DNA of 64,000 nucleotides, taken from contig CM049317.1 of the NCBI GenBank assembly GCA_026874595.1, forward strand, positions 12,626,882 to 12,690,881. Reading direction: 5' to 3'. The position numbers and the translations under genes are program-made. Of the stretch, positions 1 through 64,000 are shown in pieces. Position 1 is the stretch's first letter, and each line of letters starts with the position of its first letter. The notes below the pieces were generated by a model. That model made no database searches, was not told the DNA's origin, and saw only the letters and a program-made list of their open reading frames with translations. This stretch comes from Sipunculus nudus (taxonomy: Eukaryota > Annelida > Sipuncula > Golfingiida > Sipunculidae).

Positions 1-445
1 CCAGTTTGCACAGATTTCTTCTCAAGAGATATTGCTGTTTAAGAATTATCAGTAAAGACATCTTTTCCCCACAATGATTTCGGGCTTCCAAATATTTCCA
101 TGTCACAGGTAAAAATAGAGTGAAGTGAGTAGGCCCTAGATGGAGTCCATGAAAATATGTTGGATCAGAATTGTTTCAAGGCAAAAGTACACCAACATAT
201 TGATGGTAAAGTTTCTTATAAAATAAATGTTTATTTAAAGGCCGTATGAAATTCATTATTATTTGAATTGTGACAATTTGATTTTAAGTTTGATATTTAG
301 TAAAGCGAAGGAGATTACAGACTGTAATCTCCTTGGTAAAGCCATCCAACAATCCTTAAATGAAAGAGGTATGTTTTTTGTAGGAACAACCCCTGGCTGA
401 AGGGTAATGTGACGCTTCTAATACATGTGTACGTTATTGTTTCAG
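1..445. other. Intronic sequence upstream of the first visible MyD88-A exon
   Basis: No earlier TIR exon (one encoding a Box 1 FDAY-type motif) is visible here, so the preceding coding exon of the + strand MyD88-like gene should lie left of the window. The one notable structure is a perfect 27-bp inverted repeat at 308-334, listed separately. Confidence 0.6.
308..334. repeat. Perfect 13-bp inverted repeat, 1-nt centre
   Basis: The arm AAGGAGATTACAG at 308-320 is followed by A at 321 and then by its exact reverse complement at 322-334. The short motif GTAAAGC flanks it on both sides. Such near-perfect palindromes can be ends or cores of small non-autonomous DNA elements; no family is assigned. 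Confidence 0.8.
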
Positions 446-537
446 GTGTAAGCGAACAGTGATTGTGTTATCACCGGACTATATATTATCAGAACAGTGC
501 CAGTTTGAGATTAGATATGCTACAGCACTCACGTCAG
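446..537 (+). CDS. MYD88-like: MyD88-A penultimate coding exon (TIR middle)
   Basis: The exon is 92 nt, between acceptor TTTCAG and donor GTAATT, entering in phase 2 and leaving in phase 1. It encodes CKRTVIVLSPDYILSEQC followed by QFEIRYATALTSG, which corresponds to the TIR segment following Box 2. It aligns without gaps to the exon at 26985-27076 of locus C, residue by residue at most positions. Confidence 0.92.
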
Positions 538-3500
538 GTAATTAAGATTTCAGAAAAAAAAGTTATTGATCTATGGATTGCCATCTCTATTCTCTGTGGG
601 TCATTTATATTTTGTCAGTTAGATCCTAGTCCTCAGTAATCTATATTATAATTGATGGTGGTCCCACATTTGTCAAGTAACACCTCAGTGACCACACCTC
701 TGATAATGATATACACATTTTTTATCTTGATTTGTCAGGAATGATGCCGGGTATGTACTTAGGGGAGTCAGATCCCATATTTCCCTCTAAATGGTGAAAA
801 TTATTTTTGAAGAGGCTATTGTAGCACCACCTATAAGTGACTGTGTTTGTTTATCAAGTGGATGAGCTTGCAGTGCCACCTGTCATAATTGTAATAAAGC
901 TAAACTGGTTTTCAAGTGCAAAATAATGAAAGGGTTATCAGCTATTGTTGCTCTTGCCCCAATCTCTTCAAAACAATCATAAATGTATCATAGACAGTGA
1001 CCATGAACTGTGTAGTATGTATATGCACTTTGACCAGTTCATTACAAGTTCTAGGTTTGTTCATATACTAGTATTCTTGAAACAAGGTGCTGCAATAGCC
1101 CCTCTGGAATTATCAGAAAATGTGGGAAATAACCCTCCTCCTTTAAAAACCTGCTTTCTCCCTCCCCAAGCATTTCCAAGTTTAGGCCATGGAGGAGAGA
1201 AGTGACCACTGTCAGTTATAGTGCAGATGAAGCACTTTTTTAGCTCAGCTGACTTTCAGTCATGCTGGGCTATAGCCATGGGTCTTTGTCCGGCGTCCTT
1301 CCGTCTGTCCGTCCAGCCGGCTGTCCGGGCCAGCCGGCCATTAGCAGGGTACAAATCGTAACCATAGGGGCTAGGGCTATGAACCCTATGCAGTCTTAGA
1401 GGTTCTAAAAAGATCTCCTTGCAAACCTGAAATTAGGTAACTGCGACCTATATTCTCGAAGTTATGGGGTGTGTTTGCACCTCCCAGAAATAATTCTTTT
1501 AGCCAAAATTTTCATCCCAAACCTTCCATCTTTCACATACAGCTCACCTACCAACAGAGGAAGAACCATAATTATTTTGAGGGCAAAGGTCAAGGTCACA
1601 GAACCAACTTCTTTGAAAAGCCTCAGGATGCATTTTAAGCCAAACCTTTCATCCCAATTCTTTGATCTTTCACATATAGCTCACCTACTAAGTGGGAGAA
1701 GAATCCTATAGATGTTGAGGTCACAAGGTCAAAGGTCAGGGTCACAGGATCCACTTCTTTGAAAAGGTTGTGGACACATTTCAAGCTAGACCTTTCATTC
1801 CAAACCTTTCAGCACTGATATCGCTTCTCTGCCAACAGGGAAAAAGACCTGTTGATTTTGAGGTCAAAGGTCAAGTTCACAGCACCCTCTTCTCTCGTGG
1901 AGTCATTTTCAGCAAACTTTTCAATCTATACTTTCCATCTGTCATATATGGCTTACCTACCAATAGGAGAAGAAGCCTATTGATGTTGAGTTCAAAAGGT
2001 CAAAGGTCAAGGTCACAATATTGTTCTAAATGCTTGTGAACATATTTCAAGTGAAACTCTTCAACCCAAACCTTCAGTCTTTCACATATTCCACATCTAT
2101 GCATCACTGAAATTGATTCAGACTTCATATTTATGGGTCTTTTTGCATGAAGAAATAACTAATTGATTTTGAGGTCAGCTGGTCAGGAGGTTAAAGGTGG
2201 CAGGTCTAAATTATTCACTCATTGGTTGCCAAGTAATTACACCCAGCCAGATGTAAGTGGTTAGTAGTTACCCATCATTTAGAAAGAATCCAGTTGATAT
2301 GTGGGCAAAAGGCCAAGGTCATAGGTCAGGGATGTTCACAATAACTTATTTTGTAGACCATCTCTATTTTTCTTGTTTTCTTGTATATATAACCATATGG
2401 CACTCACAACTGGAACATCTCACTATGTGCCCATAATTGTCAGTGACACTTGTGATATATGACTCCCTTTTGTATCAGCTCATGGAGTGATAAGTGCATA
2501 AAGAAAACACTGTTGCCGGAATGCTTTGGCCAGGCATTAAGACTATGAGAGTTAAGTGTTAAGTTTAGCTACTGATTTATAAAATGATGGGAACATTTTG
2601 CAGTTTATATCATGGAATCATAGCAATAAACTTAGTTTTCTAGATATCTGAATATTATTATACAAATCATCAGATATACTAGCAAGTGTTTGTTCTGATA
2701 ATATGTGGGTCTTTACCTGGATTTAGGATGGCTTTATTTGATTACAAGACTCTTAGTGATGCTTTCTGCATTTCTTAACTTTTAGGTTTTGCAGTTTACC
2801 TACCCTGCTGACCCCATTGAATAGCTGATAATTAAAACAAATTGGACTTGCACTCTTTACATTTGCATGTTCATTAATCTGATATGAGAGCTCTCCAACC
2901 TGATCATGCCTTTTGAATAGTTTTGGACATTTATAACTGTTACATTCTTTGAAGCAATTGCTACAAGTTTAGTGTCTTATTGGAGGATGTGTGACTTGTC
3001 AGAAAACCATTATGTTTGCCAGGTAGCCATTTTAGAAATCCTTTTGCCAGGACAGTTTCTGTGATTTTTTTATGATGTTTGGTCCCTTTTAGAGGATGTT
3101 TGTTCAATTTCCGACCTGTCAGAAATCCAATATGGCTCAGTACAGTTGGCTTGTATTGAATAAAAATTAATATGGAAGCACCCATTTCACAATAATTCTT
3201 GCATGGATTTCCTTATCTTTTGCTATATTTTGATCTTATATGTGGCCTGTGTGGTATTTCTTTTGAGACTGAAAGGTATCAAGCAAGCTGTGGGATTAGT
3301 TCCTGATAGCTCAACAACCATACATTTTGCCTCAGACCATCATTCACTATGTTTTAACCAGACATATATGATAAGAATTTATGGCAATGTAGAAAGTTTA
3401 AACAAAATTGGCATATAGGTTCTGCAACAATTTTACTAGAAGTTGTGAATTGCAGCCTATGATGTCGCAGGTCATGCTTGGCAGCTGAGCGTCATGACCC

Positions 3501-4723
3501 ATGGGTCACTTGTTTGTATTCTTCCTACAAGTTGGTAATATTTCACATATTTGATTTAGGAACTTCTTTGCCAAAGGGTGCTGCACAAAAGTTTAATTCT
3601 TTTTTTTTTTTGTATTACCCATTTCAAACAAATTTATGGTGTATATGTGACATGTGATAGCTTATTCCTAATCCCCTCATAGTTTCAAGGATACCATCCG
3701 CCTTTCTCAGGTTAGTGTAGTTTATGCATGGTTTGTTCTCTTCAAAATACAACCTCTCTCACATCAAGTGATCAGAGTGCATTTCTTTCAAAAAAAAAGC
3801 TCTCATCCACCCCAGTTTAGTTCTGAGTCTCACCAAAAGGAGGCAGCTCAAACAGGTGTCAGCCTTAATGGCATGCTGTTCTGAAATTTGCTAAAAGAAA
3901 ACACTTGCCCACAAGAAATTTTCTCAGTCATTTGAAAGAAAAAAGTCTAGATTGTGCTCTAGTCAAAGAGTGTTTCATTACAAACAGGCAACACAATTGA
4001 CAAGAAAAGATATTTTATGCATATTATATAGAGCCATTTTAGTTAAACTTTTCTTTCATTAAGAAAAATGTGGAATATTTATTTTTATAAATTATTTTTT
4101 GTCAGGTTAAATGTTTGTTTAGTAAACCCAAAGTGGCAGAATTATTAATATAGTTGATTATTTTATGATTATATTGTATTAATTTTATGTAATATTATTT
4201 AATATCATATTATTTTATATTATTATATTGTTTTATATCATATTATATATTTCTGTATGAAATGATAAAGATATTAAATTGAATTATACTTTTTTTAGTA
4301 TGATTTGCTATAATATTTATTGATAATAATTGCATAATAAATTATATTAAATGTCATGAAATTTTATTATATTGTATTTTATTATGTACTTCAGATGCTG
4401 GCAAGAAGAAGATAGTGCCAATATTATACAAAAAGTGTCAGATTCCTCACACGCTGCATTTTCTAACATTACTAGACTATACAAAGACTGCGTTTCAAAA
4501 TTGTTTCTGGGACCGGTTATATAAAACCCTGAAAAGTAAAGTATTGGAAGATTCATCATTTAATTCTGAATCAGACTTATCTTCCATATCATTCAGGCCA
4601 AAACGGCGGAATGCTATTCGTAGGAAAACGCAAAGTTCACTCAATGGGCTGTCGTCCTCTGTGTCAAGTAGTTCATCGTCTGAACTTGAAGTGAGTACGT
4701 CATCTCAAGGATCCAAGAGCTGA
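446..4723 (+). CDS. MYD88-like: MyD88-like adaptor (locus A), 3' part of the gene: last two coding exons
   Basis: This is the 3' end of a TLR/IL-1R signalling adaptor gene; the death domain and first TIR exon lie left of the window. Two exons are visible, 446-537 and 4395-4723, joined through a 3,857-bp intron in phase 1. Together they encode the second half of a TIR domain: a segment with VLSPDY and QCQFEIRYA, then IVPILYKK, LLDYTK and the Box 3 pair FW inside NCFWDRL. The TIR half is followed by a serine-rich C-terminal tail and a TGA stop at 4721-4723. Exon size (92 nt) and phases match locus C exactly, which shows they are paralogues. The intron hosts a Helentron-like insertion. The gene runs convergent to locus C. 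Family assignment rests on the TIR sequence and the shared gene structure with C. Confidence 0.88.
538..1240. other. Last intron of MyD88-A, 5' portion
   Basis: AT-rich intron DNA with no exon-like segment recognised; donor GTAATT at 538. The 86-residue open frame at 945-1205 has no recognisable domain and is treated as chance. Confidence 0.6.
1241..3516 (+). mobile_element. Helentron-like (pearl-type) non-autonomous element in the MyD88-A intron
   Basis: It starts after a T-run with TAGCTCAGCTGAC, soon followed by a GTCTGTCCGTCC-rich stretch near 1290. It carries a degenerate tandem array and ends CAGCTGAGC...ACCCATGGGTCACTTG before TTTG. The subterminal GCTCAGCTG near the start and CAGCTGAGC near the end are inverted copies. 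The same start and end pair recurs at 5065-8043. No Rep/helicase coding is seen, so it is non-autonomous. The Helentron/HINE assignment is inferred from architecture and T-run insertion. Confidence 0.6.
1500..2345. repeat. Degenerate ~157-bp tandem array rich in AGGTCA motifs
   Basis: About five diverged units repeat the pattern 'AAGGTCACAG..CCACTTCTTTGAAAAG..CATTTCAAGC..CCTTTCAT..CAAACCTTTC'. Each unit carries AGGTCA hexamers. Perfect direct repeats with one-base spacing occur at 1726-1738, 1861-1873, 1997-2009 and 2316-2328. Confidence 0.75.
3517..4394. other. Last intron of MyD88-A, 3' portion
   Basis: Very AT-rich between about 4000 and 4390, with many TATTAT and ATATTAT runs, ending in the acceptor at 4394. 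No coding signal seen. Confidence 0.6.
4395..4723 (+). CDS. MYD88-like: MyD88-A last exon (TIR C-terminus, Box 3, tail)
   Basis: Acceptor TTCAG precedes 4395. The reading frame continues in phase 1 to a TGA at 4721-4723. The exon encodes about 108 residues: KKKIVPILYKKCQIPH, LLDYTKTAF and Box 3 NCFWDRLYKTLKSK, then a tail of about 65 residues rich in serine. The tail has a segment DLSSIS...RNAIRRKTQSS that resembles DLRSIA...KNAIKALKRS in the tail of locus C. No clear AATAAA is seen within the next 300 bases. Confidence 0.92.
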
Positions 4724-5064
4724 CTGGAATGTGGATGACCTTCACCTTTGAAAGGCAGACAGTGCTTTTAGGAAATTTGAAATTAATTAATACATTTATT
4801 TTTTATAATTGATTTTATGTAAAATTAGTTTATTAAGTGGTGCTTAGTTGAAATTGTTTTGATACAAGGATGGCTTAATTGATGCAAGTAATAACCTAAT
4901 CTACTTTAACTAAAACTGGAGACTTGGTTCACAATACAAAATTTTTGAATTTGCAATGTTATAAGGAGTGTCCTTATGTGATGTAATCAATAACCTTTAA
5001 TGAATCAAGCATGGACCTTCATTGGTATAAAAACCTACTTTATTTCTAAAGCATGGTGTTTTTT
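4724..5064. other. 3' flank of MyD88-A
   Basis: AT-rich sequence directly after the stop codon and presumably including the 3' UTR. No unambiguous polyadenylation signal could be picked. It ends in the T-run into which the next mobile element is inserted. Confidence 0.5.
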
Positions 5065-5715
5065 TAGCTCAGCTGACTATAAGTCATCTGAGCTATAGTT
5101 GTGGTCCATTGTTTGTCGACCGTTCGTCTGTCTGTCCGTCAATGTGGCACATTTTGAAACCATAAGACCTAGGAATCTAAAATTTGGCATAATGTTAGAT
5201 GTCCCAAAGATCTCCTACCAAGCCGAAAACTGGGTCTTTGCGATTTCGTTCCTTTAAGAAATTAAGGAAAAACCTCAATGTTTTATTAAAAACCTATTTT
5301 CACTCTTTAGGACTGTATAATATCAAAACCAGTTGTCTGTTTTTCCTCATATTTAACCCTATGTACATGCCAGAAATTAAGTCTGTTAAGTATAATTTCT
5401 TTAAGTTATGGGCCCGAACTTAATGGACTTTGTAAAAAATCAGGAAAAATATTTACTCACTTAGCATGAAAAATTTTGAAACTAGAGTCTATTTTCCCAA
5501 GTATATAACTATGTTTAATTAAGATTCAATTGTTTACCCAAAATTAGATATGAATTTCGTAAATTTTTTTAAGTTATTAGAATAAAAATTAAATCAGTAC
5601 CTTAAATTTTGCCCAACTTTGACCATGGCACTTTTTATGCCCCCGCCACAAAGTGGCCGGGGCATATAGTTTTACCCATGTCCGTCATTCCGTCATTCAA
5701 AAATCAAACAGTTGT

Positions 5716-6796
5716 ACGGACTTTTTTTCGCAATGCCTGCAGATATTGGCCTGATTTTTGGTGTGTGGGCAGATAATGACCAGTTACAGATCGAGTTCAC
5801 GTTTCGTCCCGATTGACCTACTTTTGACCGTTTTAAGGCTCCTAAACTTGGAAAATTTCATGAAAAATAGAAATTTTCATGACAAATACACATGTACGTA
5901 CTTTTTTTCGCAATGCCTGCAGATATTGGCCTGATTTTTGGTGTGTGGGCAGATAATGACCAGTTACAGATTGAGTTCGCGTTTCATCCCGATTGACCTA
6001 CTTTTGACCGTTTTACGGCTCCTAAACTTAGAAAATTTCATGAAAAATAGAAATTTTCATGACAAATATACATGTACGGACTTTTTTTCGCAATGCCTGC
6101 AGATATTGGCCTGATTTTTGGTGTGTGGGCAGATAATGACCAGGTACAGATCGAGTTCGCGTTTCATCCTGGTTGACCTACTTTTGACCGTTTTATGGCT
6201 CCTAAACTTGGAAAATTTCATGAAAAATAGAAATTTTCATGACAAATACACATGTACGGACTTTTTTTCCCAATGCCTGCAGATATTGGCCTGATTTTTG
6301 GTGTGTGGGCAGATAATGACCAGTTACAGATCGAGTTCGCGTTTCGTCCTGGTTGACCTACTTTTGACTGTTTTACGGCTCCTAAACTTGGAAAATTTCA
6401 TGAAAAATAGAAATTTTCATGACAAATACACATGTACGGACTTTTTTTCCCAGTGCCTGCAGATATTGGCCTGATTTTTGGTGTGTGGGCAGATAATGAC
6501 CAGTTACAGATCGAGTTCGCATTTTGTCCCGATTGACCTACTTTTGACGGTTTTACTGCTCCTAAACTTAGAAAAATTCATGAAAAATAGAAATTTTCAT
6601 GACAAATACACATGTACGGACTTTTTTTCGCAATGCCTGCAGATATTGGCCTGATTTTTGGTGTGTTGGCAGATAATGACCAGTTACAGATCGAGTTCGC
6701 GTTTAGTCCCGGTTGACCTACTTTTGACTGTTTTACAGCTCCTAAACTTAGAAAAATTCATGAAAAATAGAAATTTTCATGACAAATACACATGTA
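5716..6796. repeat. 180-bp tandem array, six near-identical units
   Basis: Units start with the motif ACTTTTTTTCGCAATGCC and repeat at exactly 180 bp (5716, 5896, 6076, 6256, 6436, 6616). Differences between units are a few substitutions and no indels over the first units, implying recent expansion or homogenisation. Two more diverged partial units continue at about 7487-7810, beyond the nested insertion. Confidence 0.93.
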
Positions 6797-6804
6797 CAGC
6801 CGTT

Positions 6805-7486
6805 TTTAGCCCTTAGCTCATAGGCTGATGGGCTATTGTCGTCACCCAAGCTGTCTGTCTGTCCGTCCGTCCATCTGTCTGTCCAGTGTCTGTCCGTCCG
6901 TCTGTTCCACGTCTGTTAACTTTTACCTTGTGAGCGGGATATCTCTAAAAGGATTCACCGTTGGAATTTTATTTCAGCAGTGAAGATGTATATTGATAAA
7001 ATCTCGGTCAAGTTCAAAGATGGGTGACCTTGACCCATTTTTCTACATTTTAGAGCTGATTATAGAAAAACACTCAGAAGTTTATATCTCAGGAACAATT
7101 GTGTGGATTTTCACAAAACTTACTATGATCATTGGGACTGATGGTCTGTATGTGCTGCACAATTTTGGTAGCGCCACCTGCAATTTCTGATTTTTTAATG
7201 AAATTTTAGTGGATTTTTCCAATTTTGGCCTTTTGTGCAGGATATCTCCAAAGGTATTCAACACAGGAACTTCATTTCTTCAGTGCTATTGCATTATATT
7301 TACAAACTCTTGGTCAAGTTCAATGATGGGTGATCTTGACCTACTTTTCAAGGTCACAGAGCTTAGTATAGAAAAAAACTTAGGAGCTTATTTCTCAGGA
7401 AGCATTTGGTGGATTGTTATGAAACATGGTATATACCTGTCCAATTTAAATTTATAAATGATTATCAACTTTTGCTAATATTCTAG
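6805..7486 (+). mobile_element. Third-level nested Helentron-like element
   Basis: It starts TTTTTAGCCCTTAGCTCATAGGC, followed by a CTGTCTGTCCGTCCGTCC stretch, and ends ATATTCTAG directly before TTTCGCAATG. The host 180-bp repeat reads ..ATGTAC..CTTTTTTTCGCAATG.., so the insertion interrupts its T-run. Internally there are two diverged ~300-bp units sharing GATATCTC..AAGG..TTCA, GGTCAAGTTCAA.GATGGGTGA and CTCAGGAA.CA.T..GTGGATT. Confidence 0.6.
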
Positions 7487-8043
7487 TTTCGCAATGCAGT
7501 GCTTACAGATACTGTAATGTTTGGTCTGTGGGCGCATAATGACCCCTTACAGATCGAGTTTGCGTTTCATCCCAGTTAACCTATTTTTCACCATATGACA
7601 GATCCTGAACATAGAAATTTTCATGAAAGACAGAAGTTTTCATGAAAAATGCACATATATGGACTTTTTTTCACAATGCCTGCAGATACTGGCCTGATTT
7701 TTGGTGTGTTGCTTGATAATGACCCTTTACAGATCGAGTTTGCATTTTGCCCTTGTTGACCTACTTTTGACCATACAACACCTCCTGAACTTAAAAAATT
7801 TTACAAAATTTAACAAATGTTTCTAATTTGCCCCAGGTGGGGGCATTCGTGTCGTTCCGACACATCTAGTTTTTTTTCCTGTAAGTACCATTGATTTAAT
7901 TTTCACAGCATGTTAACATAAGTATTTAATTTGTTTAAATCTGAAATTTGAAATATCAATCATACAAACCAACCATGGCCGATATTACCTCTTCCTCTTA
8001 CACTTATTCAGCTGAGCACCGTGACCCATGGGTTTCTTGTTTG

Positions 8044-9248
8044 CTGATTGAAATATTCATCACCTTGGCTGATGGATAGTCATCTTGTATTGTTCTCAGC
8101 CTTGACCTTTATTGATGTAAGCACTGACTTTCATTAATGTAAAGTGACATTAACACTGATATTTTTTTTTACGTTAATGTGAATTCTTCTGTATATCACC
8201 ATTGATTTTATTGTTTGAGGCCTTGAGCTTCATAAACCTGAATTCCTTGATACAATAGTTGACATTTGATTAATAAGATTTATAAGCTTCATATTAGAAT
8301 GTATAGATCATGATAGATCTGTTTTTTCCTGTACCACCATGTACTTTATTTACATGTGTCTTTGTGGATATTTTTATTGAACAGTTATCAAATTGATTGA
8401 TCAGTACTGAGCTTCCATTGACCTCACGGTTGACCTTCATTGATGTAAGCTTTAACCTGCTTTAATGAAACTTGACATTGATGTAAGCTGCCTTTGATAT
8501 TTCATCTCCTGCAGTCTCTAAGTGATGAAACTTGGGTATCTTTTGTAAACTGAAATGTCAGAGGCATTATGTTGTTTTTGATTTCATATATTATTTTCCA
8601 TCACATTTTGTTTTCTCAAATAATGTGTATTATAATATAGATTATTAAATAATTTGTATTACAAAATAGAGAATTTTTGAAAAACCTGTTATACTATTGA
8701 TTCTGTGCTAAAATTACATATTTTACCTGGCAAAAATAAAAATGAAAAGGTCAGATGCTAGCCGTGTATGTACGACTTCTGCTGATCTAATTATTTACAG
8801 TCAGTTGACCAGTTTCATTTAATGCTCTTGGTCACATGTTGTGGATTATATGGGATATTCTTGAGGATTCATCCCTTCAGGCACTTTATTTCGAAGCAGA
8901 TGTAAGGGTTAGATGTTGTTCATTGTTTCTAGTCAATTTTCACATGTAATGCCTGTGTTATTATTAATACATGTTATAAACATGTAATACGTTATGTCAT
9001 TACGTCATTATAACATCATCACAACAAATCAGTCATCATCATATAAAAATAACATATCATCACATAATGTCTTTGTCATCAGGGTAGCCATCTAAATGGA
9101 GGTATCAGAATACTTTAATATTTTTTTCCAGCTTTTTAAAAACTTTTAATGAGATCCTTGTCTTTCAAAAAACCTGTGACATGACATGTACTTGTAAATC
9201 AATATCATAAATAAATCTATGAAAGAATGTGATTAACCTGTACATATT
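8044..9248. other. Intergenic DNA, no gene seen
   Basis: Between 8090 and 8500 the short phrase 'TTGACCTTCATTGATGTAAGC' recurs in degenerate form, suggesting remnants of an old repeat. At 8985-9075 there is a run of CATCATCACATAA-like sequence. No exon or RNA gene was recognised. Confidence 0.55.
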
Positions 9249-10036
9249 TCTTATGATGTGTCCCCTCGCATCGGGGGAGATATGTTGTGTTTGATCTGTC
9301 ATTGTCAGTGTCCGTAGTCGTTTGTGTCATATCTTGTCAATGCAATAACAGTTGAACCACTAACTATTTTATCATGAAATTTGACATTTAAATTTCTTCT
9401 AGCAATATCTTGATGAGATCAGAAACCAGTGACTTTGACCACCATCAAGGTGAAATAGGCCAAAATTAAATTTTCTGTGAACCTCATAATTTTTTTAAGT
9501 TTCACATCATCTGCCCCTCTCCCCAAAATTTGTACTGGACCTTCAAGGTCAAATCTGCGATATTATTACTCATTGTTTCAACAATGTCTTGTGAGTGTGG
9601 TAGCTTTTGAAGCACTGCAAATTCTTTCCTCAATTTTGACATGCGAGTTGTTTCAACAAGTTCTCGAAAAATTGGGGACCTTGCTCTTCAATGTCAAATC
9701 AGTCGGAACAGAAATCATCTGTGAATGCTATAACTATTGAACCACTCATTATATAATATCATGAAATTTAACCATGAAATGTTTCTACCAAAAACTGAGA
9801 GTTTGAAAACCAGTGACCTTGACCCATCTTTCAGGTCAAATCAGCTGGAATAAAATTTTTTTGTGAATGCTATAACTTGAGAACCATTCAGTATATTTTT
9901 ATGAACTTTGATTCATGGAATGCTTCTACCAATAGCTCGGAATTGTTCAAAAACCAGTGACCTTGACCATCTTCAAGAATAAATCAGCTGAAATATATTT
10001 TGTTAACACTAACTTTTGAGTTACTCAGTATATTTT

Positions 10037-12234
10037 TTTGTCACCCACTCTGCGGTGCGGGGGACATTGATTAGGGTCTGTCTGTCTGTGCGTCTGTCTG
10101 ACTTTTTGTCCATCCGTCAGGTTTCGTTTCCATGCGATAAATTTCCGAAGGCTAAATATTATCTGATTTCATTCAAATTTTGGTAGGTGATTCCTCCCAT
10201 GCTTACCTTGGTCGGGATTGGTTCTGGAGTGTCTGCCTTATGTCTGTCACTTTGCCTGTCTGTCAGGTTTTCTTTTCCGTCTGATAACTTTCTTAAATAT
10301 TATCCGATTTCATCCAAATATGAGTCATTGATTGCTCTCATGCATACCTTGGTTGGGATTGGTTTTGGAGTGTCTGGCTTCTGTCTGTCTGTCTGTCACT
10401 TTGTCTGTCTGGTTTTCATTTCTGTGTGATAACTTTCCTAAATATTATCCAATTTCATCCAAATTTGGGTCATTGATTGCTCTCATGCATACCTTGGTTA
10501 GGATTGGTTTTGGAGTGTCTGGCTTCTGTCTGTCTCTCCGTCTTTTTTTTCTGTCTGTCAGGTTTTCATTTCTGTGTGATAACTTTCCTAAATATTATCT
10601 GATTTCATTCAAATTTTGGTAACTGATTGCTCTCATGCATACCTTGGTTGGAATTGGTTTTGGAGTGTCTGGCTTTTGTCTGTCTGTCACTGTCTGTCTG
10701 TCAGGTTTTTGTTTCCGTGCGATAACTTTCCTAAATATTATCTGATTTCATCCAGATTTGGGTCACTGATTGCAATCTCTCATGCATACCTTGGTTGGGA
10801 TTGGTTTTGGAATGTCTGGCTTCTGTCCATCTGTCTGTCTTTCACTTTGTCTGTCTGTCTGTCAGGTTTTCATTTCTGTGTGATAACTTTCCTAAATATT
10901 ATCCAATTCATTCAAATCTTAGTCAGTGATTCCTCTCATGCTTACCTTGGTTGGGATTGGTTTTGGAGTGTCTGGCTTCTGTCTATCTGTCTGTCTGTCA
11001 CTTTGTCTGTCTGTCAGGTTTTCATTTCTGTGTGATAACTTTCCTAAATATCCGATTTCATCCAAATTTGAGTCATTGATTGCTCTCATGCATACCTTGG
11101 TTGGGATTGGTTTTGGAGTGTCTTGCTTCTGTCTGTCTGTCTGTCACTTTGTCTGTCTGTCAGGTTTTCATTTCTGTGTGATAACTTTCCTAAATATTAT
11201 CCAATTTCATCCAAATTTGGGTCATTGATTGCTCTCATGCATACCTTGGTTGGAATTGGTTTTGGAGTGTTTGGCTTCTGTCTGTCTGTCTGTCACTTTG
11301 TATGTCTGTCAGGTTTTCATTTCTGTGTGATAACTTTCCTAAATATTATCCGATTTCATTCAAATTTAGGTCATTGATTGTTCTCATGCATACCTTGTTT
11401 AGGATTGGATTTGGAGTGTCTGGCTTCTGTCTGTCTGTCCATCTTTTTTTTTCTGTCTGTCAGGTTTTCATTTCTGTGTGATAACTTTCCTAAATATTAT
11501 CAGATTTCATCCAAATTGAGTCATGGATTGCTCTCATGCATACCTTGGTTGGGATTGGTTTTGGAGTGTCTGGCTTCTGTCTGTCTGTCTGTCACTTTGT
11601 CTGTCTGTCTGGTTTTCATTTCTGTGTGATAACATTCCTAAATATTATCCAATTTCATCCAAATTTGGGTCATTGATTGTACTCATGCATACCTTGGTTG
11701 GGATTGGTTTTGAAGTGTCTGGCTTCTGTCTGTCTGTCTGTCACTTTGTCTGTCTGGTTTTCATTTCTGTGTGATAACATTCCTAAATATTATCCAATTT
11801 CATCCAAATTTGGGTCATTGATTGTACTCATGCATACCTTGGTTGGGATTGGTTTTGAAGTGTCTGGCTTCTGTCTGTCTGTCTGTCACTTTGTCTGTCT
11901 GGTTTTCATTTCTGTGTGATAACTTTCCTAAATATTATCCGATTTCATTCAAATTTAGGTCATTGATTGTTCTCATGCATACCTTGGTTAGGATTGGTTT
12001 TGGAGTGTCTGGCTTCCGCTGTCTGTCAGTCTTTTTTTTCTGCCTGTTAGGTTTTCATTTCTGTGTGATAACTTTTCTAAATATTATCCGATTTCATTCA
12101 AATTTTGGGCAGTGATTGCTCTCATGCATACCTTGGTTGGGATTAGTTTTGGAGTGTCTGTCTGTCAGTCCTTTATCAAGCATGAAAAACAAAATATCCC
12201 AAAGCGGGGGACATTAATTCAACGAATTTGCTTG
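10037..12234 (+). mobile_element. Inner Helentron-like element with 148-bp array
   Basis: It opens GTCACCCACTCTGCGGTGCG then GGGGACATTGATTAGGG and CTGTCTGTCTGTGCGTCTG. It ends AAAGCGGGGGACATTAATTCAACGAATTTGCTTG before TTTTT. It interrupts the T-run of the outer element: the left junction reads CAGTATATTTTTTT and the right junction resumes TTTTTATAAAATTTGATA, which together restore the host repeat phrase. Confidence 0.65.
10130..12170. repeat. ~148-bp tandem array, about 14 units
   Basis: The marker TGATAACTTTCCTAAATATTATC recurs about every 141-160 bp (near 10278, 10428, 10578, 10719, 10879, 11032, 11178, 11327, 11478, 11627, 11772, 11917, 12065, with a diverged first unit near 10135). Each unit also contains a (CTGT)n stretch of variable length, which explains most of the period variation. 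The Cys/Leu/Ser/Val-rich open frames here are by-products of the repeat. Confidence 0.93.
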
Positions 12235-12600
12235 TTTTTATAAAATTTGATAACTGAAATGTTTCTACCAAAATCTCAGAAGTGTTCATCTTCAAGGGCA
12301 AATCAGCAGCAAAAGAAATATTTTGTAAACGCTATCACTTTTGAACCACTCCATATATTTTTATGAAATCTGATACGTTAAATGTTTCTCGGATGTGTTC
12401 GTAAACCGATGACTGACCAAGTCATCAGAAATAGGAATATTATTTTACACAACCTTTGAACTAAACATTTCTTCGTGATATCCGATACACGTATTGTTTC
12501 TACCAAAATATCAGATGAGTGCAAAAACTGGTGACCTTGACCTTCATCATCACGGTAAATCTTCAGATATATTTGATTTTGTGAATGACAACAAGGAAAG

Positions 12601-12775
12601 AAACTGTCTACTTTCCTCTAGACTTCGTTTGAAACGACCACCTCAAAATACATACGACAACATTTTCACGGTCCCAATTCGTATGTGCTCTTTATGTCAG
12701 ACCTCGCTCAGACGACCACCTCGAAAAGGAGGCCGCTTTATCGAGGTCCCGTTTGTGGTCGTAATTTCCGTTATT
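12601..12775. other. Short degenerate repeat (ACGACCACCTC)
   Basis: The phrase ACGACCACCTC occurs at about 12635 and 12713, with GGTCCC following each copy. It looks like a fragment of an interspersed repeat. No gene is supported. Confidence 0.45.
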
Positions 12776-12904
12776 TATATATATATATATATATATAAGG
12801 TAGTGTTACCCTCCGTTGTAAAGTGCTCTATGGCCTACAGACTGTTCAAGCATCCCGTGAAACCGACTGTTGTGAATTTACAGTGTTGTTGTATTTCTTC
12901 AGAG

Positions 12905-12966
<62 letters not shown>

Positions 12967-12985
12967 AGAGAGAGAGAGGGGGGGG
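12776..12985. repeat. Two (TA)n tracts, the second followed by (GA)n and a G-run
   Basis: (TA)n runs at 12776-12797 and 12906-12962. The second passes directly into AGAGAGAGAGAG and about nine Gs. The intervening ~100 bp is unique. Confidence 0.95.
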
Positions 12986-14104
12986 GGTTCTTCACTTATT
13001 ATCTGCTTTCTAACAACACTTCTATTTGCTTCATTGCAACTTTTCTGAAGTGATATACCGGAACATAACAAAATCAATAATTGTGTCCTGGAATACGGCC
13101 GTCCTTTGCGTTCAATGTATAACAACACTTACATGAACAATATATACACAATATATAAAAAGCTCAAATAATTACGACTCCCTGACAAAAACATTGTACC
13201 GCCTATAAAGGTGTATTAATGCCCTTGAACATGAACCAGCGATAAACCCAGTACATCCATTTTACGCTGTGGACATGCAAGAATACTCTACGGGATAGTA
13301 ATGACCAAGAGCTATTTGCAAGGATTGTTCCATGATCTATTAAATAAGAATTTTTTTTTTGTTTTTGTTTAAAACACAGTTCCATTGATTAATATGCGCT
13401 TGTGTGAGTTGATGGTCTCAGAACAATTAAAAAAAGAACCTTGACATTAACGGGAGAAAAGGGTGTGACAGTGAAATCATTACTTTTTACGGGAATTCTT
13501 TTATATGGGTGGAACCCAGTGGATGCTGAAGGCTTCTCGAGTGTCAGTAAGACATTTGATAGCGAGAGGATAGGTTTTATAAATGGACAGGTTTATAATG
13601 TTTACAGCAATGCTATGAAGGAATTGTGGTGACAGCAACATGAAAATGAAAAGAGACCAAACAAAACTTTATGCACTTAAAATGTATCATAAGTCGGATA
13701 TAGCTCCTAGTTACTGTATTTCATTTGTAACCGTACCAAAATGACGGCATTTCCGAATAAATCCTTCCGAATGAAACCAGGTTTTATTTTACATATCGGC
13801 AAATTTATCATGGAATATTTTTTTAAAATAAACCGAAGAATTGAAGCTTTTTATACAAAATGTTCTTCATCTGCAGATTCCCCAAGCTCCAACATGTCCA
13901 TTTCCAAAGGTCTTTTTGGGATATATTTATTTTTTTTGCCTATACATAATGCTTTGCGACTATCAACCCATTTTAAAATCAAATTGCTTTTGGAAAGGTA
14001 CCAGGCTCCGTTCTGCACTAGGTAAATTTAATCGCCCTAAGAAATTCCAATAGTACAGAATAATCTTAAGATCCAGCGCCGTGTATCCCCAACCTCTACT
14101 TTGT
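12986..14104. other. Intergenic DNA downstream of pseudogene B, no gene seen
   Basis: Nothing with homology-like features was recognised. Open frames of 60-94 codons at 13203-14053 show no domain, and no splice structure links them. The serine-rich tail found in loci A and C has no obvious remnant here. Confidence 0.55.
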
Positions 14105-14241
14105 TCATTTGAGGGTTTCGTAAAAGCACTGCCAGAACCTCTTCTGATACTGTGGAACCATGTAGTACAGAATATCCGTGCACTCCAGTGATGCTGGCAC
14201 CCTGCATGGCTTGATTATCATAAGTATAATCTTCAGGTCAT
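14105..14241 (-). pseudogene. Pseudogene B last exon (TIR C-terminus)
   Basis: The acceptor TTTGCAG is intact. The frame reads DDLKIILMIIKPCRVP, DILYYMVPQYQKR and Box 3 FWQCFYETLK, then TGA at 14107-14105. It aligns with DAGQQKIIPIIIKPCRVP and QRWFWKRLCDTIK of locus C. It stops right after the TIR fold, without the serine-rich tail. This exon alone is still open. Confidence 0.85.
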
Positions 14242-14497
14242 CTGCAAAAAAAAACAAAATCACGATAATATATTCATGATTTCGGAGGACTTTAGTTGAG
14301 GGGAAAATGCAATGACAGATATCACAGTGCCTTGAACAATATTATACACAGTTTGCACCAAACCAGCGACATCTTATCGACATCTCAAAGACATTTTAAA
14401 CTAAACTGAACCCAAATCCGCAGACCTCCAAGACTGCTCTAACGTCACTATTTAGGAACAACCGAAATGATTCTTAACATGCATGCATGATGTCAAC

Positions 14498-14500
<3 letters not shown>

Positions 14501-14572
<72 letters not shown>
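14501..14572. repeat. (AT)n microsatellite
   Basis: About 36 uninterrupted AT dinucleotides, inside the last intron of pseudogene B. Confidence 0.98.
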
Positions 14573-14574
<2 letters not shown>

Positions 14575-15388
14575 CACAGTCACTATTTGCTTATTTAACA
14601 TCTATATTGACATATGTTTCATTTTAATGATGTTTTGCAATATGCCTGGGACGTCACCTGATAATGTGGTTCTTATGCATACAGTACGTAGCTTGTTAAT
14701 TTTATGCAGGGCTCGCCACCTTTTAGCCCAATGCACTATACCGGGCTTTTACGCTTATGTCTGATACACCACAACAGTACTAACCAGGCTGCAATACGAC
14801 CGAGTTGTCTCGCGTCGTATCCCCTGGATCGAGGTTTTGAAATACATTTGATAACCTGCATTGTTGGTCAATAACAGGGATGGTTTCGAAAAGAGGATAT
14901 GACCATTGGCTCTCAGGGAATCAACAAACCCGTCCAAGTTAAATAGGCAAAGCAAATTTAATGGAAAGCCATGAAACTCCTGTTAATATGTTTAAGAACT
15001 GGTTAGACTGATTTAGTTCATACTTCACAGGATGGAAGGGATATGCCTCTCTGTACGGTACAACACTGGCGATGGATTCTAATAAAATCTTCTCGAACAG
15101 TGAATGACCAGGATTTTCAGAATGACCAGGAAATGGAGAAACCAGGAAATCGAACCAGCTTAAAACCGTAAAATATATGTTCTAAATGCATATCATTTTG
15201 GACATCTGTTTTAACATCTGGCTTGGAGCTGTGGAGGGATTGTGTACAATCAAGTTATTTGACTTTTGTGACAAGTTAGCGTTGATTGAATGTAAGATAT
15301 CGGCTAAAAATGTTATTAGTTTGGCGGAGGAATACTCTCTGAGAACTGTCTACTGTCACGATTTTCGGGATGAGAAAAAGTGACTCAC

Positions 15389-15477
15389 CTAACAATGAGC
15401 AGGCCTAGCGGATCTCAAATTGACAGCTTGGCGACCTGATCCACTCCGGCGACAAGACAACCGGAATAAACGGAAAT
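15389..15477 (-). pseudogene. Pseudogene B TIR middle exon with in-frame stop
   Basis: 89 nt against 92 nt in A and C. It reads VVLSPEWI..SPSCQFEIR followed by TAG (15407-15405) where the functional copies encode Tyr. Donor GTGAGT and acceptor CAG remain. Confidence 0.88.
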
Positions 15478-15529
15478 CTGACATGTAAGAATATGTATTG
15501 TGATTGAAAAGGGTACAGAGAATTACTAT

Positions 15530-15785
15530 CTACCGCCACCAATAATGTTATAATTTCTTCAGCCTGTTTGTTACCTCAGCCAATAAGGTTATAGTTTCCT
15601 CGGGCCTGTTTTTTATCTCCTCCAATAAAGTAATAGTTTCCTCATGCCTGTTTTTACCTCCGCCAATAAGATTATAGTTTCCTCAACCTGTGCCTACGTT
15701 CACCAACAGAGTTATAATTTCCTCAGCCTGTTTTTTTACCTCCGCCAATAAGGCCATAGTTTCCACGTGCCTGTTTGTTTCCCGC
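15530..15785. repeat. ~60-65-bp tandem repeat in a pseudogene B intron
   Basis: About five diverged units of the type 'ACCTCCGCCAATAAG.TTATAGTTTCCTCAGCCTGTTTTT' lie within the intron between the two middle TIR exons. Confidence 0.85.
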
Positions 15786-16107
15786 GACATGTTTTTGTCA
15801 CATTCTGTTAATTTGTATGTGTATTTATTGGTTTAGGTTCACTGTAAGAAGGACTATTCAGAACTAACGTCCTCAACAGAAATTTGTGGAGGGGTGAGGC
15901 ATGGTCCTTACATGTTAGGTGTAAATGATAGACGCCCAGTGAGCCCTTGGAAATACTACGTACAGTCTGGCCCGCGTACGAAACTATATAACGTTTCCTC
16001 TTAAACCATTATGTTTCGGCAGGTGGAAAATACTTTTACATATTATATTTATAAATTTATAACAAAATCTGTCTTTCTCAGATGTGTTATACATTTCATA
16101 AACTTAC

Positions 16108-16287
16108 CTTTTTTCCATGACTTGCGCAGTAATTTCGTTAGCTGAGACTCCAAAAATCAGGCCTAGTTCGGGGATCAGAAGTCTGAGTTTGTATTTCTTC
16201 TCCAGGACACGAATCATGCGCTCAACGAAGGGCAAGTCTCCTTCACATTAACTAACGTAGGTGTCCAATGTTCCCTCTCCCCGACTT
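16108..16287 (-). pseudogene. Pseudogene B TIR N-terminal exon, frameshifted
   Basis: 180 nt against 181 nt in locus C. A one-base deletion near 16270 shifts the frame just before Box 1, and a TAA (16250-16248) replaces the Tyr codon in the VSYC stretch. Much of the rest, including the segment coding for VERMIRVLEKKYKL, is almost identical to locus C. Confidence 0.9.
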
Positions 16288-16535
16288 CTGCATCAAAGAA
16301 TATTATAGGTACTACTTAATTAACCCTAGACATACACTTATGCGCATATAATGATTTTTATACGACTTATTCCGATATCTGACTTCTATTGACTAAAGAT
16401 AATCTCTTGAAACTTTTTATAAAGCATACAGGGTGTTCATGTTGTTTATAGGCATGTGTTTATAACATGTTGGGGCTTTGCTTAAAGTGTCTATTGATTC
16501 ATTTAACTTTCTTTATGTAACACAGAAAGTTTTAC

Positions 16536-16564
16536 TGTCCCTACAGTGAGCAGCTCTTCGGAAA
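16536..16564 (-). pseudogene. Pseudogene B linker micro-exon
   Basis: 29 nt reading SEELLTVG, against 30 nt (SGELLTVGD) in locus C at 34839-34868. One base is missing near its 3' end. Donor GTAAAA and acceptor AG are present. Confidence 0.75.
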
Positions 16565-17136
16565 CTAAAAAAAACACAAATAAATATTTGAAAAGGCTAG
16601 GTCTGTCCCTGCTGTATACACTTAATGAACAATTAATAGTATAAAAAAGCAGTGTACGTACATATAATTTCGTACTTTTGTTCATCATCGGATAACAAGA
16701 TTTCGGTTGTCCCTAATAATCTAATGATTTTTGGGTACTACAAGGAGTTTTCTTATAATGATCTTGCTAATAAAAACCAGCAGTGTGTCAGTTTCGGTTT
16801 ATTTAATCACCATTTCATCTTTAGGACTGAGTAAACTTCACAAATAAAAAATAAACCCTTTCTGTAACATTTCTGTCACGGAAACACGCTCTCTGGTTAA
16901 AGCAAAGAGTTGACTGGAAAAAACCGTACGGTACCTTTGGCCTCCAAACCTTGAACTTTGTATTTGTATGTCTGAAAATAAAATGAATGACGCTATTTGC
17001 GATTTGGTATGTCATTTGGTAAGGAGGACCGGAGAAGCATACATTTAAGTTTCTTTAACACAGACGGAAATACTTCAGGTATCCTCCCGGGACCTTCAAA
17101 ACAATTGAAAGTATCACAGCTAAGTCCGCTTCTATA
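16565..17136. other. No gene seen
   Basis: AT-rich DNA between the pseudogene and the minisatellite. No remnant of the 42-nt linker exon or death-domain exons could be recognised. Confidence 0.5.
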
Positions 17137-18466
17137 GTCAATGTTGAGACACATAAGACACTTGATCTAGTCAATGGTGAGACACATCAGACACCTGATC
17201 TAGTCAATGGTGAGACACATTAGACACCTGATCTAGTAATGGGTGAGACACATCAGACACCTGATCTAGTCATGGGTAAGAAACATCAGAAACCCGATGT
17301 AGTCATTGGTGAGACACATCAGACACCTGATCTAGTCATGGGTGAGACACATCAGAAACCCGATCTAGTCATTGATGAGACACATCAGACACCTGATCTT
17401 GTCCTGGGTGAGACACATCAGACACCTGATCTAGTCAATGGTGAGACACATCAGACACCTGATCTAGTCATGGGTGAAACACATCAGACACCTGATCTAG
17501 TCTTGGGTGAGACACATCAGACACCTGATCTAGTCATGGGTGAGACACATCAGACACCTGATCTAGTCACTGGTGAGACACATGAGACACCTGATCTAGT
17601 CATGGGTGAGACACATCAGCCACCTGATCTAATCACTGGTGAGACACATCAGACACCTGATCTAGTCATGGGTAAGACACATCAGACACCTGATCTAGTC
17701 ATGCGTGAGACACATCAGACACCTGATCTAGTCATGGATGAGAACATCAGACACCTGATCTAGTCACTGGTGAGACACATCAGACACCTGATCTAGTCAT
17801 GGATGAGACACATCAGACACCTGATCTAGTCATGGGTGAGACACATCAGACACCTGATCTAGTCATGGGTGAGACACATCAGACACCTGATCTAGTCAAT
17901 CATGAGACACATCAGACACCTGATCTAGTCATGGGTGAGAACATCAGACACCTGATCTAGTCACTGGTGAGACACATCAGACACCTAATTTAGTCATGGG
18001 TGAGACACATCAGACACCTGATCTCACTGGTGAGACACATCAGACACCTAATTTAGTCATGGGTGAGACACATCAGACACCTGATCTAGTCATGGGTGAG
18101 ACAAATCAGACACCTGATCAAGTCATGGGTGAGACACATCAGACACCTGATCTAGTCACTGGTGAGACACATCAGACACCTGATCTTGTAACTGGTGAGA
18201 CACATCAGACACCTGATCTAGTCAATCGTGAGACAAAATCAGACACCTGATCTAGTCAATCGTGAGACACATCAGACACCTGATCTAGTCATGGGTGAGA
18301 CACATCAGACGCCTGATCTAGTCATGGGTGAGACACATCAGACACCTGATCTAGTCACTGGTGAGACACATCAGACACCTGATCTAGTCATGGGTAAGAC
18401 ACATCAGACACCCGATCTAGTCATGCTTGAGACACATCAGACACCTGATCTAGTCAAGGATAAAGT
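17137..18466. repeat. 33-bp minisatellite, about 40 units
   Basis: The unit is ATGGGTGAGACACATCAG plus ACACCTGATCTAGTC. Variation concentrates in the first six bases (ATGGGT, AATGGT, ACTGGT, TTGGGT, AATCGT and others), while the rest is nearly invariant. Because the period is a multiple of three, long frames of repeated MGETHQTPDLV appear. One-base deletions near 17740 and 17940, a shortened unit near 18020 and a one-base change in length near 18235 break the frame, so I do not treat it as coding. Confidence 0.97.
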
Positions 18467-19680
18467 GTTTTTTGTCATATGACAGGTAAAATGCCCTTCT
18501 TGAACATGTCAATGAACGTGACGTTTCGATTATTGGCTTAATAGTTCTTCCAGTATATATTCAGCTAAATTTAATAACTGTAAGACAAAACGACACTTCC
18601 TGACAGCCATCTTGATGAAAGGACTACTATGAAAAGAAGTTTAACTTATTTAAATTGCTTTATAACTGACTGTATGTTGTGCGCGCTCGATCAAATTGCG
18701 CCAAGTAGTTTACTCTGTTTACATTTTACCTGTTATTGTCAAATAAAGAAACAGAGTCACGTTCATACATTGAAAAACTCTACTTTAAGATATAACGACT
18801 TTTCATAATGTTGGAGGATCCCATAATCAGCTGTGATAGAAGTGACTCCATACTGATGAGGTTGGCGCGCATGGTCTGAAATCTTAAATTAAACAACGAA
18901 GACATTAAATGAGGCACCGTTACCCGACCATCAATTGATCTCGTATAGCACGTGAACAGAATCCCCTTTTATCAAAGAGGGACTTTCGTGTTTTCTTAAT
19001 CCGTTTTTATTGCTCATGTGGTGAAAATTCGTGTTGACCCTGAGGGATGATATGGGAGTTATTAATTGCCCTCATGCTGTTGTTCAGATGAAACAATCTC
19101 AGCACCGTTATCACTCTACACCGGTACCTACAAGAAGAAGAAAAAAAAAACGGTGAGAGTGGTATTTAATTCAACATATGCAATACAGTTTTAGACTTAT
19201 TTGAAGCTACATATTTAAAACAACTGCGTATCATTTTTATGGCCGTTCTTATTTCATTAATGAGGTGCAATATTTCATTATTTTTCTTTATGCTTCGATT
19301 TTTTTCCTTTTTTTTAGTGTCAGGCTTCACCGACAGATGTCGCTGTCTTATTGGGACAGGTCTGTTATCTGACTGACTGCCTGAACAAGGTTCGCTTTAT
19401 CGAGCAGCTACAAGTTGCTGTGGTCAAGGCAACAGCCTGTTGCGCTCCTTGAGCATAATTTTGAGAGCCAGTGGATTTGATGCCACCAAACCAAGCAGGA
19501 ATCCGTGAGTGACCGCTACCGTTTTACCCGCACCGGAGACTTTTCAGAAAAGCACCCACCGCCACAAAGGCAAAAGCAGCATACATTCCCTCCACCGATC
19601 CCAGCATCGGAGACCCAGCCATGCCAATCGAGAGCCGAACCCGATCCGTGAAGCGACAGAGCTTCGAGACGAATGCCATT
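18467..19680. other. Intergenic DNA, no gene recognised
   Basis: The stretch 19320-19690 is less AT-rich than its surroundings and has a 65-codon open frame (19509-19706) without a recognisable domain. It could be an exon or an old repeat, but nothing decides between them. Confidence 0.4.
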
Positions 19681-19890
19681 TTAAACTTGCAGTTTCTGCC
19701 ATTTAGACAACCTTAGCAAGTTTTTTCGTCAAAAGCCAAGGTCTGTTATCAAAGCTTGACACTGAGGAATATTTTAATTTATTCTTTAAACTTGCAGTTT
19801 CTGCCATTTAGACAACCTTAGCAAGTTTTTTTCGTCAAAAGCCAAGGTCTGTTATCAAAGCTTGACACTGAGGAATATTTTAATTTATTC
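19681..19890. repeat. Near-perfect 106-bp tandem duplication
   Basis: The block beginning TTTAAACTTGCAGTTTCTGC and ending AATATTTTAATTTATTC occurs twice head to tail (about 19680-19784 and 19785-19890). One extra T in a T-run is the only difference I see. It must be recent, or an assembly artefact. Confidence 0.95.
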
Positions 19891-22108
19891 TAACCTACAC
19901 GAGTCTTCTTTGTTCGCTCACGTATACTTACAATGTAATGAATATTCTTTGCTATTGGGTTTTTAATAAAATCTTGTAACAAATCACGCATTTTAACTTT
20001 GAATTCTAAACAGAATGTGAACAATGCTGTTGATGTACTTTGAATTAAATTTATAATTATATTTTTCTGAACAATTTATGTGATTTTAAACTTAATATCT
20101 GTGCATCTTAGTTAGCTCAAGGAAATTTCTGCTAAGAATAGTTTTTACAACGCGTGTATAACAGATGTATGAGCTAGTTTATATACAAGAAGTATGTGAA
20201 CACGGTTGATCCGATGGTGGATGGTTGCATTAGAACAGAAGCTGAAAAGTGACCACTGTGGTTGTCTGACATGCCGCCAGATGTCCTTGTTGAAGGCGTT
20301 TACATTATTGAAGGACCCCACCTGTTATAAATCTAATACTTATAAAAGGAATTCGGTTCACGTTTATTCGCAATGTTGTCTAAAACCGCGTTGTGTACAA
20401 TATTGTGTCATACATCATTTTAAAGGTTATTATCCCCGCAGTGACATAGGCGATATGAAAATAAATAATTTTTAATATCCATATAATTTTGAGTGATTTC
20501 CCGTTATTCTACCGAGCACAGCCGAACTGCCTTCGGCAATCACCGGAATACGTGCATCGTGGTCACTTAACCTCTAACACTAAGGACTATTGTTCATATG
20601 AATAACGCTTGCTTTCAATGAGGGATTTGACCCACGTGCGTGGTCAGTAAAGTGAAAAACACATGTTTCTCGCTTTATGAAATGGAGAGTTCGACCCAGG
20701 AGGATTAATGACATAATCTAATTCAAGGTCCCAATTTCTGGAATAGGGCGGGGGTGGTGGCGGGGGTTTCAGGCCTCAAAATTTGTCTGATACGATGTAA
20801 AAAAGGTTATGGTGGCTGAAAATGGGATCCTGACCCACGCCATGGAGTCCCACTGGGTCCGCTTCTGCTACTTACGATGTATGCATATTTCTGTTTCCTT
20901 CTTCAGGGACAGTTTCCTTGCAACGTACATATAATTAATCTTTCATGTGTTCCTCACATCAACCTATTCTTTATACGTCCAACGATAAAAACCAGTCAAA
21001 TATCAACGAAACACTGTATGCCTCCGGGTCTCATTCCGGTTCGCAATGTAAACCATCACTGATCAGGTCTTCAAGGTAAACATACCGGGGTATGATTTTC
21101 CCACGAGCACAGCGCCACAAAATAACAGAAAAAAAATATTTGTACATATCGTATTCCGAAAATACCCCACTAAAAATCTATATTTTCTTTAAAATTTTAT
21201 AATGAAAAATGAGCCAACATTCAATATCTCAGTAAATATATCTCCCAAACCGCGGTAAAAAGCCCGGTATACCGGATTTATCAGCTAGTACATACATATA
21301 AACAAACGACAGCCTCTGTGCGGTGGGATGGGCGGTTTATGGTATAGTTTTATCAAAGGTTAAAGGGGTTAACTTCAGATATTATAGACGTCAGATATCG
21401 GAACAGAACTCTTGAAATTATGTTAACGATCTTTTCACATCATTACCAGAACCGAAATCCATTTTTGCACGTCAGAAGTCACAGGAAACAAATGAACAGT
21501 TAAACCGACATATAATCAATACAAATTGAGAAGACATCACGAACATTTTTGTCATTCATAATCATTTATTTACATGTTGTACAGACATATTTGGCTACAG
21601 TTCAAATGTTGGTGGAAGCTGCCTCATATTATACCAAACTTTAACAACCTTTATCATTCAAACATTTGACAAGTTCATGAAGCAAGAAATACGTGTAAGA
21701 AATACTTGTAATCTTCACACGTGTCCACCAAGGAAAACTCATTAGATATCAATAAAACCAATTTTTATATAAACAACAATATCGCTCGAACTAATATTAG
21801 CACTGCAATGTGTAGGACAGGGCCGATGGCTAAACAAATATCCTGAAAAGGCTGAAGGGTCATTATCCATAAAAGTCAGCAACGAAGGTATTTTTTTCAC
21901 GGTAAGGATGTTGAAACTATTAATCCCCTCTCTGGATCAGTCCCTTAAGCGAAATATATTTTCAAATCAGCTTTTGTTCACACATGTACAGAACAGGTAT
22001 ATTTTAAGCTAGGGTTTTGCCCATTTAAATAACATTGGTGTGATTAGGTATATCTTATTTACAATATTTATTCCGTATTTACACAATATGTCTAAGACAG
22101 CTTATCGA
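19891..22108. other. Intergenic DNA, no gene recognised
   Basis: Open frames at 20206-20475 and 20877-21062 have no recognisable domain. A G-rich patch lies at 20745-20770. At 20850-20870 the phrase GGGTCCGCTTCTGCTAC (reverse complement GTAGCAGAAGCGGACCC) resembles AGAAGCGGATT at 30777 and AGAAGCAGATCC at 37464, hinting at one interspersed family. Confidence 0.45.
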
Positions 22109-22161
22109 TATATATATATAAATATATATATATGTATATATATGTGTATATATATATATAT
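22109..22161. repeat. Interrupted (TA)n tract left of the MITE
   Basis: TA-rich run with occasional AA and TG interruptions; it may be the left half of the tract into which the MITE inserted. Confidence 0.9.
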
Positions 22162-23458
22162 ACTGTAGATTCAGAAATATTAGTTGGGATTTTATTTTCG
22201 TGGTTTTCGTGGATCAAGATAATCCACGAATTCATGATTCCAACGATCAAAAAATCTCACGGTCAGAGGATATACGGTATCTCAACGGCAGCTGGTGGTC
22301 GACTTTATATTTATAATTGTTACCGCTGGCTGAATTTTCAATAAAGATACAAAAATTGTTTATTACTTTTTTATGATTGTTTTTGATACAATCATTAAAT
22401 GCACTGAATTGCTTTTCGTAAATTACTATAAAAATACGAGATTTATAAATATTCTTTTGTCAATTAAATTATTTCCCCTAATATCGTACGAACACGGCCC
22501 CCTGATATCTTTACAATAAAACAATACCAAAGTATAATTTAAACTGAAAACGTATTTTCCTCTTATCAGCATTTCGGATGAAAAATTCAAGAACAATACC
22601 ACATTTCTGTCGAGCAAAGCGGTAGTTCTGACACGCCAAGAACGGTACACAAGTTCCAATGTTCGTAACCATAGCTACCGAGGCACGGCTTTTTCGGAAC
22701 CGGCCTTTTCAACCTTCTTTCAATAGATATTAAACGAGACTTACGCTACCTATTGGTCCAAAAGACAAGGGCCGTGTAAACTCATTTGCATTACCGCGGG
22801 ACGCGAAAGAGCACTTATTCCGAATAAGGCGGTACTTTTCCGAAGATTGCCGATAGTGGTACATATATATGTTAGCGTAAGTAAGCGTCACCGAATACTA
22901 TTAGGCAAATTATTTCTTTATAATCTCCAAATATAGCTGACATGATGAATGACGAACGAACCGTGTCTCGTCTCACCGCCCCATCAGGGATTTACAGGCG
23001 CCACATGTGACTACCGCCTAGATAAAAAAAAGTTAAAAACCTTCATGTGGACGGTCCCGTTTATTTCTTTCCTCCGGTCAAGTGTTGATTTACGTTTTCT
23101 GTGAACGTGGTGTGATCGGGTGTTATAACTGATAGCCGATGTATCGGGTGTTACAACTAACAGCCGATATATCGCCCAGCACGTGTCGGTCACGGCTGAT
23201 TAATTCTTTGTTAGGCTCGCGTCGGGCGGAGCATGTTTGTTCAACACTGACCTGATTGACCGCGGTACAGGCGCACCGTGCGATAAGCATCTGAGCCAAA
23301 CCACCTGTGTACATCGGGCTCGTCTTCCTTGCGCATATGGAGGTATTAATAACCATAATTTTCTAAAGTTTTCTTTGTCTTTCCACGAATTCAAATACCC
23401 CACGATATGCGTTTTGTACAAAAACCACGAAATTTTAAGCCCACGATATTATCTGAAT

Positions 23459-23465
<7 letters not shown>
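22162..23465. mobile_element. 1.3-kb MITE-like element with TIRs, inside a (TA)n tract
   Basis: The left end reads ACTGTAGATTCAGA..ATAT and continues TTTTCGTGGTTTTCGTGG. The right end, read on the reverse strand, is ACTGTAGATTCAGATAATAT then AATTTCGTGGTTTTTGT. Both ends abut TA: a (TA)n tract lies on the left (22109-22161) and a long one on the right (23466-23534), fitting a TA target duplication. No transposase frame was recognised. A short internal tandem repeat at 23115-23175 repeats GATAGCCGATGTATCGGGTG. Confidence 0.8.

Positions 23466-23534
<69 letters not shown>
23466..23534. repeat. (TA)n microsatellite right of the MITE
   Basis: About 34 uninterrupted TA dinucleotides immediately after the right TIR. 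Confidence 0.97.
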
Positions 23535-23536
<2 letters not shown>

Positions 23537-24158
23537 TGATGTACATCTTTGTCTCATATTACTTCTGCTCATATAGGTACATTTTATAATATGATTGTCA
23601 TCACACGATGGGGTAAAGGAACCCCGTTCAGTATGAACTGTATAATTATTAAAATGCCGAAGGTTGAGCATTGTGACCAAGCCAGGAGCAGAGCTGGCCT
23701 CACTCAATGAGCGCCGCCTCTTTTCGACCAAGAAAATTGGGAAATCGATTGCTTGTAGTATATGTTCAACACTGAAAACGGAGCCGGGATTTTGCGTCTT
23801 AACCATCTTCATTCCTAAACTTACATAAGGTTTCATTCGCTACTGAGGGCCGACGTTTCTTAACACCTTAAGAATTCGCAACTCTCGTATTAATCTTGTG
23901 TTCAATGTCTAATTAGGCCATACAAAAATGATTCGCCGTCAACATTTTTCGGGGATCATTATTTTCTACAAGAAGATCAGGTCCTTGTTAACGTTGCTAT
24001 TTATTGATAAAGCACAATTCCTATAAACAATTCTGAAAGGTATGGACAAAAAGACTAATTTTGGTGTTAATCACCACTTCAAGAATTTACGCAAATATTT
24101 GTATTTGCTAAGTATGAATGCAATACTCTACATATTGAGTCTAGATCTGTATAGAAAA
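23535..24158. other. Intergenic DNA, no gene recognised
   Basis: The reverse-strand open frame spanning 23459-23836 runs through the (TA)n tract and has no domain, so it is treated as chance. Confidence 0.5.
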
Positions 24159-24747
24159 CAAGCGCACAACAAACGTGCATAATACGCCCGTCGTATGCCT
24201 TGTGACCTCTGACCTCATTATGTATGCATGAAATATGCTGAGAATTTAATTGAGGTTTAGAAGTAGGGAATCTTGTCACCTTGCACCATATGTTTTGTTC
24301 CAGAACCCGTACAACGCTATTTTTTTGCGTTGAGTTTCCTACAAGTTGTCCTCGGCGCTGCCGCTCTAGATTTTAAGACAGATACAACAGTGCGATAACC
24401 CATGACCTCATTAAATATGCGTCGATTTGGCTGGAAATCAAAATTAGTCGAGATATTTTACTGTTTAACATTTCTGTAGAGTTTTATCAAACTCCATCGT
24501 ATTCCTCTAAGTTATAGCGGTGACACCAAAAAGAAGCCTAGTGACTTCTGACCTGATTAAATATGCACGGATTTTGTCCATAATCAAACTCGGGCGAGGT
24601 AATCTATTAGTGAGTAGCTATTGTGAGTTCGTAAAAATGCATAAATGTAGGTTATCGCGGCGACACTAAAAGTAATCGGACGGACGGACGGCATGACGGA
24701 CGGTGGGTATACCATAATACGTCCCGTCATAGACGGGCGTATAAAAA
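24159..24747 (-). mobile_element. Small Helentron-like element on the reverse strand
   Basis: Read on the reverse strand it starts TTTTTATACGCCCGTCTATG then ACGGGACGTATTATGG, followed by CCGTCCGTCATGCCGTCC. It has about three diverged ~150-200-bp units sharing 'TGACCT.ATTAAATATGC', and ends GACGGGCGTATTATG..GCGCTTG before TTTTC. Start after a T-run, GTCC-rich head, internal repeats and a CTTG/TTTT 3' end match the other elements in this window. Confidence 0.55.
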
Positions 24748-25957
24748 TAAGTCTGCAAAATGGTGCAAGTTTTCGTTCTATGTCTCTGTAAGTAATGCTT
24801 TTAAATAAACATAATTTATGATATGTACAGATATATGGCAAGTTTTAGAATGAGTTCTCATATTTCAAGATTTTTTAATTGGATAGAAAACAGAAACAGA
24901 AAATGGCAGAAGAAAATACCAAAATCGATTGTTATGCACTCGGGTGAACGAAGGCACCCGATAAACATCCCCGTCCTAGAGGGAGGCTAAACCTGAAATA
25001 CCTATCGTCAAATGTTGAAATCAAGCGTTAGACGAGGCTTCCAATGTTACAAATATTATTTTATTTAAAGCTTCACGCCATCTACATTAGTAAATAGGGC
25101 AACATTAGTAAGTCACACCGGAAGACCCTAAAATCACAGAATAAAACATCATCAATTAAAACATGTCAGGTTGGAGGAACATAATAGCGGCTTACACTAG
25201 TATATCTCTTAATATTAAATATACTAAAAATACTAATACTAAAAATTGTATAACTTCAAACCAATCTTCAACATCGCTATTTTACTATTCATTTTGCTAC
25301 AGACCTATTTTCTAATCCTCCTTTATCCTCGATGTTCACAAAGCCCGTAGGAGCTGCCATACTTTATAATGAACCTGTATATGGAATGTATACTCTAAGC
25401 GTCAAATACATAATCGAGCAGGGACCCGTCTACATGGCGTCACCATAGTGACTGTCTCAAATGTAGCCTCTTCCACGTGTTCACTCACGCCACTGGGAAT
25501 AGGGTATGTACAAGAGACTGTCCCAAATGTCCCAAACGCACCAACTGTGCCACACGGATTCGAGCTTCTAACACAAGGAGCTTCTTAGTTGTGAATCCCG
25601 ACTTGACTTCTTGTATCTCACCTGCGTGTCCGTCCAGTAAGGTAAATGTTTTCCTCATAATATGATTTTTTTTTCATTAATATTCTTGTGTCGAAAGCTG
25701 ATACTCCCAGTAAACAAGCAAAATTTCAGAATTAAACAAGATGAATCGTTAGTTTAAATAAGATTTCCAATATGACAATTGCTCATAAGTGCGCTGTATA
25801 AAGAGTGTATGCTTGTTATTTTCCTTGTAGATGACATAAGAAAAAGTTGGGGTTTTAAATGAATGCTAATGTCATTGTTTTCGTGCATAATATTTTTCTT
25901 CTGTAAAAATTGTTATAGAAATCCATAAGAGTTTATTTACTGAGGACGGTCACCAGT
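24748..25957. other. 3' flank of MyD88-C, no further gene seen
   Basis: Contains the possible polyadenylation signal listed separately. The small frame at 25477-25665 is cysteine-containing but has no recognisable fold. No exon is assigned. Confidence 0.5.
25932..25937 (-). promoter_or_regulatory. Candidate polyadenylation signal of MyD88-C
   Basis: AATAAA on the reverse strand, about 20 nt after the stop codon. If used, the 3' UTR would be unusually short. Confidence 0.4.
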
Positions 25958-26268
25958 CTACACCGAAGAGATTGACGTCATCCTTGTCCAGGGCCTGTCA
26001 ATGTGAGGCTCGCTCATGCTCCGTTTAAGCGCCTTGATAGCGTTTTTGCCTCCAGTCGTAGAGAGGGCGATGGACCTGAGATCCGTCTGAGGCGACTCGT
26101 GTTCCCAACTTCCGGTGGAGTACTTGCTTTTGATGGTGTCACAAAGACGCTTCCAAAACCATCTCTGGAACTGTGGACGGGTGTAGTTGAGCATGGCCAT
26201 AAACTGAAGGATTCTCGGCACTCTGCACGGCTTGATTATGATTGGTATAATCTTCTGCTGCCCAGCAT
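25958..26268 (-). CDS. MYD88-like: MyD88-C exon 7 (TIR end, Box 3 and serine-rich tail)
   Basis: 311 nt, ending in TAG at 25960-25958. Encodes KIIPIIIKPCRVP, MLNYTRPQFQRWFWKRL (Box 3) and then about 60 residues beyond the usual MyD88 end. The tail contains TDLRSIALS, KNAIKALKRSMSEP and ends in TSISSV. RSMSEP fits the RSxSxP class of 14-3-3-binding sites if the second serine is phosphorylated. Confidence 0.95.
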
Positions 26269-29200
26269 CTGTATGATATAATATTATGATCATATATAAA
26301 GTATAAGCTAAATCATAGATGCACATCAGGCATCTGTCATTTGTACAAATAGAATATCATTAATTATATGAAGGATAATATAAACAATAGTTGCTCGACG
26401 TAGGTTAAAATATAAATAGAAGGTTTCGGCAGTGTCTTTAACCAGATAACAAACATTTTCCACGATACTGGCAACACCTGTTGGCGACATTTAACACTAG
26501 GAGTTCGGGTTGGATTAATCGATGAAGAAAGATCAGAATAAGTCGTATTTCAAATGCAAAAATAACGTCTTCTAAATAATTTTAATTGGCAAAATTACGT
26601 GGTCTGTAACTTGTTTTGGTTTAAAACTGCCACTGCAGGCGTCGATTTTGTTACGTGTCCGGAAGAGCAAGGCCATATTTTAATCATTTTATTATAGGAG
26701 GCTTTAGTTAAAAAGCTGATCACTGAATAATATATCATACTTATATGATTCATGACCTTTTGGTCAACTATACCTGAACATGTTATGCATTATACGTGCG
26801 AGATTAAGTCAAATCTGACATCCTGTAGAGGGATTTGGTAAAAGATATTTATTCCGTCTTGCGACAATGAAGCTTTTATTGATTTTGGAGTAATCCTAGT
26901 AACAGAAATCTAGTTTGGCTGTGGTATGTGCTCTCTCGGTACGAGCTCTCTCGTTTATATTTCTGAGATGACAAGGTGTCTCACCTGGCGACAATGAACT
27001 GGCGTAGCGGATCTCAAACTGACACTGCGGTGACCCGATGTACTCCGGCGATAAGACGATCAAAGTACGCCGACATCTGGAATGTAAAGGTACACGCCAT
27101 GTTTGTAAACGACACAAGGTTTTAGGATTCGCTATACCTAGTATATTTACTACTGATCGAAATAAACAGAATTCCAGAAAGCCTATGGCATGTTGATCAG
27201 CAACGGACATGTGCATAAATTACTTATTACTTACATTTATCATAGATGGATAAGGCAGGGGTTGAAATATGGTTATATATCAGAATGTAATATATGCGAT
27301 ATCTCGTCCTGCAGAGGTTGAAATTACATCAGGTTCAATAGCACACCGATAAGATACATTTTTCAGTTAAGTTGAACAATTTGCACAATTATGACTGTTT
27401 GTATTTAGGAAATATACATATGGTCAGATTTTACTTGATGGTAGGACTCCAAGAGAGCTTATGATTGGCTGGTGCAGGAATGACGTCATGCACAGAATTT
27501 AATGATGAATAAAATTTAGCAATACACGTTGGTTTATCCTCTGAAAACTTGAATACCGAAAGTGTCAGAAATACTACACGCTTTTAATGAGATCTAGAAT
27601 TGTTGGTTACAAGGTCTTCGTCATGGAAGAGTTGACATTGCCCAGGGATATACTGGCTGTGCTGCTAAAAGTTATATTTCGCGTTTATGATTCGGTCAAA
27701 TTATAGCAAAACTTGACTCACGCCTGCAGACTAGAAACGGAATCGCCGGTACGCGTTTGGAACCGGTTTATCGCACACCGGGCACAAGAAGAACGAACTA
27801 AGTACTGTAAACCATCTTTCAAGTGGACTAATATGAACCGAACTGATGCGGAATAAGGGCTTACTACCGACAAATTGATCCGATTCACCACCCGGATTAG
27901 TTACTATAGTGCGGATACCAACATAGAGGGATACTTAGGATCCATTGCGAAATTTCGAAATAATAATTCCTCAGGATGTATAGGATAATACAGAAAATTA
28001 CCCCCCTCCCCCTTCGCCCCCACTTCCATTCGAAACTTGGCTTCGGTCCCGACACTTCAAGGCCAAACATAGGCAGTTGCGTGACAACAGTTTACTCCCA
28101 ACTCAGTTATAATATAGACGTATACATCTTATTGCGGTAGGGTTTTCGTATACCATTGCTTTTTAAATGTAAGTAGGCACTACCTCTCTCAGCGCAATTA
28201 AAAAAAACGCCTTACCTCTCTTCAATGACCTGCGCAGTAATTTCGTAAGCAGAGTCTCCAAAAATCAGGTCTCGTTCTGGGATCAGGAGTTTGAGTTTGT
28301 ATTTCTTCTCCAGGACACGAATCATGCGCTCAACGAAGGGCAAGTCTTCTTCACAATAACTCACGTAGGCGTCGAATTGTTCCCTCTCACCGGCCTCTGA
28401 AACAAGAATCATTCATAACATGTACACATTTCCCTTTCATACATGGCTTCATGAAAGCTACAATTCCTTCAAATTTCGAATTTAAACAAAAATGTAGTTT
28501 TATTAGATAATAAGGTTTGATTCCAATGGTGGATACAGGAACTAAGGGTGTGTGTTTGGACTTTATACGTAGCTCTCATACCAGAAGTAAGTGAAAACCC
28601 GTGTGCGACGCATAATCCGGCGTCTCTTTTCCCTAACGAGCATGAACTTGCTAATTCAATTTTCAGATTTTTTTAGGGCCCAGATCAGGGGTTGAGCGTC
28701 CTCTGTGTCCCCTTCTAATTCCGTCCCTAGTTCCCGAGGGTGGCCTTGTCTGTTAAATGAGGCTGACGATAAACGATAAATTAAATTGTGACCCCTGTAC
28801 GTTGAACTCATGTACCGCTTTTTAAAAGCTAAACGTGTTATGTGACGTTAGTGCGTCTCCCCTTTTTGCCCCAAATCGCACGAATACGAATAATACCTCA
28901 CTTAAACTACTGGCCATCCCTGATGTCTTCACCCAACGATGTCAAATAAAAGCTAGCATTCTTGGTATTAAGTTTTAATAGAATATATGATATATACAAT
29001 CATTTATGGTTGAAAGGAATGACAACTTGTTAGCAGTTCAAAGTTGGACAGGATCACTAAAATCATGGCGATGAGGAGCGCTGATTCTGACAGGGGCGCA
29101 TATCAGGTTTTATACGGTATCAGTAGGGCGTAATGCTGGTATTATATATGAGTGGTCCTATACCCTATAAGCAGCGGTTCTGCGATGCTAAACTATTTGC

Positions 29201-32200
29201 TGCAATGAGCACTGCAAGAAACCGCGGTTGCCAGTGAAGTTTGGCCAACAGGCGCTGCTGTCTCTGTGGAATTCCCCTTGTCTAATATTTAACCAATCAT
29301 GAGTTAAGAGCGTAGAGTGGTCCTTGCGCGCATCTGATCATAGTCTCTTACACAGACACACGGTGGCGCTCCGCAAGCCCCCAGTGGGTCTGTAAACGGA
29401 GACCATTTTTGGCCTGGGATTCCGCCCGAATCTATTCAGATGAGTTCAAGCTGCGCATGCGTGGTACGCGATTCCGTTCAGGTAGAGCTGCAAGCGAGTC
29501 ATGGGCACGAAACACATTTTCGCTATCAAAAGTCACTCAAATTAGGATAACTGACGCTGTGTCATTGACGTACGGCATATACTCAGGTTATTGCAGCTTC
29601 TAAGTATCACTCATAAGGGTACCACATGTGCATTCATGATGACATACTGTATTAAACGTTGCACTTCCTGATATCGCTCAAGTCCATGTGATATGTGTGT
29701 ACGTTTTGCCTGCATGCTTCGTGTGCCAGACTGTTATCAATTAATAAATAAAATATCAAAGTACGACCATAATTTGCTTTTTATAAATAAAACTGTTTAA
29801 ATAGTACCATATAATCAGATGGGCTAGCATTAAACCTGTACTGCCAAAGTTTTTCTTCCAAGAAAATTTTCTTAGTGCCACGCCCCCTTTTCTTTGGTTG
29901 GTGTGTACGCGTGTGTGTGTGTGGGGGGGGGGGGGGGCGGAGTTTTTACACAGATGTAGGCATGTGAGAAAATGCCAAAGTTTTGAGCCGAATGAACATA
30001 TATTATTATGTGATATTTAGATACAACAAAATATTAATTATGATTTTCATTTTGTTTTTATTTTTGCACTGGATTAATTTTTTATGTATTTTAACAACAA
30101 ATTATTATTCAAATGTGGTTCCTTTACTGCTAAATGTGACATGTGTAACATCCTGATTACCTTAAATGTTTAAAGACAAATTCATTAAAACAATACATTA
30201 ACTGAAAATATAAAAATAATGCAGTTCAATCATAGATAGTATATATGCTTTTCCACCTTCTGATATAAAGATACATGCAATCAGCAATAATCAGTATGAC
30301 CCAATATATAAGCATTGTGTTCAACAAATAGCATGTGTTTATTAAAAAAACCCATTAAATCAGAGAAAACCCTGTTATGTTATAGTCATGCTGAGTTCAT
30401 AAATAAACTTTCCCAGATTTATTTCATTGTTTTATCATTGCAAGCATTTCATGAATACATTCTATTGATATCCCTATTTTTAACAAGACATGATAATCAT
30501 ACAATATAACCATATCTTATTTATGTTCTGTAATGCATTTGAACTTTAATATCATCTCTTACAGAATGAAAGGTCTTAAACTCTGAATGAGTTTTAATAA
30601 ATCTGCTGGCAGAACATGGCAGTGTTGTAGAATTCCAGTCTGGACTTGGACTCTAGTTCAGACTCAAGTTCACTTTTTAAGGACTCTGACTTGGACGCGA
30701 GGGTCCTGAACTTGGACATCTACTTAGACTCGCAGGTATAAGGACTCAAGAAATCAGCCAGAGTCCATCTCAAGCAGAAGCGGATTGAGGGGGGTCCTGA
30801 GGTCATATGCTGCAACCTTTTTTCAGGATTTCAGACAACATTTTGTGGCCTGGATCCCCCTTTTATCAGGCCTCGGGACCTTATTTTGACTGTTGAGTCC
30901 AATAAAAAAGAAAACTCACATATTATGTTCAGATTGTGCACATGGGTTAACTACTAATTGAATATTATAAAAAAATAAGACAAAACATACCAAGATTTAG
31001 CTCTGTATCAGGAGTTAAATCTAATTAAACATTTAAATAAAGCACACTTGAAAATTAATAAATTTGCATGATTATCTCAAATATCCTTTTCCAAGTTCTT
31101 TTAATAAGAAAATTTGTGTCAAACTTGGACTCTGCATGTACCAAATGACTCAGACTTGAAGAAGGTGGACTTGGACGTAAACCTTAAGGACTCAGATTTG
31201 GAATTGGACTCGAGTGACCTGGACTCTGACTTGCACTTGGACTTGGATGGGTTGGACTCAACTACATCACTGGACCATGAACCCTCATGGTAGGGAATGC
31301 AAATAATCTTTCCTTTAAGATCAACTTTTCAGTATATATCAAAAGAATACAGAATTACACAAGACTGAAGCAGTCAGATCTAAGGCAACAGCCTGGCATG
31401 TGACAGCTTATCTACTTATTACTTTATATCAGGTGCTTGATTTGAGAAAAAAAACTTATGTTTTTATGGTTAAAGCACAAAATTGTGTGAAATATAATGT
31501 AAAGTTACATAGACCTGGTATGGACTCTTTGTTTTTAGGCAAGTCTGGTCTTTATTATTGGTATCTCCTTTACTTTGATTTCCTATATTTGAATTAGTAT
31601 TTTTGTTGGACCTAGTGGACTTTCATAAGTATATATTTTACCATAGAAGAAGATCTGTGCTTGTATCCATGTTTTATTAAGGATTTGTTATATGTATTAA
31701 CATTATATAGATATCTAAATACAATGTAGTTATTCACATGACATGAATAGAATGATCATATGTCTGTGTGTCTGCATGCATAGTATTTGACCACTGTCTC
31801 ATTCAAATTTACAGTCATATACACGTAATTGGTACCATGTAAATGCTGTCCTTAAACAATTTTCTCCTTTATGTAAATTTATCTTAATTGCTTTTTTCCT
31901 ACAAAAATACAGGACTTTTTATTTCCACATGTTGTGGGTTAAGTAAGAATTTGATTTTTTTTTCACATGAAATCCACATTGAAAATTTATTAGTGTGCAA
32001 ATCAAGGTTTATAGGTTTCTGCTTTAACTTTCACCTCCAAAATGCAAGTAATTTATTAATGCAGCAGACCTTTACCTTAATATATGAATCACATAGACTA
32101 ACACGGAGCATGTATTCACCTATTTTTCATCCAATCTACCCCTAAGCATACACCCCTATAGAGACAGTGGGCTTTGTTTTGTCATGGACATAAGGGTGCT

Positions 32201-33900
32201 TCTTCAGTATCTTACTGGAACTAAAACTTTAAATTTTAGAACTGCACCCGTCCCACAATTACTAGTAGTACAACAGCATGTTCTTTATTTACAGCTGAAC
32301 ATAATATAGTGATCAGCTGTTGAGATGTACCCGGCTATATATGGGAGCATGTCAGTTGCAAAATAAAACCCAGTTTGAGTTACCGGTAAACAGTTTTAAC
32401 AAGGTATTCCTCAGAATTGGTTTTACCACTAATTTCTATTATTCAGAGTGATGTGCTTTGTACATGCAACCCAACATTAGTTAAAGTGCAAGTTGCAAAT
32501 GGGGTGTTAATAGCTTCCTTTAGACAGGGATGATGTGGTCAGAGCCACTTGGCTTAGCTACCTATGTTCACAAAATGTGTGCTAAACTTCTTTTGACCAA
32601 TTCAAAAGAAGCTAATCTTTAAAAAAATATTTTAATATGCTGGGCAAAACTCTGGGGTACATAATGGTTAATCCTGGATAAAATACTTTTAACCCAGGTT
32701 TTACCCACTGGATTGGGTAAAATAGGTTTCACCTTGGTCAAATAGCAACCCTGAATGTACTACTGCTTATTGTCCATAAATCAAATATGGAGTGTCAGGT
32801 GACTTTCCTTTTCAAACAATAATCCCCACTATACCATGTATATGTATATTTTATATCCTTAGGTATCACCTAGAGATCAAAACTATCAAAAGGACATGGA
32901 TATTACTGTGAATGCAATAAATTAAATTAAGTGAGCCTTTAAATGCTGGTTGACTGGCTTTGATTCAGTGAATTATTTGATGCATTGTTACATGCAGCCC
33001 TTATATATACTGATAGTCATATGTGAGAGAGAACATGTGGACAAATGTTAATTGAAGCAATGAAAGGTACTGACACTAGGTTGAACCTCAACTGATCTTT
33101 AATACTGAACATATATCATAAACATTACTAATATATTGCATTTCCCATCAAGAAACATATCTGACCAAAAATAATAAACAGAAATGATGCAACAGTGAAT
33201 GCAATTTTATCAAGCACATGCTAATAAATCTTTAGCATTATAGCCTTTAATCGATGACATTATGCCTATACATGTTAAACTGCAGTGCAACATTCCATAT
33301 CTGAGCACACCTCTATATCCAACTGGAGATGATCAAATACACACAAGCTAGTAATACACAGGGTAGCTGGTATTTTTTACAAAGATGTAACTGAACTGCG
33401 AGCATTAATGCCATATCTTTTCACATTAAAATTTAAGACATATTATCCTTTTAGGTAATTTTTACTCATACTTTTGGTCCTCAGACTTAATTGTCCCTGA
33501 GTTAAAATGTTATTCATAGTGGACCAGTCACAACTGGCATCTGTTTGACTTTTTTTAACCATTGAAAATCCAATTTAACCTTAAACAAAGGTCTCCCCCT
33601 TCATAAAACACAGTTGGGCAAACTCAAACTTTGTCAATTAATTTTATTTGCTGCAAACAAGTTCCATCATTTCTCTTTTAAAGTAACATGTCTTCATTTT
33701 TATTCAAGTTGAAGTATATTTATCTATCAAACGCCCTCTTTTCATTGATAAATCAGAAGTACTGCACATATTTATATGACAAATATATATTTTAATTTTG
33801 AATAATTTGTTATAAGGTTATGGCATGATACTTGGAATGTATATTACACAATGTATGACATATGAGTTAAAATATATGAATCTTTGTGCTGAATGTATAT

Positions 33901-33964
<64 letters not shown>

Positions 33965-36900
33965 CTAAGGCCCAGTAAAGTAACAACCGTTGAATATATT
34001 TATTAAGAACATGACACTATAAAAAATATATACAGGTATAATATAAAAAAAAGGATTATGCTTGAAATCTAATATGATTTGGGGTAAAATATGATAAATT
34101 TTGCTCTTTCTAAGTGCTTGGTTTTGGGAGAATGTTGTCCCACAAATTTTTGACAAACCTCAGGCAATGGGCAGTTTTCAGAAAAAAAAAAACACATCAA
34201 GACTTACCCTGACGACAAGCTTTGAGCTGAGGGGCACATCGACCTTCTGTATAGCCTTAGGTTTGACATGTATGCATATCCCACTTCGTGTCCTTTGCCC
34301 ATAAAACTGACATTATGCTTCCGTAATAATTAGCAGTTGTATTTACAATAAGTGTCTATTGTTCCCTCATCATGAAGCCCGATAGTAAAAAGATCCCGAT
34401 GAAGTACTCGTCAGCTGACAGCCAGCACCATGTGCGCTTGTTTATTGACAGAGTCAAGCGGGGGCTTTCCCGGGATTGGCCAATGAGAAAATTGAGTAAA
34501 TCTGGCCAATCAGCGAAAGCCTTTTATTCCCCTTCCACAGGCTCAATCGGAGCCTGTGGAAGAGGCTAATCTGATCACTACAACAATTGTTAGCATCACG
34601 GATAGGGAACGCTATGCCTTGGTGTCAGGACCGTGTTTTTTTTTCTCCAGGGACCTCACCAACCTTCATACTCTAAAGACAGCGCCAAACTCAGTTTACT
34701 GACCACCTGAATATAGGTTGTACGCTCGAATATGATTTGTACACATAGGATAAGAATAACGTACTTCGTAATAAATGTTTCTAACTTTTGATATGTAAAT
34801 CAAAATATCTTTTTTTACATAAATACAAACATACTTACTGTCTCCTACGGTCAGGAGCTCTCCGGAATCTGCAAAAAGGAATGACAGATATATTAATCTT
34901 TTTTAGCCCCCTTTCTTAGCAATAGTTTCGCATGAACAATCACTGTTTCTGCTTCTAATTTCATACCCTAATTTAAATTGTTCTTCCATGGTTAGAATCA
35001 TTATTGATAGAGAGTTTCTCTTTCAAATTACCGCTGGAGACGGAAAATGTGAATGTTTGCAACTTGCAATGAAGGATCCAAAAGTTTGCTTTAATTCTTA
35101 AAATGGTGTGAGTTTACAGAAATTACACATGGTGGCAATACGGCAGGCCAGGCCATTTCATGAAAATTTGTGGTATTACATAAAATATAAAAAGAAGACC
35201 CTTTTAAAGGCAACTGCTTTAGCATTCAACCTTTTTTAATATCAAAAGATGCTTAATTTACATACCTTGTCCTGCCTTGATATTCGAATGCCTTTGTACA
35301 TCTGCATCTGTTAACAATAATATAAATATGGATATAAATCTATGCAACATATTATGATAAACTGAAAAAAAAGATGCAATGAGGTTCAAAATCATAAATG
35401 AATTAAACGAAAAATCAAAATACATGTACTTCTATATCTTCTTTCAACAGAGTTGAATTTGCTCATTTATTTTTCATGTCAATATATACTTTTGACAGAA
35501 TATATAATATCTTCTTGACTAGTAAATATATACCGTATTTTCTCTAATGAGCGCTAACAATTGTAGGAAACATTAGGAATGGTAGTTTCCTTGCTTTGTG
35601 AGATCCCTGACATGAATAACTGACCAGGGTACAAGATGCGTCATTAATTTACTGTTTAATAATTAACAAAATGGTATCGTGTATCGACCCTGATTCTTTG
35701 TGCAATAATAGTGACTAAGATAATCAGTTATTCCTGAAAAGGATGGCCGCTTGGGATTGTGAACAATACACAGTTGTCATTAAGGGGCTGTTATTTGGGC
35801 AGGGGCGCTTATTAGGTTAAATTCGGTATTCACAGAAGATTCAAGTGTAGTTTGATTATGTTTTATCACCCAAACTACTAATCTATATGTTCGACAAGTG
35901 AAGTATCCTTGTTGGAAAAACAGGATTTACTATTTTAGGTAACAGTATAGATTTCGTCACATAGCCGCCATCATATGATCAGGTATAATTAACTCCGTAA
36001 ATATTGCGTGGGTGCACACTTGTAGCAATTCCGGTTCACGTTTTGACACAATCAGTGCAACCATCTGACCTGTACCAAATGATCCCAATGATCTATAGTA
36101 AATAATTAATGGTGATCATTTCAATTGTGGATGAAATATGTAATATGTAGGGGGAGGGGGTGTAACCGCGTCAGGGGGTCAAGTCTCGTGAATGAAAAGG
36201 TTAATTCCAACCAAATAAATACTGAAGCCGGAGTTTAAATTCATCAGTAGAAACAAAATAATTTGGTGCAGCAGTGAAGGGCTTCTTTGGCCAGAAAAAC
36301 AAAAAAAAACTCCATCGGATAACCCTGTTTTTTATCCATGTTAGACCTTAAAAGTGTTTATCTTTTTAAATTCCTAGCACAGAGTTCTGTCTCACGGTAT
36401 TTGCATCGATGAACTGTTTCTTAAAGATCTTTACAATTGTATTAGATAACTGATAAATATATTTGAATTATTCTAAACACCCAGTTAAAGTGAATCAATT
36501 TTATTATCAGTCATCTTTTTGTTTTCTGATCAATCTTTCCTTTATGCATTTATTATTAAATAAAACATCAAACGATGCTTAGTATTTGATTTTGAAATGG
36601 GAAAGTGGGCGCGAGAGCTATATTTGACGCAGCAAACGGCTGACCCACATGCATATACGTGAGCCAACGTTCCTACGTAATCTCATAAACTGGAACAGGA
36701 TTTGCCGTCTTAGGTACCAATTTAGGTTCCACCTCCTAGCCACCATCATATGATCAAGTATGATTGACCTAGTACAGGGTGCGTAGGTGAATACTTGCAT
36801 TACTTCCGCTTCACTTTTTGGCAAAATCTGACAAGGACCAAAATGACCGGAATATAATCCATGTCGTGAATTAAAAAGATATGGGTCCAACAAAGCAACA

Positions 36901-39848
36901 GACCTTTACCATCACATGAGCGACATCTGTTGGTGACAAGTGAGGTCACATCCACGTTTCATATTTGATATGTCTCAAATACAGATACGACCTGGTTCGC
37001 TGGACCCGCAGACAGGAGACGAAAATAGACGCAGTGCGCATGCTCGGGGAAAAGGTCTATTTTCACACTGCGCAGAATCGCACTCACAAGAGTTTGACTC
37101 TGCTGGTTAGGGTTTATGAGCTACAAGATTTTCCTCCCACAATACATGAGGAGCGTAAGTATAAAAGTAGTGAATAGGGTAATGCAGTCCGTTTAATTAT
37201 TTGGAAACAAGAATTGTTTTAGGCAATTTGCATAAACATGGTAGTTTTTGCGGTAAGCACTTTATAGAAAAGCAATATTTGTTTTTCCTTGAAATGTAAC
37301 AAATTTTGATTTCTGAGTTAGACAGTTGAGACAAGACCCGACGGACCCAGCTTTCCTGACAAGAAGAGGTTCGTTTATGTAGAAATTATGTAATCAGCAG
37401 ACTGTTAAATTAAAATATAATCATCTAACAAGATAAAATGCGCTGGTTTTCTGGTGGCACCAGAAGCAGATCCGTGGGGGGGGGGGAGCAAGGGGGTCCG
37501 GATCCTCCTTTTGCAGTCGCTGCAACCTTTTTTTTAAAGAGTTTGTTGCCTAAACCCGCTTTTCCTAACCCGGGGAACCTTTTTTAGGGTTTTCATTTAT
37601 CCGCCCGGGTTGCATCTTCACCCACCCCTTCCTAAACATCGGCCCCTATAACCGAAGAATTAGGGGCGTAAGACCTGCAACGCCGTCTGTAATTATGTTT
37701 TCCACCACAGTATGTATTAAAAATAAGACGTTATAATAGCTAGATAGACGTACAGTTCACCATGCAGAACATCTTCACTGGCTCTTACACTAATGTGCGA
37801 CGGTCAAGGAACTATAAATTAGTATTAAGATTTACCTATCCCAGTTTTTGCAATTGAGCCATATATACATAGAACCGGCGAGCCTTACAAGCATTACCGA
37901 CGACCCAAGTCTACTTGGGGCTTGTTGATACTTTATGAAACAGCAAACATAGTTGTTCGACAGAGAAGGTCTATGGAAATGTAGCTTCCCTTAAAGAAAA
38001 TGTGTAACGCCTGTGGTCGAAGAAATAAACTGGACATTACAAGCCATAGGATCGGTATCAGTTACTGTGGAATACTTGAGCGGACACAATTTGGGGACTT
38101 CAATCTGACTCACAGAAAAGCACAGCTTGTAATCTGGAGGCAGAATCTGAAGTAAATTTGACGCAGAAATAAGTGTTGCTGGCGTATGTATCTCTTTGTG
38201 GACCCCCCCCCCCAAAAAAAACAAAAACAAAACAAACTATACAAGCAACATATGAAAGAACACACAATACATTTGCACCTTCTTGAGTGTGAACATTCTT
38301 ATTTAATCCACCAACACCAGATGGCGCTGACAGACAACAAATGCAACTTTTTCTTTAAGACTATCCAAAAATAAACTCTTACCTAACGACGGTTTTATAT
38401 CTTCTATAACATCCCACCTCTGTAGCTCGTATAAACACTTGAGTAACAGAGACACGGTATTGAGTTGGTCCTTCGCAGCCCATTTCTTCAAAAATGATTC
38501 GAGGTTGGATTCGGACCCCTCACTTTGGTCTTTTTTATTCCTCCTCAGGAGATGTATCAGTCCCCTCCCGTCACAGGGGAGGTTTCCGTTAATCCTGATA
38601 GGAGAAGGTGCGGCTAAATCAACGCATAAAATATTCCATGTGGTAGAACTTAACGCCTGGGCCGGAGTGTTTCCATAAGCACTGTACAATGAGTCTATTT
38701 CTTTTTGATGTTGTTGTTCTATCAGTCTGTTGTGATATGAATCTGCAGCTTCCTCTGAAAAAAAAGACGAAAAAAATACATAATATATTAACTAGATGGC
38801 TTTGTTTTGACACATAACTCCCCCCCCCCCCCCCCTATAATGGGCCATTCACAATCATTAGGGGTATAAATACGCTTATCTCAAAACAATGATTATAGAT
38901 TTCAGCAGATTTGACCGGAGATCAAGATCAAGGTCACTAGTTTTCTGACTCCTTCTACATGTTACCGCGTTCATAAGATGATCCTGCAGACGATGCGGAC
39001 GACGACGAAAGATGATGACACTCAAAACAACGTCTCCCCGGGGGGGGGGGGGGGGGGATAATAAACTTGTTCTATCGACCTGTTCGTGTATTAACTACTT
39101 CCAATGAAAAAAAACACGAACACAATATGTATTATAATTAATGAGATTATGCGTTTTGACTGTCCCTTTTAAAAGATTATTTGATAGAGATAACCGCTTC
39201 TTATTTAAATTGATTTAAGTAGGCACATTCAGTTTGGGACAATATGAAAGGGCAATAGTAAACACTTCCTCCATTTTATATTTCAGTGTCACTCGGGCCA
39301 AGGGTCTACTGGAAATGTGTGCCCCCGGTGTGAAATCATACGCTATTTTTGGATTATAAGACAAAGGATCCAATACTCGTTTGTGAGAAATAGACGAACG
39401 TAAGTATGATTCCGCGTATACAGTGCAATTAATTTTGTCCCAATATTTATGAAATATTCATGTTAGATTTTGCATATACATTAATATTCAACAGCCAAAA
39501 TGTATGTATAAATAGCAGGGTCAAGTACTCACCAACCAATTGCATGATTTCCGTTAAGATATCTCTCCTTTCCAGCTCTTCTAGTTTCTCTAATATAATC
39601 CCCACGTTGCTGCCTGCTTTTGCACCATAAGCTGCCAGCAATGACCCAGTTGGGTCGTTGTGCTGCTCAAAGTTTTGAATTTCAAGAAAACAAAACCCCA
39701 GCAGCTCAGCCAGTCCCGTCCAGTCGGGTGCCATTTGGTTTTTGTTGACAATTATCTGTCGGGGATTCAAATTTAATACCAACGTCCTTTTTATTCGATT
39801 TGTTAATTCACTGACCGGAAGGTCGTAAAAGTTATTTCCGGCCGTCAT
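25958..39848 (-). CDS. MYD88-like: MyD88-like adaptor (locus C), complete seven-exon gene, double death-domain form
   Basis: Cytosolic adaptor expected to link TIR-domain receptors to IRAK-type kinases and NF-kB. Exons, from the 5' end: 39848-39533, 38754-38383, 35307-35266, 34868-34839, 28396-28216, 27076-26985, 26268-25958. The spliced frame is 1344 nt, giving 447 residues; all junctions are GT-AG and in phase. The start has G at -3 and an in-frame TAG two codons upstream. Domains: death domain (about 10-100, with DWTGLAELLGF); intermediate-like segment with EQQHQKE (about 106-130); a second death-fold-like region (about 135-228, with FLKKWAAK and LYELQRWDVIEDI); linker (230-254); TIR (about 258-390) with Box 1 FDAYVSY at 261-267, Box 2 around RD 295-296 and G300, and Box 3 FW at 382-383; and a 60-residue tail with RSMSEP at 427-432. 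Vertebrate MyD88 is about 296 residues, so this protein is about 150 longer. The family call is very secure; the second death fold is inferred from local similarity. Confidence 0.94.
26269..26984 (-). other. MyD88-C intron 6
   Basis: 716 bp, AT-rich, GTGAGA to ACAG. Nothing else recognised. Confidence 0.8.
26985..27076 (-). CDS. MYD88-like: MyD88-C exon 6 (TIR middle)
   Basis: 92 nt, phase 2 to phase 1. Encodes CRRTLIVLSPEYIGSPQC then QFEIRYASSLSPG, matching the CRRMVVVVS...C.F...FALSLSPG pattern of vertebrate MyD88. Same length and phases as the exon at 446-537. Confidence 0.95.
27077..28215 (-). other. MyD88-C intron 5
   Basis: 1,139 bp, GTAAGG to CCAG. A C-rich patch lies at 28004-28025. 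No repeat family or exon recognised. Confidence 0.8.
28216..28396 (-). CDS. MYD88-like: MyD88-C exon 5 (TIR Box 1 and Box 2)
   Basis: 181 nt, phase 1 to phase 2; acceptor TTGTTTCAG, donor GTAAGG. Encodes EREQFDAYVSYCEED, FVERMIRVLEKKYKLK and LLIPERDLIFGDS. FDAYVSY is Box 1, and the PERDLIFG stretch is the BB-loop region (Box 2), where vertebrate MyD88 has SDRDVLPG. The BB-loop proline is replaced by Phe (IFG), as read here. Confidence 0.95.
29921..29938. repeat. G-run after (GT)n
   Basis: GTGTGTGTGTG followed by about 16-18 Gs on the + strand. Confidence 0.9.
30636..31265. repeat. Low-complexity GGACTTGGACTC clusters
   Basis: Two blocks (30636-30780 and 31120-31265) built from degenerate copies of GGACTT and GGACTC, separated by AT-rich DNA. 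The part between them includes an AGAAGCGGATT..GGGGGGTCC stretch similar to 37464-37500. Confidence 0.75.
33907..33959. repeat. (TA)n microsatellite
   Basis: About 26 TA dinucleotides within intron 4 of MyD88-C. Confidence 0.97.
34533..34561. repeat. Perfect 12-bp inverted repeat with 5-nt loop
   Basis: TTCCACAGGCTC, then AATCG, then GAGCCTGTGGAA. Two ATTGGCC/GGCCAAT motifs lie 30-60 bp away (near 34476 and 34503). It may be the end of a small mobile element or a structured intronic site. Confidence 0.75.
34839..34868 (-). CDS. MYD88-like: MyD88-C exon 4 (30-nt linker micro-exon)
   Basis: Acceptor TTTTTGCAG, donor GTAAGTA, phase 1 at both ends. Encodes DSGELLTVGD. A recognisable homologue with splice signals is present in pseudogene B at 16536-16564, which supports it as a true exon. 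Confidence 0.85.
34869..35265 (-). other. MyD88-C intron 3
   Basis: 397 bp between the two micro-exons, GTATGT to GCAG. Nothing else recognised. Confidence 0.7.
35266..35307 (-). CDS. MYD88-like: MyD88-C exon 3 (42-nt linker micro-exon)
   Basis: Acceptor TTAACAG, donor GTATGT, phase 1 at both ends. Encodes DADVQRHSNIKAGQ, a hydrophilic linker. It is supported by splice signals and phase fit rather than by homology. Confidence 0.72.
35531..35829. mobile_element. ~300-bp MITE with TIRs
   Basis: The left end reads ATACCGTATTTTCTCTAATG then AGCGC. The right end on the reverse strand reads ATACCGAATTTAACCTAATA then AGCGC. The arms match at about 21 of 25 positions and both abut TA, fitting a Tc1/mariner-type non-autonomous element. 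A single related phrase, CTCATTAAGCGCC, occurs near 63018. Confidence 0.7.
35935..36110. repeat. Diverged direct repeat, copy 1
   Basis: Phrases GCCGCCATCATATGATCAGG, TGCGTGGGTG.ACACTTG and TTCCGGTTCACGTTTTG recur in order in the copy at 36711-36860, with many substitutions between them. Confidence 0.75.
36711..36860. repeat. Diverged direct repeat, copy 2
   Basis: Matches copy 1 in AGCCACCATCATATGATCAA, GTGCGTAGGTGAATACTTG and CTTCCGCTTCACTTTTTGG. The 91-codon reverse-strand frame over it is probably incidental. Confidence 0.75.
38383..38754 (-). CDS. MYD88-like: MyD88-C exon 2 (intermediate segment plus second death-like fold)
   Basis: 372 nt, phase 1 at both ends; acceptor TTTTTTTTCAG, donor GTAAGAG. 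It encodes residues 106-229. The start (EEAADSYHNRLIEQQHQKE) resembles the intermediate domain that follows the death domain in vertebrate MyD88. It then continues with CDGRGLIHLL, ESFLKKWAAK, NTVSLLLKC and LYELQRWDVIEDI. These line up with DWTGLAELL, GSLLAAYGAK, NVGIILEKL and LEELERRDILTEI of exon 1. The invariant DW at the start of the second helix is changed to DG, so the fold is diverged. Confidence 0.9.
38755..39532 (-). other. MyD88-C intron 1
   Basis: 778 bp with a C-run at 38820-38835 and a G-run at 39040-39057, both on the + strand. These can pair as an inverted homopolymer about 200 bp apart. Confidence 0.8.
39533..39848 (-). CDS. MYD88-like: MyD88-C exon 1 (death domain 1)
   Basis: 316 nt encoding residues 1-105 plus one base. 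The motif series LPVSELTNRIKRTL, DWTGLAELLGF, DPTGSLLAAYG and VGIILEKLEELERRDIL follows the six-helix death domain of MyD88, including the conserved DW and DPTG..L features. Donor GTGAGT. The ATG has G at -3 and an in-frame TAG at 39854-39852. Confidence 0.95.
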
Positions 39849-40989
39849 GACCTAGCTTTCGTTTGGCAAACGTTAGTCCAGTATACTCCAGTCCTGGTTT
39901 CGAATATTTCCAAACCGTCATAAAATGGTCATCTCCGCAACAGGGTCACATGATCCAAGTTCTAAAATACAAAAATAAACTTATAAATAATATATCCAAT
40001 CAAAAAACGATATTTAGTCATGGGCTCCTCTCAAAGGCAAAAATCTTCGAGACGTTCAGAATGGTGGTACTACAAAGAAGAAATTGACACATTTTAAGGC
40101 CCTTTTCTTACCGGAAAGTGTACCAATTTGATTTCCAATTATTTATAAGATACACTTTCTTTATACTTAAACCTTTATCCCTCAAAGTCCACCTTATATT
40201 TTATGTATATATGATACACTCACTAATATTAATGATTCTTAACAATAAACGATTTCACTGAGCTTTAACCACTGTGAGTTTATTCAGAAGTACCTGTGAT
40301 GTGAAACGTAAATACACGGACACGATGCAAGGCCCCGTGATTTTAATGACTCTGCCGAGATAAGTATCTGGCGCGTGACGTGTATCAGGATGGGGGATCC
40401 GGGTCAAAGGTCACGACGTACATAATTTTAGTGAACATTCGGATCAATGGAGAGCAAACCAAATGCTCCCTCCTCCCTCCCGGGAAATACACTCACCCGA
40501 TTTCATTGAGCACGAACATTGAAAAATAGCGGAGGTTGTTACTAAGATACAATGTAAGATTTCCAAAAGGGGAACACCCTTATATAATGCACCAGTTGAA
40601 ACTAGCAGAAGGCGGTCCTTTAGCTGATATCTTCGCTTCTTCACCTCTTGGTTAAGGGTACAGGCCCACGTAGGTTACAGTGAAAGTTCAGGCAGCAACT
40701 ATGACCGTCTATATATTTAATATAGGCACTTAGAAAATGGAACTTAGATTTCAGTGTCCTTAAGGTCGTAATCTCGGGCAACTACGGTGGCACTTAAAAG
40801 GCCACAGCAACCGTCACTATATTTAACTAGAATACGGGAAGTCGACAAGCGTCGGTGTAACCGCCAAAATCAGAGTAGGACGTTTGAAGTGAGGCATGGA
40901 TTGAGTGGCAAGGGGAAATAGAGTAGGATGTTTTATATATTACCATGAATGTCTACCACGTAAACATGCGCCAGCTGTTATTTTAACGA
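39849..40989. other. Upstream region of MyD88-C, with a possible 5' UTR exon donor
   Basis: No second gene recognised. On the reverse strand a strong donor match GGGTGAGTG starts at 40496, so a non-coding first exon may end near 40497. No convincing acceptor close to the ATG was identified, and no TATA box stands out. A degenerate NF-kB-like GGGAAATACAC lies at about 40482-40492. Confidence 0.35.
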
Positions 40990-41700
40990 GAAACTTCCCC
41001 AGATGTATACACATGCAAAATTTCAGGTAGAAAAATCAAACCACTGCCGAGATATAAGTGATTTTTTTCTGACCGCAGACAAACAGATGGACGCTATGCA
41101 AAAATGGTTGCAGGCGGCGCCACCAGTTTTGTGTGTGATAAAGAGCTATGAGAGATCCAAACACATGCAAAACCTCAGGAAGATGCGTCAAACCAGTCCG
41201 TAGATATTAGCATGGATGTCCGCAGCGTGAAAGTGAATGTAGGTGGCGCCACCTGTCATAAAATATAAAAAGCTATCCAAGATGTATACGCATGTCGAAT
41301 TTCAGGTGGACTAGTCAAACCACTGCAGAGATATGAGGGATTTTAACCCAAGTCAAACAAACAGATGGACGCTGTGCAGAAGTGGTTGCAGGTGGCGCCA
41401 CCAATTTTGTGTATGATAAAGAGCTATGTGAGATTTAAACACATGCAAATTTTCAGGAAGATACGCAAACCAATCCGGAGATATAAGCATGGATGTCTGC
41501 AGCGTGAACGTGAATGTAGGTGGCGCCACCTGTTACAAAATCAAGAAAGCTATCCAGGATGTATACGAATGCCAAATTTCATTTGAATTAGTCAAACCAC
41601 TGCAGAGATATGAGTGATTTTAACCCAAGACAGACGAACAGATGGACGCTGTGCAATAATGGTTGCAGGTGGCGCCGCCATTTTTGTGTATGTTATAAAG
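40990..41700. repeat. ~278-bp tandem repeat with GGTGGCGCCACC palindromes
   Basis: About 2.6 units starting at GATGTATAC (41001, 41281, 41559). Each unit has two half-units, each with CATGCAAA.TTTCAGG and a GCAG/TGTAGGTGGCGCCACC segment. Palindromes are perfect at 41242-41253, 41391-41402 and 41519-41530, and imperfect at 41113-41124 and 41668-41679. They alternate at about 128-129 and 149 bp. Confidence 0.88.
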
Positions 41701-41958
41701 CTATCCAAGGGCTACATTTGTGCAAAAAAAATGCCTGATCGGTCAAACGGTATTGAGATATGTTGGTTTATGTGTGGAAACAGACGCACAAATGGACGCT
41801 GGGCGGAGAGGAAAGGTCAGAGGTCAACCAAAAAAGAGGGCGCAGCAGTTCACATGTTACCCGATCATTATTCAAAATTTTGAAAAATTCTGCCTATTGG
41901 TTACGGAGGAGTTCTCCGGAAACCTAATCGGCGGCGGCGGCGTGCAACTGAAAACATA

Positions 41959-41988
41959 GTATCCGCAAAACTCTGTTTTGGCGGATAC
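41959..41988. repeat. Strong hairpin at the end of the 278-bp repeat element
   Basis: GTATCCGCAAAAC, a TCT loop, then GTTTTGGCGGATAC: a 13-14-bp stem with one bulged base. It follows the 278-bp array by about 250 bp and may be the terminus of the same element. Confidence 0.75.
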
Positions 41989-42491
41989 AATTAAGGCACC
42001 TGATCAACTCAGCTCCAGCACTCTTATCTTTGGAGTGGCAGTATGTAATGTCTTGTCTTAATAATGACAACTATTCAAAATTCAAACATTATCTCAGGGT
42101 TCTTGGTATTATAAAACCAAGTTCATGTGCTGTTTCATTTCTATTTTTAAAAGAAATCATACAACAGATCCCATGGTCAGAAATATAATTAAGGGAAAAG
42201 GGGAATCCCTAGATACACTATTATGTTAGAAGCCGAACCCGATACACAGTAACGTTATGCATGCATGAGCATTTAATCATCGCACCTAATAGCCGTGCAG
42301 CACCCCGTGGGGATTCCCCTGCATTATAGTTGGACACTCGCACAGTGTGTCAGCAAGCTATATGTATTGCTGTCAACGTTATCTCATCGGTGGATTCATG
42401 ATTACCCGACTGTCCTAATGGCTTACATGAGACCCAAATGCTTTGCGCGTGACAAACGTTACCTCAACACACGGGCCAAGCACAAACTTAT

Positions 42492-42494
<3 letters not shown>

Positions 42495-42530
<36 letters not shown>
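42495..42530. repeat. (CT)n microsatellite
   Basis: About 17 CT dinucleotides on the + strand. Confidence 0.97.
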
Positions 42531-42534
<4 letters not shown>

Positions 42535-42734
42535 CTATCTCGCAAAATACTTCAAGTGTTTTGTGCTGATCCACACTAATTCTGTGGTTTGTGTGACATA
42601 ACACAACTTCGTTTTTACCACGCTATGTACAATGGTGCAAATGTTCATGGTTTCTTTGGTTATGGTAATCCATAAAGTATCATTTTATGAAATGTCTGTC
42701 GGTATAGTTACTTCGGGGACAATTTTTGGGCTAG

Positions 42735-44720
42735 TTTTTTAGTTTTTTTTTATTCAAGTAACATAAATATTACAAAACTGGTAACATCAACTAAAAGGTC
42801 TCAATATAATACACACACACAAACAAACATATATATATTTATTTATAGATATATATATAAATATAACTACACATAATTTACACAATACAAATTCAACTGC
42901 CCATAAGTATCAACATGAAAAAAATCAGTATGAATGTCCTAAAAAACTACCTTTCTGTTATTATTTTTCTTTTCCTTTTTTATGTTCCCATATATCACAG
43001 AATTCTTGCATTTTGTTCTGCTGCTTTGTCTATAGTTGCTCTATCAACCTTTAATTTAAATTGGTCCATCTTTGGTAGTTTCTCATTACATTTCATATGG
43101 TATAGATATAGTTTAGCCAAGAGCATAATAGTTCCTCCACGATCATATCTTTCTTGTAAAACATTGAAAGTATAACATTTATAGGATTGAATGTAGTCCT
43201 GTTGTGTTTTTTTATTATTCAACTTTGTTTCTAGTCCCTTCTAGAACACCCAGCTGTATTGACAGTCCACAAATAAATGCTCTACAGATTCTGTTATATT
43301 TACCACTCATTAGTGTTTTTGTTAAAATCTGATATTTTAAATTTTTGTATGTCTTATCTCTTGTGGTTTTTCTTGCCAACATGTAAATATCAAGCTAATG
43401 TACTTCTTATATAATATATGCTCTAACATAGTATTGTTTCGACTTGTTGTCCCCTATATAAACTTTATCTAAGAAATATTCATATATTTTTAATGTTAAG
43501 GTACTAAGTTCTGATATTATCTGATTGTTTCTACAACTTTTTTGAACAACTGGTAATGATCTGTGTATGGGTCCATTAATCTGTCCTGATTAGATCTTAT
43601 GCTCGCTATTATTCTCCGCCATAGACTGACAGGTGCTTTGGTGCTAATTTTTCGGCCCATGCATTAAATGCAATTATTGCTCTGGCTTCTTCATATAAAT
43701 ATATAAATATATATATACCATTTCTAACTGGAAAAGTGATTCGTTTTACACAGTTTTTCTATAGTAATATTGCTTTTGTTCCATATGGATATTGGACCTT
43801 CTGCTTAATATAATTCCCTCCATACTCTTAGAAGCGCTTTATATAAGTCAGGTATTTTATTCAAGGTTCAGTCGTTCAATTTACTGCACATTAAGGATAG
43901 TCCTTTCAACCATAAACACCTTTTGTGCATTAATTATGAATGGTATATATTCACCCACCTAATTCTTCATAGCTAAGACATAAAATCTCTCTCTTTATTC
44001 TACCTTTCTAATTCCCTTTCTATATAAACTTATATAAGAAATCGGTTGTTTCATTAATATACACATCAGGAATGTGCACTATGAAAATGTACTGTTATAC
44101 AGAAGACCTTTTTTTGCAAGCAGGATTCAGTTGATTGTGGTGTTTCATGGAAAGTAAAACCTTTGTTATTCTAGTTGCTCCAGCCGTAGATACAACTTCA
44201 TAATCTAGGTTTAGTAAAGATATTGGTCTCCAACTACTTATATATTATCTATCCTTGCCCTTTTTCCAACAGAGTAGAATCACTGATTGTTTATGAGATG
44301 GAGACATCTCTTGATATTGTTAAGCTTCATTAAAGGAGTTTACTAAAAATGACCGATCTTTGTCCCTAAAAAATTATAGAATTCTACATTTAACCCATAA
44401 TTTCCTGGAGCTTCATTTGGTTCCATAGTTTTTAAGGCAGCCTCACATTCTGCAAGTGAAAGCTGTCCTTCACATACTTGTAACTGATCATCCTTTAGTT
44501 TTGGAGAGTTGACCTGAAAATTTGATTCGGAGAGATTACTATTAACATCTTTACCCCGATGATGACCTCAATACCCTTATACATTTCTTAATAGAATTCC
44601 ACATTTTGTATTAATCATAAACGGTTACTAAATGTATCATGATCTTCTGTGTCACAATAATACACACCATCTATCATATAACATTATTTAAGTTCTAATT
44701 AAGCACAGTCTTAGAATATT
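42735..44720 (-). mobile_element. Decayed L1/Tx1-type LINE fragment
   Basis: On the reverse strand, 44520-44340 reads QLSLAECEAALKTMEPNE then APGNYGLNVEFYNFLG. This is the conserved block of L1-like reverse transcriptases (pattern L..AL..M..NK.PG.DGL..EFY). Further on, near 44290-44200, is CWKKGKDR, a stop, then WRPISLLNLDYEVVS (pattern K.GKD...WRPISLLN.D). The 3' part, 43222-42995, has LLAKLYLYHMKCNEKLPKM, like the C-terminal end of such proteins. Stops and frameshifts interrupt the frame. A T-run at 42738-42751 fits a reverse-strand poly(A) tail. The 5' part is missing. Confidence 0.8.
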
Positions 44721-46947
44721 CACCTTATTTATTGCCACAGCAAATTATATAATAAGTCATGAATATCCCTGTCATTGATGACGGGTATATCCAAGGACTT
44801 TAGTCCCATGTTATTTATAACATCTATACATATATCAAGACAACCTACAATGCTATAAACATACTGTACAATGTACTATCTGTAGTTCACTAAGCAGAAT
44901 ATGGTTTAAGTCTTGCATTAACATTATATTGGCTGGTTGCGTGTGAAATATTTAAAAGAATATTTTATTTTTACAGAATTTGCTAAAAGTATATATAAAA
45001 GCTTAGAAGTGCGAATTTATTGTCCCAGGACAGTTAATCTTCTCCAATATCGACTGAAAATGTTATTTAATGAAAACAAAATATTTGTATTCACATGAAA
45101 AAGCTAAGTTGGAATGTTGTCATATTATATTGTTAATAACAAGATGAGACAAGCAAATAATGCTAGAAATTTCCACCTCACCAAATATAAACCAAGATTG
45201 TGCATGTTGTGTTTAGACAGCCCGCGTGTAGTAGATAAATGTCAAGTTTAAGCAACCTTGAACAAACGAGGAAACAAAGTCTTTGGCCAGACTGCTGCAA
45301 GGAAGCTATAATCAGTCACTAAGTAATTGGTGTCGACACGTTTAAAGTCTATAAGTTTAATACGACTATACATATATATATATATACATATATATACTTG
45401 TATATATATACATGTGTGTGTATGCATGTGCGTGTATATGTAAGGTTTCAAAGAAAGCTGTTACATACCTTACCGGAACAGAATGTGTTGCAAAGAATGA
45501 AAACTCCTGTTGTGACGTCTAAAGGCACACGATCAGTCATTTATTACTTATAAATAGGCCCATCATGTCATGCGTTCAGCGTTCCCTCTCACTGTTAACA
45601 GTCACCTGTATTCACTAGACCATGACGGACAGTAAACCTTAGAAACGGATTGAATTGGCACGACAAAGCGTGGTTATTGTGCTTTTCCCTGAATATTACT
45701 CAATGAAAATAGACTGAAGGCACCGCTTGGCATGATCTGGATGAGAGAATTGTCCATAGTTTGCGTTAGACTGGTATCCAGCGTAAAATTCGGGCAATTA
45801 TATCGACTGGAAGCAGCGTGTCTAATTTAAGCTCCTTAGTCATACATATGATCATAGAGGTAACATGTATTGTACATGTTGTATCGTTTACGAATTAATC
45901 GAAATATTGAAAAAATAGATTTTTTCTCACGTCACTTGTGCCACCTGCCGGTAACGACTTACAATAACTGATCGGGTCCGTACAATTTTCCAGAAAGATC
46001 ATAAGATTGCATATTTCACCTAAAAAAAGTAAAATAAGAAATTTCTTCTTTTCTTTTCAACAAGAGTGTTGAAGCATTAAGCCTTGTAGTTGCTTTCAAT
46101 TGACAAAATCCTCAGTATCGGCTTATTTGACCCAAATATTGCAGACATTGTTTTCCTCCGTCATAAAACACAAGTGTCCTAATCGACAGCGGTTTCGTTG
46201 CTAGCAGGAGGTGGTCATTTCCTGTATTTTGCAGGTTCCCTTTTTACACATATACAGAGAAACCTGTCTACCCGGGTACCAGTCTATCTAGCCATGCCAT
46301 TATGGCACTCAGGCCTTCTATATAAACCGATAGGGGCCTGCGAGTCATGATGCAAGTCATAATAAGACATAATAGGGTCGGATAAAAAAATTTGCTGTAT
46401 GGTTGTATTTGACATCAGATGCTTATATGGTCGTGTTATATTTGCTAAATGACGAAAATAAATGTTGTTACAAAAAATTAATTACATTAATGATCCCCTT
46501 TCTTCTCTATGGCACCGATTCACACAAACTGTGAAGCCGTCATGAAGGACGCAGAGACAAACTTTCCGCGTGAAATCAGCCTCGTTAATAATGACTGTTG
46601 CATGAATATACACGTGTGAACAGTGAATGTAATATTTATCATTTCCCATCAGGATAACGCTACTATGTCTTACGTCAGAAAAAAATTACTGTTCAACAAG
46701 CAGATGAAAATGAAAAATACTGTTAATACTGTTCATGACAAAAAGACATGTACCTGTTCATTGTTCATGAAAAACATAACCAACTTCGGGTGTAGGTTAC
46801 TCCACCATGGGGCGCAGGAAATGGGCAGATCTGAAGATTACCAACAATGGCGGCAAGGAAAGAAGTGCCTACCCGCACTCAGAGTATTTATATTGATTCA
46901 ACTGACAGTTAAACATGTTATATGGGAGGGTATGCGTTCATTCCCTT

Positions 46948-46948
<1 letters not shown>
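44721..46948. other. Intergenic DNA, no gene recognised
   Basis: Contains a (TA)n/(TG)n mixed tract at 45370-45435. The open frame at 46623-47006 lacks a domain and runs into a (GT)n repeat. No RNA gene or exon found. Confidence 0.5.

Positions 46949-46980
<32 letters not shown>
46949..46980. repeat. (GT)n microsatellite
   Basis: About 15 GT dinucleotides. Confidence 0.97.
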
Positions 46981-46984
<4 letters not shown>

Positions 46985-47039
46985 TGTTTGTTCACACGAT
47001 AAGTGACGCATTCATTCACCGAATCCCATGAATTTTAAG

Positions 47040-47330
47040 GGACACCTTGGGTATGGGTCAATGAAGCATCGATTAGATTTGGTGTGTGTCCGGCTAATGA
47101 TCCGGATCCAGGAAAGAGTTCATGAATATTCTCAAATGTGAAGTCACATATGCCGGATTGAACGAGGGTATTTGTGCCGAATAAGTGAAAGAAACCACGT
47201 TTTGGGGGAACATTTTCACTAATAAACCTTTGAATGTGGGAGAATGATTGAATGAAAACAATGGTTGCGGATTACCCCACATTAAGGACCGCTCACAAGG
47301 CGGAGGACTTTATTCGTGAAAATGCATATT
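47040..47330. repeat. Interspersed repeat, copy 1 (ATGATCCGGATCCAGGA family)
   Basis: Shares CGATTAGATTTGGT, TCCGGCTAATGATCCGGATC and GGCGGAGGA with 54870-55060 in the same order. GATCCGGATC is itself palindromic. Family not assigned. Confidence 0.65.
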
Positions 47331-47837
47331 TCGAGTTTGCATTGCATCTCATTTGATCAACATCACTGAAATAAAGAGACTAACACTATTGACCGGTATT
47401 GTGTAGATACATGTATGTGTGTATGTGAACAACGCGTTTTGGTATCAATACAGGAACATGTTATACTGTTTGCATTGTTTTTATACGGACAGGAACTGGA
47501 ATGTGTTCGGAGAACGAAAACACGCAGCAGGTCTCGTCAGTGTTTCGACAATTCTGACGCGGATCGATTATCGATAGCATTTCTCCTTGAACTCATGAAT
47601 CCTATAAACGTGTATAACAATGCATCCCGCCGCCTACTGACGCGTTAATTATTTTATTTCCCGCTGGTGTTATTTTTAACTTGATTCAGATGTTATCAGC
47701 AGATTCACTGAAATCTGCGGGCTCCATGATAAGACGTTATCATCAGGACTGTCAAGCATCAAGGACTTGGTGATGTATGAAAATGTGTACATAAAGTTTA
47801 ACGTTAGATGATACCACACCCTCAAATAAGTAATAAT

Positions 47838-47839
47838 TA

Positions 47840-47875
<36 letters not shown>

Positions 47876-47901
47876 TCATATGAAATAAATATCATTTTAG
47901 G

Positions 47902-47943
<42 letters not shown>

Positions 47944-47975
47944 GTTATGACTGCAGCGATAAGGGTTTGTATATG

Positions 47976-48006
<31 letters not shown>
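47838..48006. repeat. Cluster of three (TA)n tracts
   Basis: (TA)n at about 47840-47872, 47908-47942 and 47984-48006, separated by short unique DNA and directly abutting the reverse-strand SINE. Confidence 0.95.
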
Positions 48007-48237
48007 GGAAAGGGTATACACAGAAAAGTGGTTCACTGCCAGTGGGATTCGAACCCACGATCTTCCGATTTCCGGTGCGGCTGCCTTAGTCCACTTGGCC
48101 ATGACAGATTCCCAACCTCACTATGTATTTGTACACTTTTATAGGAACCAGCGAAGTGACGTCATGTTAGTGACGTCATAGTCTCACTCACTATACGTGT
48201 CGGCACGGCGACTTTTGCATGCAGCAGGGAGAACTGA
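48007..48237 (-). mobile_element. tRNA-derived SINE, reverse-strand copy (left arm of an inverted repeat)
   Basis: On the reverse strand it has an A-box-like TGGCCAAGTGGACTAAGGC and a B-box GGTTCGAATCCC, typical of a tRNA head, followed by CACTGGCAGTGAACCACTTT. Upstream of the head lie two TGACGTCA palindromes (48157-48164 and 48171-48178). It is almost the exact reverse complement of 48348-48579. Confidence 0.85.
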
Positions 48238-48347
48238 CAGTGAACCACTTTTCTGTGTATACCCTTTCCATCTATAAAACAATGAACCAGCAGGGCTACT
48301 CATATATCTATATATATATAATATATGCCGTACACCAAATAAAGCCA

Positions 48348-48616
48348 TCAGTTCTCCCTGCTGCATTGCAAAAGTCGCCGTGCCGACACGTGTAGTGAGT
48401 GAGACTATGACGTCACTAACATGACGTCACTTCGCTGGTTCCCCTAAAAGTTTACAAATACATAGTGAGGTTGGGAATCTGTCATGGCCAAGTGGACTAA
48501 GGCAGCCGCACCGGAAATCGGAATATCGTGGGTTCGAATCCCACTGGCAGTGAACCACTTTTCTGTGTATACCCTTTCCATCTATAAAACAATGAACCAG
48601 CATGGCTACTCATACA

Positions 48617-48650
<34 letters not shown>
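48348..48650 (+). mobile_element. tRNA-derived SINE, forward-strand copy (right arm)
   Basis: Same organisation as the reverse copy: TGACGTCA at 48408-48415 and 48422-48429, A box near 48484, B box near 48532, tail ATCTATAAAACAATGAACCA then (TA)n. The spacer 48238-48347 holds an extra copy of the SINE 3' part (CAGTGAACCACTTTTCTGTG onward), so at least two insertions or a rearrangement took place. Confidence 0.85.
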
Positions 48651-48651
<1 letters not shown>

Positions 48652-48654
48652 CAC

Positions 48655-48776
48655 TTATCTATTACGGACAACATTCTATTACGTACAACACCAATCTGTT
48701 ACGGACAACACTTTTCTATTACGGACAACACCTGTCTGTTACGGAAAACACCTGTCTATTTCGGGCAACATTCTAT
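48655..48776. repeat. ~20-bp minisatellite
   Basis: About six units of the type TCTATTACGGACAACACC with small length changes, directly after the (TA)n tail of the SINE. Confidence 0.9.
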
Positions 48777-50124
48777 AGAAAGTGCTTTTTGAGACAGGTC
48801 ATGCGACCCTTATCCCCGCAAAGGAATGTAATAGTTCCGATCGATCTATATATGTTTAAAAGTAAATTTATATTTACTCTTATTGTTTCAACTAGTTCAT
48901 GTGAAAATATGAAGGAATAAGGATTTTTAACAGACGTGGAGCAACAGGCTTAGTTTCCTTGCAGCCCTACTTGTTGATGCTAGAATAAATCTAATTGTAA
49001 ATGAAAATCATGAGGCAGGCATTATTTCTCACTCAAACATGTCATATCAAATATCATCTCAATTGATGTACGAAAATGAAATAGGACTGCATTAATACAT
49101 GTCCAGGAGTGAGCTGAATGGGCATAAGTCTGTTTTACATAACTAAAAGAAATTCCGATTAACTCTTCTCTCCATGCCGACGTGTACGACGTATTAAGGT
49201 CTACATGTCTTGCATACACACACACTCACACAAACGCTAATATATATAATGTGTATAGTGAGTATGTGTGTTTGTATATATAATTGCATACTGATTCCAT
49301 TCAAGTTTGGAAATATTTTATTCTATTTATTAAATATCTTATAATAAAAGAGTTTTAAATAAATCTGATTTAATATCTTGGCCCGATCACGTTGTGGCGA
49401 TATGAGTTTTTCCAAGGAAACTTATACAGATTAGAATATAAACACGGAAAACAAACTGTTTGTTTTGTATTGTAATTATAGACATTATCAACTTTTGGGT
49501 TAAGCGGATAATAACCACGGTTAAATATCGTTTTTTCTTTATTGATGAATATATTTGAATCTTTAACTTTGCTGTAAAGATAATTAGCATTTAATTATAT
49601 AAAAAAACAGTGTGTAACCATGGTTTCCCAGTCAATACTGAATCTATTCAGGCTATATTTATTTCCGCAGTTTTAATGTAGCCATCACATTATTTTCACA
49701 TAAACATGTTTGTTTATTTAGAACAATATAAATCTTCCCCTGATAGAAGGTTTTACAGCGTCAAGCCTTAGTAACTGAATTTGCCAACGTAATGGATACC
49801 TAAATTCTTAAATACCACGCGTGTCTTATACTGATCGCGGAGTGGTTATACACGAAGTCGTTCCACATCTCCTCCGTTTTAACCGCTGTTTTGTATAACA
49901 AGTTTCTCCGGGTTGCATCACCAGGGTCAATACCAAAAATAAACAAACATATTCAGATATCACTCTGGTTCATTTGGAGTGATATGATGCCTTAAAACGT
50001 AGAGATATTGCATTAAATTGGGAAACGTTTTCTTTCCTCATTAAGGTTTTCACCACAGCTTACGACAGCTCGCTATGCCAATCAGCCTTGGTCTGTACAT
50101 TCTACTCTCAAACAGTCAGAAGGG
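48777..50124. other. Intergenic DNA, no gene recognised
   Basis: AT-rich unique-looking sequence with only chance open frames. Confidence 0.5.
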
Positions 50125-50378
50125 TAGGTCCATGGCCTGTTGGTGACAATATCTATACAATGTGGACGAAAAGACTGACAAGCTAATATTAAACCTACCA
50201 GGTTTAAGGTCTTGTATGGAGGGACTAAGAAATTAATGGTCATGCCTGTAGATAAGACATCAGAAGCAACCTATGAGGCTTTATATATTAAGATATTTAC
50301 CATTTTGCTTTCTGGTTACACTGGTGGGGTTTTAACCGGGAATCGACATTCAAATGCCTTAACCACATGGCCACATTA
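50125..50378 (-). mobile_element. Degenerate tRNA-derived SINE
   Basis: On the reverse strand it has A-box-like TGGCCATGTGGTTAAGGC and a damaged B box TGTCGATTCCC near 50340-50375. It ends ATTGTCACCAACAGGCCATG then GACCTA. The end phrase AACAGGCCATGGACCTA is shared exactly with the SINE at 62471-62790. Confidence 0.65.
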
Positions 50379-51240
50379 TATTATACGAAGATATTATCCT
50401 GTAATTGTTGTATTACAACTAATTGACACAATGAGTGGTATTTATATGACAGTGCATGGAACGAACTTGAGCCACGTTGACAAACGCACTGTTTTAAAAT
50501 CTTCAAGCAAAGGTTGCAATTCGTAGCGTTTTACTGAAAAAAATATACTTACCTTTTAACGGTGTTCGCTTGAACAATTCGAGACACAGCCAGTCCCAAA
50601 TGCGCACTGATACACACTGTATAGTGTTTAAATCAAAATAATCGGCACATCTTATCCACAAAACCACGGGATTTTCCACAAACGACTCCTCTGCTATATG
50701 ACTTTCTTTTTCCGTAGCCTTATGTAGGCTGTTTTAAACGCTTTGCTACTCATGCCTGGGACTTAACTCTTTCCAATAGGTTCACTTTCACAACATATCA
50801 CATAAATGTGACACCATGAACGGCCTTTGAAGATCTGATGACGGTATCTTCGAACAGGAAGTTTAAAATAATCATTATACCCGCGAATTGAGTCAGATAA
50901 TGAGTTTTGTAACGAGATTGTTTTCTAGAAGTTAGAGCTACATTCGTTTAACACGACTCGTAACTGATCATTATTGGCTGATGGACCAAAATTTCTCACT
51001 TCTACTCAAACTGAGTACCTATGGGAGGTATATGATTTCAACCTATCACATCACTGCAGTGTTCTGTGTGTGTATGTGAAGGGAATGCCTATGCTGTATT
51101 CCACATAAATAAACACTGCCTTAACTTACAAACACACCCTAAAAAAGAAACTATAATTCCGTTGTGAACAAAGGAAATGTATTCCTCAAATGTTTTTTGC
51201 AGACCAATATTTAAAGTGAACGTAGACATTTTTTATATAT
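50379..51240. other. Intergenic DNA, no gene recognised
   Basis: No domain or repeat family recognised; open frames are short. Confidence 0.45.
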
Positions 51241-51760
51241 TAGTTTTTGCTGGTGATTTTCTAGACTTCTTGTCTTACTTTGTACCTTCGTCTGTCCGTC
51301 CGTCCGTCTGCCTGAGTATGCGAAATGTCCAATGTCATTATAATGTTTACTTTTAGGTGTTGAAACCTGTGTTTGTCGCTAAATTAAAAAAAAACACATG
51401 TCTTTTCTGGTTACTGCCAGGTCTTCACAGCATGCAGGTTTGAAATTCCTGGGCCGTAAAATTAGATTATTTCCTTGCTGAAGTTTAGGCGTAATCTGGC
51501 AAGATCAAAGTAGCAGTACAACTGTTTTACAGTTAGATTTAAGCAATAGAAAAAATGCAGATGGCACCACCAGTCAAATGAGTCAGGGTCAATTAGCAGA
51601 CTTAATTTCATAACAATCCATCGGACATACAGCCGTTATTTGGACAACTGGCCTTGATTTGTCATTATCAAGAAAATTATCCTCTGAGGTGTTCAAGCAC
51701 GTGTTTTCTCAAATAAGTCGGAGAAAATCGGTCACAGTGACCTTATTTTGGACTTCCACA
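51241..51760 (+). repeat. Possible Helentron-like fragment
   Basis: A CGTCTGTCCGTCCGTCCGTC stretch at about 51288-51310 follows a TTTTTGCTGG start. Later phrases (GATGGCACCACCAGTCAAATG, GGTCACAGTGACC) resemble the internal sequence of the other elements. No defined ends found. Confidence 0.35.
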
Positions 51761-51879
51761 GAGAACCCATTTGGAACTGATACCGTGAGCATATTTTAAA
51801 ACTTTTGCCCATGTCATAATTACCAATATACCCATTCGTCGATCTTCCTATTGGTCTCAAATTCAAAATCGCAATAAGC

Positions 51880-51882
<3 letters not shown>

Positions 51883-51937
<55 letters not shown>

Positions 51938-51962
51938 TCAGGACCTCAGAGAATAAGGATTT

Positions 51963-52004
<42 letters not shown>

Positions 52005-52124
52005 AATTAATGGTATAGCCGTGTTAGTCTCAATTCGAAGAGTAGATTAAGACTAAAAATGACGCCTTTTGGATAGACTGACATATTTATTATCCCATAT
52101 TTATTATCAGGATTCTTCGTCCGG

Positions 52125-52160
<36 letters not shown>
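51883..52160. repeat. Three (TA)n tracts
   Basis: (TA)n at 51883-51934, 51971-51999 and 52127-52160. Unique DNA lies between them. Confidence 0.95.
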
Positions 52161-52163
<3 letters not shown>

Positions 52164-54790
52164 CGCCTATACGATAGCTTGTGTGCTAATAAATAGGTTA
52201 GTCTGCCTAATCTACACTTTTATCTACACTTTACTTATATACAAGTCCACGCTTGTTGGAGGAAACACTACTCTGTTGGGGGTACCAACATGAACCTGTC
52301 ACGACTAATTTACTGGTTGATTGATTGGTGATTGTTCAGTCCGTAATAAGAAGCCTGGTCATGAACTACAGAACTTCCTGGTTGGTAACCAATTTAGAAC
52401 ATGTTCATTCATGTTAGATCGAATGCACGGCAACTTTTTGCTGAGGGTTTTGGCTACACAGCATTCTTAGATACCAGATATTTCACTTTAAGTAGCGCCA
52501 GAAAGCCGTTGTTACCTGTATGGCTGTTGCTCTATTTTTAGTGCATAAACTTTCAGTCTAAGCTGGACGCCATTGTTTAATTTATCCATGTATTCCATTT
52601 TTCATTTTTGTTACCTTCTCTATATTATCGTTTGTCTGTTATTTTTTATTTCAAATATAAACTGGTTGGGGTTATTCTATTGCTAATGCTTACATTACAC
52701 GGTGTAATATTATTGTGTCAAAAGCAGAAAAAAGTTTGTGTTACAGAGTAGACGGTATTGATATAGTTGTTATCGTCAGTGTAAATACTCTGTCAAATTC
52801 CTGATTTGCCCGGAATGATATGCATGTAATCATGTGTAACGTATGTTGCCGTGTTAAATATTAGATGTCTCCAAGGACCCTCACCCCCCCCCCCCCCCAT
52901 TATCCCCTACTCTCCCCCCCCCCAACCCTATCCCCCACCACCAAACCCCACAAGAGTAACTCATCCCCGGCCCACCCTCGGTCCATTTCAGGTTTATATC
53001 TGAGCGATAATGGGGAAACGGATCGGGAGTATGCGACCTTGGAAACAAGACCAAGGTCAAAAATAATTACCAGTTGCAAATTTGTCTTCTACTCTGGCTC
53101 AAATATCTTAATTAAAAATGTCCACTGTATTATAGAACAACGAACAAATCTGAGCGATAATAGGGAATTGGCTACGACTGCATAATACTGGAGAAGAAAA
53201 AAGATGCCATTTCGCAGATTCTTTGCATAAACTGAAGCACTTTTACGATAAAGTCTATTCAGTTTTAATGTGTAAGCTTCGAGCTTCGATGTCCATACAT
53301 CAAATGAACCTCCTGATTGGCAGTGATATCAGACCATTGTCCCGTAAAATGTTAACATGATCAGATAAACTGAACATTTAAGAATGACAAGTGGACAGGT
53401 GAAGCGTGAGCACGGTTACTTCAAAGGCACTTTGAAAGCAAAATACGGTGGTCGTGAGTAGGGGTAACACTTCAAAACCGCGTCCTTATTTGATATTTAC
53501 CACGCGCGTATATATTCGTGACCTCCATCAGCGGCATATTAGCACTCCGATACAAGAGTCCATTGAGGTGTCCGAGTGGCGTATTATTTAATGTGGATGA
53601 CAGCACTGTAAATTTTGATGAGGAAGTAACGAATATCGTCAGAGTCACAGTGGACAAAACCTGGCCCTGCCTGGGCTTTAGTATGTTTGCTACTAAAATG
53701 CCTAAAATAAAAACGTGGTTTCATGTACCGAAAACGTGACTTAATCCCAGCTCTTATCATTAAAGCTCTGTAAAGCCCGTATGGTGAACCCCTGATATAT
53801 GCATATTAGAGCGTCACAGGTCTCTTTGAGGACCTGACGATTCCCTCGAATTTGCATATCAGGCGGTCACGCCTCATGTGAATGGCAACTTTGCTATGAG
53901 AAAGCCAACAGCGGTCCCAAAGACAAAAGACAGCTCGACCCACTTGGTAACATTCGCACTGAAATAATGTATTCAGGTGGTCCATACATGGACCATCGTG
54001 TCCTATGATATATCACTGCTGTACGAATATTACGGTATATGGGCCAAATGTAAGTGCATTGTAGACACTATCGCAACGATTTTTGTTGCGATAGGTCCAG
54101 TTCCCTCTGCTCTGATGACAGGAACAGCTAGCAGCATTTGTGTGATTGTATATTGGTTTTCTAAGCCACTATAAAGTTGCCAACACGCGAATCGTTGTGA
54201 TCGTGTCAGCTAGCGGGTACATCTATTACATTGTGACTGCGTTCGTGGCGTGTACACTTGAATATCTCAGGCTGACAGGTTGAGCCAGAGCTTGTTACAT
54301 TTTTTTAAAGGCTCACTTTGAAGAGCGATGGTCTGATTAACGGTAAAACTGAGGAGTATAGTGTCAGTTTTGAAAGTCTCGCCCATCTCAATATAGACGA
54401 GGGCCGAAAAATATTTAGACTCATTAAATAGGAATATAAGTAGCCAAGAGGAAGACCACAATAGGCGATGACTGAAAGAACCTTGTCGGTTTTGAAAACA
54501 AAAATATAATGGAAAGACCACTAATTACTGCTGACGTCATTGGAAAAGTGAGGCCGTGATGTGTGGCGCTGACCGTCCCATAACCGGTGGAATTTACCGG
54601 TCGATGCAATAGTCGGCTAGAGAGATGTTTTTACCATTGTATCGATTGGGCCAGTCTAAACAATACCTCACGGCCTACAAGTAAGCTGTGCCTTAAAATA
54701 AATCAGAACAACGTATCAATTCTTCTCTACTGAAATCGCCATTATGTGTGAAACGTGTCTGAGCTCAGCATGTGGTAAAACACCTGCGTG
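52161..54790. other. Intergenic DNA, no gene recognised
   Basis: C-runs at 52886-52899 and 52914-52923 sit in a C-rich patch. A repeated phrase 'CTGAGCGATAATGGGGAA'/'CTGAGCGATAATAGGGAA' occurs at 53002 and 53152. The short inverted repeat CGCAACGATTTTTGTTGCG lies at 54072-54090. No exon supported. Confidence 0.45.
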
Positions 54791-55060
54791 TGCATTGCCT
54801 CCGCCAGGAGGGTATGCTCTCTTTCCTGTTCGTGAGTTTCTGTTTCTGTCACACGAATATAAACCTAATCTCATGAAATTTTCAGGGCAATTTGAAATTT
54901 GGAAATCAGGAATCGATTAGATTTTGGTTTGGATCCGGCACATGATCCGGATCCAGGAACATTATCAAGGATAGTTTACAAATGCACAGTCACTTATGCA
55001 CGAATAAACATGGGGGTACGGGCCGAATCAGTGAATGGCGGAGGATTGCATTCATGAAGC
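54791..55060. repeat. Interspersed repeat, copy 2 (ATGATCCGGATCCAGGA family)
   Basis: Starts GCCTCCGCCAGGAGGGTATG, passes CGATTAGATTTTGGTTTGGA and CACATGATCCGGATCCAGGA, and ends GGCGGAGGATTGCATTCATG. The opening CCTCCGCC and closing GGCGGAGG are inverted copies and may mark the element ends. A related phrase GTTTACCTCCGCTAATATCC with GGATCACCGGATCCGG lies at 61177-61215. Confidence 0.65.
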
Positions 55061-58000
55061 TGCCGATTTGTCGATCATGTGATTGACAGCCAAGGCATGC
55101 GAGGCACAGTAAATAACGAGGTTTACCTACTTACTATAGAGATGGGGTGTACATTTTAATCAGTAGTTTCAAACGATATTCTTGCGTTAATTCCTTACTT
55201 ATAGCTTAATGTTGAGATGGCCCGCTCTGTGTCATTGCATGAGAAGGGATTGTCATAGCAGTGCAGTTGTTCATATGACTGGTGTCAAGACAGTAAGCCT
55301 TATTACTCCAGTAAAAATATCCACTGAATCGTGAATTCACGGCTAGGCCTGTACATGAACGGTCGTAATCTTTCCAGTGTGGAAGCATCTAAATCTGCGT
55401 CATCAGCCGAGGACTGACGAAAACAGGGCGGGAGTTCCGAATTCATGTTACTCCATATAAACGCGTTATTTTCTGTCTAAGCGCGTACCATATATGCGGG
55501 TCATAAGGACACATTGCGGATGTAAGCATGGTTTTGTGCGGTCTCGCAGTAGGTTAGGTCTAATCTTCCCTTTAATGAGTAATCACATAATTTCCGCTTG
55601 TGCAGAAATTGACACGAATGTCATTTAATGTTGTCTTTATGTATGAAGAGGAATTCTAAGTTGCTCATACATATAAAATCTATCTCTGAATATACCCCAT
55701 ATCTGTCTGGCGTTTGTCACAAACACCATTAAAAAAAAACCAAACTGGAAAGCAGTCGTTGACCACATATGCCTCCGCCACGATATTGCTCAGACGTTGG
55801 TGTGTGCTTTACAAGCGCATGGACCATATCATTACGGGAAAAAAAAACAAATTATCCTACCCCTCAATGGAGAAGATATATCTGAATAAAACATATCATG
55901 GAGATCAAGACTGCCTCCAAAATCCAAATGATTGTTCCTTTTGTGTTATCCCAACCCTCTCCATGAAGGTAATGGGGACCTGTCTAATAAAAATTACTTG
56001 CCAATAAGTAAAATATGCGACAGATCGGGATATATATATATATGCCGTATTTTTAATTTAAAAAAACTGCTAGAAAGCTCTTTAGTAAGGGACCAGAGCT
56101 GCATGGCTATAAAAATAAAGAAGATAAATTTATGTCAGACATTTTTACAAGATGTTGTTGCACTCATCAGGTAAGACTGTCTCTTGATTGTTATGAACCA
56201 TATATAATAAATAAATTTATATTATAGTGACTCAGATCCTTCATGCAACTAGGTATATATATATATATATTAATATTTTATATAATTTATGTATAAAAGG
56301 TTTTTACACCCCATCCCCACATACACACGCACTAACACACTCGTTTTGGCCCAAGGGTGGAGGTCAGTGTAACCTTTCTTTGAGAAATTGCGTAAATTCC
56401 ATCAGTTTGCATGAAATCCATTGTATTTCTTCTCACTCTACATGTCTGCTTCACGTGAAAACAACTGGGATTTCATTTCTTAACTGAGTGTGTTTAGTAA
56501 AAAGGTCAGTATTGTGTAATTTTTAGAGCTACGGGAATTGAATAAAATGTTATTCATTTTGTGTAAAATGGTTGGAAATATATCTACTTGTATGCATTAT
56601 AATTAAACTTACAACCTTGCTGAGAGGTCTGCTTTAAAATATAACATTTTTTGGTATTGTTCACTGTGTTATTATGTATGAATGAAATCAAGACATTTTC
56701 TTTAAATTTATTGTTCATGGTAATATTTACATATCATGGTAATGTTCATGGTGATAATTACAACTTACTACTTGTACACCACTGAGAGGCATCCTTTGCC
56801 TCTCATTAAGCCCTCATTTGTTTCGCGCTTTATACCCTGCACGCCTATGGTTTAGAGTAAAATTATAACACAGTAACGGACCTGAAGTTTTATTAAGATT
56901 TGAAAAATAGTATATTAGGGTATAAATATTATCAATTTGGTATACACGATTCTGTATTCTGATTCATTATTTAATATTTGTAATTTTTTTGTGGTGCTGC
57001 AGATGATTAAAAAGTAGGATATTAGATAAAATATTGCATTGAAAATGCATATTTTATGGGGGTTTTTTTCTGTAAATATTCCAAACCGTGTCTGGGCGAT
57101 ACCCCCACCTACCCCTTACAGGGGGCTCTTACGCGCCCTCAATCAGAATGCAACTTTCAAAAACGCCTGAAAGCCCAATATATATATATATACCCCTACT
57201 TTTAAAATCGCTCCAAAGCCTTTACATCTGTTAACGAGGAAGATTTTTTTAACCACAATTATATATAAACGCAATTATGTAACCTTATTGATCTTTGACC
57301 ATAAATGTAGACTGTTGTCAGTTGTATATAAATACTTACGATACGAGTACACAGATACCTGGTATATATAGAGGCACATTATATATAGAGTTTAAACAGT
57401 CCAAATATATATATGTATGTGTTTGCATATAAAGGTGTGGTAGACTGCGACCTTAGATAGTTCGTGAATGCGTTTTTGTTTGTGATAAGGTATTTGCATG
57501 ACATAGTTCAGTGCTAAGGCGGAAAAGTAATGATACAAATCGCAGGCTCTGTGTGTGCGAATGCGCACTCGTATGAGTGTCTAAGGGTGGGTGTGTGTAT
57601 GAGAGTATGTCGGGTGTGTGTGGTAGTGGTTTGCGTCTTACCTTACACAGAATATATACCTTGTAAGCCCCTACACGGGCCTCCCCGACCCAGCGACAAC
57701 CATAGTGCGGTACTTCCACGTGTCCTAGTAAGCTTGACTATGGAAGCCCAGAGCGCCCGGCACTGTGAAATCACGACTTGAGCGCTGTGCGGGTATCAAG
57801 TGTGACATCTTGAACCCGGAAGATATCATAAAACTTCCCTGCCACCAAGCGACTAAAATACAGAGGGGCTATGGTTTATTACGGAAAGCGGTAAAGACAT
57901 TAAACTGTGGAGAGTTAAGGAATGTGACATGATATAAAAGTAAAAATTATAAATAGGATTTAACATTAAGTAAAACGTAAAAATATAATTCAAGTATTAC

Positions 58001-58965
58001 ATACAGTATCATATAATTCATGTTTTATTATATGGTATTACATAATATTTGATACTATGAAATATATTATGATTTATTTAAATATACGATAAGGTATGAT
58101 TATGCCATATTGCAATGTAAAATATAATGGTTATATTATAAGATATAGAAAGTACATGCATGTAGTTTTCTTTACCATGTACTTGTTTTTTATTTTTGTT
58201 TATGATAAAATTGTCACGTGTTGTACAATAAATCCCCTGGCCCACCTGTTAAAGCCTGATATGCTCATTTTTGTGTGTTTGTGGGCTTTCAAAGACCTCT
58301 TCGGGTCTATTTATTAAACAAAAGTCAACACTTTCGTTTTCATGGTTACAAAATACTGAAAAAATGTTGATGCTCAAGATTAATTATATTTATTTCTGTT
58401 TCCAATAATAGTTTCACTAGAATCTATTTTGGGCATACCGGGCAAAGTCAAGCGGATGTGGTTTATATGATTCGACCCATAACCCAAAGTAGATGAAAAT
58501 TACCTGTATTACTGAGGCTCAATCATAAAATCAATTGCCAGTTACATGAATGGAACGTTTGCATTTACTTTTAATAATTCTTTTTTAAATTACTTCCATG
58601 ACCTCCTGTTGACGCGGCCTAACCTAGCAAAACGGATGTTGTTATAATATATTATGATTCATTATAATCATATAATAAGAATGATATACTATTGTTTAAC
58701 CTTCCGGAGTTAATGGTTTCTATGCAACGGGTTTTAGCTCTGTAAGTGGGTATGGGTGCGTGTGTGAATTGCGCTGAGTCCGACTTTCGGAGAATAGGGG
58801 ATATATGAATACTATTTATTATTTGTTATTATCATTATTATTATTGGTAGAAGCAGTAGTGGCAGTAGTAATGGAATAATCCAGAGTTCATAAGCCTGTG
58901 TTACGTCGTTAGAGAAATCCAGGAGGTTTCATCAAGGGCGGTTCCAGAAGGAGGCCACACTCTAA
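55061..58965. other. Intergenic DNA, no gene recognised
   Basis: Short (TA)n tracts near 56028, 56253 and 57179, very AT-rich DNA at 57960-58120 and (ATT)n near 58815-58845. All open frames are short and lack recognisable domains. Confidence 0.5.
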
Positions 58966-59115
58966 GAAAAAAGGGTTCTTGTGGGTTCTTCTTGGAACCA
59001 CATGGTTCTGGTTAGTACCATGGTTCCAGAAGGAACCATTTTCTCAGTGAAAAGGAGGAGCTTGGAGGTTCTTGCGGTGATCATAACTAATAATAAGGTT
59101 CCAGATGGAACCCGT
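58966..59115. repeat. GGTTCT/GGAACC-rich patch
   Basis: Alternating GGTTCT and GGAACC words (GGGTTCTTCTTGGAACCACA, CCATGGTTCCAGAAGGAACC) give several overlapping short inverted repeats. It may be one end of a small element. Confidence 0.55.
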
Positions 59116-60203
59116 GTTGTCACTGGCGTCAATTTATCTTTAAGGGTGGGGATGAGTCACAGGCATGTGACGGAAGTCAAAGTTGGGACAATTTTTTTTA
59201 TTAATGACACATTTCATAAATATTACAATTAAGTATTAGGTTTTTAAAAAAGGTATATTTCCAGTTTAGGTTAATTTTAACCCATCTTTAGAGATATAAT
59301 ATTTCATAGTAATCTTAGAAATATTGCCCGCCCTGGTATAGGTAAACAAATGTACCGGGAGTGTAAGTATAGATTTTATGCATAAAAATCGCATGCAGAA
59401 GTATAGGAATAATCATGGCGCTGCTTTTAGGTATCAAGTGTGTATTATCCTGTATCCAAGATTTAGAAATAAAAAAAAACAGGGGCCCTCACACGTTCCC
59501 TTTTTGAACCCGCCCCTATTAATCTTGGCCTTTTATCTTCTTTGGATTTGGATATCCACTGCATTGTTTAGTGTTGGATATTGAAAATTTCATTCATTAG
59601 GACTATCGTGCTACTTGTTCGATTCAATGCAAATAAATATGTTTAAACCAAACAGGATTATATAAAACTAATATATAGCTATAACCATTTACATAATAAA
59701 ATCTTAAGATACAGAATAATCATATGGGATGTCTGTATATACAGGTCAATGAAACATATAGCACGGCCACGAAACATAAATACGGGAAATATTGTAACCG
59801 CCGAGATTGCATTTACTTAATAAATAATATGTTTAATTTCAGAAACCAGGTTATTACCTAGTCACGTTTTTTTAACCATTTATATTAGCATACATTCTGA
59901 AATCCATATCAAGGTCACGGTTAGTAAACAATAAACTTTTAATGGCCAGTATCTGTTAAATCTTGGTGACTGTGAAAAAAAGGGAGTCAGTTAAAAAAAA
60001 TTATTAATTAGCAATACAAATTTAGATTTGTCCGAAGCTTTTGTCCATTATAAAAATATATCTAGAGACATATAGAAATAAGGGACGAGCAACTCCTAAA
60101 TATCTTGTATCAAATAACGGGTCTTTTGCATACGAATATGTTATACCTAAACGGTAAAAAAAATGCTTATTTTACTTCAGTGATTAATGCTGGAAACAGA
60201 CGA
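59116..60203. other. Intergenic DNA, no gene recognised
   Basis: AT-rich; only short chance frames. Confidence 0.5.
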
Positions 60204-60688
60204 ACCACCGAAACCACAAAATGGTGAATTCTAAATGACGATTCCCATCTCATAATAACTCATGCTACAGAAGCCTCCAGCGACAAGAGAAAATTTACCC
60301 CAAGATATAATTACCCCCAAGAAATGTATCATTTAAGGCAATTACCCCCGGAAAATTCCCTCCAGACAATTAATCACCCCCCCCCCCTCCGACAATTACC
60401 CCTCGGACAATAACCCCGTGGTATATTAAGTATACATTTTAAAGTACACATTATCCAAAGTAAAGTACCGTAAAATATATTGCACAAATTCTGTAGTGCG
60501 TGGGAGTAGTATAACATGCCAGACGTTGAAATAAAAATACTTAAATTCGCAAAACATAAAGGCATTGCCTTCAACTTGCTTCTATTATGGAAATGTAATG
60601 TAAGTGATCTTTAAAATATGTTGATATTTTTGGGTAATTGTCGGAGGGGGGGGGGGGGGGGGGGCTAATTGTCTGTGGTTTCGGTGGT
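60204..60688. mobile_element. ~485-bp MITE-like element with 15-bp perfect TIRs
   Basis: ACCACCGAAACCACA at 60204-60218 and its exact reverse complement at 60674-60688. Subterminal parts are also complementary: CCCCC-rich AATTACCCC/GACAATTA words on the left and GGTAATTGTCGGAGGGGGG on the right. A long G-run lies at 60643-60664. The internal part is unique. Confidence 0.75.
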
Positions 60689-62470
60689 ACAAACGCTAGC
60701 CATTGTAGTTTCATGCGCAGTCGTCACTTTCGGCCTCTAGAGTTTCACAGAGGAATCTTTTATCCTGGCAAAATCCGTAGTAAACAATGGAATTTATGCA
60801 TAAATTAATATTAATCTAGCCTTGTTGACCTTCCAAATTATACAGGGTTTACCATAATAGTGAAACTGAACAAAATGTTGGGCTATATGCCACCGATATT
60901 TTTCCCCACAACAAAAACGATTTTGGTGAAATCGCTGTAACTGTCAGTCTCCTCCACAACGCCTCCCACCCACACACACTCACTCACGAACAGGATGAAG
61001 ATCGTGACGTTACATGCGGACATAGGCATGCAGATCATAGCTCCTTTCCATCCAACAAACTTTACAAAACACCAACAGTGGAAATTTTGTTACTGTTTGT
61101 AACAAGTAGTTCTTAAATAAGAATCTTGATTGTGGCGTGTTTACAGTAGTTTTTACGGTAGTTACAGGTCACACGTTTACCTCCGCTAATATCCTGGATC
61201 ACCGGATCCGGAATACTACCAGGATCCGGGTCAAGCATTTGTGTGTAAGCGAAGTTATTGTATGGATCCAAACTGAGACAAATTTGTGTTCGGGTTAATC
61301 AACTCGATGGCTGCATCACAGGTTAGGTCTGCTTGTCAGAGCAAAGGCATCCCAAATACCAGTGAATGAAGACGGCCTCGCCTTCAACAGGGATAAATAA
61401 ATTGTTTACACGATAAAACAACTAAAATCCAAAAAAACGACGATAAAAGCATAATATTTCCTGTTGGACGAATAAATACTAACGGTTACAATTACGTGTT
61501 TGTATAAAAAAACAAGCACTGTAGGATTTAATACATTGACAATAGATTGATTATTATAACATTGTATTGGTATAATGTCAAATGGGTCATTCACGTTCAC
61601 ATTGTGTGTTTGAAATAAGCTCTTGTTAATTGAACCACACGAGTACACTGCGTGGTTTCTGGTTTCCATCCTAACATACTTCGATTTATGTTCAAGCAAG
61701 TGTCGCAGGGTTATTCTTGGAGAAAAACGGTACTGGCGAATTTCCTCCAATTTATTACCCCAAAGAAAAATGCTGTTTGAATATATATCAAATAGTGTCA
61801 CTTAAATTAAAAACGTAATTCATAGTATATATTGAGAGAGTTGAACACAGTCATCACATTTGGCAAAAACTGATGGCAGAGTGTGTGATGGTTGACCAGA
61901 GCATTTCTACGTTATGTATAGCTGAATACGATATCAAATAATTGTAAATAATGGGAGAATAAAATTTAGTATTTGAGTACAAAATAATTATTGTGGTTTT
62001 ACTTTTAGCATGTATGTGTCTGTATTTTGTGTATAACTGGACTTTGGTGTGGTTTCGGGGAAACCCATATAAAATGGATGATTTACTATCCCTGACACAT
62101 TTCATGACCGAACATGATAGATGTCTCTAATCTATGACACTGTAACCTTAAAATATATTTATACACTTACCAAAACACTTAACACGGACCGTAATGTAAC
62201 TTTTACCTGATGCAATATTATTCCAAGCAACCTCAGATACACAATGTCATAACCACAGTGGTTTACAAAGTGCTTCGCGGATTATATATTCTAATGATTA
62301 CGTCAGATGATGACGTGTCCTGGTTATGTCATGCATTCCGGCTTGGCTAATGAAATCCGTCCTGGTTTATGGCCAGGTCAATATACATGTATTATTTGGA
62401 TACACGATTGATGATTTTGTATGATTCTTTAATGAATGTGTCGTCATTCCAAACCGTTTATTTAAAAGAT
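60689..62470. other. Intergenic DNA, no gene recognised
   Basis: A 131-codon reverse-strand frame at 61406-61801 is the longest repeat-free frame here (it includes RFSPRITLRHLLEHKSKYVR). I recognise no family and see no clear splice context, so it is not called as a gene. A possible third copy of the GATCCGG family lies at 61177-61390. Confidence 0.4.
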
Positions 62471-62790
62471 TAGGTCCATGGCCTGTTGATGGCATTGTCT
62501 ATTGAATTAATATGACGGTAAACGTGACCATATAAAATATAAACTTAATTTATTGTCTATTGGTTGTGTACAAGTAGTTGTAATGACTATTTTGAAACAC
62601 GCTCCGTTGCTCAAATTGTGGCGTTCGGCAGTTAGGACGTGGAGGGATGGAGGAAAAACGGAGGGCCCGGAGAAAACCACCGGCCTTGGACAGGCCACTA
62701 TACAACCGACTCTCATGGCCAGGCCAGGGATCGAACCCGGGTCTCCAGCAGAGAGAGCAGAGCGTTTTACCCCTCTACTATAAAGGCCCC
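62471..62790 (-). mobile_element. tRNA-derived SINE with conserved central domain
   Basis: Reverse strand: head GGGGCCTTTATAGTAGAGGG then GTAAAACGC (A box), a B box GGGTTCGATCCC, then GGCCGGTGGTTTTCTCCGGG, CTCCG and TTTCCTCC. That central domain is widespread in molluscan SINEs. It ends AACAGGCCATGGACCTA, shared with the SINE at 50125-50378. Its small open frames are by-products. Confidence 0.8.
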
Positions 62791-64000
62791 AATGAAAAGA
62801 ATCATAAATGTGATAAGCCTTTTCTTACATGATCTTATATGACTTACGTCACATGTACAGTGAATGGTCACATGACCATACATTTAAAGAAAAACAATGG
62901 TACAATGGCGGAAGGGTAAAGACGGGTTCCCCTTCACATTGTGTAGAAAAATTTGGAAAGTTAGGATGTAATGTTGAAATCTTGGGTATTTTAAAATGAA
63001 CAATTATGTAAAATCCGCTCATTAAGCGCCAATTTGACTGTTTCTAAGATTTTTAGGTCTAATAAGGCCCCCTCCCTGTGCCTCGCTCAACCCGGCCCAG
63101 GAAAAACATTACGTAGCTGTGGTATCACTGATTTCTAATTTGCTCAAATCACATTGAGTGCCTTGCCCATTTTCAAAATCCGGCCGACATCCGAATATTT
63201 TTACAGATTTATTAACGGGTCCCACCAAGTCAAATTATTCAGCGACAGAAAATAATTTTTCTTGAATGTGAAGGGGACGACAACCAGCCTCGTCGGAGCA
63301 TCTCTCCGAACACTCTTATGATTTCTTATGAGACTCCTTTATATATCTCGAGGCGTAACAGAGAGTGGGCCAGGAGGCCCAACAAAGCCCAGACCATCCG
63401 ATTAAAATTCTGCACAAATCTCGTACAATCAAACGATAGTCGGCCAAGCATGAGGCAGTACTTTAGGAATGCCCGTCTGAGGGTATATATAGCGCGCATC
63501 GTTGGGCCCCGCGGGCCACGCTTGGATCCGGGGGTATTTTACTCGGGAAATACTAGTTTAATATATGCTTGCTATTGTCCCAAATGCTATATATAAGCAG
63601 CAGCATATACACACTACGCAGAGAATGATATTTCTCCAAAATTGTGGATTATGGGTAAGCTTCCTGTTGTTTTAGGAAGGGAACAAGTCCAGCGGAAAGT
63701 GTCCTTAAAACAAGATAAGTAGTCCAGTATTTCAGTACGTCCTACCGTAGATTAAGGTAGGTTAACCGCAGGGGCCCATGGGAAAAGGCAAAGGCTTCCC
63801 ATGACAGCAGTACAATGGCACTTTTTAAAGGGAACTTACTTGCCGGAAGTTTCTTGCACTTAAGTTATGATAACTAGTCATATTCAGATGAAACACCTGG
63901 AATATCGTGTAATAAATCAAATTATTTATAGAAATATCGAGTTGACTGATAATTCCTTTTGTGAAAGTCGACACAAATCAATAGCCAATCGGAACTCTTC
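62791..64000. other. Right end of the window, no gene recognised
   Basis: The 92-codon frame at 63318-63596 has no recognised domain. A fragment CTCATTAAGCGCC near 63018 resembles the ends of the MITE in MyD88-C intron 2. Confidence 0.45.

Follow-up and report, generated by a model that had tools for sequence, protein, structure and literature searches.

The window analysed here, a 64,000-nt stretch of the Sipunculus nudus genome, contains a five-exon MyD88 paralogue, designated gene C, on its minus strand (positions 39848-25958), as well as exons 4 and 5 of a second copy, gene B (Table 1). MyD88 is an adaptor that couples Toll-like receptors to inflammatory signalling, and three intact copies (A, B and C) were found in this genome; the neighbouring genes A (365 aa) and B (330 aa) each encode a single death domain and carry a short exon-2 intermediate domain. 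In the predicted model of gene C, which encodes 423 aa, all junctions are GT-AG and in frame. Exon 1 opens with an ATG at 39848 and ends in a phase 1 donor after 39533 (GTT G/gtgagt), while exon 2, an open frame of 124 codons, is flanked by the acceptor ttttttttcag/AG GAA and the donor TTA G/gtaaga, both in phase 1. The junction between exon 1 and exon 3 would likewise be in frame, the exon-2-skipped product measuring 299 aa.

Table 1. Features of MyD88 genes B and C, with positions counted within the window unless marked C12.
Feature	Position	Strand	Evidence or remark
Gene C exon 1: start codon and first death domain (DD1)	39533..39848	-	Pfam Death, human alignment, donor phase
Gene C exon 2: intermediate-domain-like head, then second death domain (DD2)	38383..38754	-	372 nt, symmetric phase 1-1
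Intermediate-domain-like head, start EEAADSY	38669..38754	-	Tyr in register with human Tyr116
DD2: residues 135-229 of the 423-aa model plus split last codon	38383..38668	-	Profile, tree, hhalign
Gene C exon 3: TIR part 1; acceptor phase 1	28216..28396	-	tblastn, gene model
Gene C exon 4: TIR part 2	26985..27076	-	tblastn, gene model
Gene C exon 5: TIR part 3, C-terminal tail, stop	25958..26268	-	tblastn, gene model
Gene B exon 4: TIR	446..537	+	tblastn, gene model
Gene B exon 5: TIR end, tail, stop	4395..4723	+	tblastn, gene model
Gene B exons 1-3, left of the window	C12:12603502, 12612715, 12625583 or just before		Gene model

DD1 is of the canonical MyD88 type: it scored 43.1 bits with Pfam Death (E=4.8e-11), is 43% identical to the human MyD88 death domain and, in the residue table, retains the equivalents of Trp47, Glu52 and Arg98. 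With the spliced gene C protein, the best PDB matches were MyD88 structures for both the death domain (6i3n, E 1.5e-16) and the TIR (7beq, E 1.1e-33), the exons of the latter having been located by tblastn and its sequence scoring 55.3 bits with TIR_2; NCBIfam gave no match. At the start of exon 2, the gene C sequence EEAADSY aligns with YRNVKSY in gene A and EADIKKY in gene B, and with EEDCQKY, which we take to be the human counterpart. A role of Tyr116 in human MyD88 is described in passages of PMC8772076. Gene C has the five-exon MyD88 layout, including a symmetric phase-1 exon 2 and the Tyr116-type motif; it does not have exactly one death domain, however, and is therefore filed as a variant rather than as a standard MyD88.

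The original prediction was that exon 2 adds, between DD1 and the TIR, a head resembling the intermediate domain followed by a second, diverged death domain; the profile searches and the gene model, in which exon 2 is in frame with its neighbours, agree on this arrangement. A profile of three other MyD88 death domains, from which exon 2 had been excluded, gave exon 2 a score of 41.7 bits, as compared to a best score of 13.2 bits among 20,000 shuffles (17,391 of them reported), and hhalign aligned it over 98 columns with a probability of 96.1 (E 3.3e-9). When the 1.43-Gb genome was searched with the gene B death domain, four places were found up to E 10 among the best candidates scored, exon 2 being one of them at E=6.6e-7. 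Pfam Death, proposed earlier as a check on this segment by itself, does match exon 2 alone (E=9.2e-4), but its 19.7 bits lie under the curated cut-off of 22.6, which the gene B death domain clears with 27.9 bits; in the spliced gene C protein, two Pfam Death stretches appear when the threshold is relaxed to E 1. Genome-wide, Pfam Death matched 26 places with E values of 0.001 or lower, from which exon 2 and the gene B domain are both absent, and phmmer of exon 2 against the PDB yielded no match up to E 10. When the exon 1 domain was the query, exon 2 was not among the matches up to E 10; a profile made from gene A and gene C exon 1 only reached it with 16.1 bits (E=0.0023). On the strength of these comparisons, gene C is predicted to be a MyD88 with two death domains, the second of which is homologous to MyD88 death domains.

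In a death-domain tree of five sequences and 97 columns, DD2 and the single gene B death domain were sisters, with a bootstrap of 100. The topology test rejected 12 of the 15 placements (AU p at most 0.0244), and the remaining trees 1-3 (AU p 0.32, 0.77 and 0.42) were not separated, so that either death domain of gene C may be the native one. The three topologies uniting C1 and C2, i.e. those expected from an internal duplication of DD1, had AU p values of at most 0.0124. Since DD2 groups with gene B and not with DD1, a simple internal duplication does not account for it, although DD2 forms the longest branch of the tree and long-branch attraction is thus possible. The original prediction holds as regards a second death domain, with the correction that this domain is not a diverged copy of DD1. 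The three motif pairings between DD1 and DD2 quoted with that prediction fall in identical columns, to within one residue, in four-sequence alignments. The TIR tree (four sequences, 139 columns) joined B and C with a bootstrap of 99, or 94 after adding copy D. Because B and C share the closer TIR, DD2 may be the original domain of gene C and DD1 the added one: a canonical death-domain exon, together with part of an intermediate-domain exon, would have been fused before a B-type MyD88 gene. Alternatively, a B-type death domain may have been captured into gene C. Scans with four small profiles up to E 5 listed no second death domain upstream of that of gene B (C12:12550001-12603000) or between exon 1 and the TIR of gene A.

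With helix limits placed by hand, DD2 retains 20 of 26 core hydrophobic positions, the core being largely kept in helices H1, H2, H4, H5 and H6, and none of the three in helix 3. This erosion of helix 3 makes a full six-helix fold doubtful. The conserved Trp is replaced by Gly and the Glu52 equivalent by His, while the equivalents of Arg98 and Asp100 are kept; with Trp and helix 3 lost, the capacity of DD2 to fold could be gone. At 44% nucleotide identity to the gene B domain, DD2 contains no stop or frame break, pN is 0.47 against a saturated pS of 0.87, and 12 of 5000 neutral simulation runs to equal divergence stayed stop-free. Judging from pN < pS and the neutral runs, the frame of DD2 is kept under constraint.

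Our preferred reading of the predicted architecture DD1-head-DD2-TIR, which we hold tentatively, is that DD1 builds the Myddosome and DD2 acts as a partial docking or capping domain. DD1, which is canonical and precedes the Tyr-bearing head, would join the helical Myddosome. In the human structure, as set out in parts of PMC7054835, helix 3 contributes to the type I and type III faces, on one side of each; having lost it, DD2 could dock by its remaining faces and would extend the helix poorly. By analogy with cFLIP, we infer that DD2 might cap the Myddosome, acting near the receptor as an intrinsic cap or spacer or otherwise modulating the size of the complex. As first proposed, DD2 might also alter the stoichiometry of the assembly or behave as an internal decoy. 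Skipping of the symmetric exon 2 would leave a DD1-TIR protein devoid of the Tyr116 segment, as in MyD88S.

A plausible though rather doubtful alternative is that DD2 is a degenerating passenger, which would have lost its function once two MyD88 pieces were fused and would now merely lengthen the linker between DD1 and the TIR. Such decay would fit the disappearance of helix 3 and the conserved Trp, the sub-threshold Pfam score of exon 2 alone, and the location of DD2 five residues from the TIR, with no intermediate-domain relic matched by tblastn in introns 1 or 2 up to E 50; it fits poorly with the proportion of core positions kept, with pN well under pS, and with a frame still open at a divergence that so few neutral runs survived without a stop. 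We consider it unlikely that DD2 folds into a second docking module and recruits a different death-domain partner, such as an IRAK/Pelle/Tube-like protein or the product of gene B, with one MyD88 then bridging two partners. Since DD2 belongs to the gene B type rather than the DD1 type, each of the two death domains may bind a partner of its own, and the retained Arg98 and Asp100 equivalents point the same way; yet with helix 3 gone, two of the three interaction faces are incomplete, and His stands at the Glu52 position.

It is very improbable that exon 2 is a pseudo-exon absent from the mature protein, with gene C making a DD1-TIR protein or another form. The in-frame join of exons 1 and 3 would permit this, but exon 2 has a strong acceptor tract and a GTAAGA donor, carries the Tyr116-type motif exactly at its start and has kept its frame open despite deep divergence. 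Resemblance by chance, or that of a generic helical linker, is scarcely credible: against the Pfam score under the cut-off, the missing PDB match and the absence from the genome-wide Pfam list stand the distance between the profile score and all shuffles, the hhalign and gene B genome-search results, and the match to the profile of gene A and gene C exon 1.

Within the preferred reading of DD2 as a partial docking or capping domain, a more specific and fairly improbable version is a self-limiting Toll adaptor assembled from two MyD88 paralogues. The added canonical death domain would nucleate the Myddosome, the original B-type domain, shifted to the interior of the protein and deprived of helix 3, would have become a built-in, cFLIP-like cap setting assembly size, and exon 2 skipping might switch the protein to an inhibitory form. 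MyD88 is regarded as an adaptor with one death domain, the geometry of which sets oligomer size. A natural tandem MyD88 beside two ordinary copies in one genome would offer a test of whether covalent architecture sets Myddosome stoichiometry, and would show that fusion of paralogue parts, besides copy number, diversifies Toll signalling in Sipunculus nudus.

With canonical human MyD88, whose layout is described in passages of PMC8772076, gene C shares the five exons and their borders, DD1, the Tyr116-type exon-2 start, the TIR and an exon 2 that can be skipped in frame. The human exon 2 comprises 46 codons, however, whereas that of gene C adds DD2, and the stretch between DD2 and the TIR is only five residues long. 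The predicted exon-2-skipped form of gene C resembles MyD88S, the inhibitory human splice form, in being DD1-TIR without the Tyr116 segment, but skipping in gene C would additionally drop a death domain. Molluscan MyD88 paralogues (oyster, scallop, giant clam and Anodonta) have a Death-TIR architecture, with several linked MyD88-like genes in oyster, and the domain lists in the relevant parts of PMC4346834, PMC10854496, PMC7148125 and PMC9226314 give one Death domain or none. Searches of an open-access library turned up no MyD88 with two death domains, in bivalves or elsewhere. Tandem death-fold domains do occur in cFLIP and procaspase-8: according to sections of PMC11074299, cFLIP, in which H3 is disordered in both death-effector domains, joins the composite site of the caspase-8 assembly and terminates its signalling. 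These proteins belong to another death-fold family and have no TIR, so that the analogy with gene C is one of arrangement only.

The window covers C12:12626882-12690881 in a genome of 1.43 Gb (153 contigs). Gene C, a MyD88 paralogue on its minus strand, reads through its exons in a single stop-free frame of 423 residues, every exon border being GT-AG. Exon 2 is in the same phase at both ends, so joining exon 1 directly to exon 3 leaves an open frame as well (299 residues). The original prediction placed a second, diverged death-domain-like fold in exon 2, between the exon 1 death domain (DD1) and the TIR. Several searches confirmed this observation at the sequence level (the segment is called DD2 below). 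A profile of the death domains of gene C exon 1 and of the neighbouring MyD88 genes A and B, with exon 2 excluded, picked exon 2 out of the 4643 open frames in a 190-kb region with E = 2.8e-10, the best non-death frame after that having E = 0.8. Remade from full-length exons, the profile scored exon 2 at 41.7 bits, against a top score of 13.2 bits for shuffled sequences (20,000 made, 17,391 reported), and over 98 columns hhalign returned a probability of 96.1 and E = 3.3e-9. When exons 1 and 2 were compared directly by blastp, 29% of 98 aligned columns were identical (E = 3e-4, from a search of just these two sequences with composition correction off). Run on exon 2 alone, the Pfam Death profile gave a match (E = 9.2e-4), yet its 19.7 bits stay below the Pfam cut-off of 22.6, gene C exon 1 scoring 43.1 bits; with a lenient limit of E 1, Pfam marks two Death stretches in the spliced protein.

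Coordinates of the MyD88 genes and exons (window positions unless prefixed C12)
Feature	Position	Strand	Remarks
Gene C exon 1	39848-39533	minus	
Gene C exon 2	38754-38383	minus	starts and ends in phase 1
Gene C exon 3	28396-28216	minus	
Gene C exon 4	27076-26985	minus	
Gene C exon 5	26268-25958	minus	includes stop
Gene A		minus	intact, 365 aa; one death domain, in exon 1
Gene B	C12:12603502-12631604	plus	intact, 330 aa
Gene B exons 4-5	446-537, 4395-4723	plus	
Copy D	16265-14108	minus	broken TIR-only MyD88; relics of exons 3-5 with stops

The genome search with gene B supported DD2, and other results stood against it. The exon 1 domain matched itself, A and B only, exon 2 going unreported, and exon 2 matched itself, gene B (E = 1.2e-7) and a weak, stop-containing place on C10 (E = 0.09). 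The gene B death domain, searched up to E 10 with the best candidates scored, gave four places: itself, gene C exon 1 (E = 3.2e-7), gene C exon 2 (6.6e-7) and gene A exon 1 (8.6e-4). The 26 places found by Pfam Death at E ≤ 0.001 include exon 1 of both C and A; exon 2 and the gene B domain are absent from them. A profile built from exon 1 of A and C only gave exon 2 16.1 bits (E = 0.0023). Against the PDB, phmmer up to E 10 found no match for exon 2; for the gene B domain, MyD88 3mop ranked first (E = 5.3e-5). These results fit one picture, in which exon 2 is a fast-changing B-type member, recognisable chiefly via gene B. The second domain of gene C is very likely a death domain.

Querying the genome with the TIR exon of gene C (exon 3) yielded 24 places. 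The top four (E ≤ 8.5e-9) all lie within C12:12.52-12.69 Mb and are genes A, B, C and copy D; the other 20 have E of at least 0.003, 15 of them in open frames of more than 400 residues, as would be expected of Toll-like receptors. Gene B has a single, diverged death domain in exon 1, which passes Pfam at 27.9 bits, and an intermediate-domain exon 2 of 57 nt. Copy D adjoins gene C on its downstream side and is sister to the gene C TIR in the tree. In the stretches that separate the MyD88 copies, minisatellite arrays occupy 17135-18456 (33 bp x 40), 10241-12160 (149 bp x 13) and 5713-6797 (180 bp x 6). Elsewhere in the window, two tRNA-like Rfam matches lie in opposite orientation at 48034-48108 (minus, 40.3 bits) and 48478-48552 (plus, 38.8 bits); since ARAGORN reports no tRNA, both may belong to tRNA-derived repeats.

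The intermediate-domain-like start proposed for exon 2 was borne out. The short second exons of A (YRNVKSYLASKNSIPSQLQVPE) and B (EADIKKYKDQNSIPSSLLP) have NSIPS in common and Tyr as their seventh residue; gene C exon 2 starts with EEAADSY, its Tyr in the same place, and human MyD88 exon 2 starts with EEDCQKY. This makes gene C exon 2 an intermediate-domain head fused to a death domain. The human residue, Tyr116, is reported to be the sole intermediate-domain residue essential for nucleation of the Myddosome, the MyD88 death-domain assembly (PMC8772076). A tblastn search of gene C introns 1 and 2 found no intermediate-domain relic. The last residue of DD2 is 229 and the TIR match starts at 235, a spacing of just five residues; intron 2 spans ~10 kb (28397-38382).

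The original prediction aligned DD2 with DD1, and descent of one from the other by internal duplication is rejected by the death-domain tree (five sequences, 200 bootstrap replicates), where DD2 is the longest branch and pairs with the gene B domain (bootstrap 100%). The three topologies with this pair were accepted and the other 12 rejected (AU p 1.4e-5 to 0.0244). In the TIR tree, also small with four sequences, gene B pairs with gene C (bootstrap 99; 94 after adding copy D); AU rejected both alternatives (0.014 and 0.040), the latter not being rejected by SH or KH (0.052). On the simplest reading of these trees, a B-type death domain was already present in the ancestor of B and C and survives as DD2, and C later gained a canonical DD1 with part of an intermediate-domain exon. 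Alternatively, gene C may have captured a B-type domain. Summed branches separating B from DD2 (~1.66) are not small beside those separating the B and C TIRs (~0.79), which counts against a recent capture.

DD2 retains 20 of the 26 columns that are hydrophobic in human, A, C1 (DD1) and B. The losses comprise the full set of three in helix 3, the conserved Trp (replaced by Gly), and single columns in helix 4 and at the beginning of helix 1, with helix limits placed by hand after the human domain. Equivalents of Arg98 and Asp100 are retained, and that of Glu52 is His. Between DD2 and the gene B domain pN is 0.47 and pS 0.87 (saturated), and 12 of 5000 neutral simulations to equal nucleotide identity were stop-free. 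This argues for constraint during the greater part of the period after the two diverged, which is not proof of present function.

MyD88 expansions are already known in molluscs: oyster is reported to have 10 genes, of which six encode Death-TIR and four encode TIR alone (PMC4346834), a scallop up to 23 (PMC12521104), and Aplysia five MyD88-like proteins, some with an Armadillo-type fold or ROCO domain (PMC9334734). One Death domain is described in MyD88 of scallop (30-118, TIR 164-299; PMC10854496), giant clam (24-123, TIR 179-316; PMC7148125) and Anodonta (by SMART, 474 residues; PMC9226314). Among the open-access papers listed, judged mostly on title and start of abstract, we found no MyD88 with two, tandem or plural death domains, and an earlier report or unremarked database entry may exist; the two-death-domain phrase is used for IRAK kinases in PMC4521185 and for an ASC reference in PMC8301327.

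In human death-domain filaments, type I contacts are described as running from H1/H4 to H2/H3. Type II pairs H4 plus the H4-H5 loop with H6 plus the H5-H6 loop, and in type III it is H3 that meets the H1-H2 and H3-H4 loops (PMC7054835). Without H3, the type Ib and IIIa faces of DD2 would be damaged, with Ia, IIa and IIb largely intact. A covalently attached domain able to dock and poor at extending would limit assembly, and we infer that DD2 may be a built-in limiter. A known parallel is cFLIP, a tandem death-effector protein that ends signalling by the caspase-8 assembly and is reported with H3 disordered in both domains (PMC11074299).
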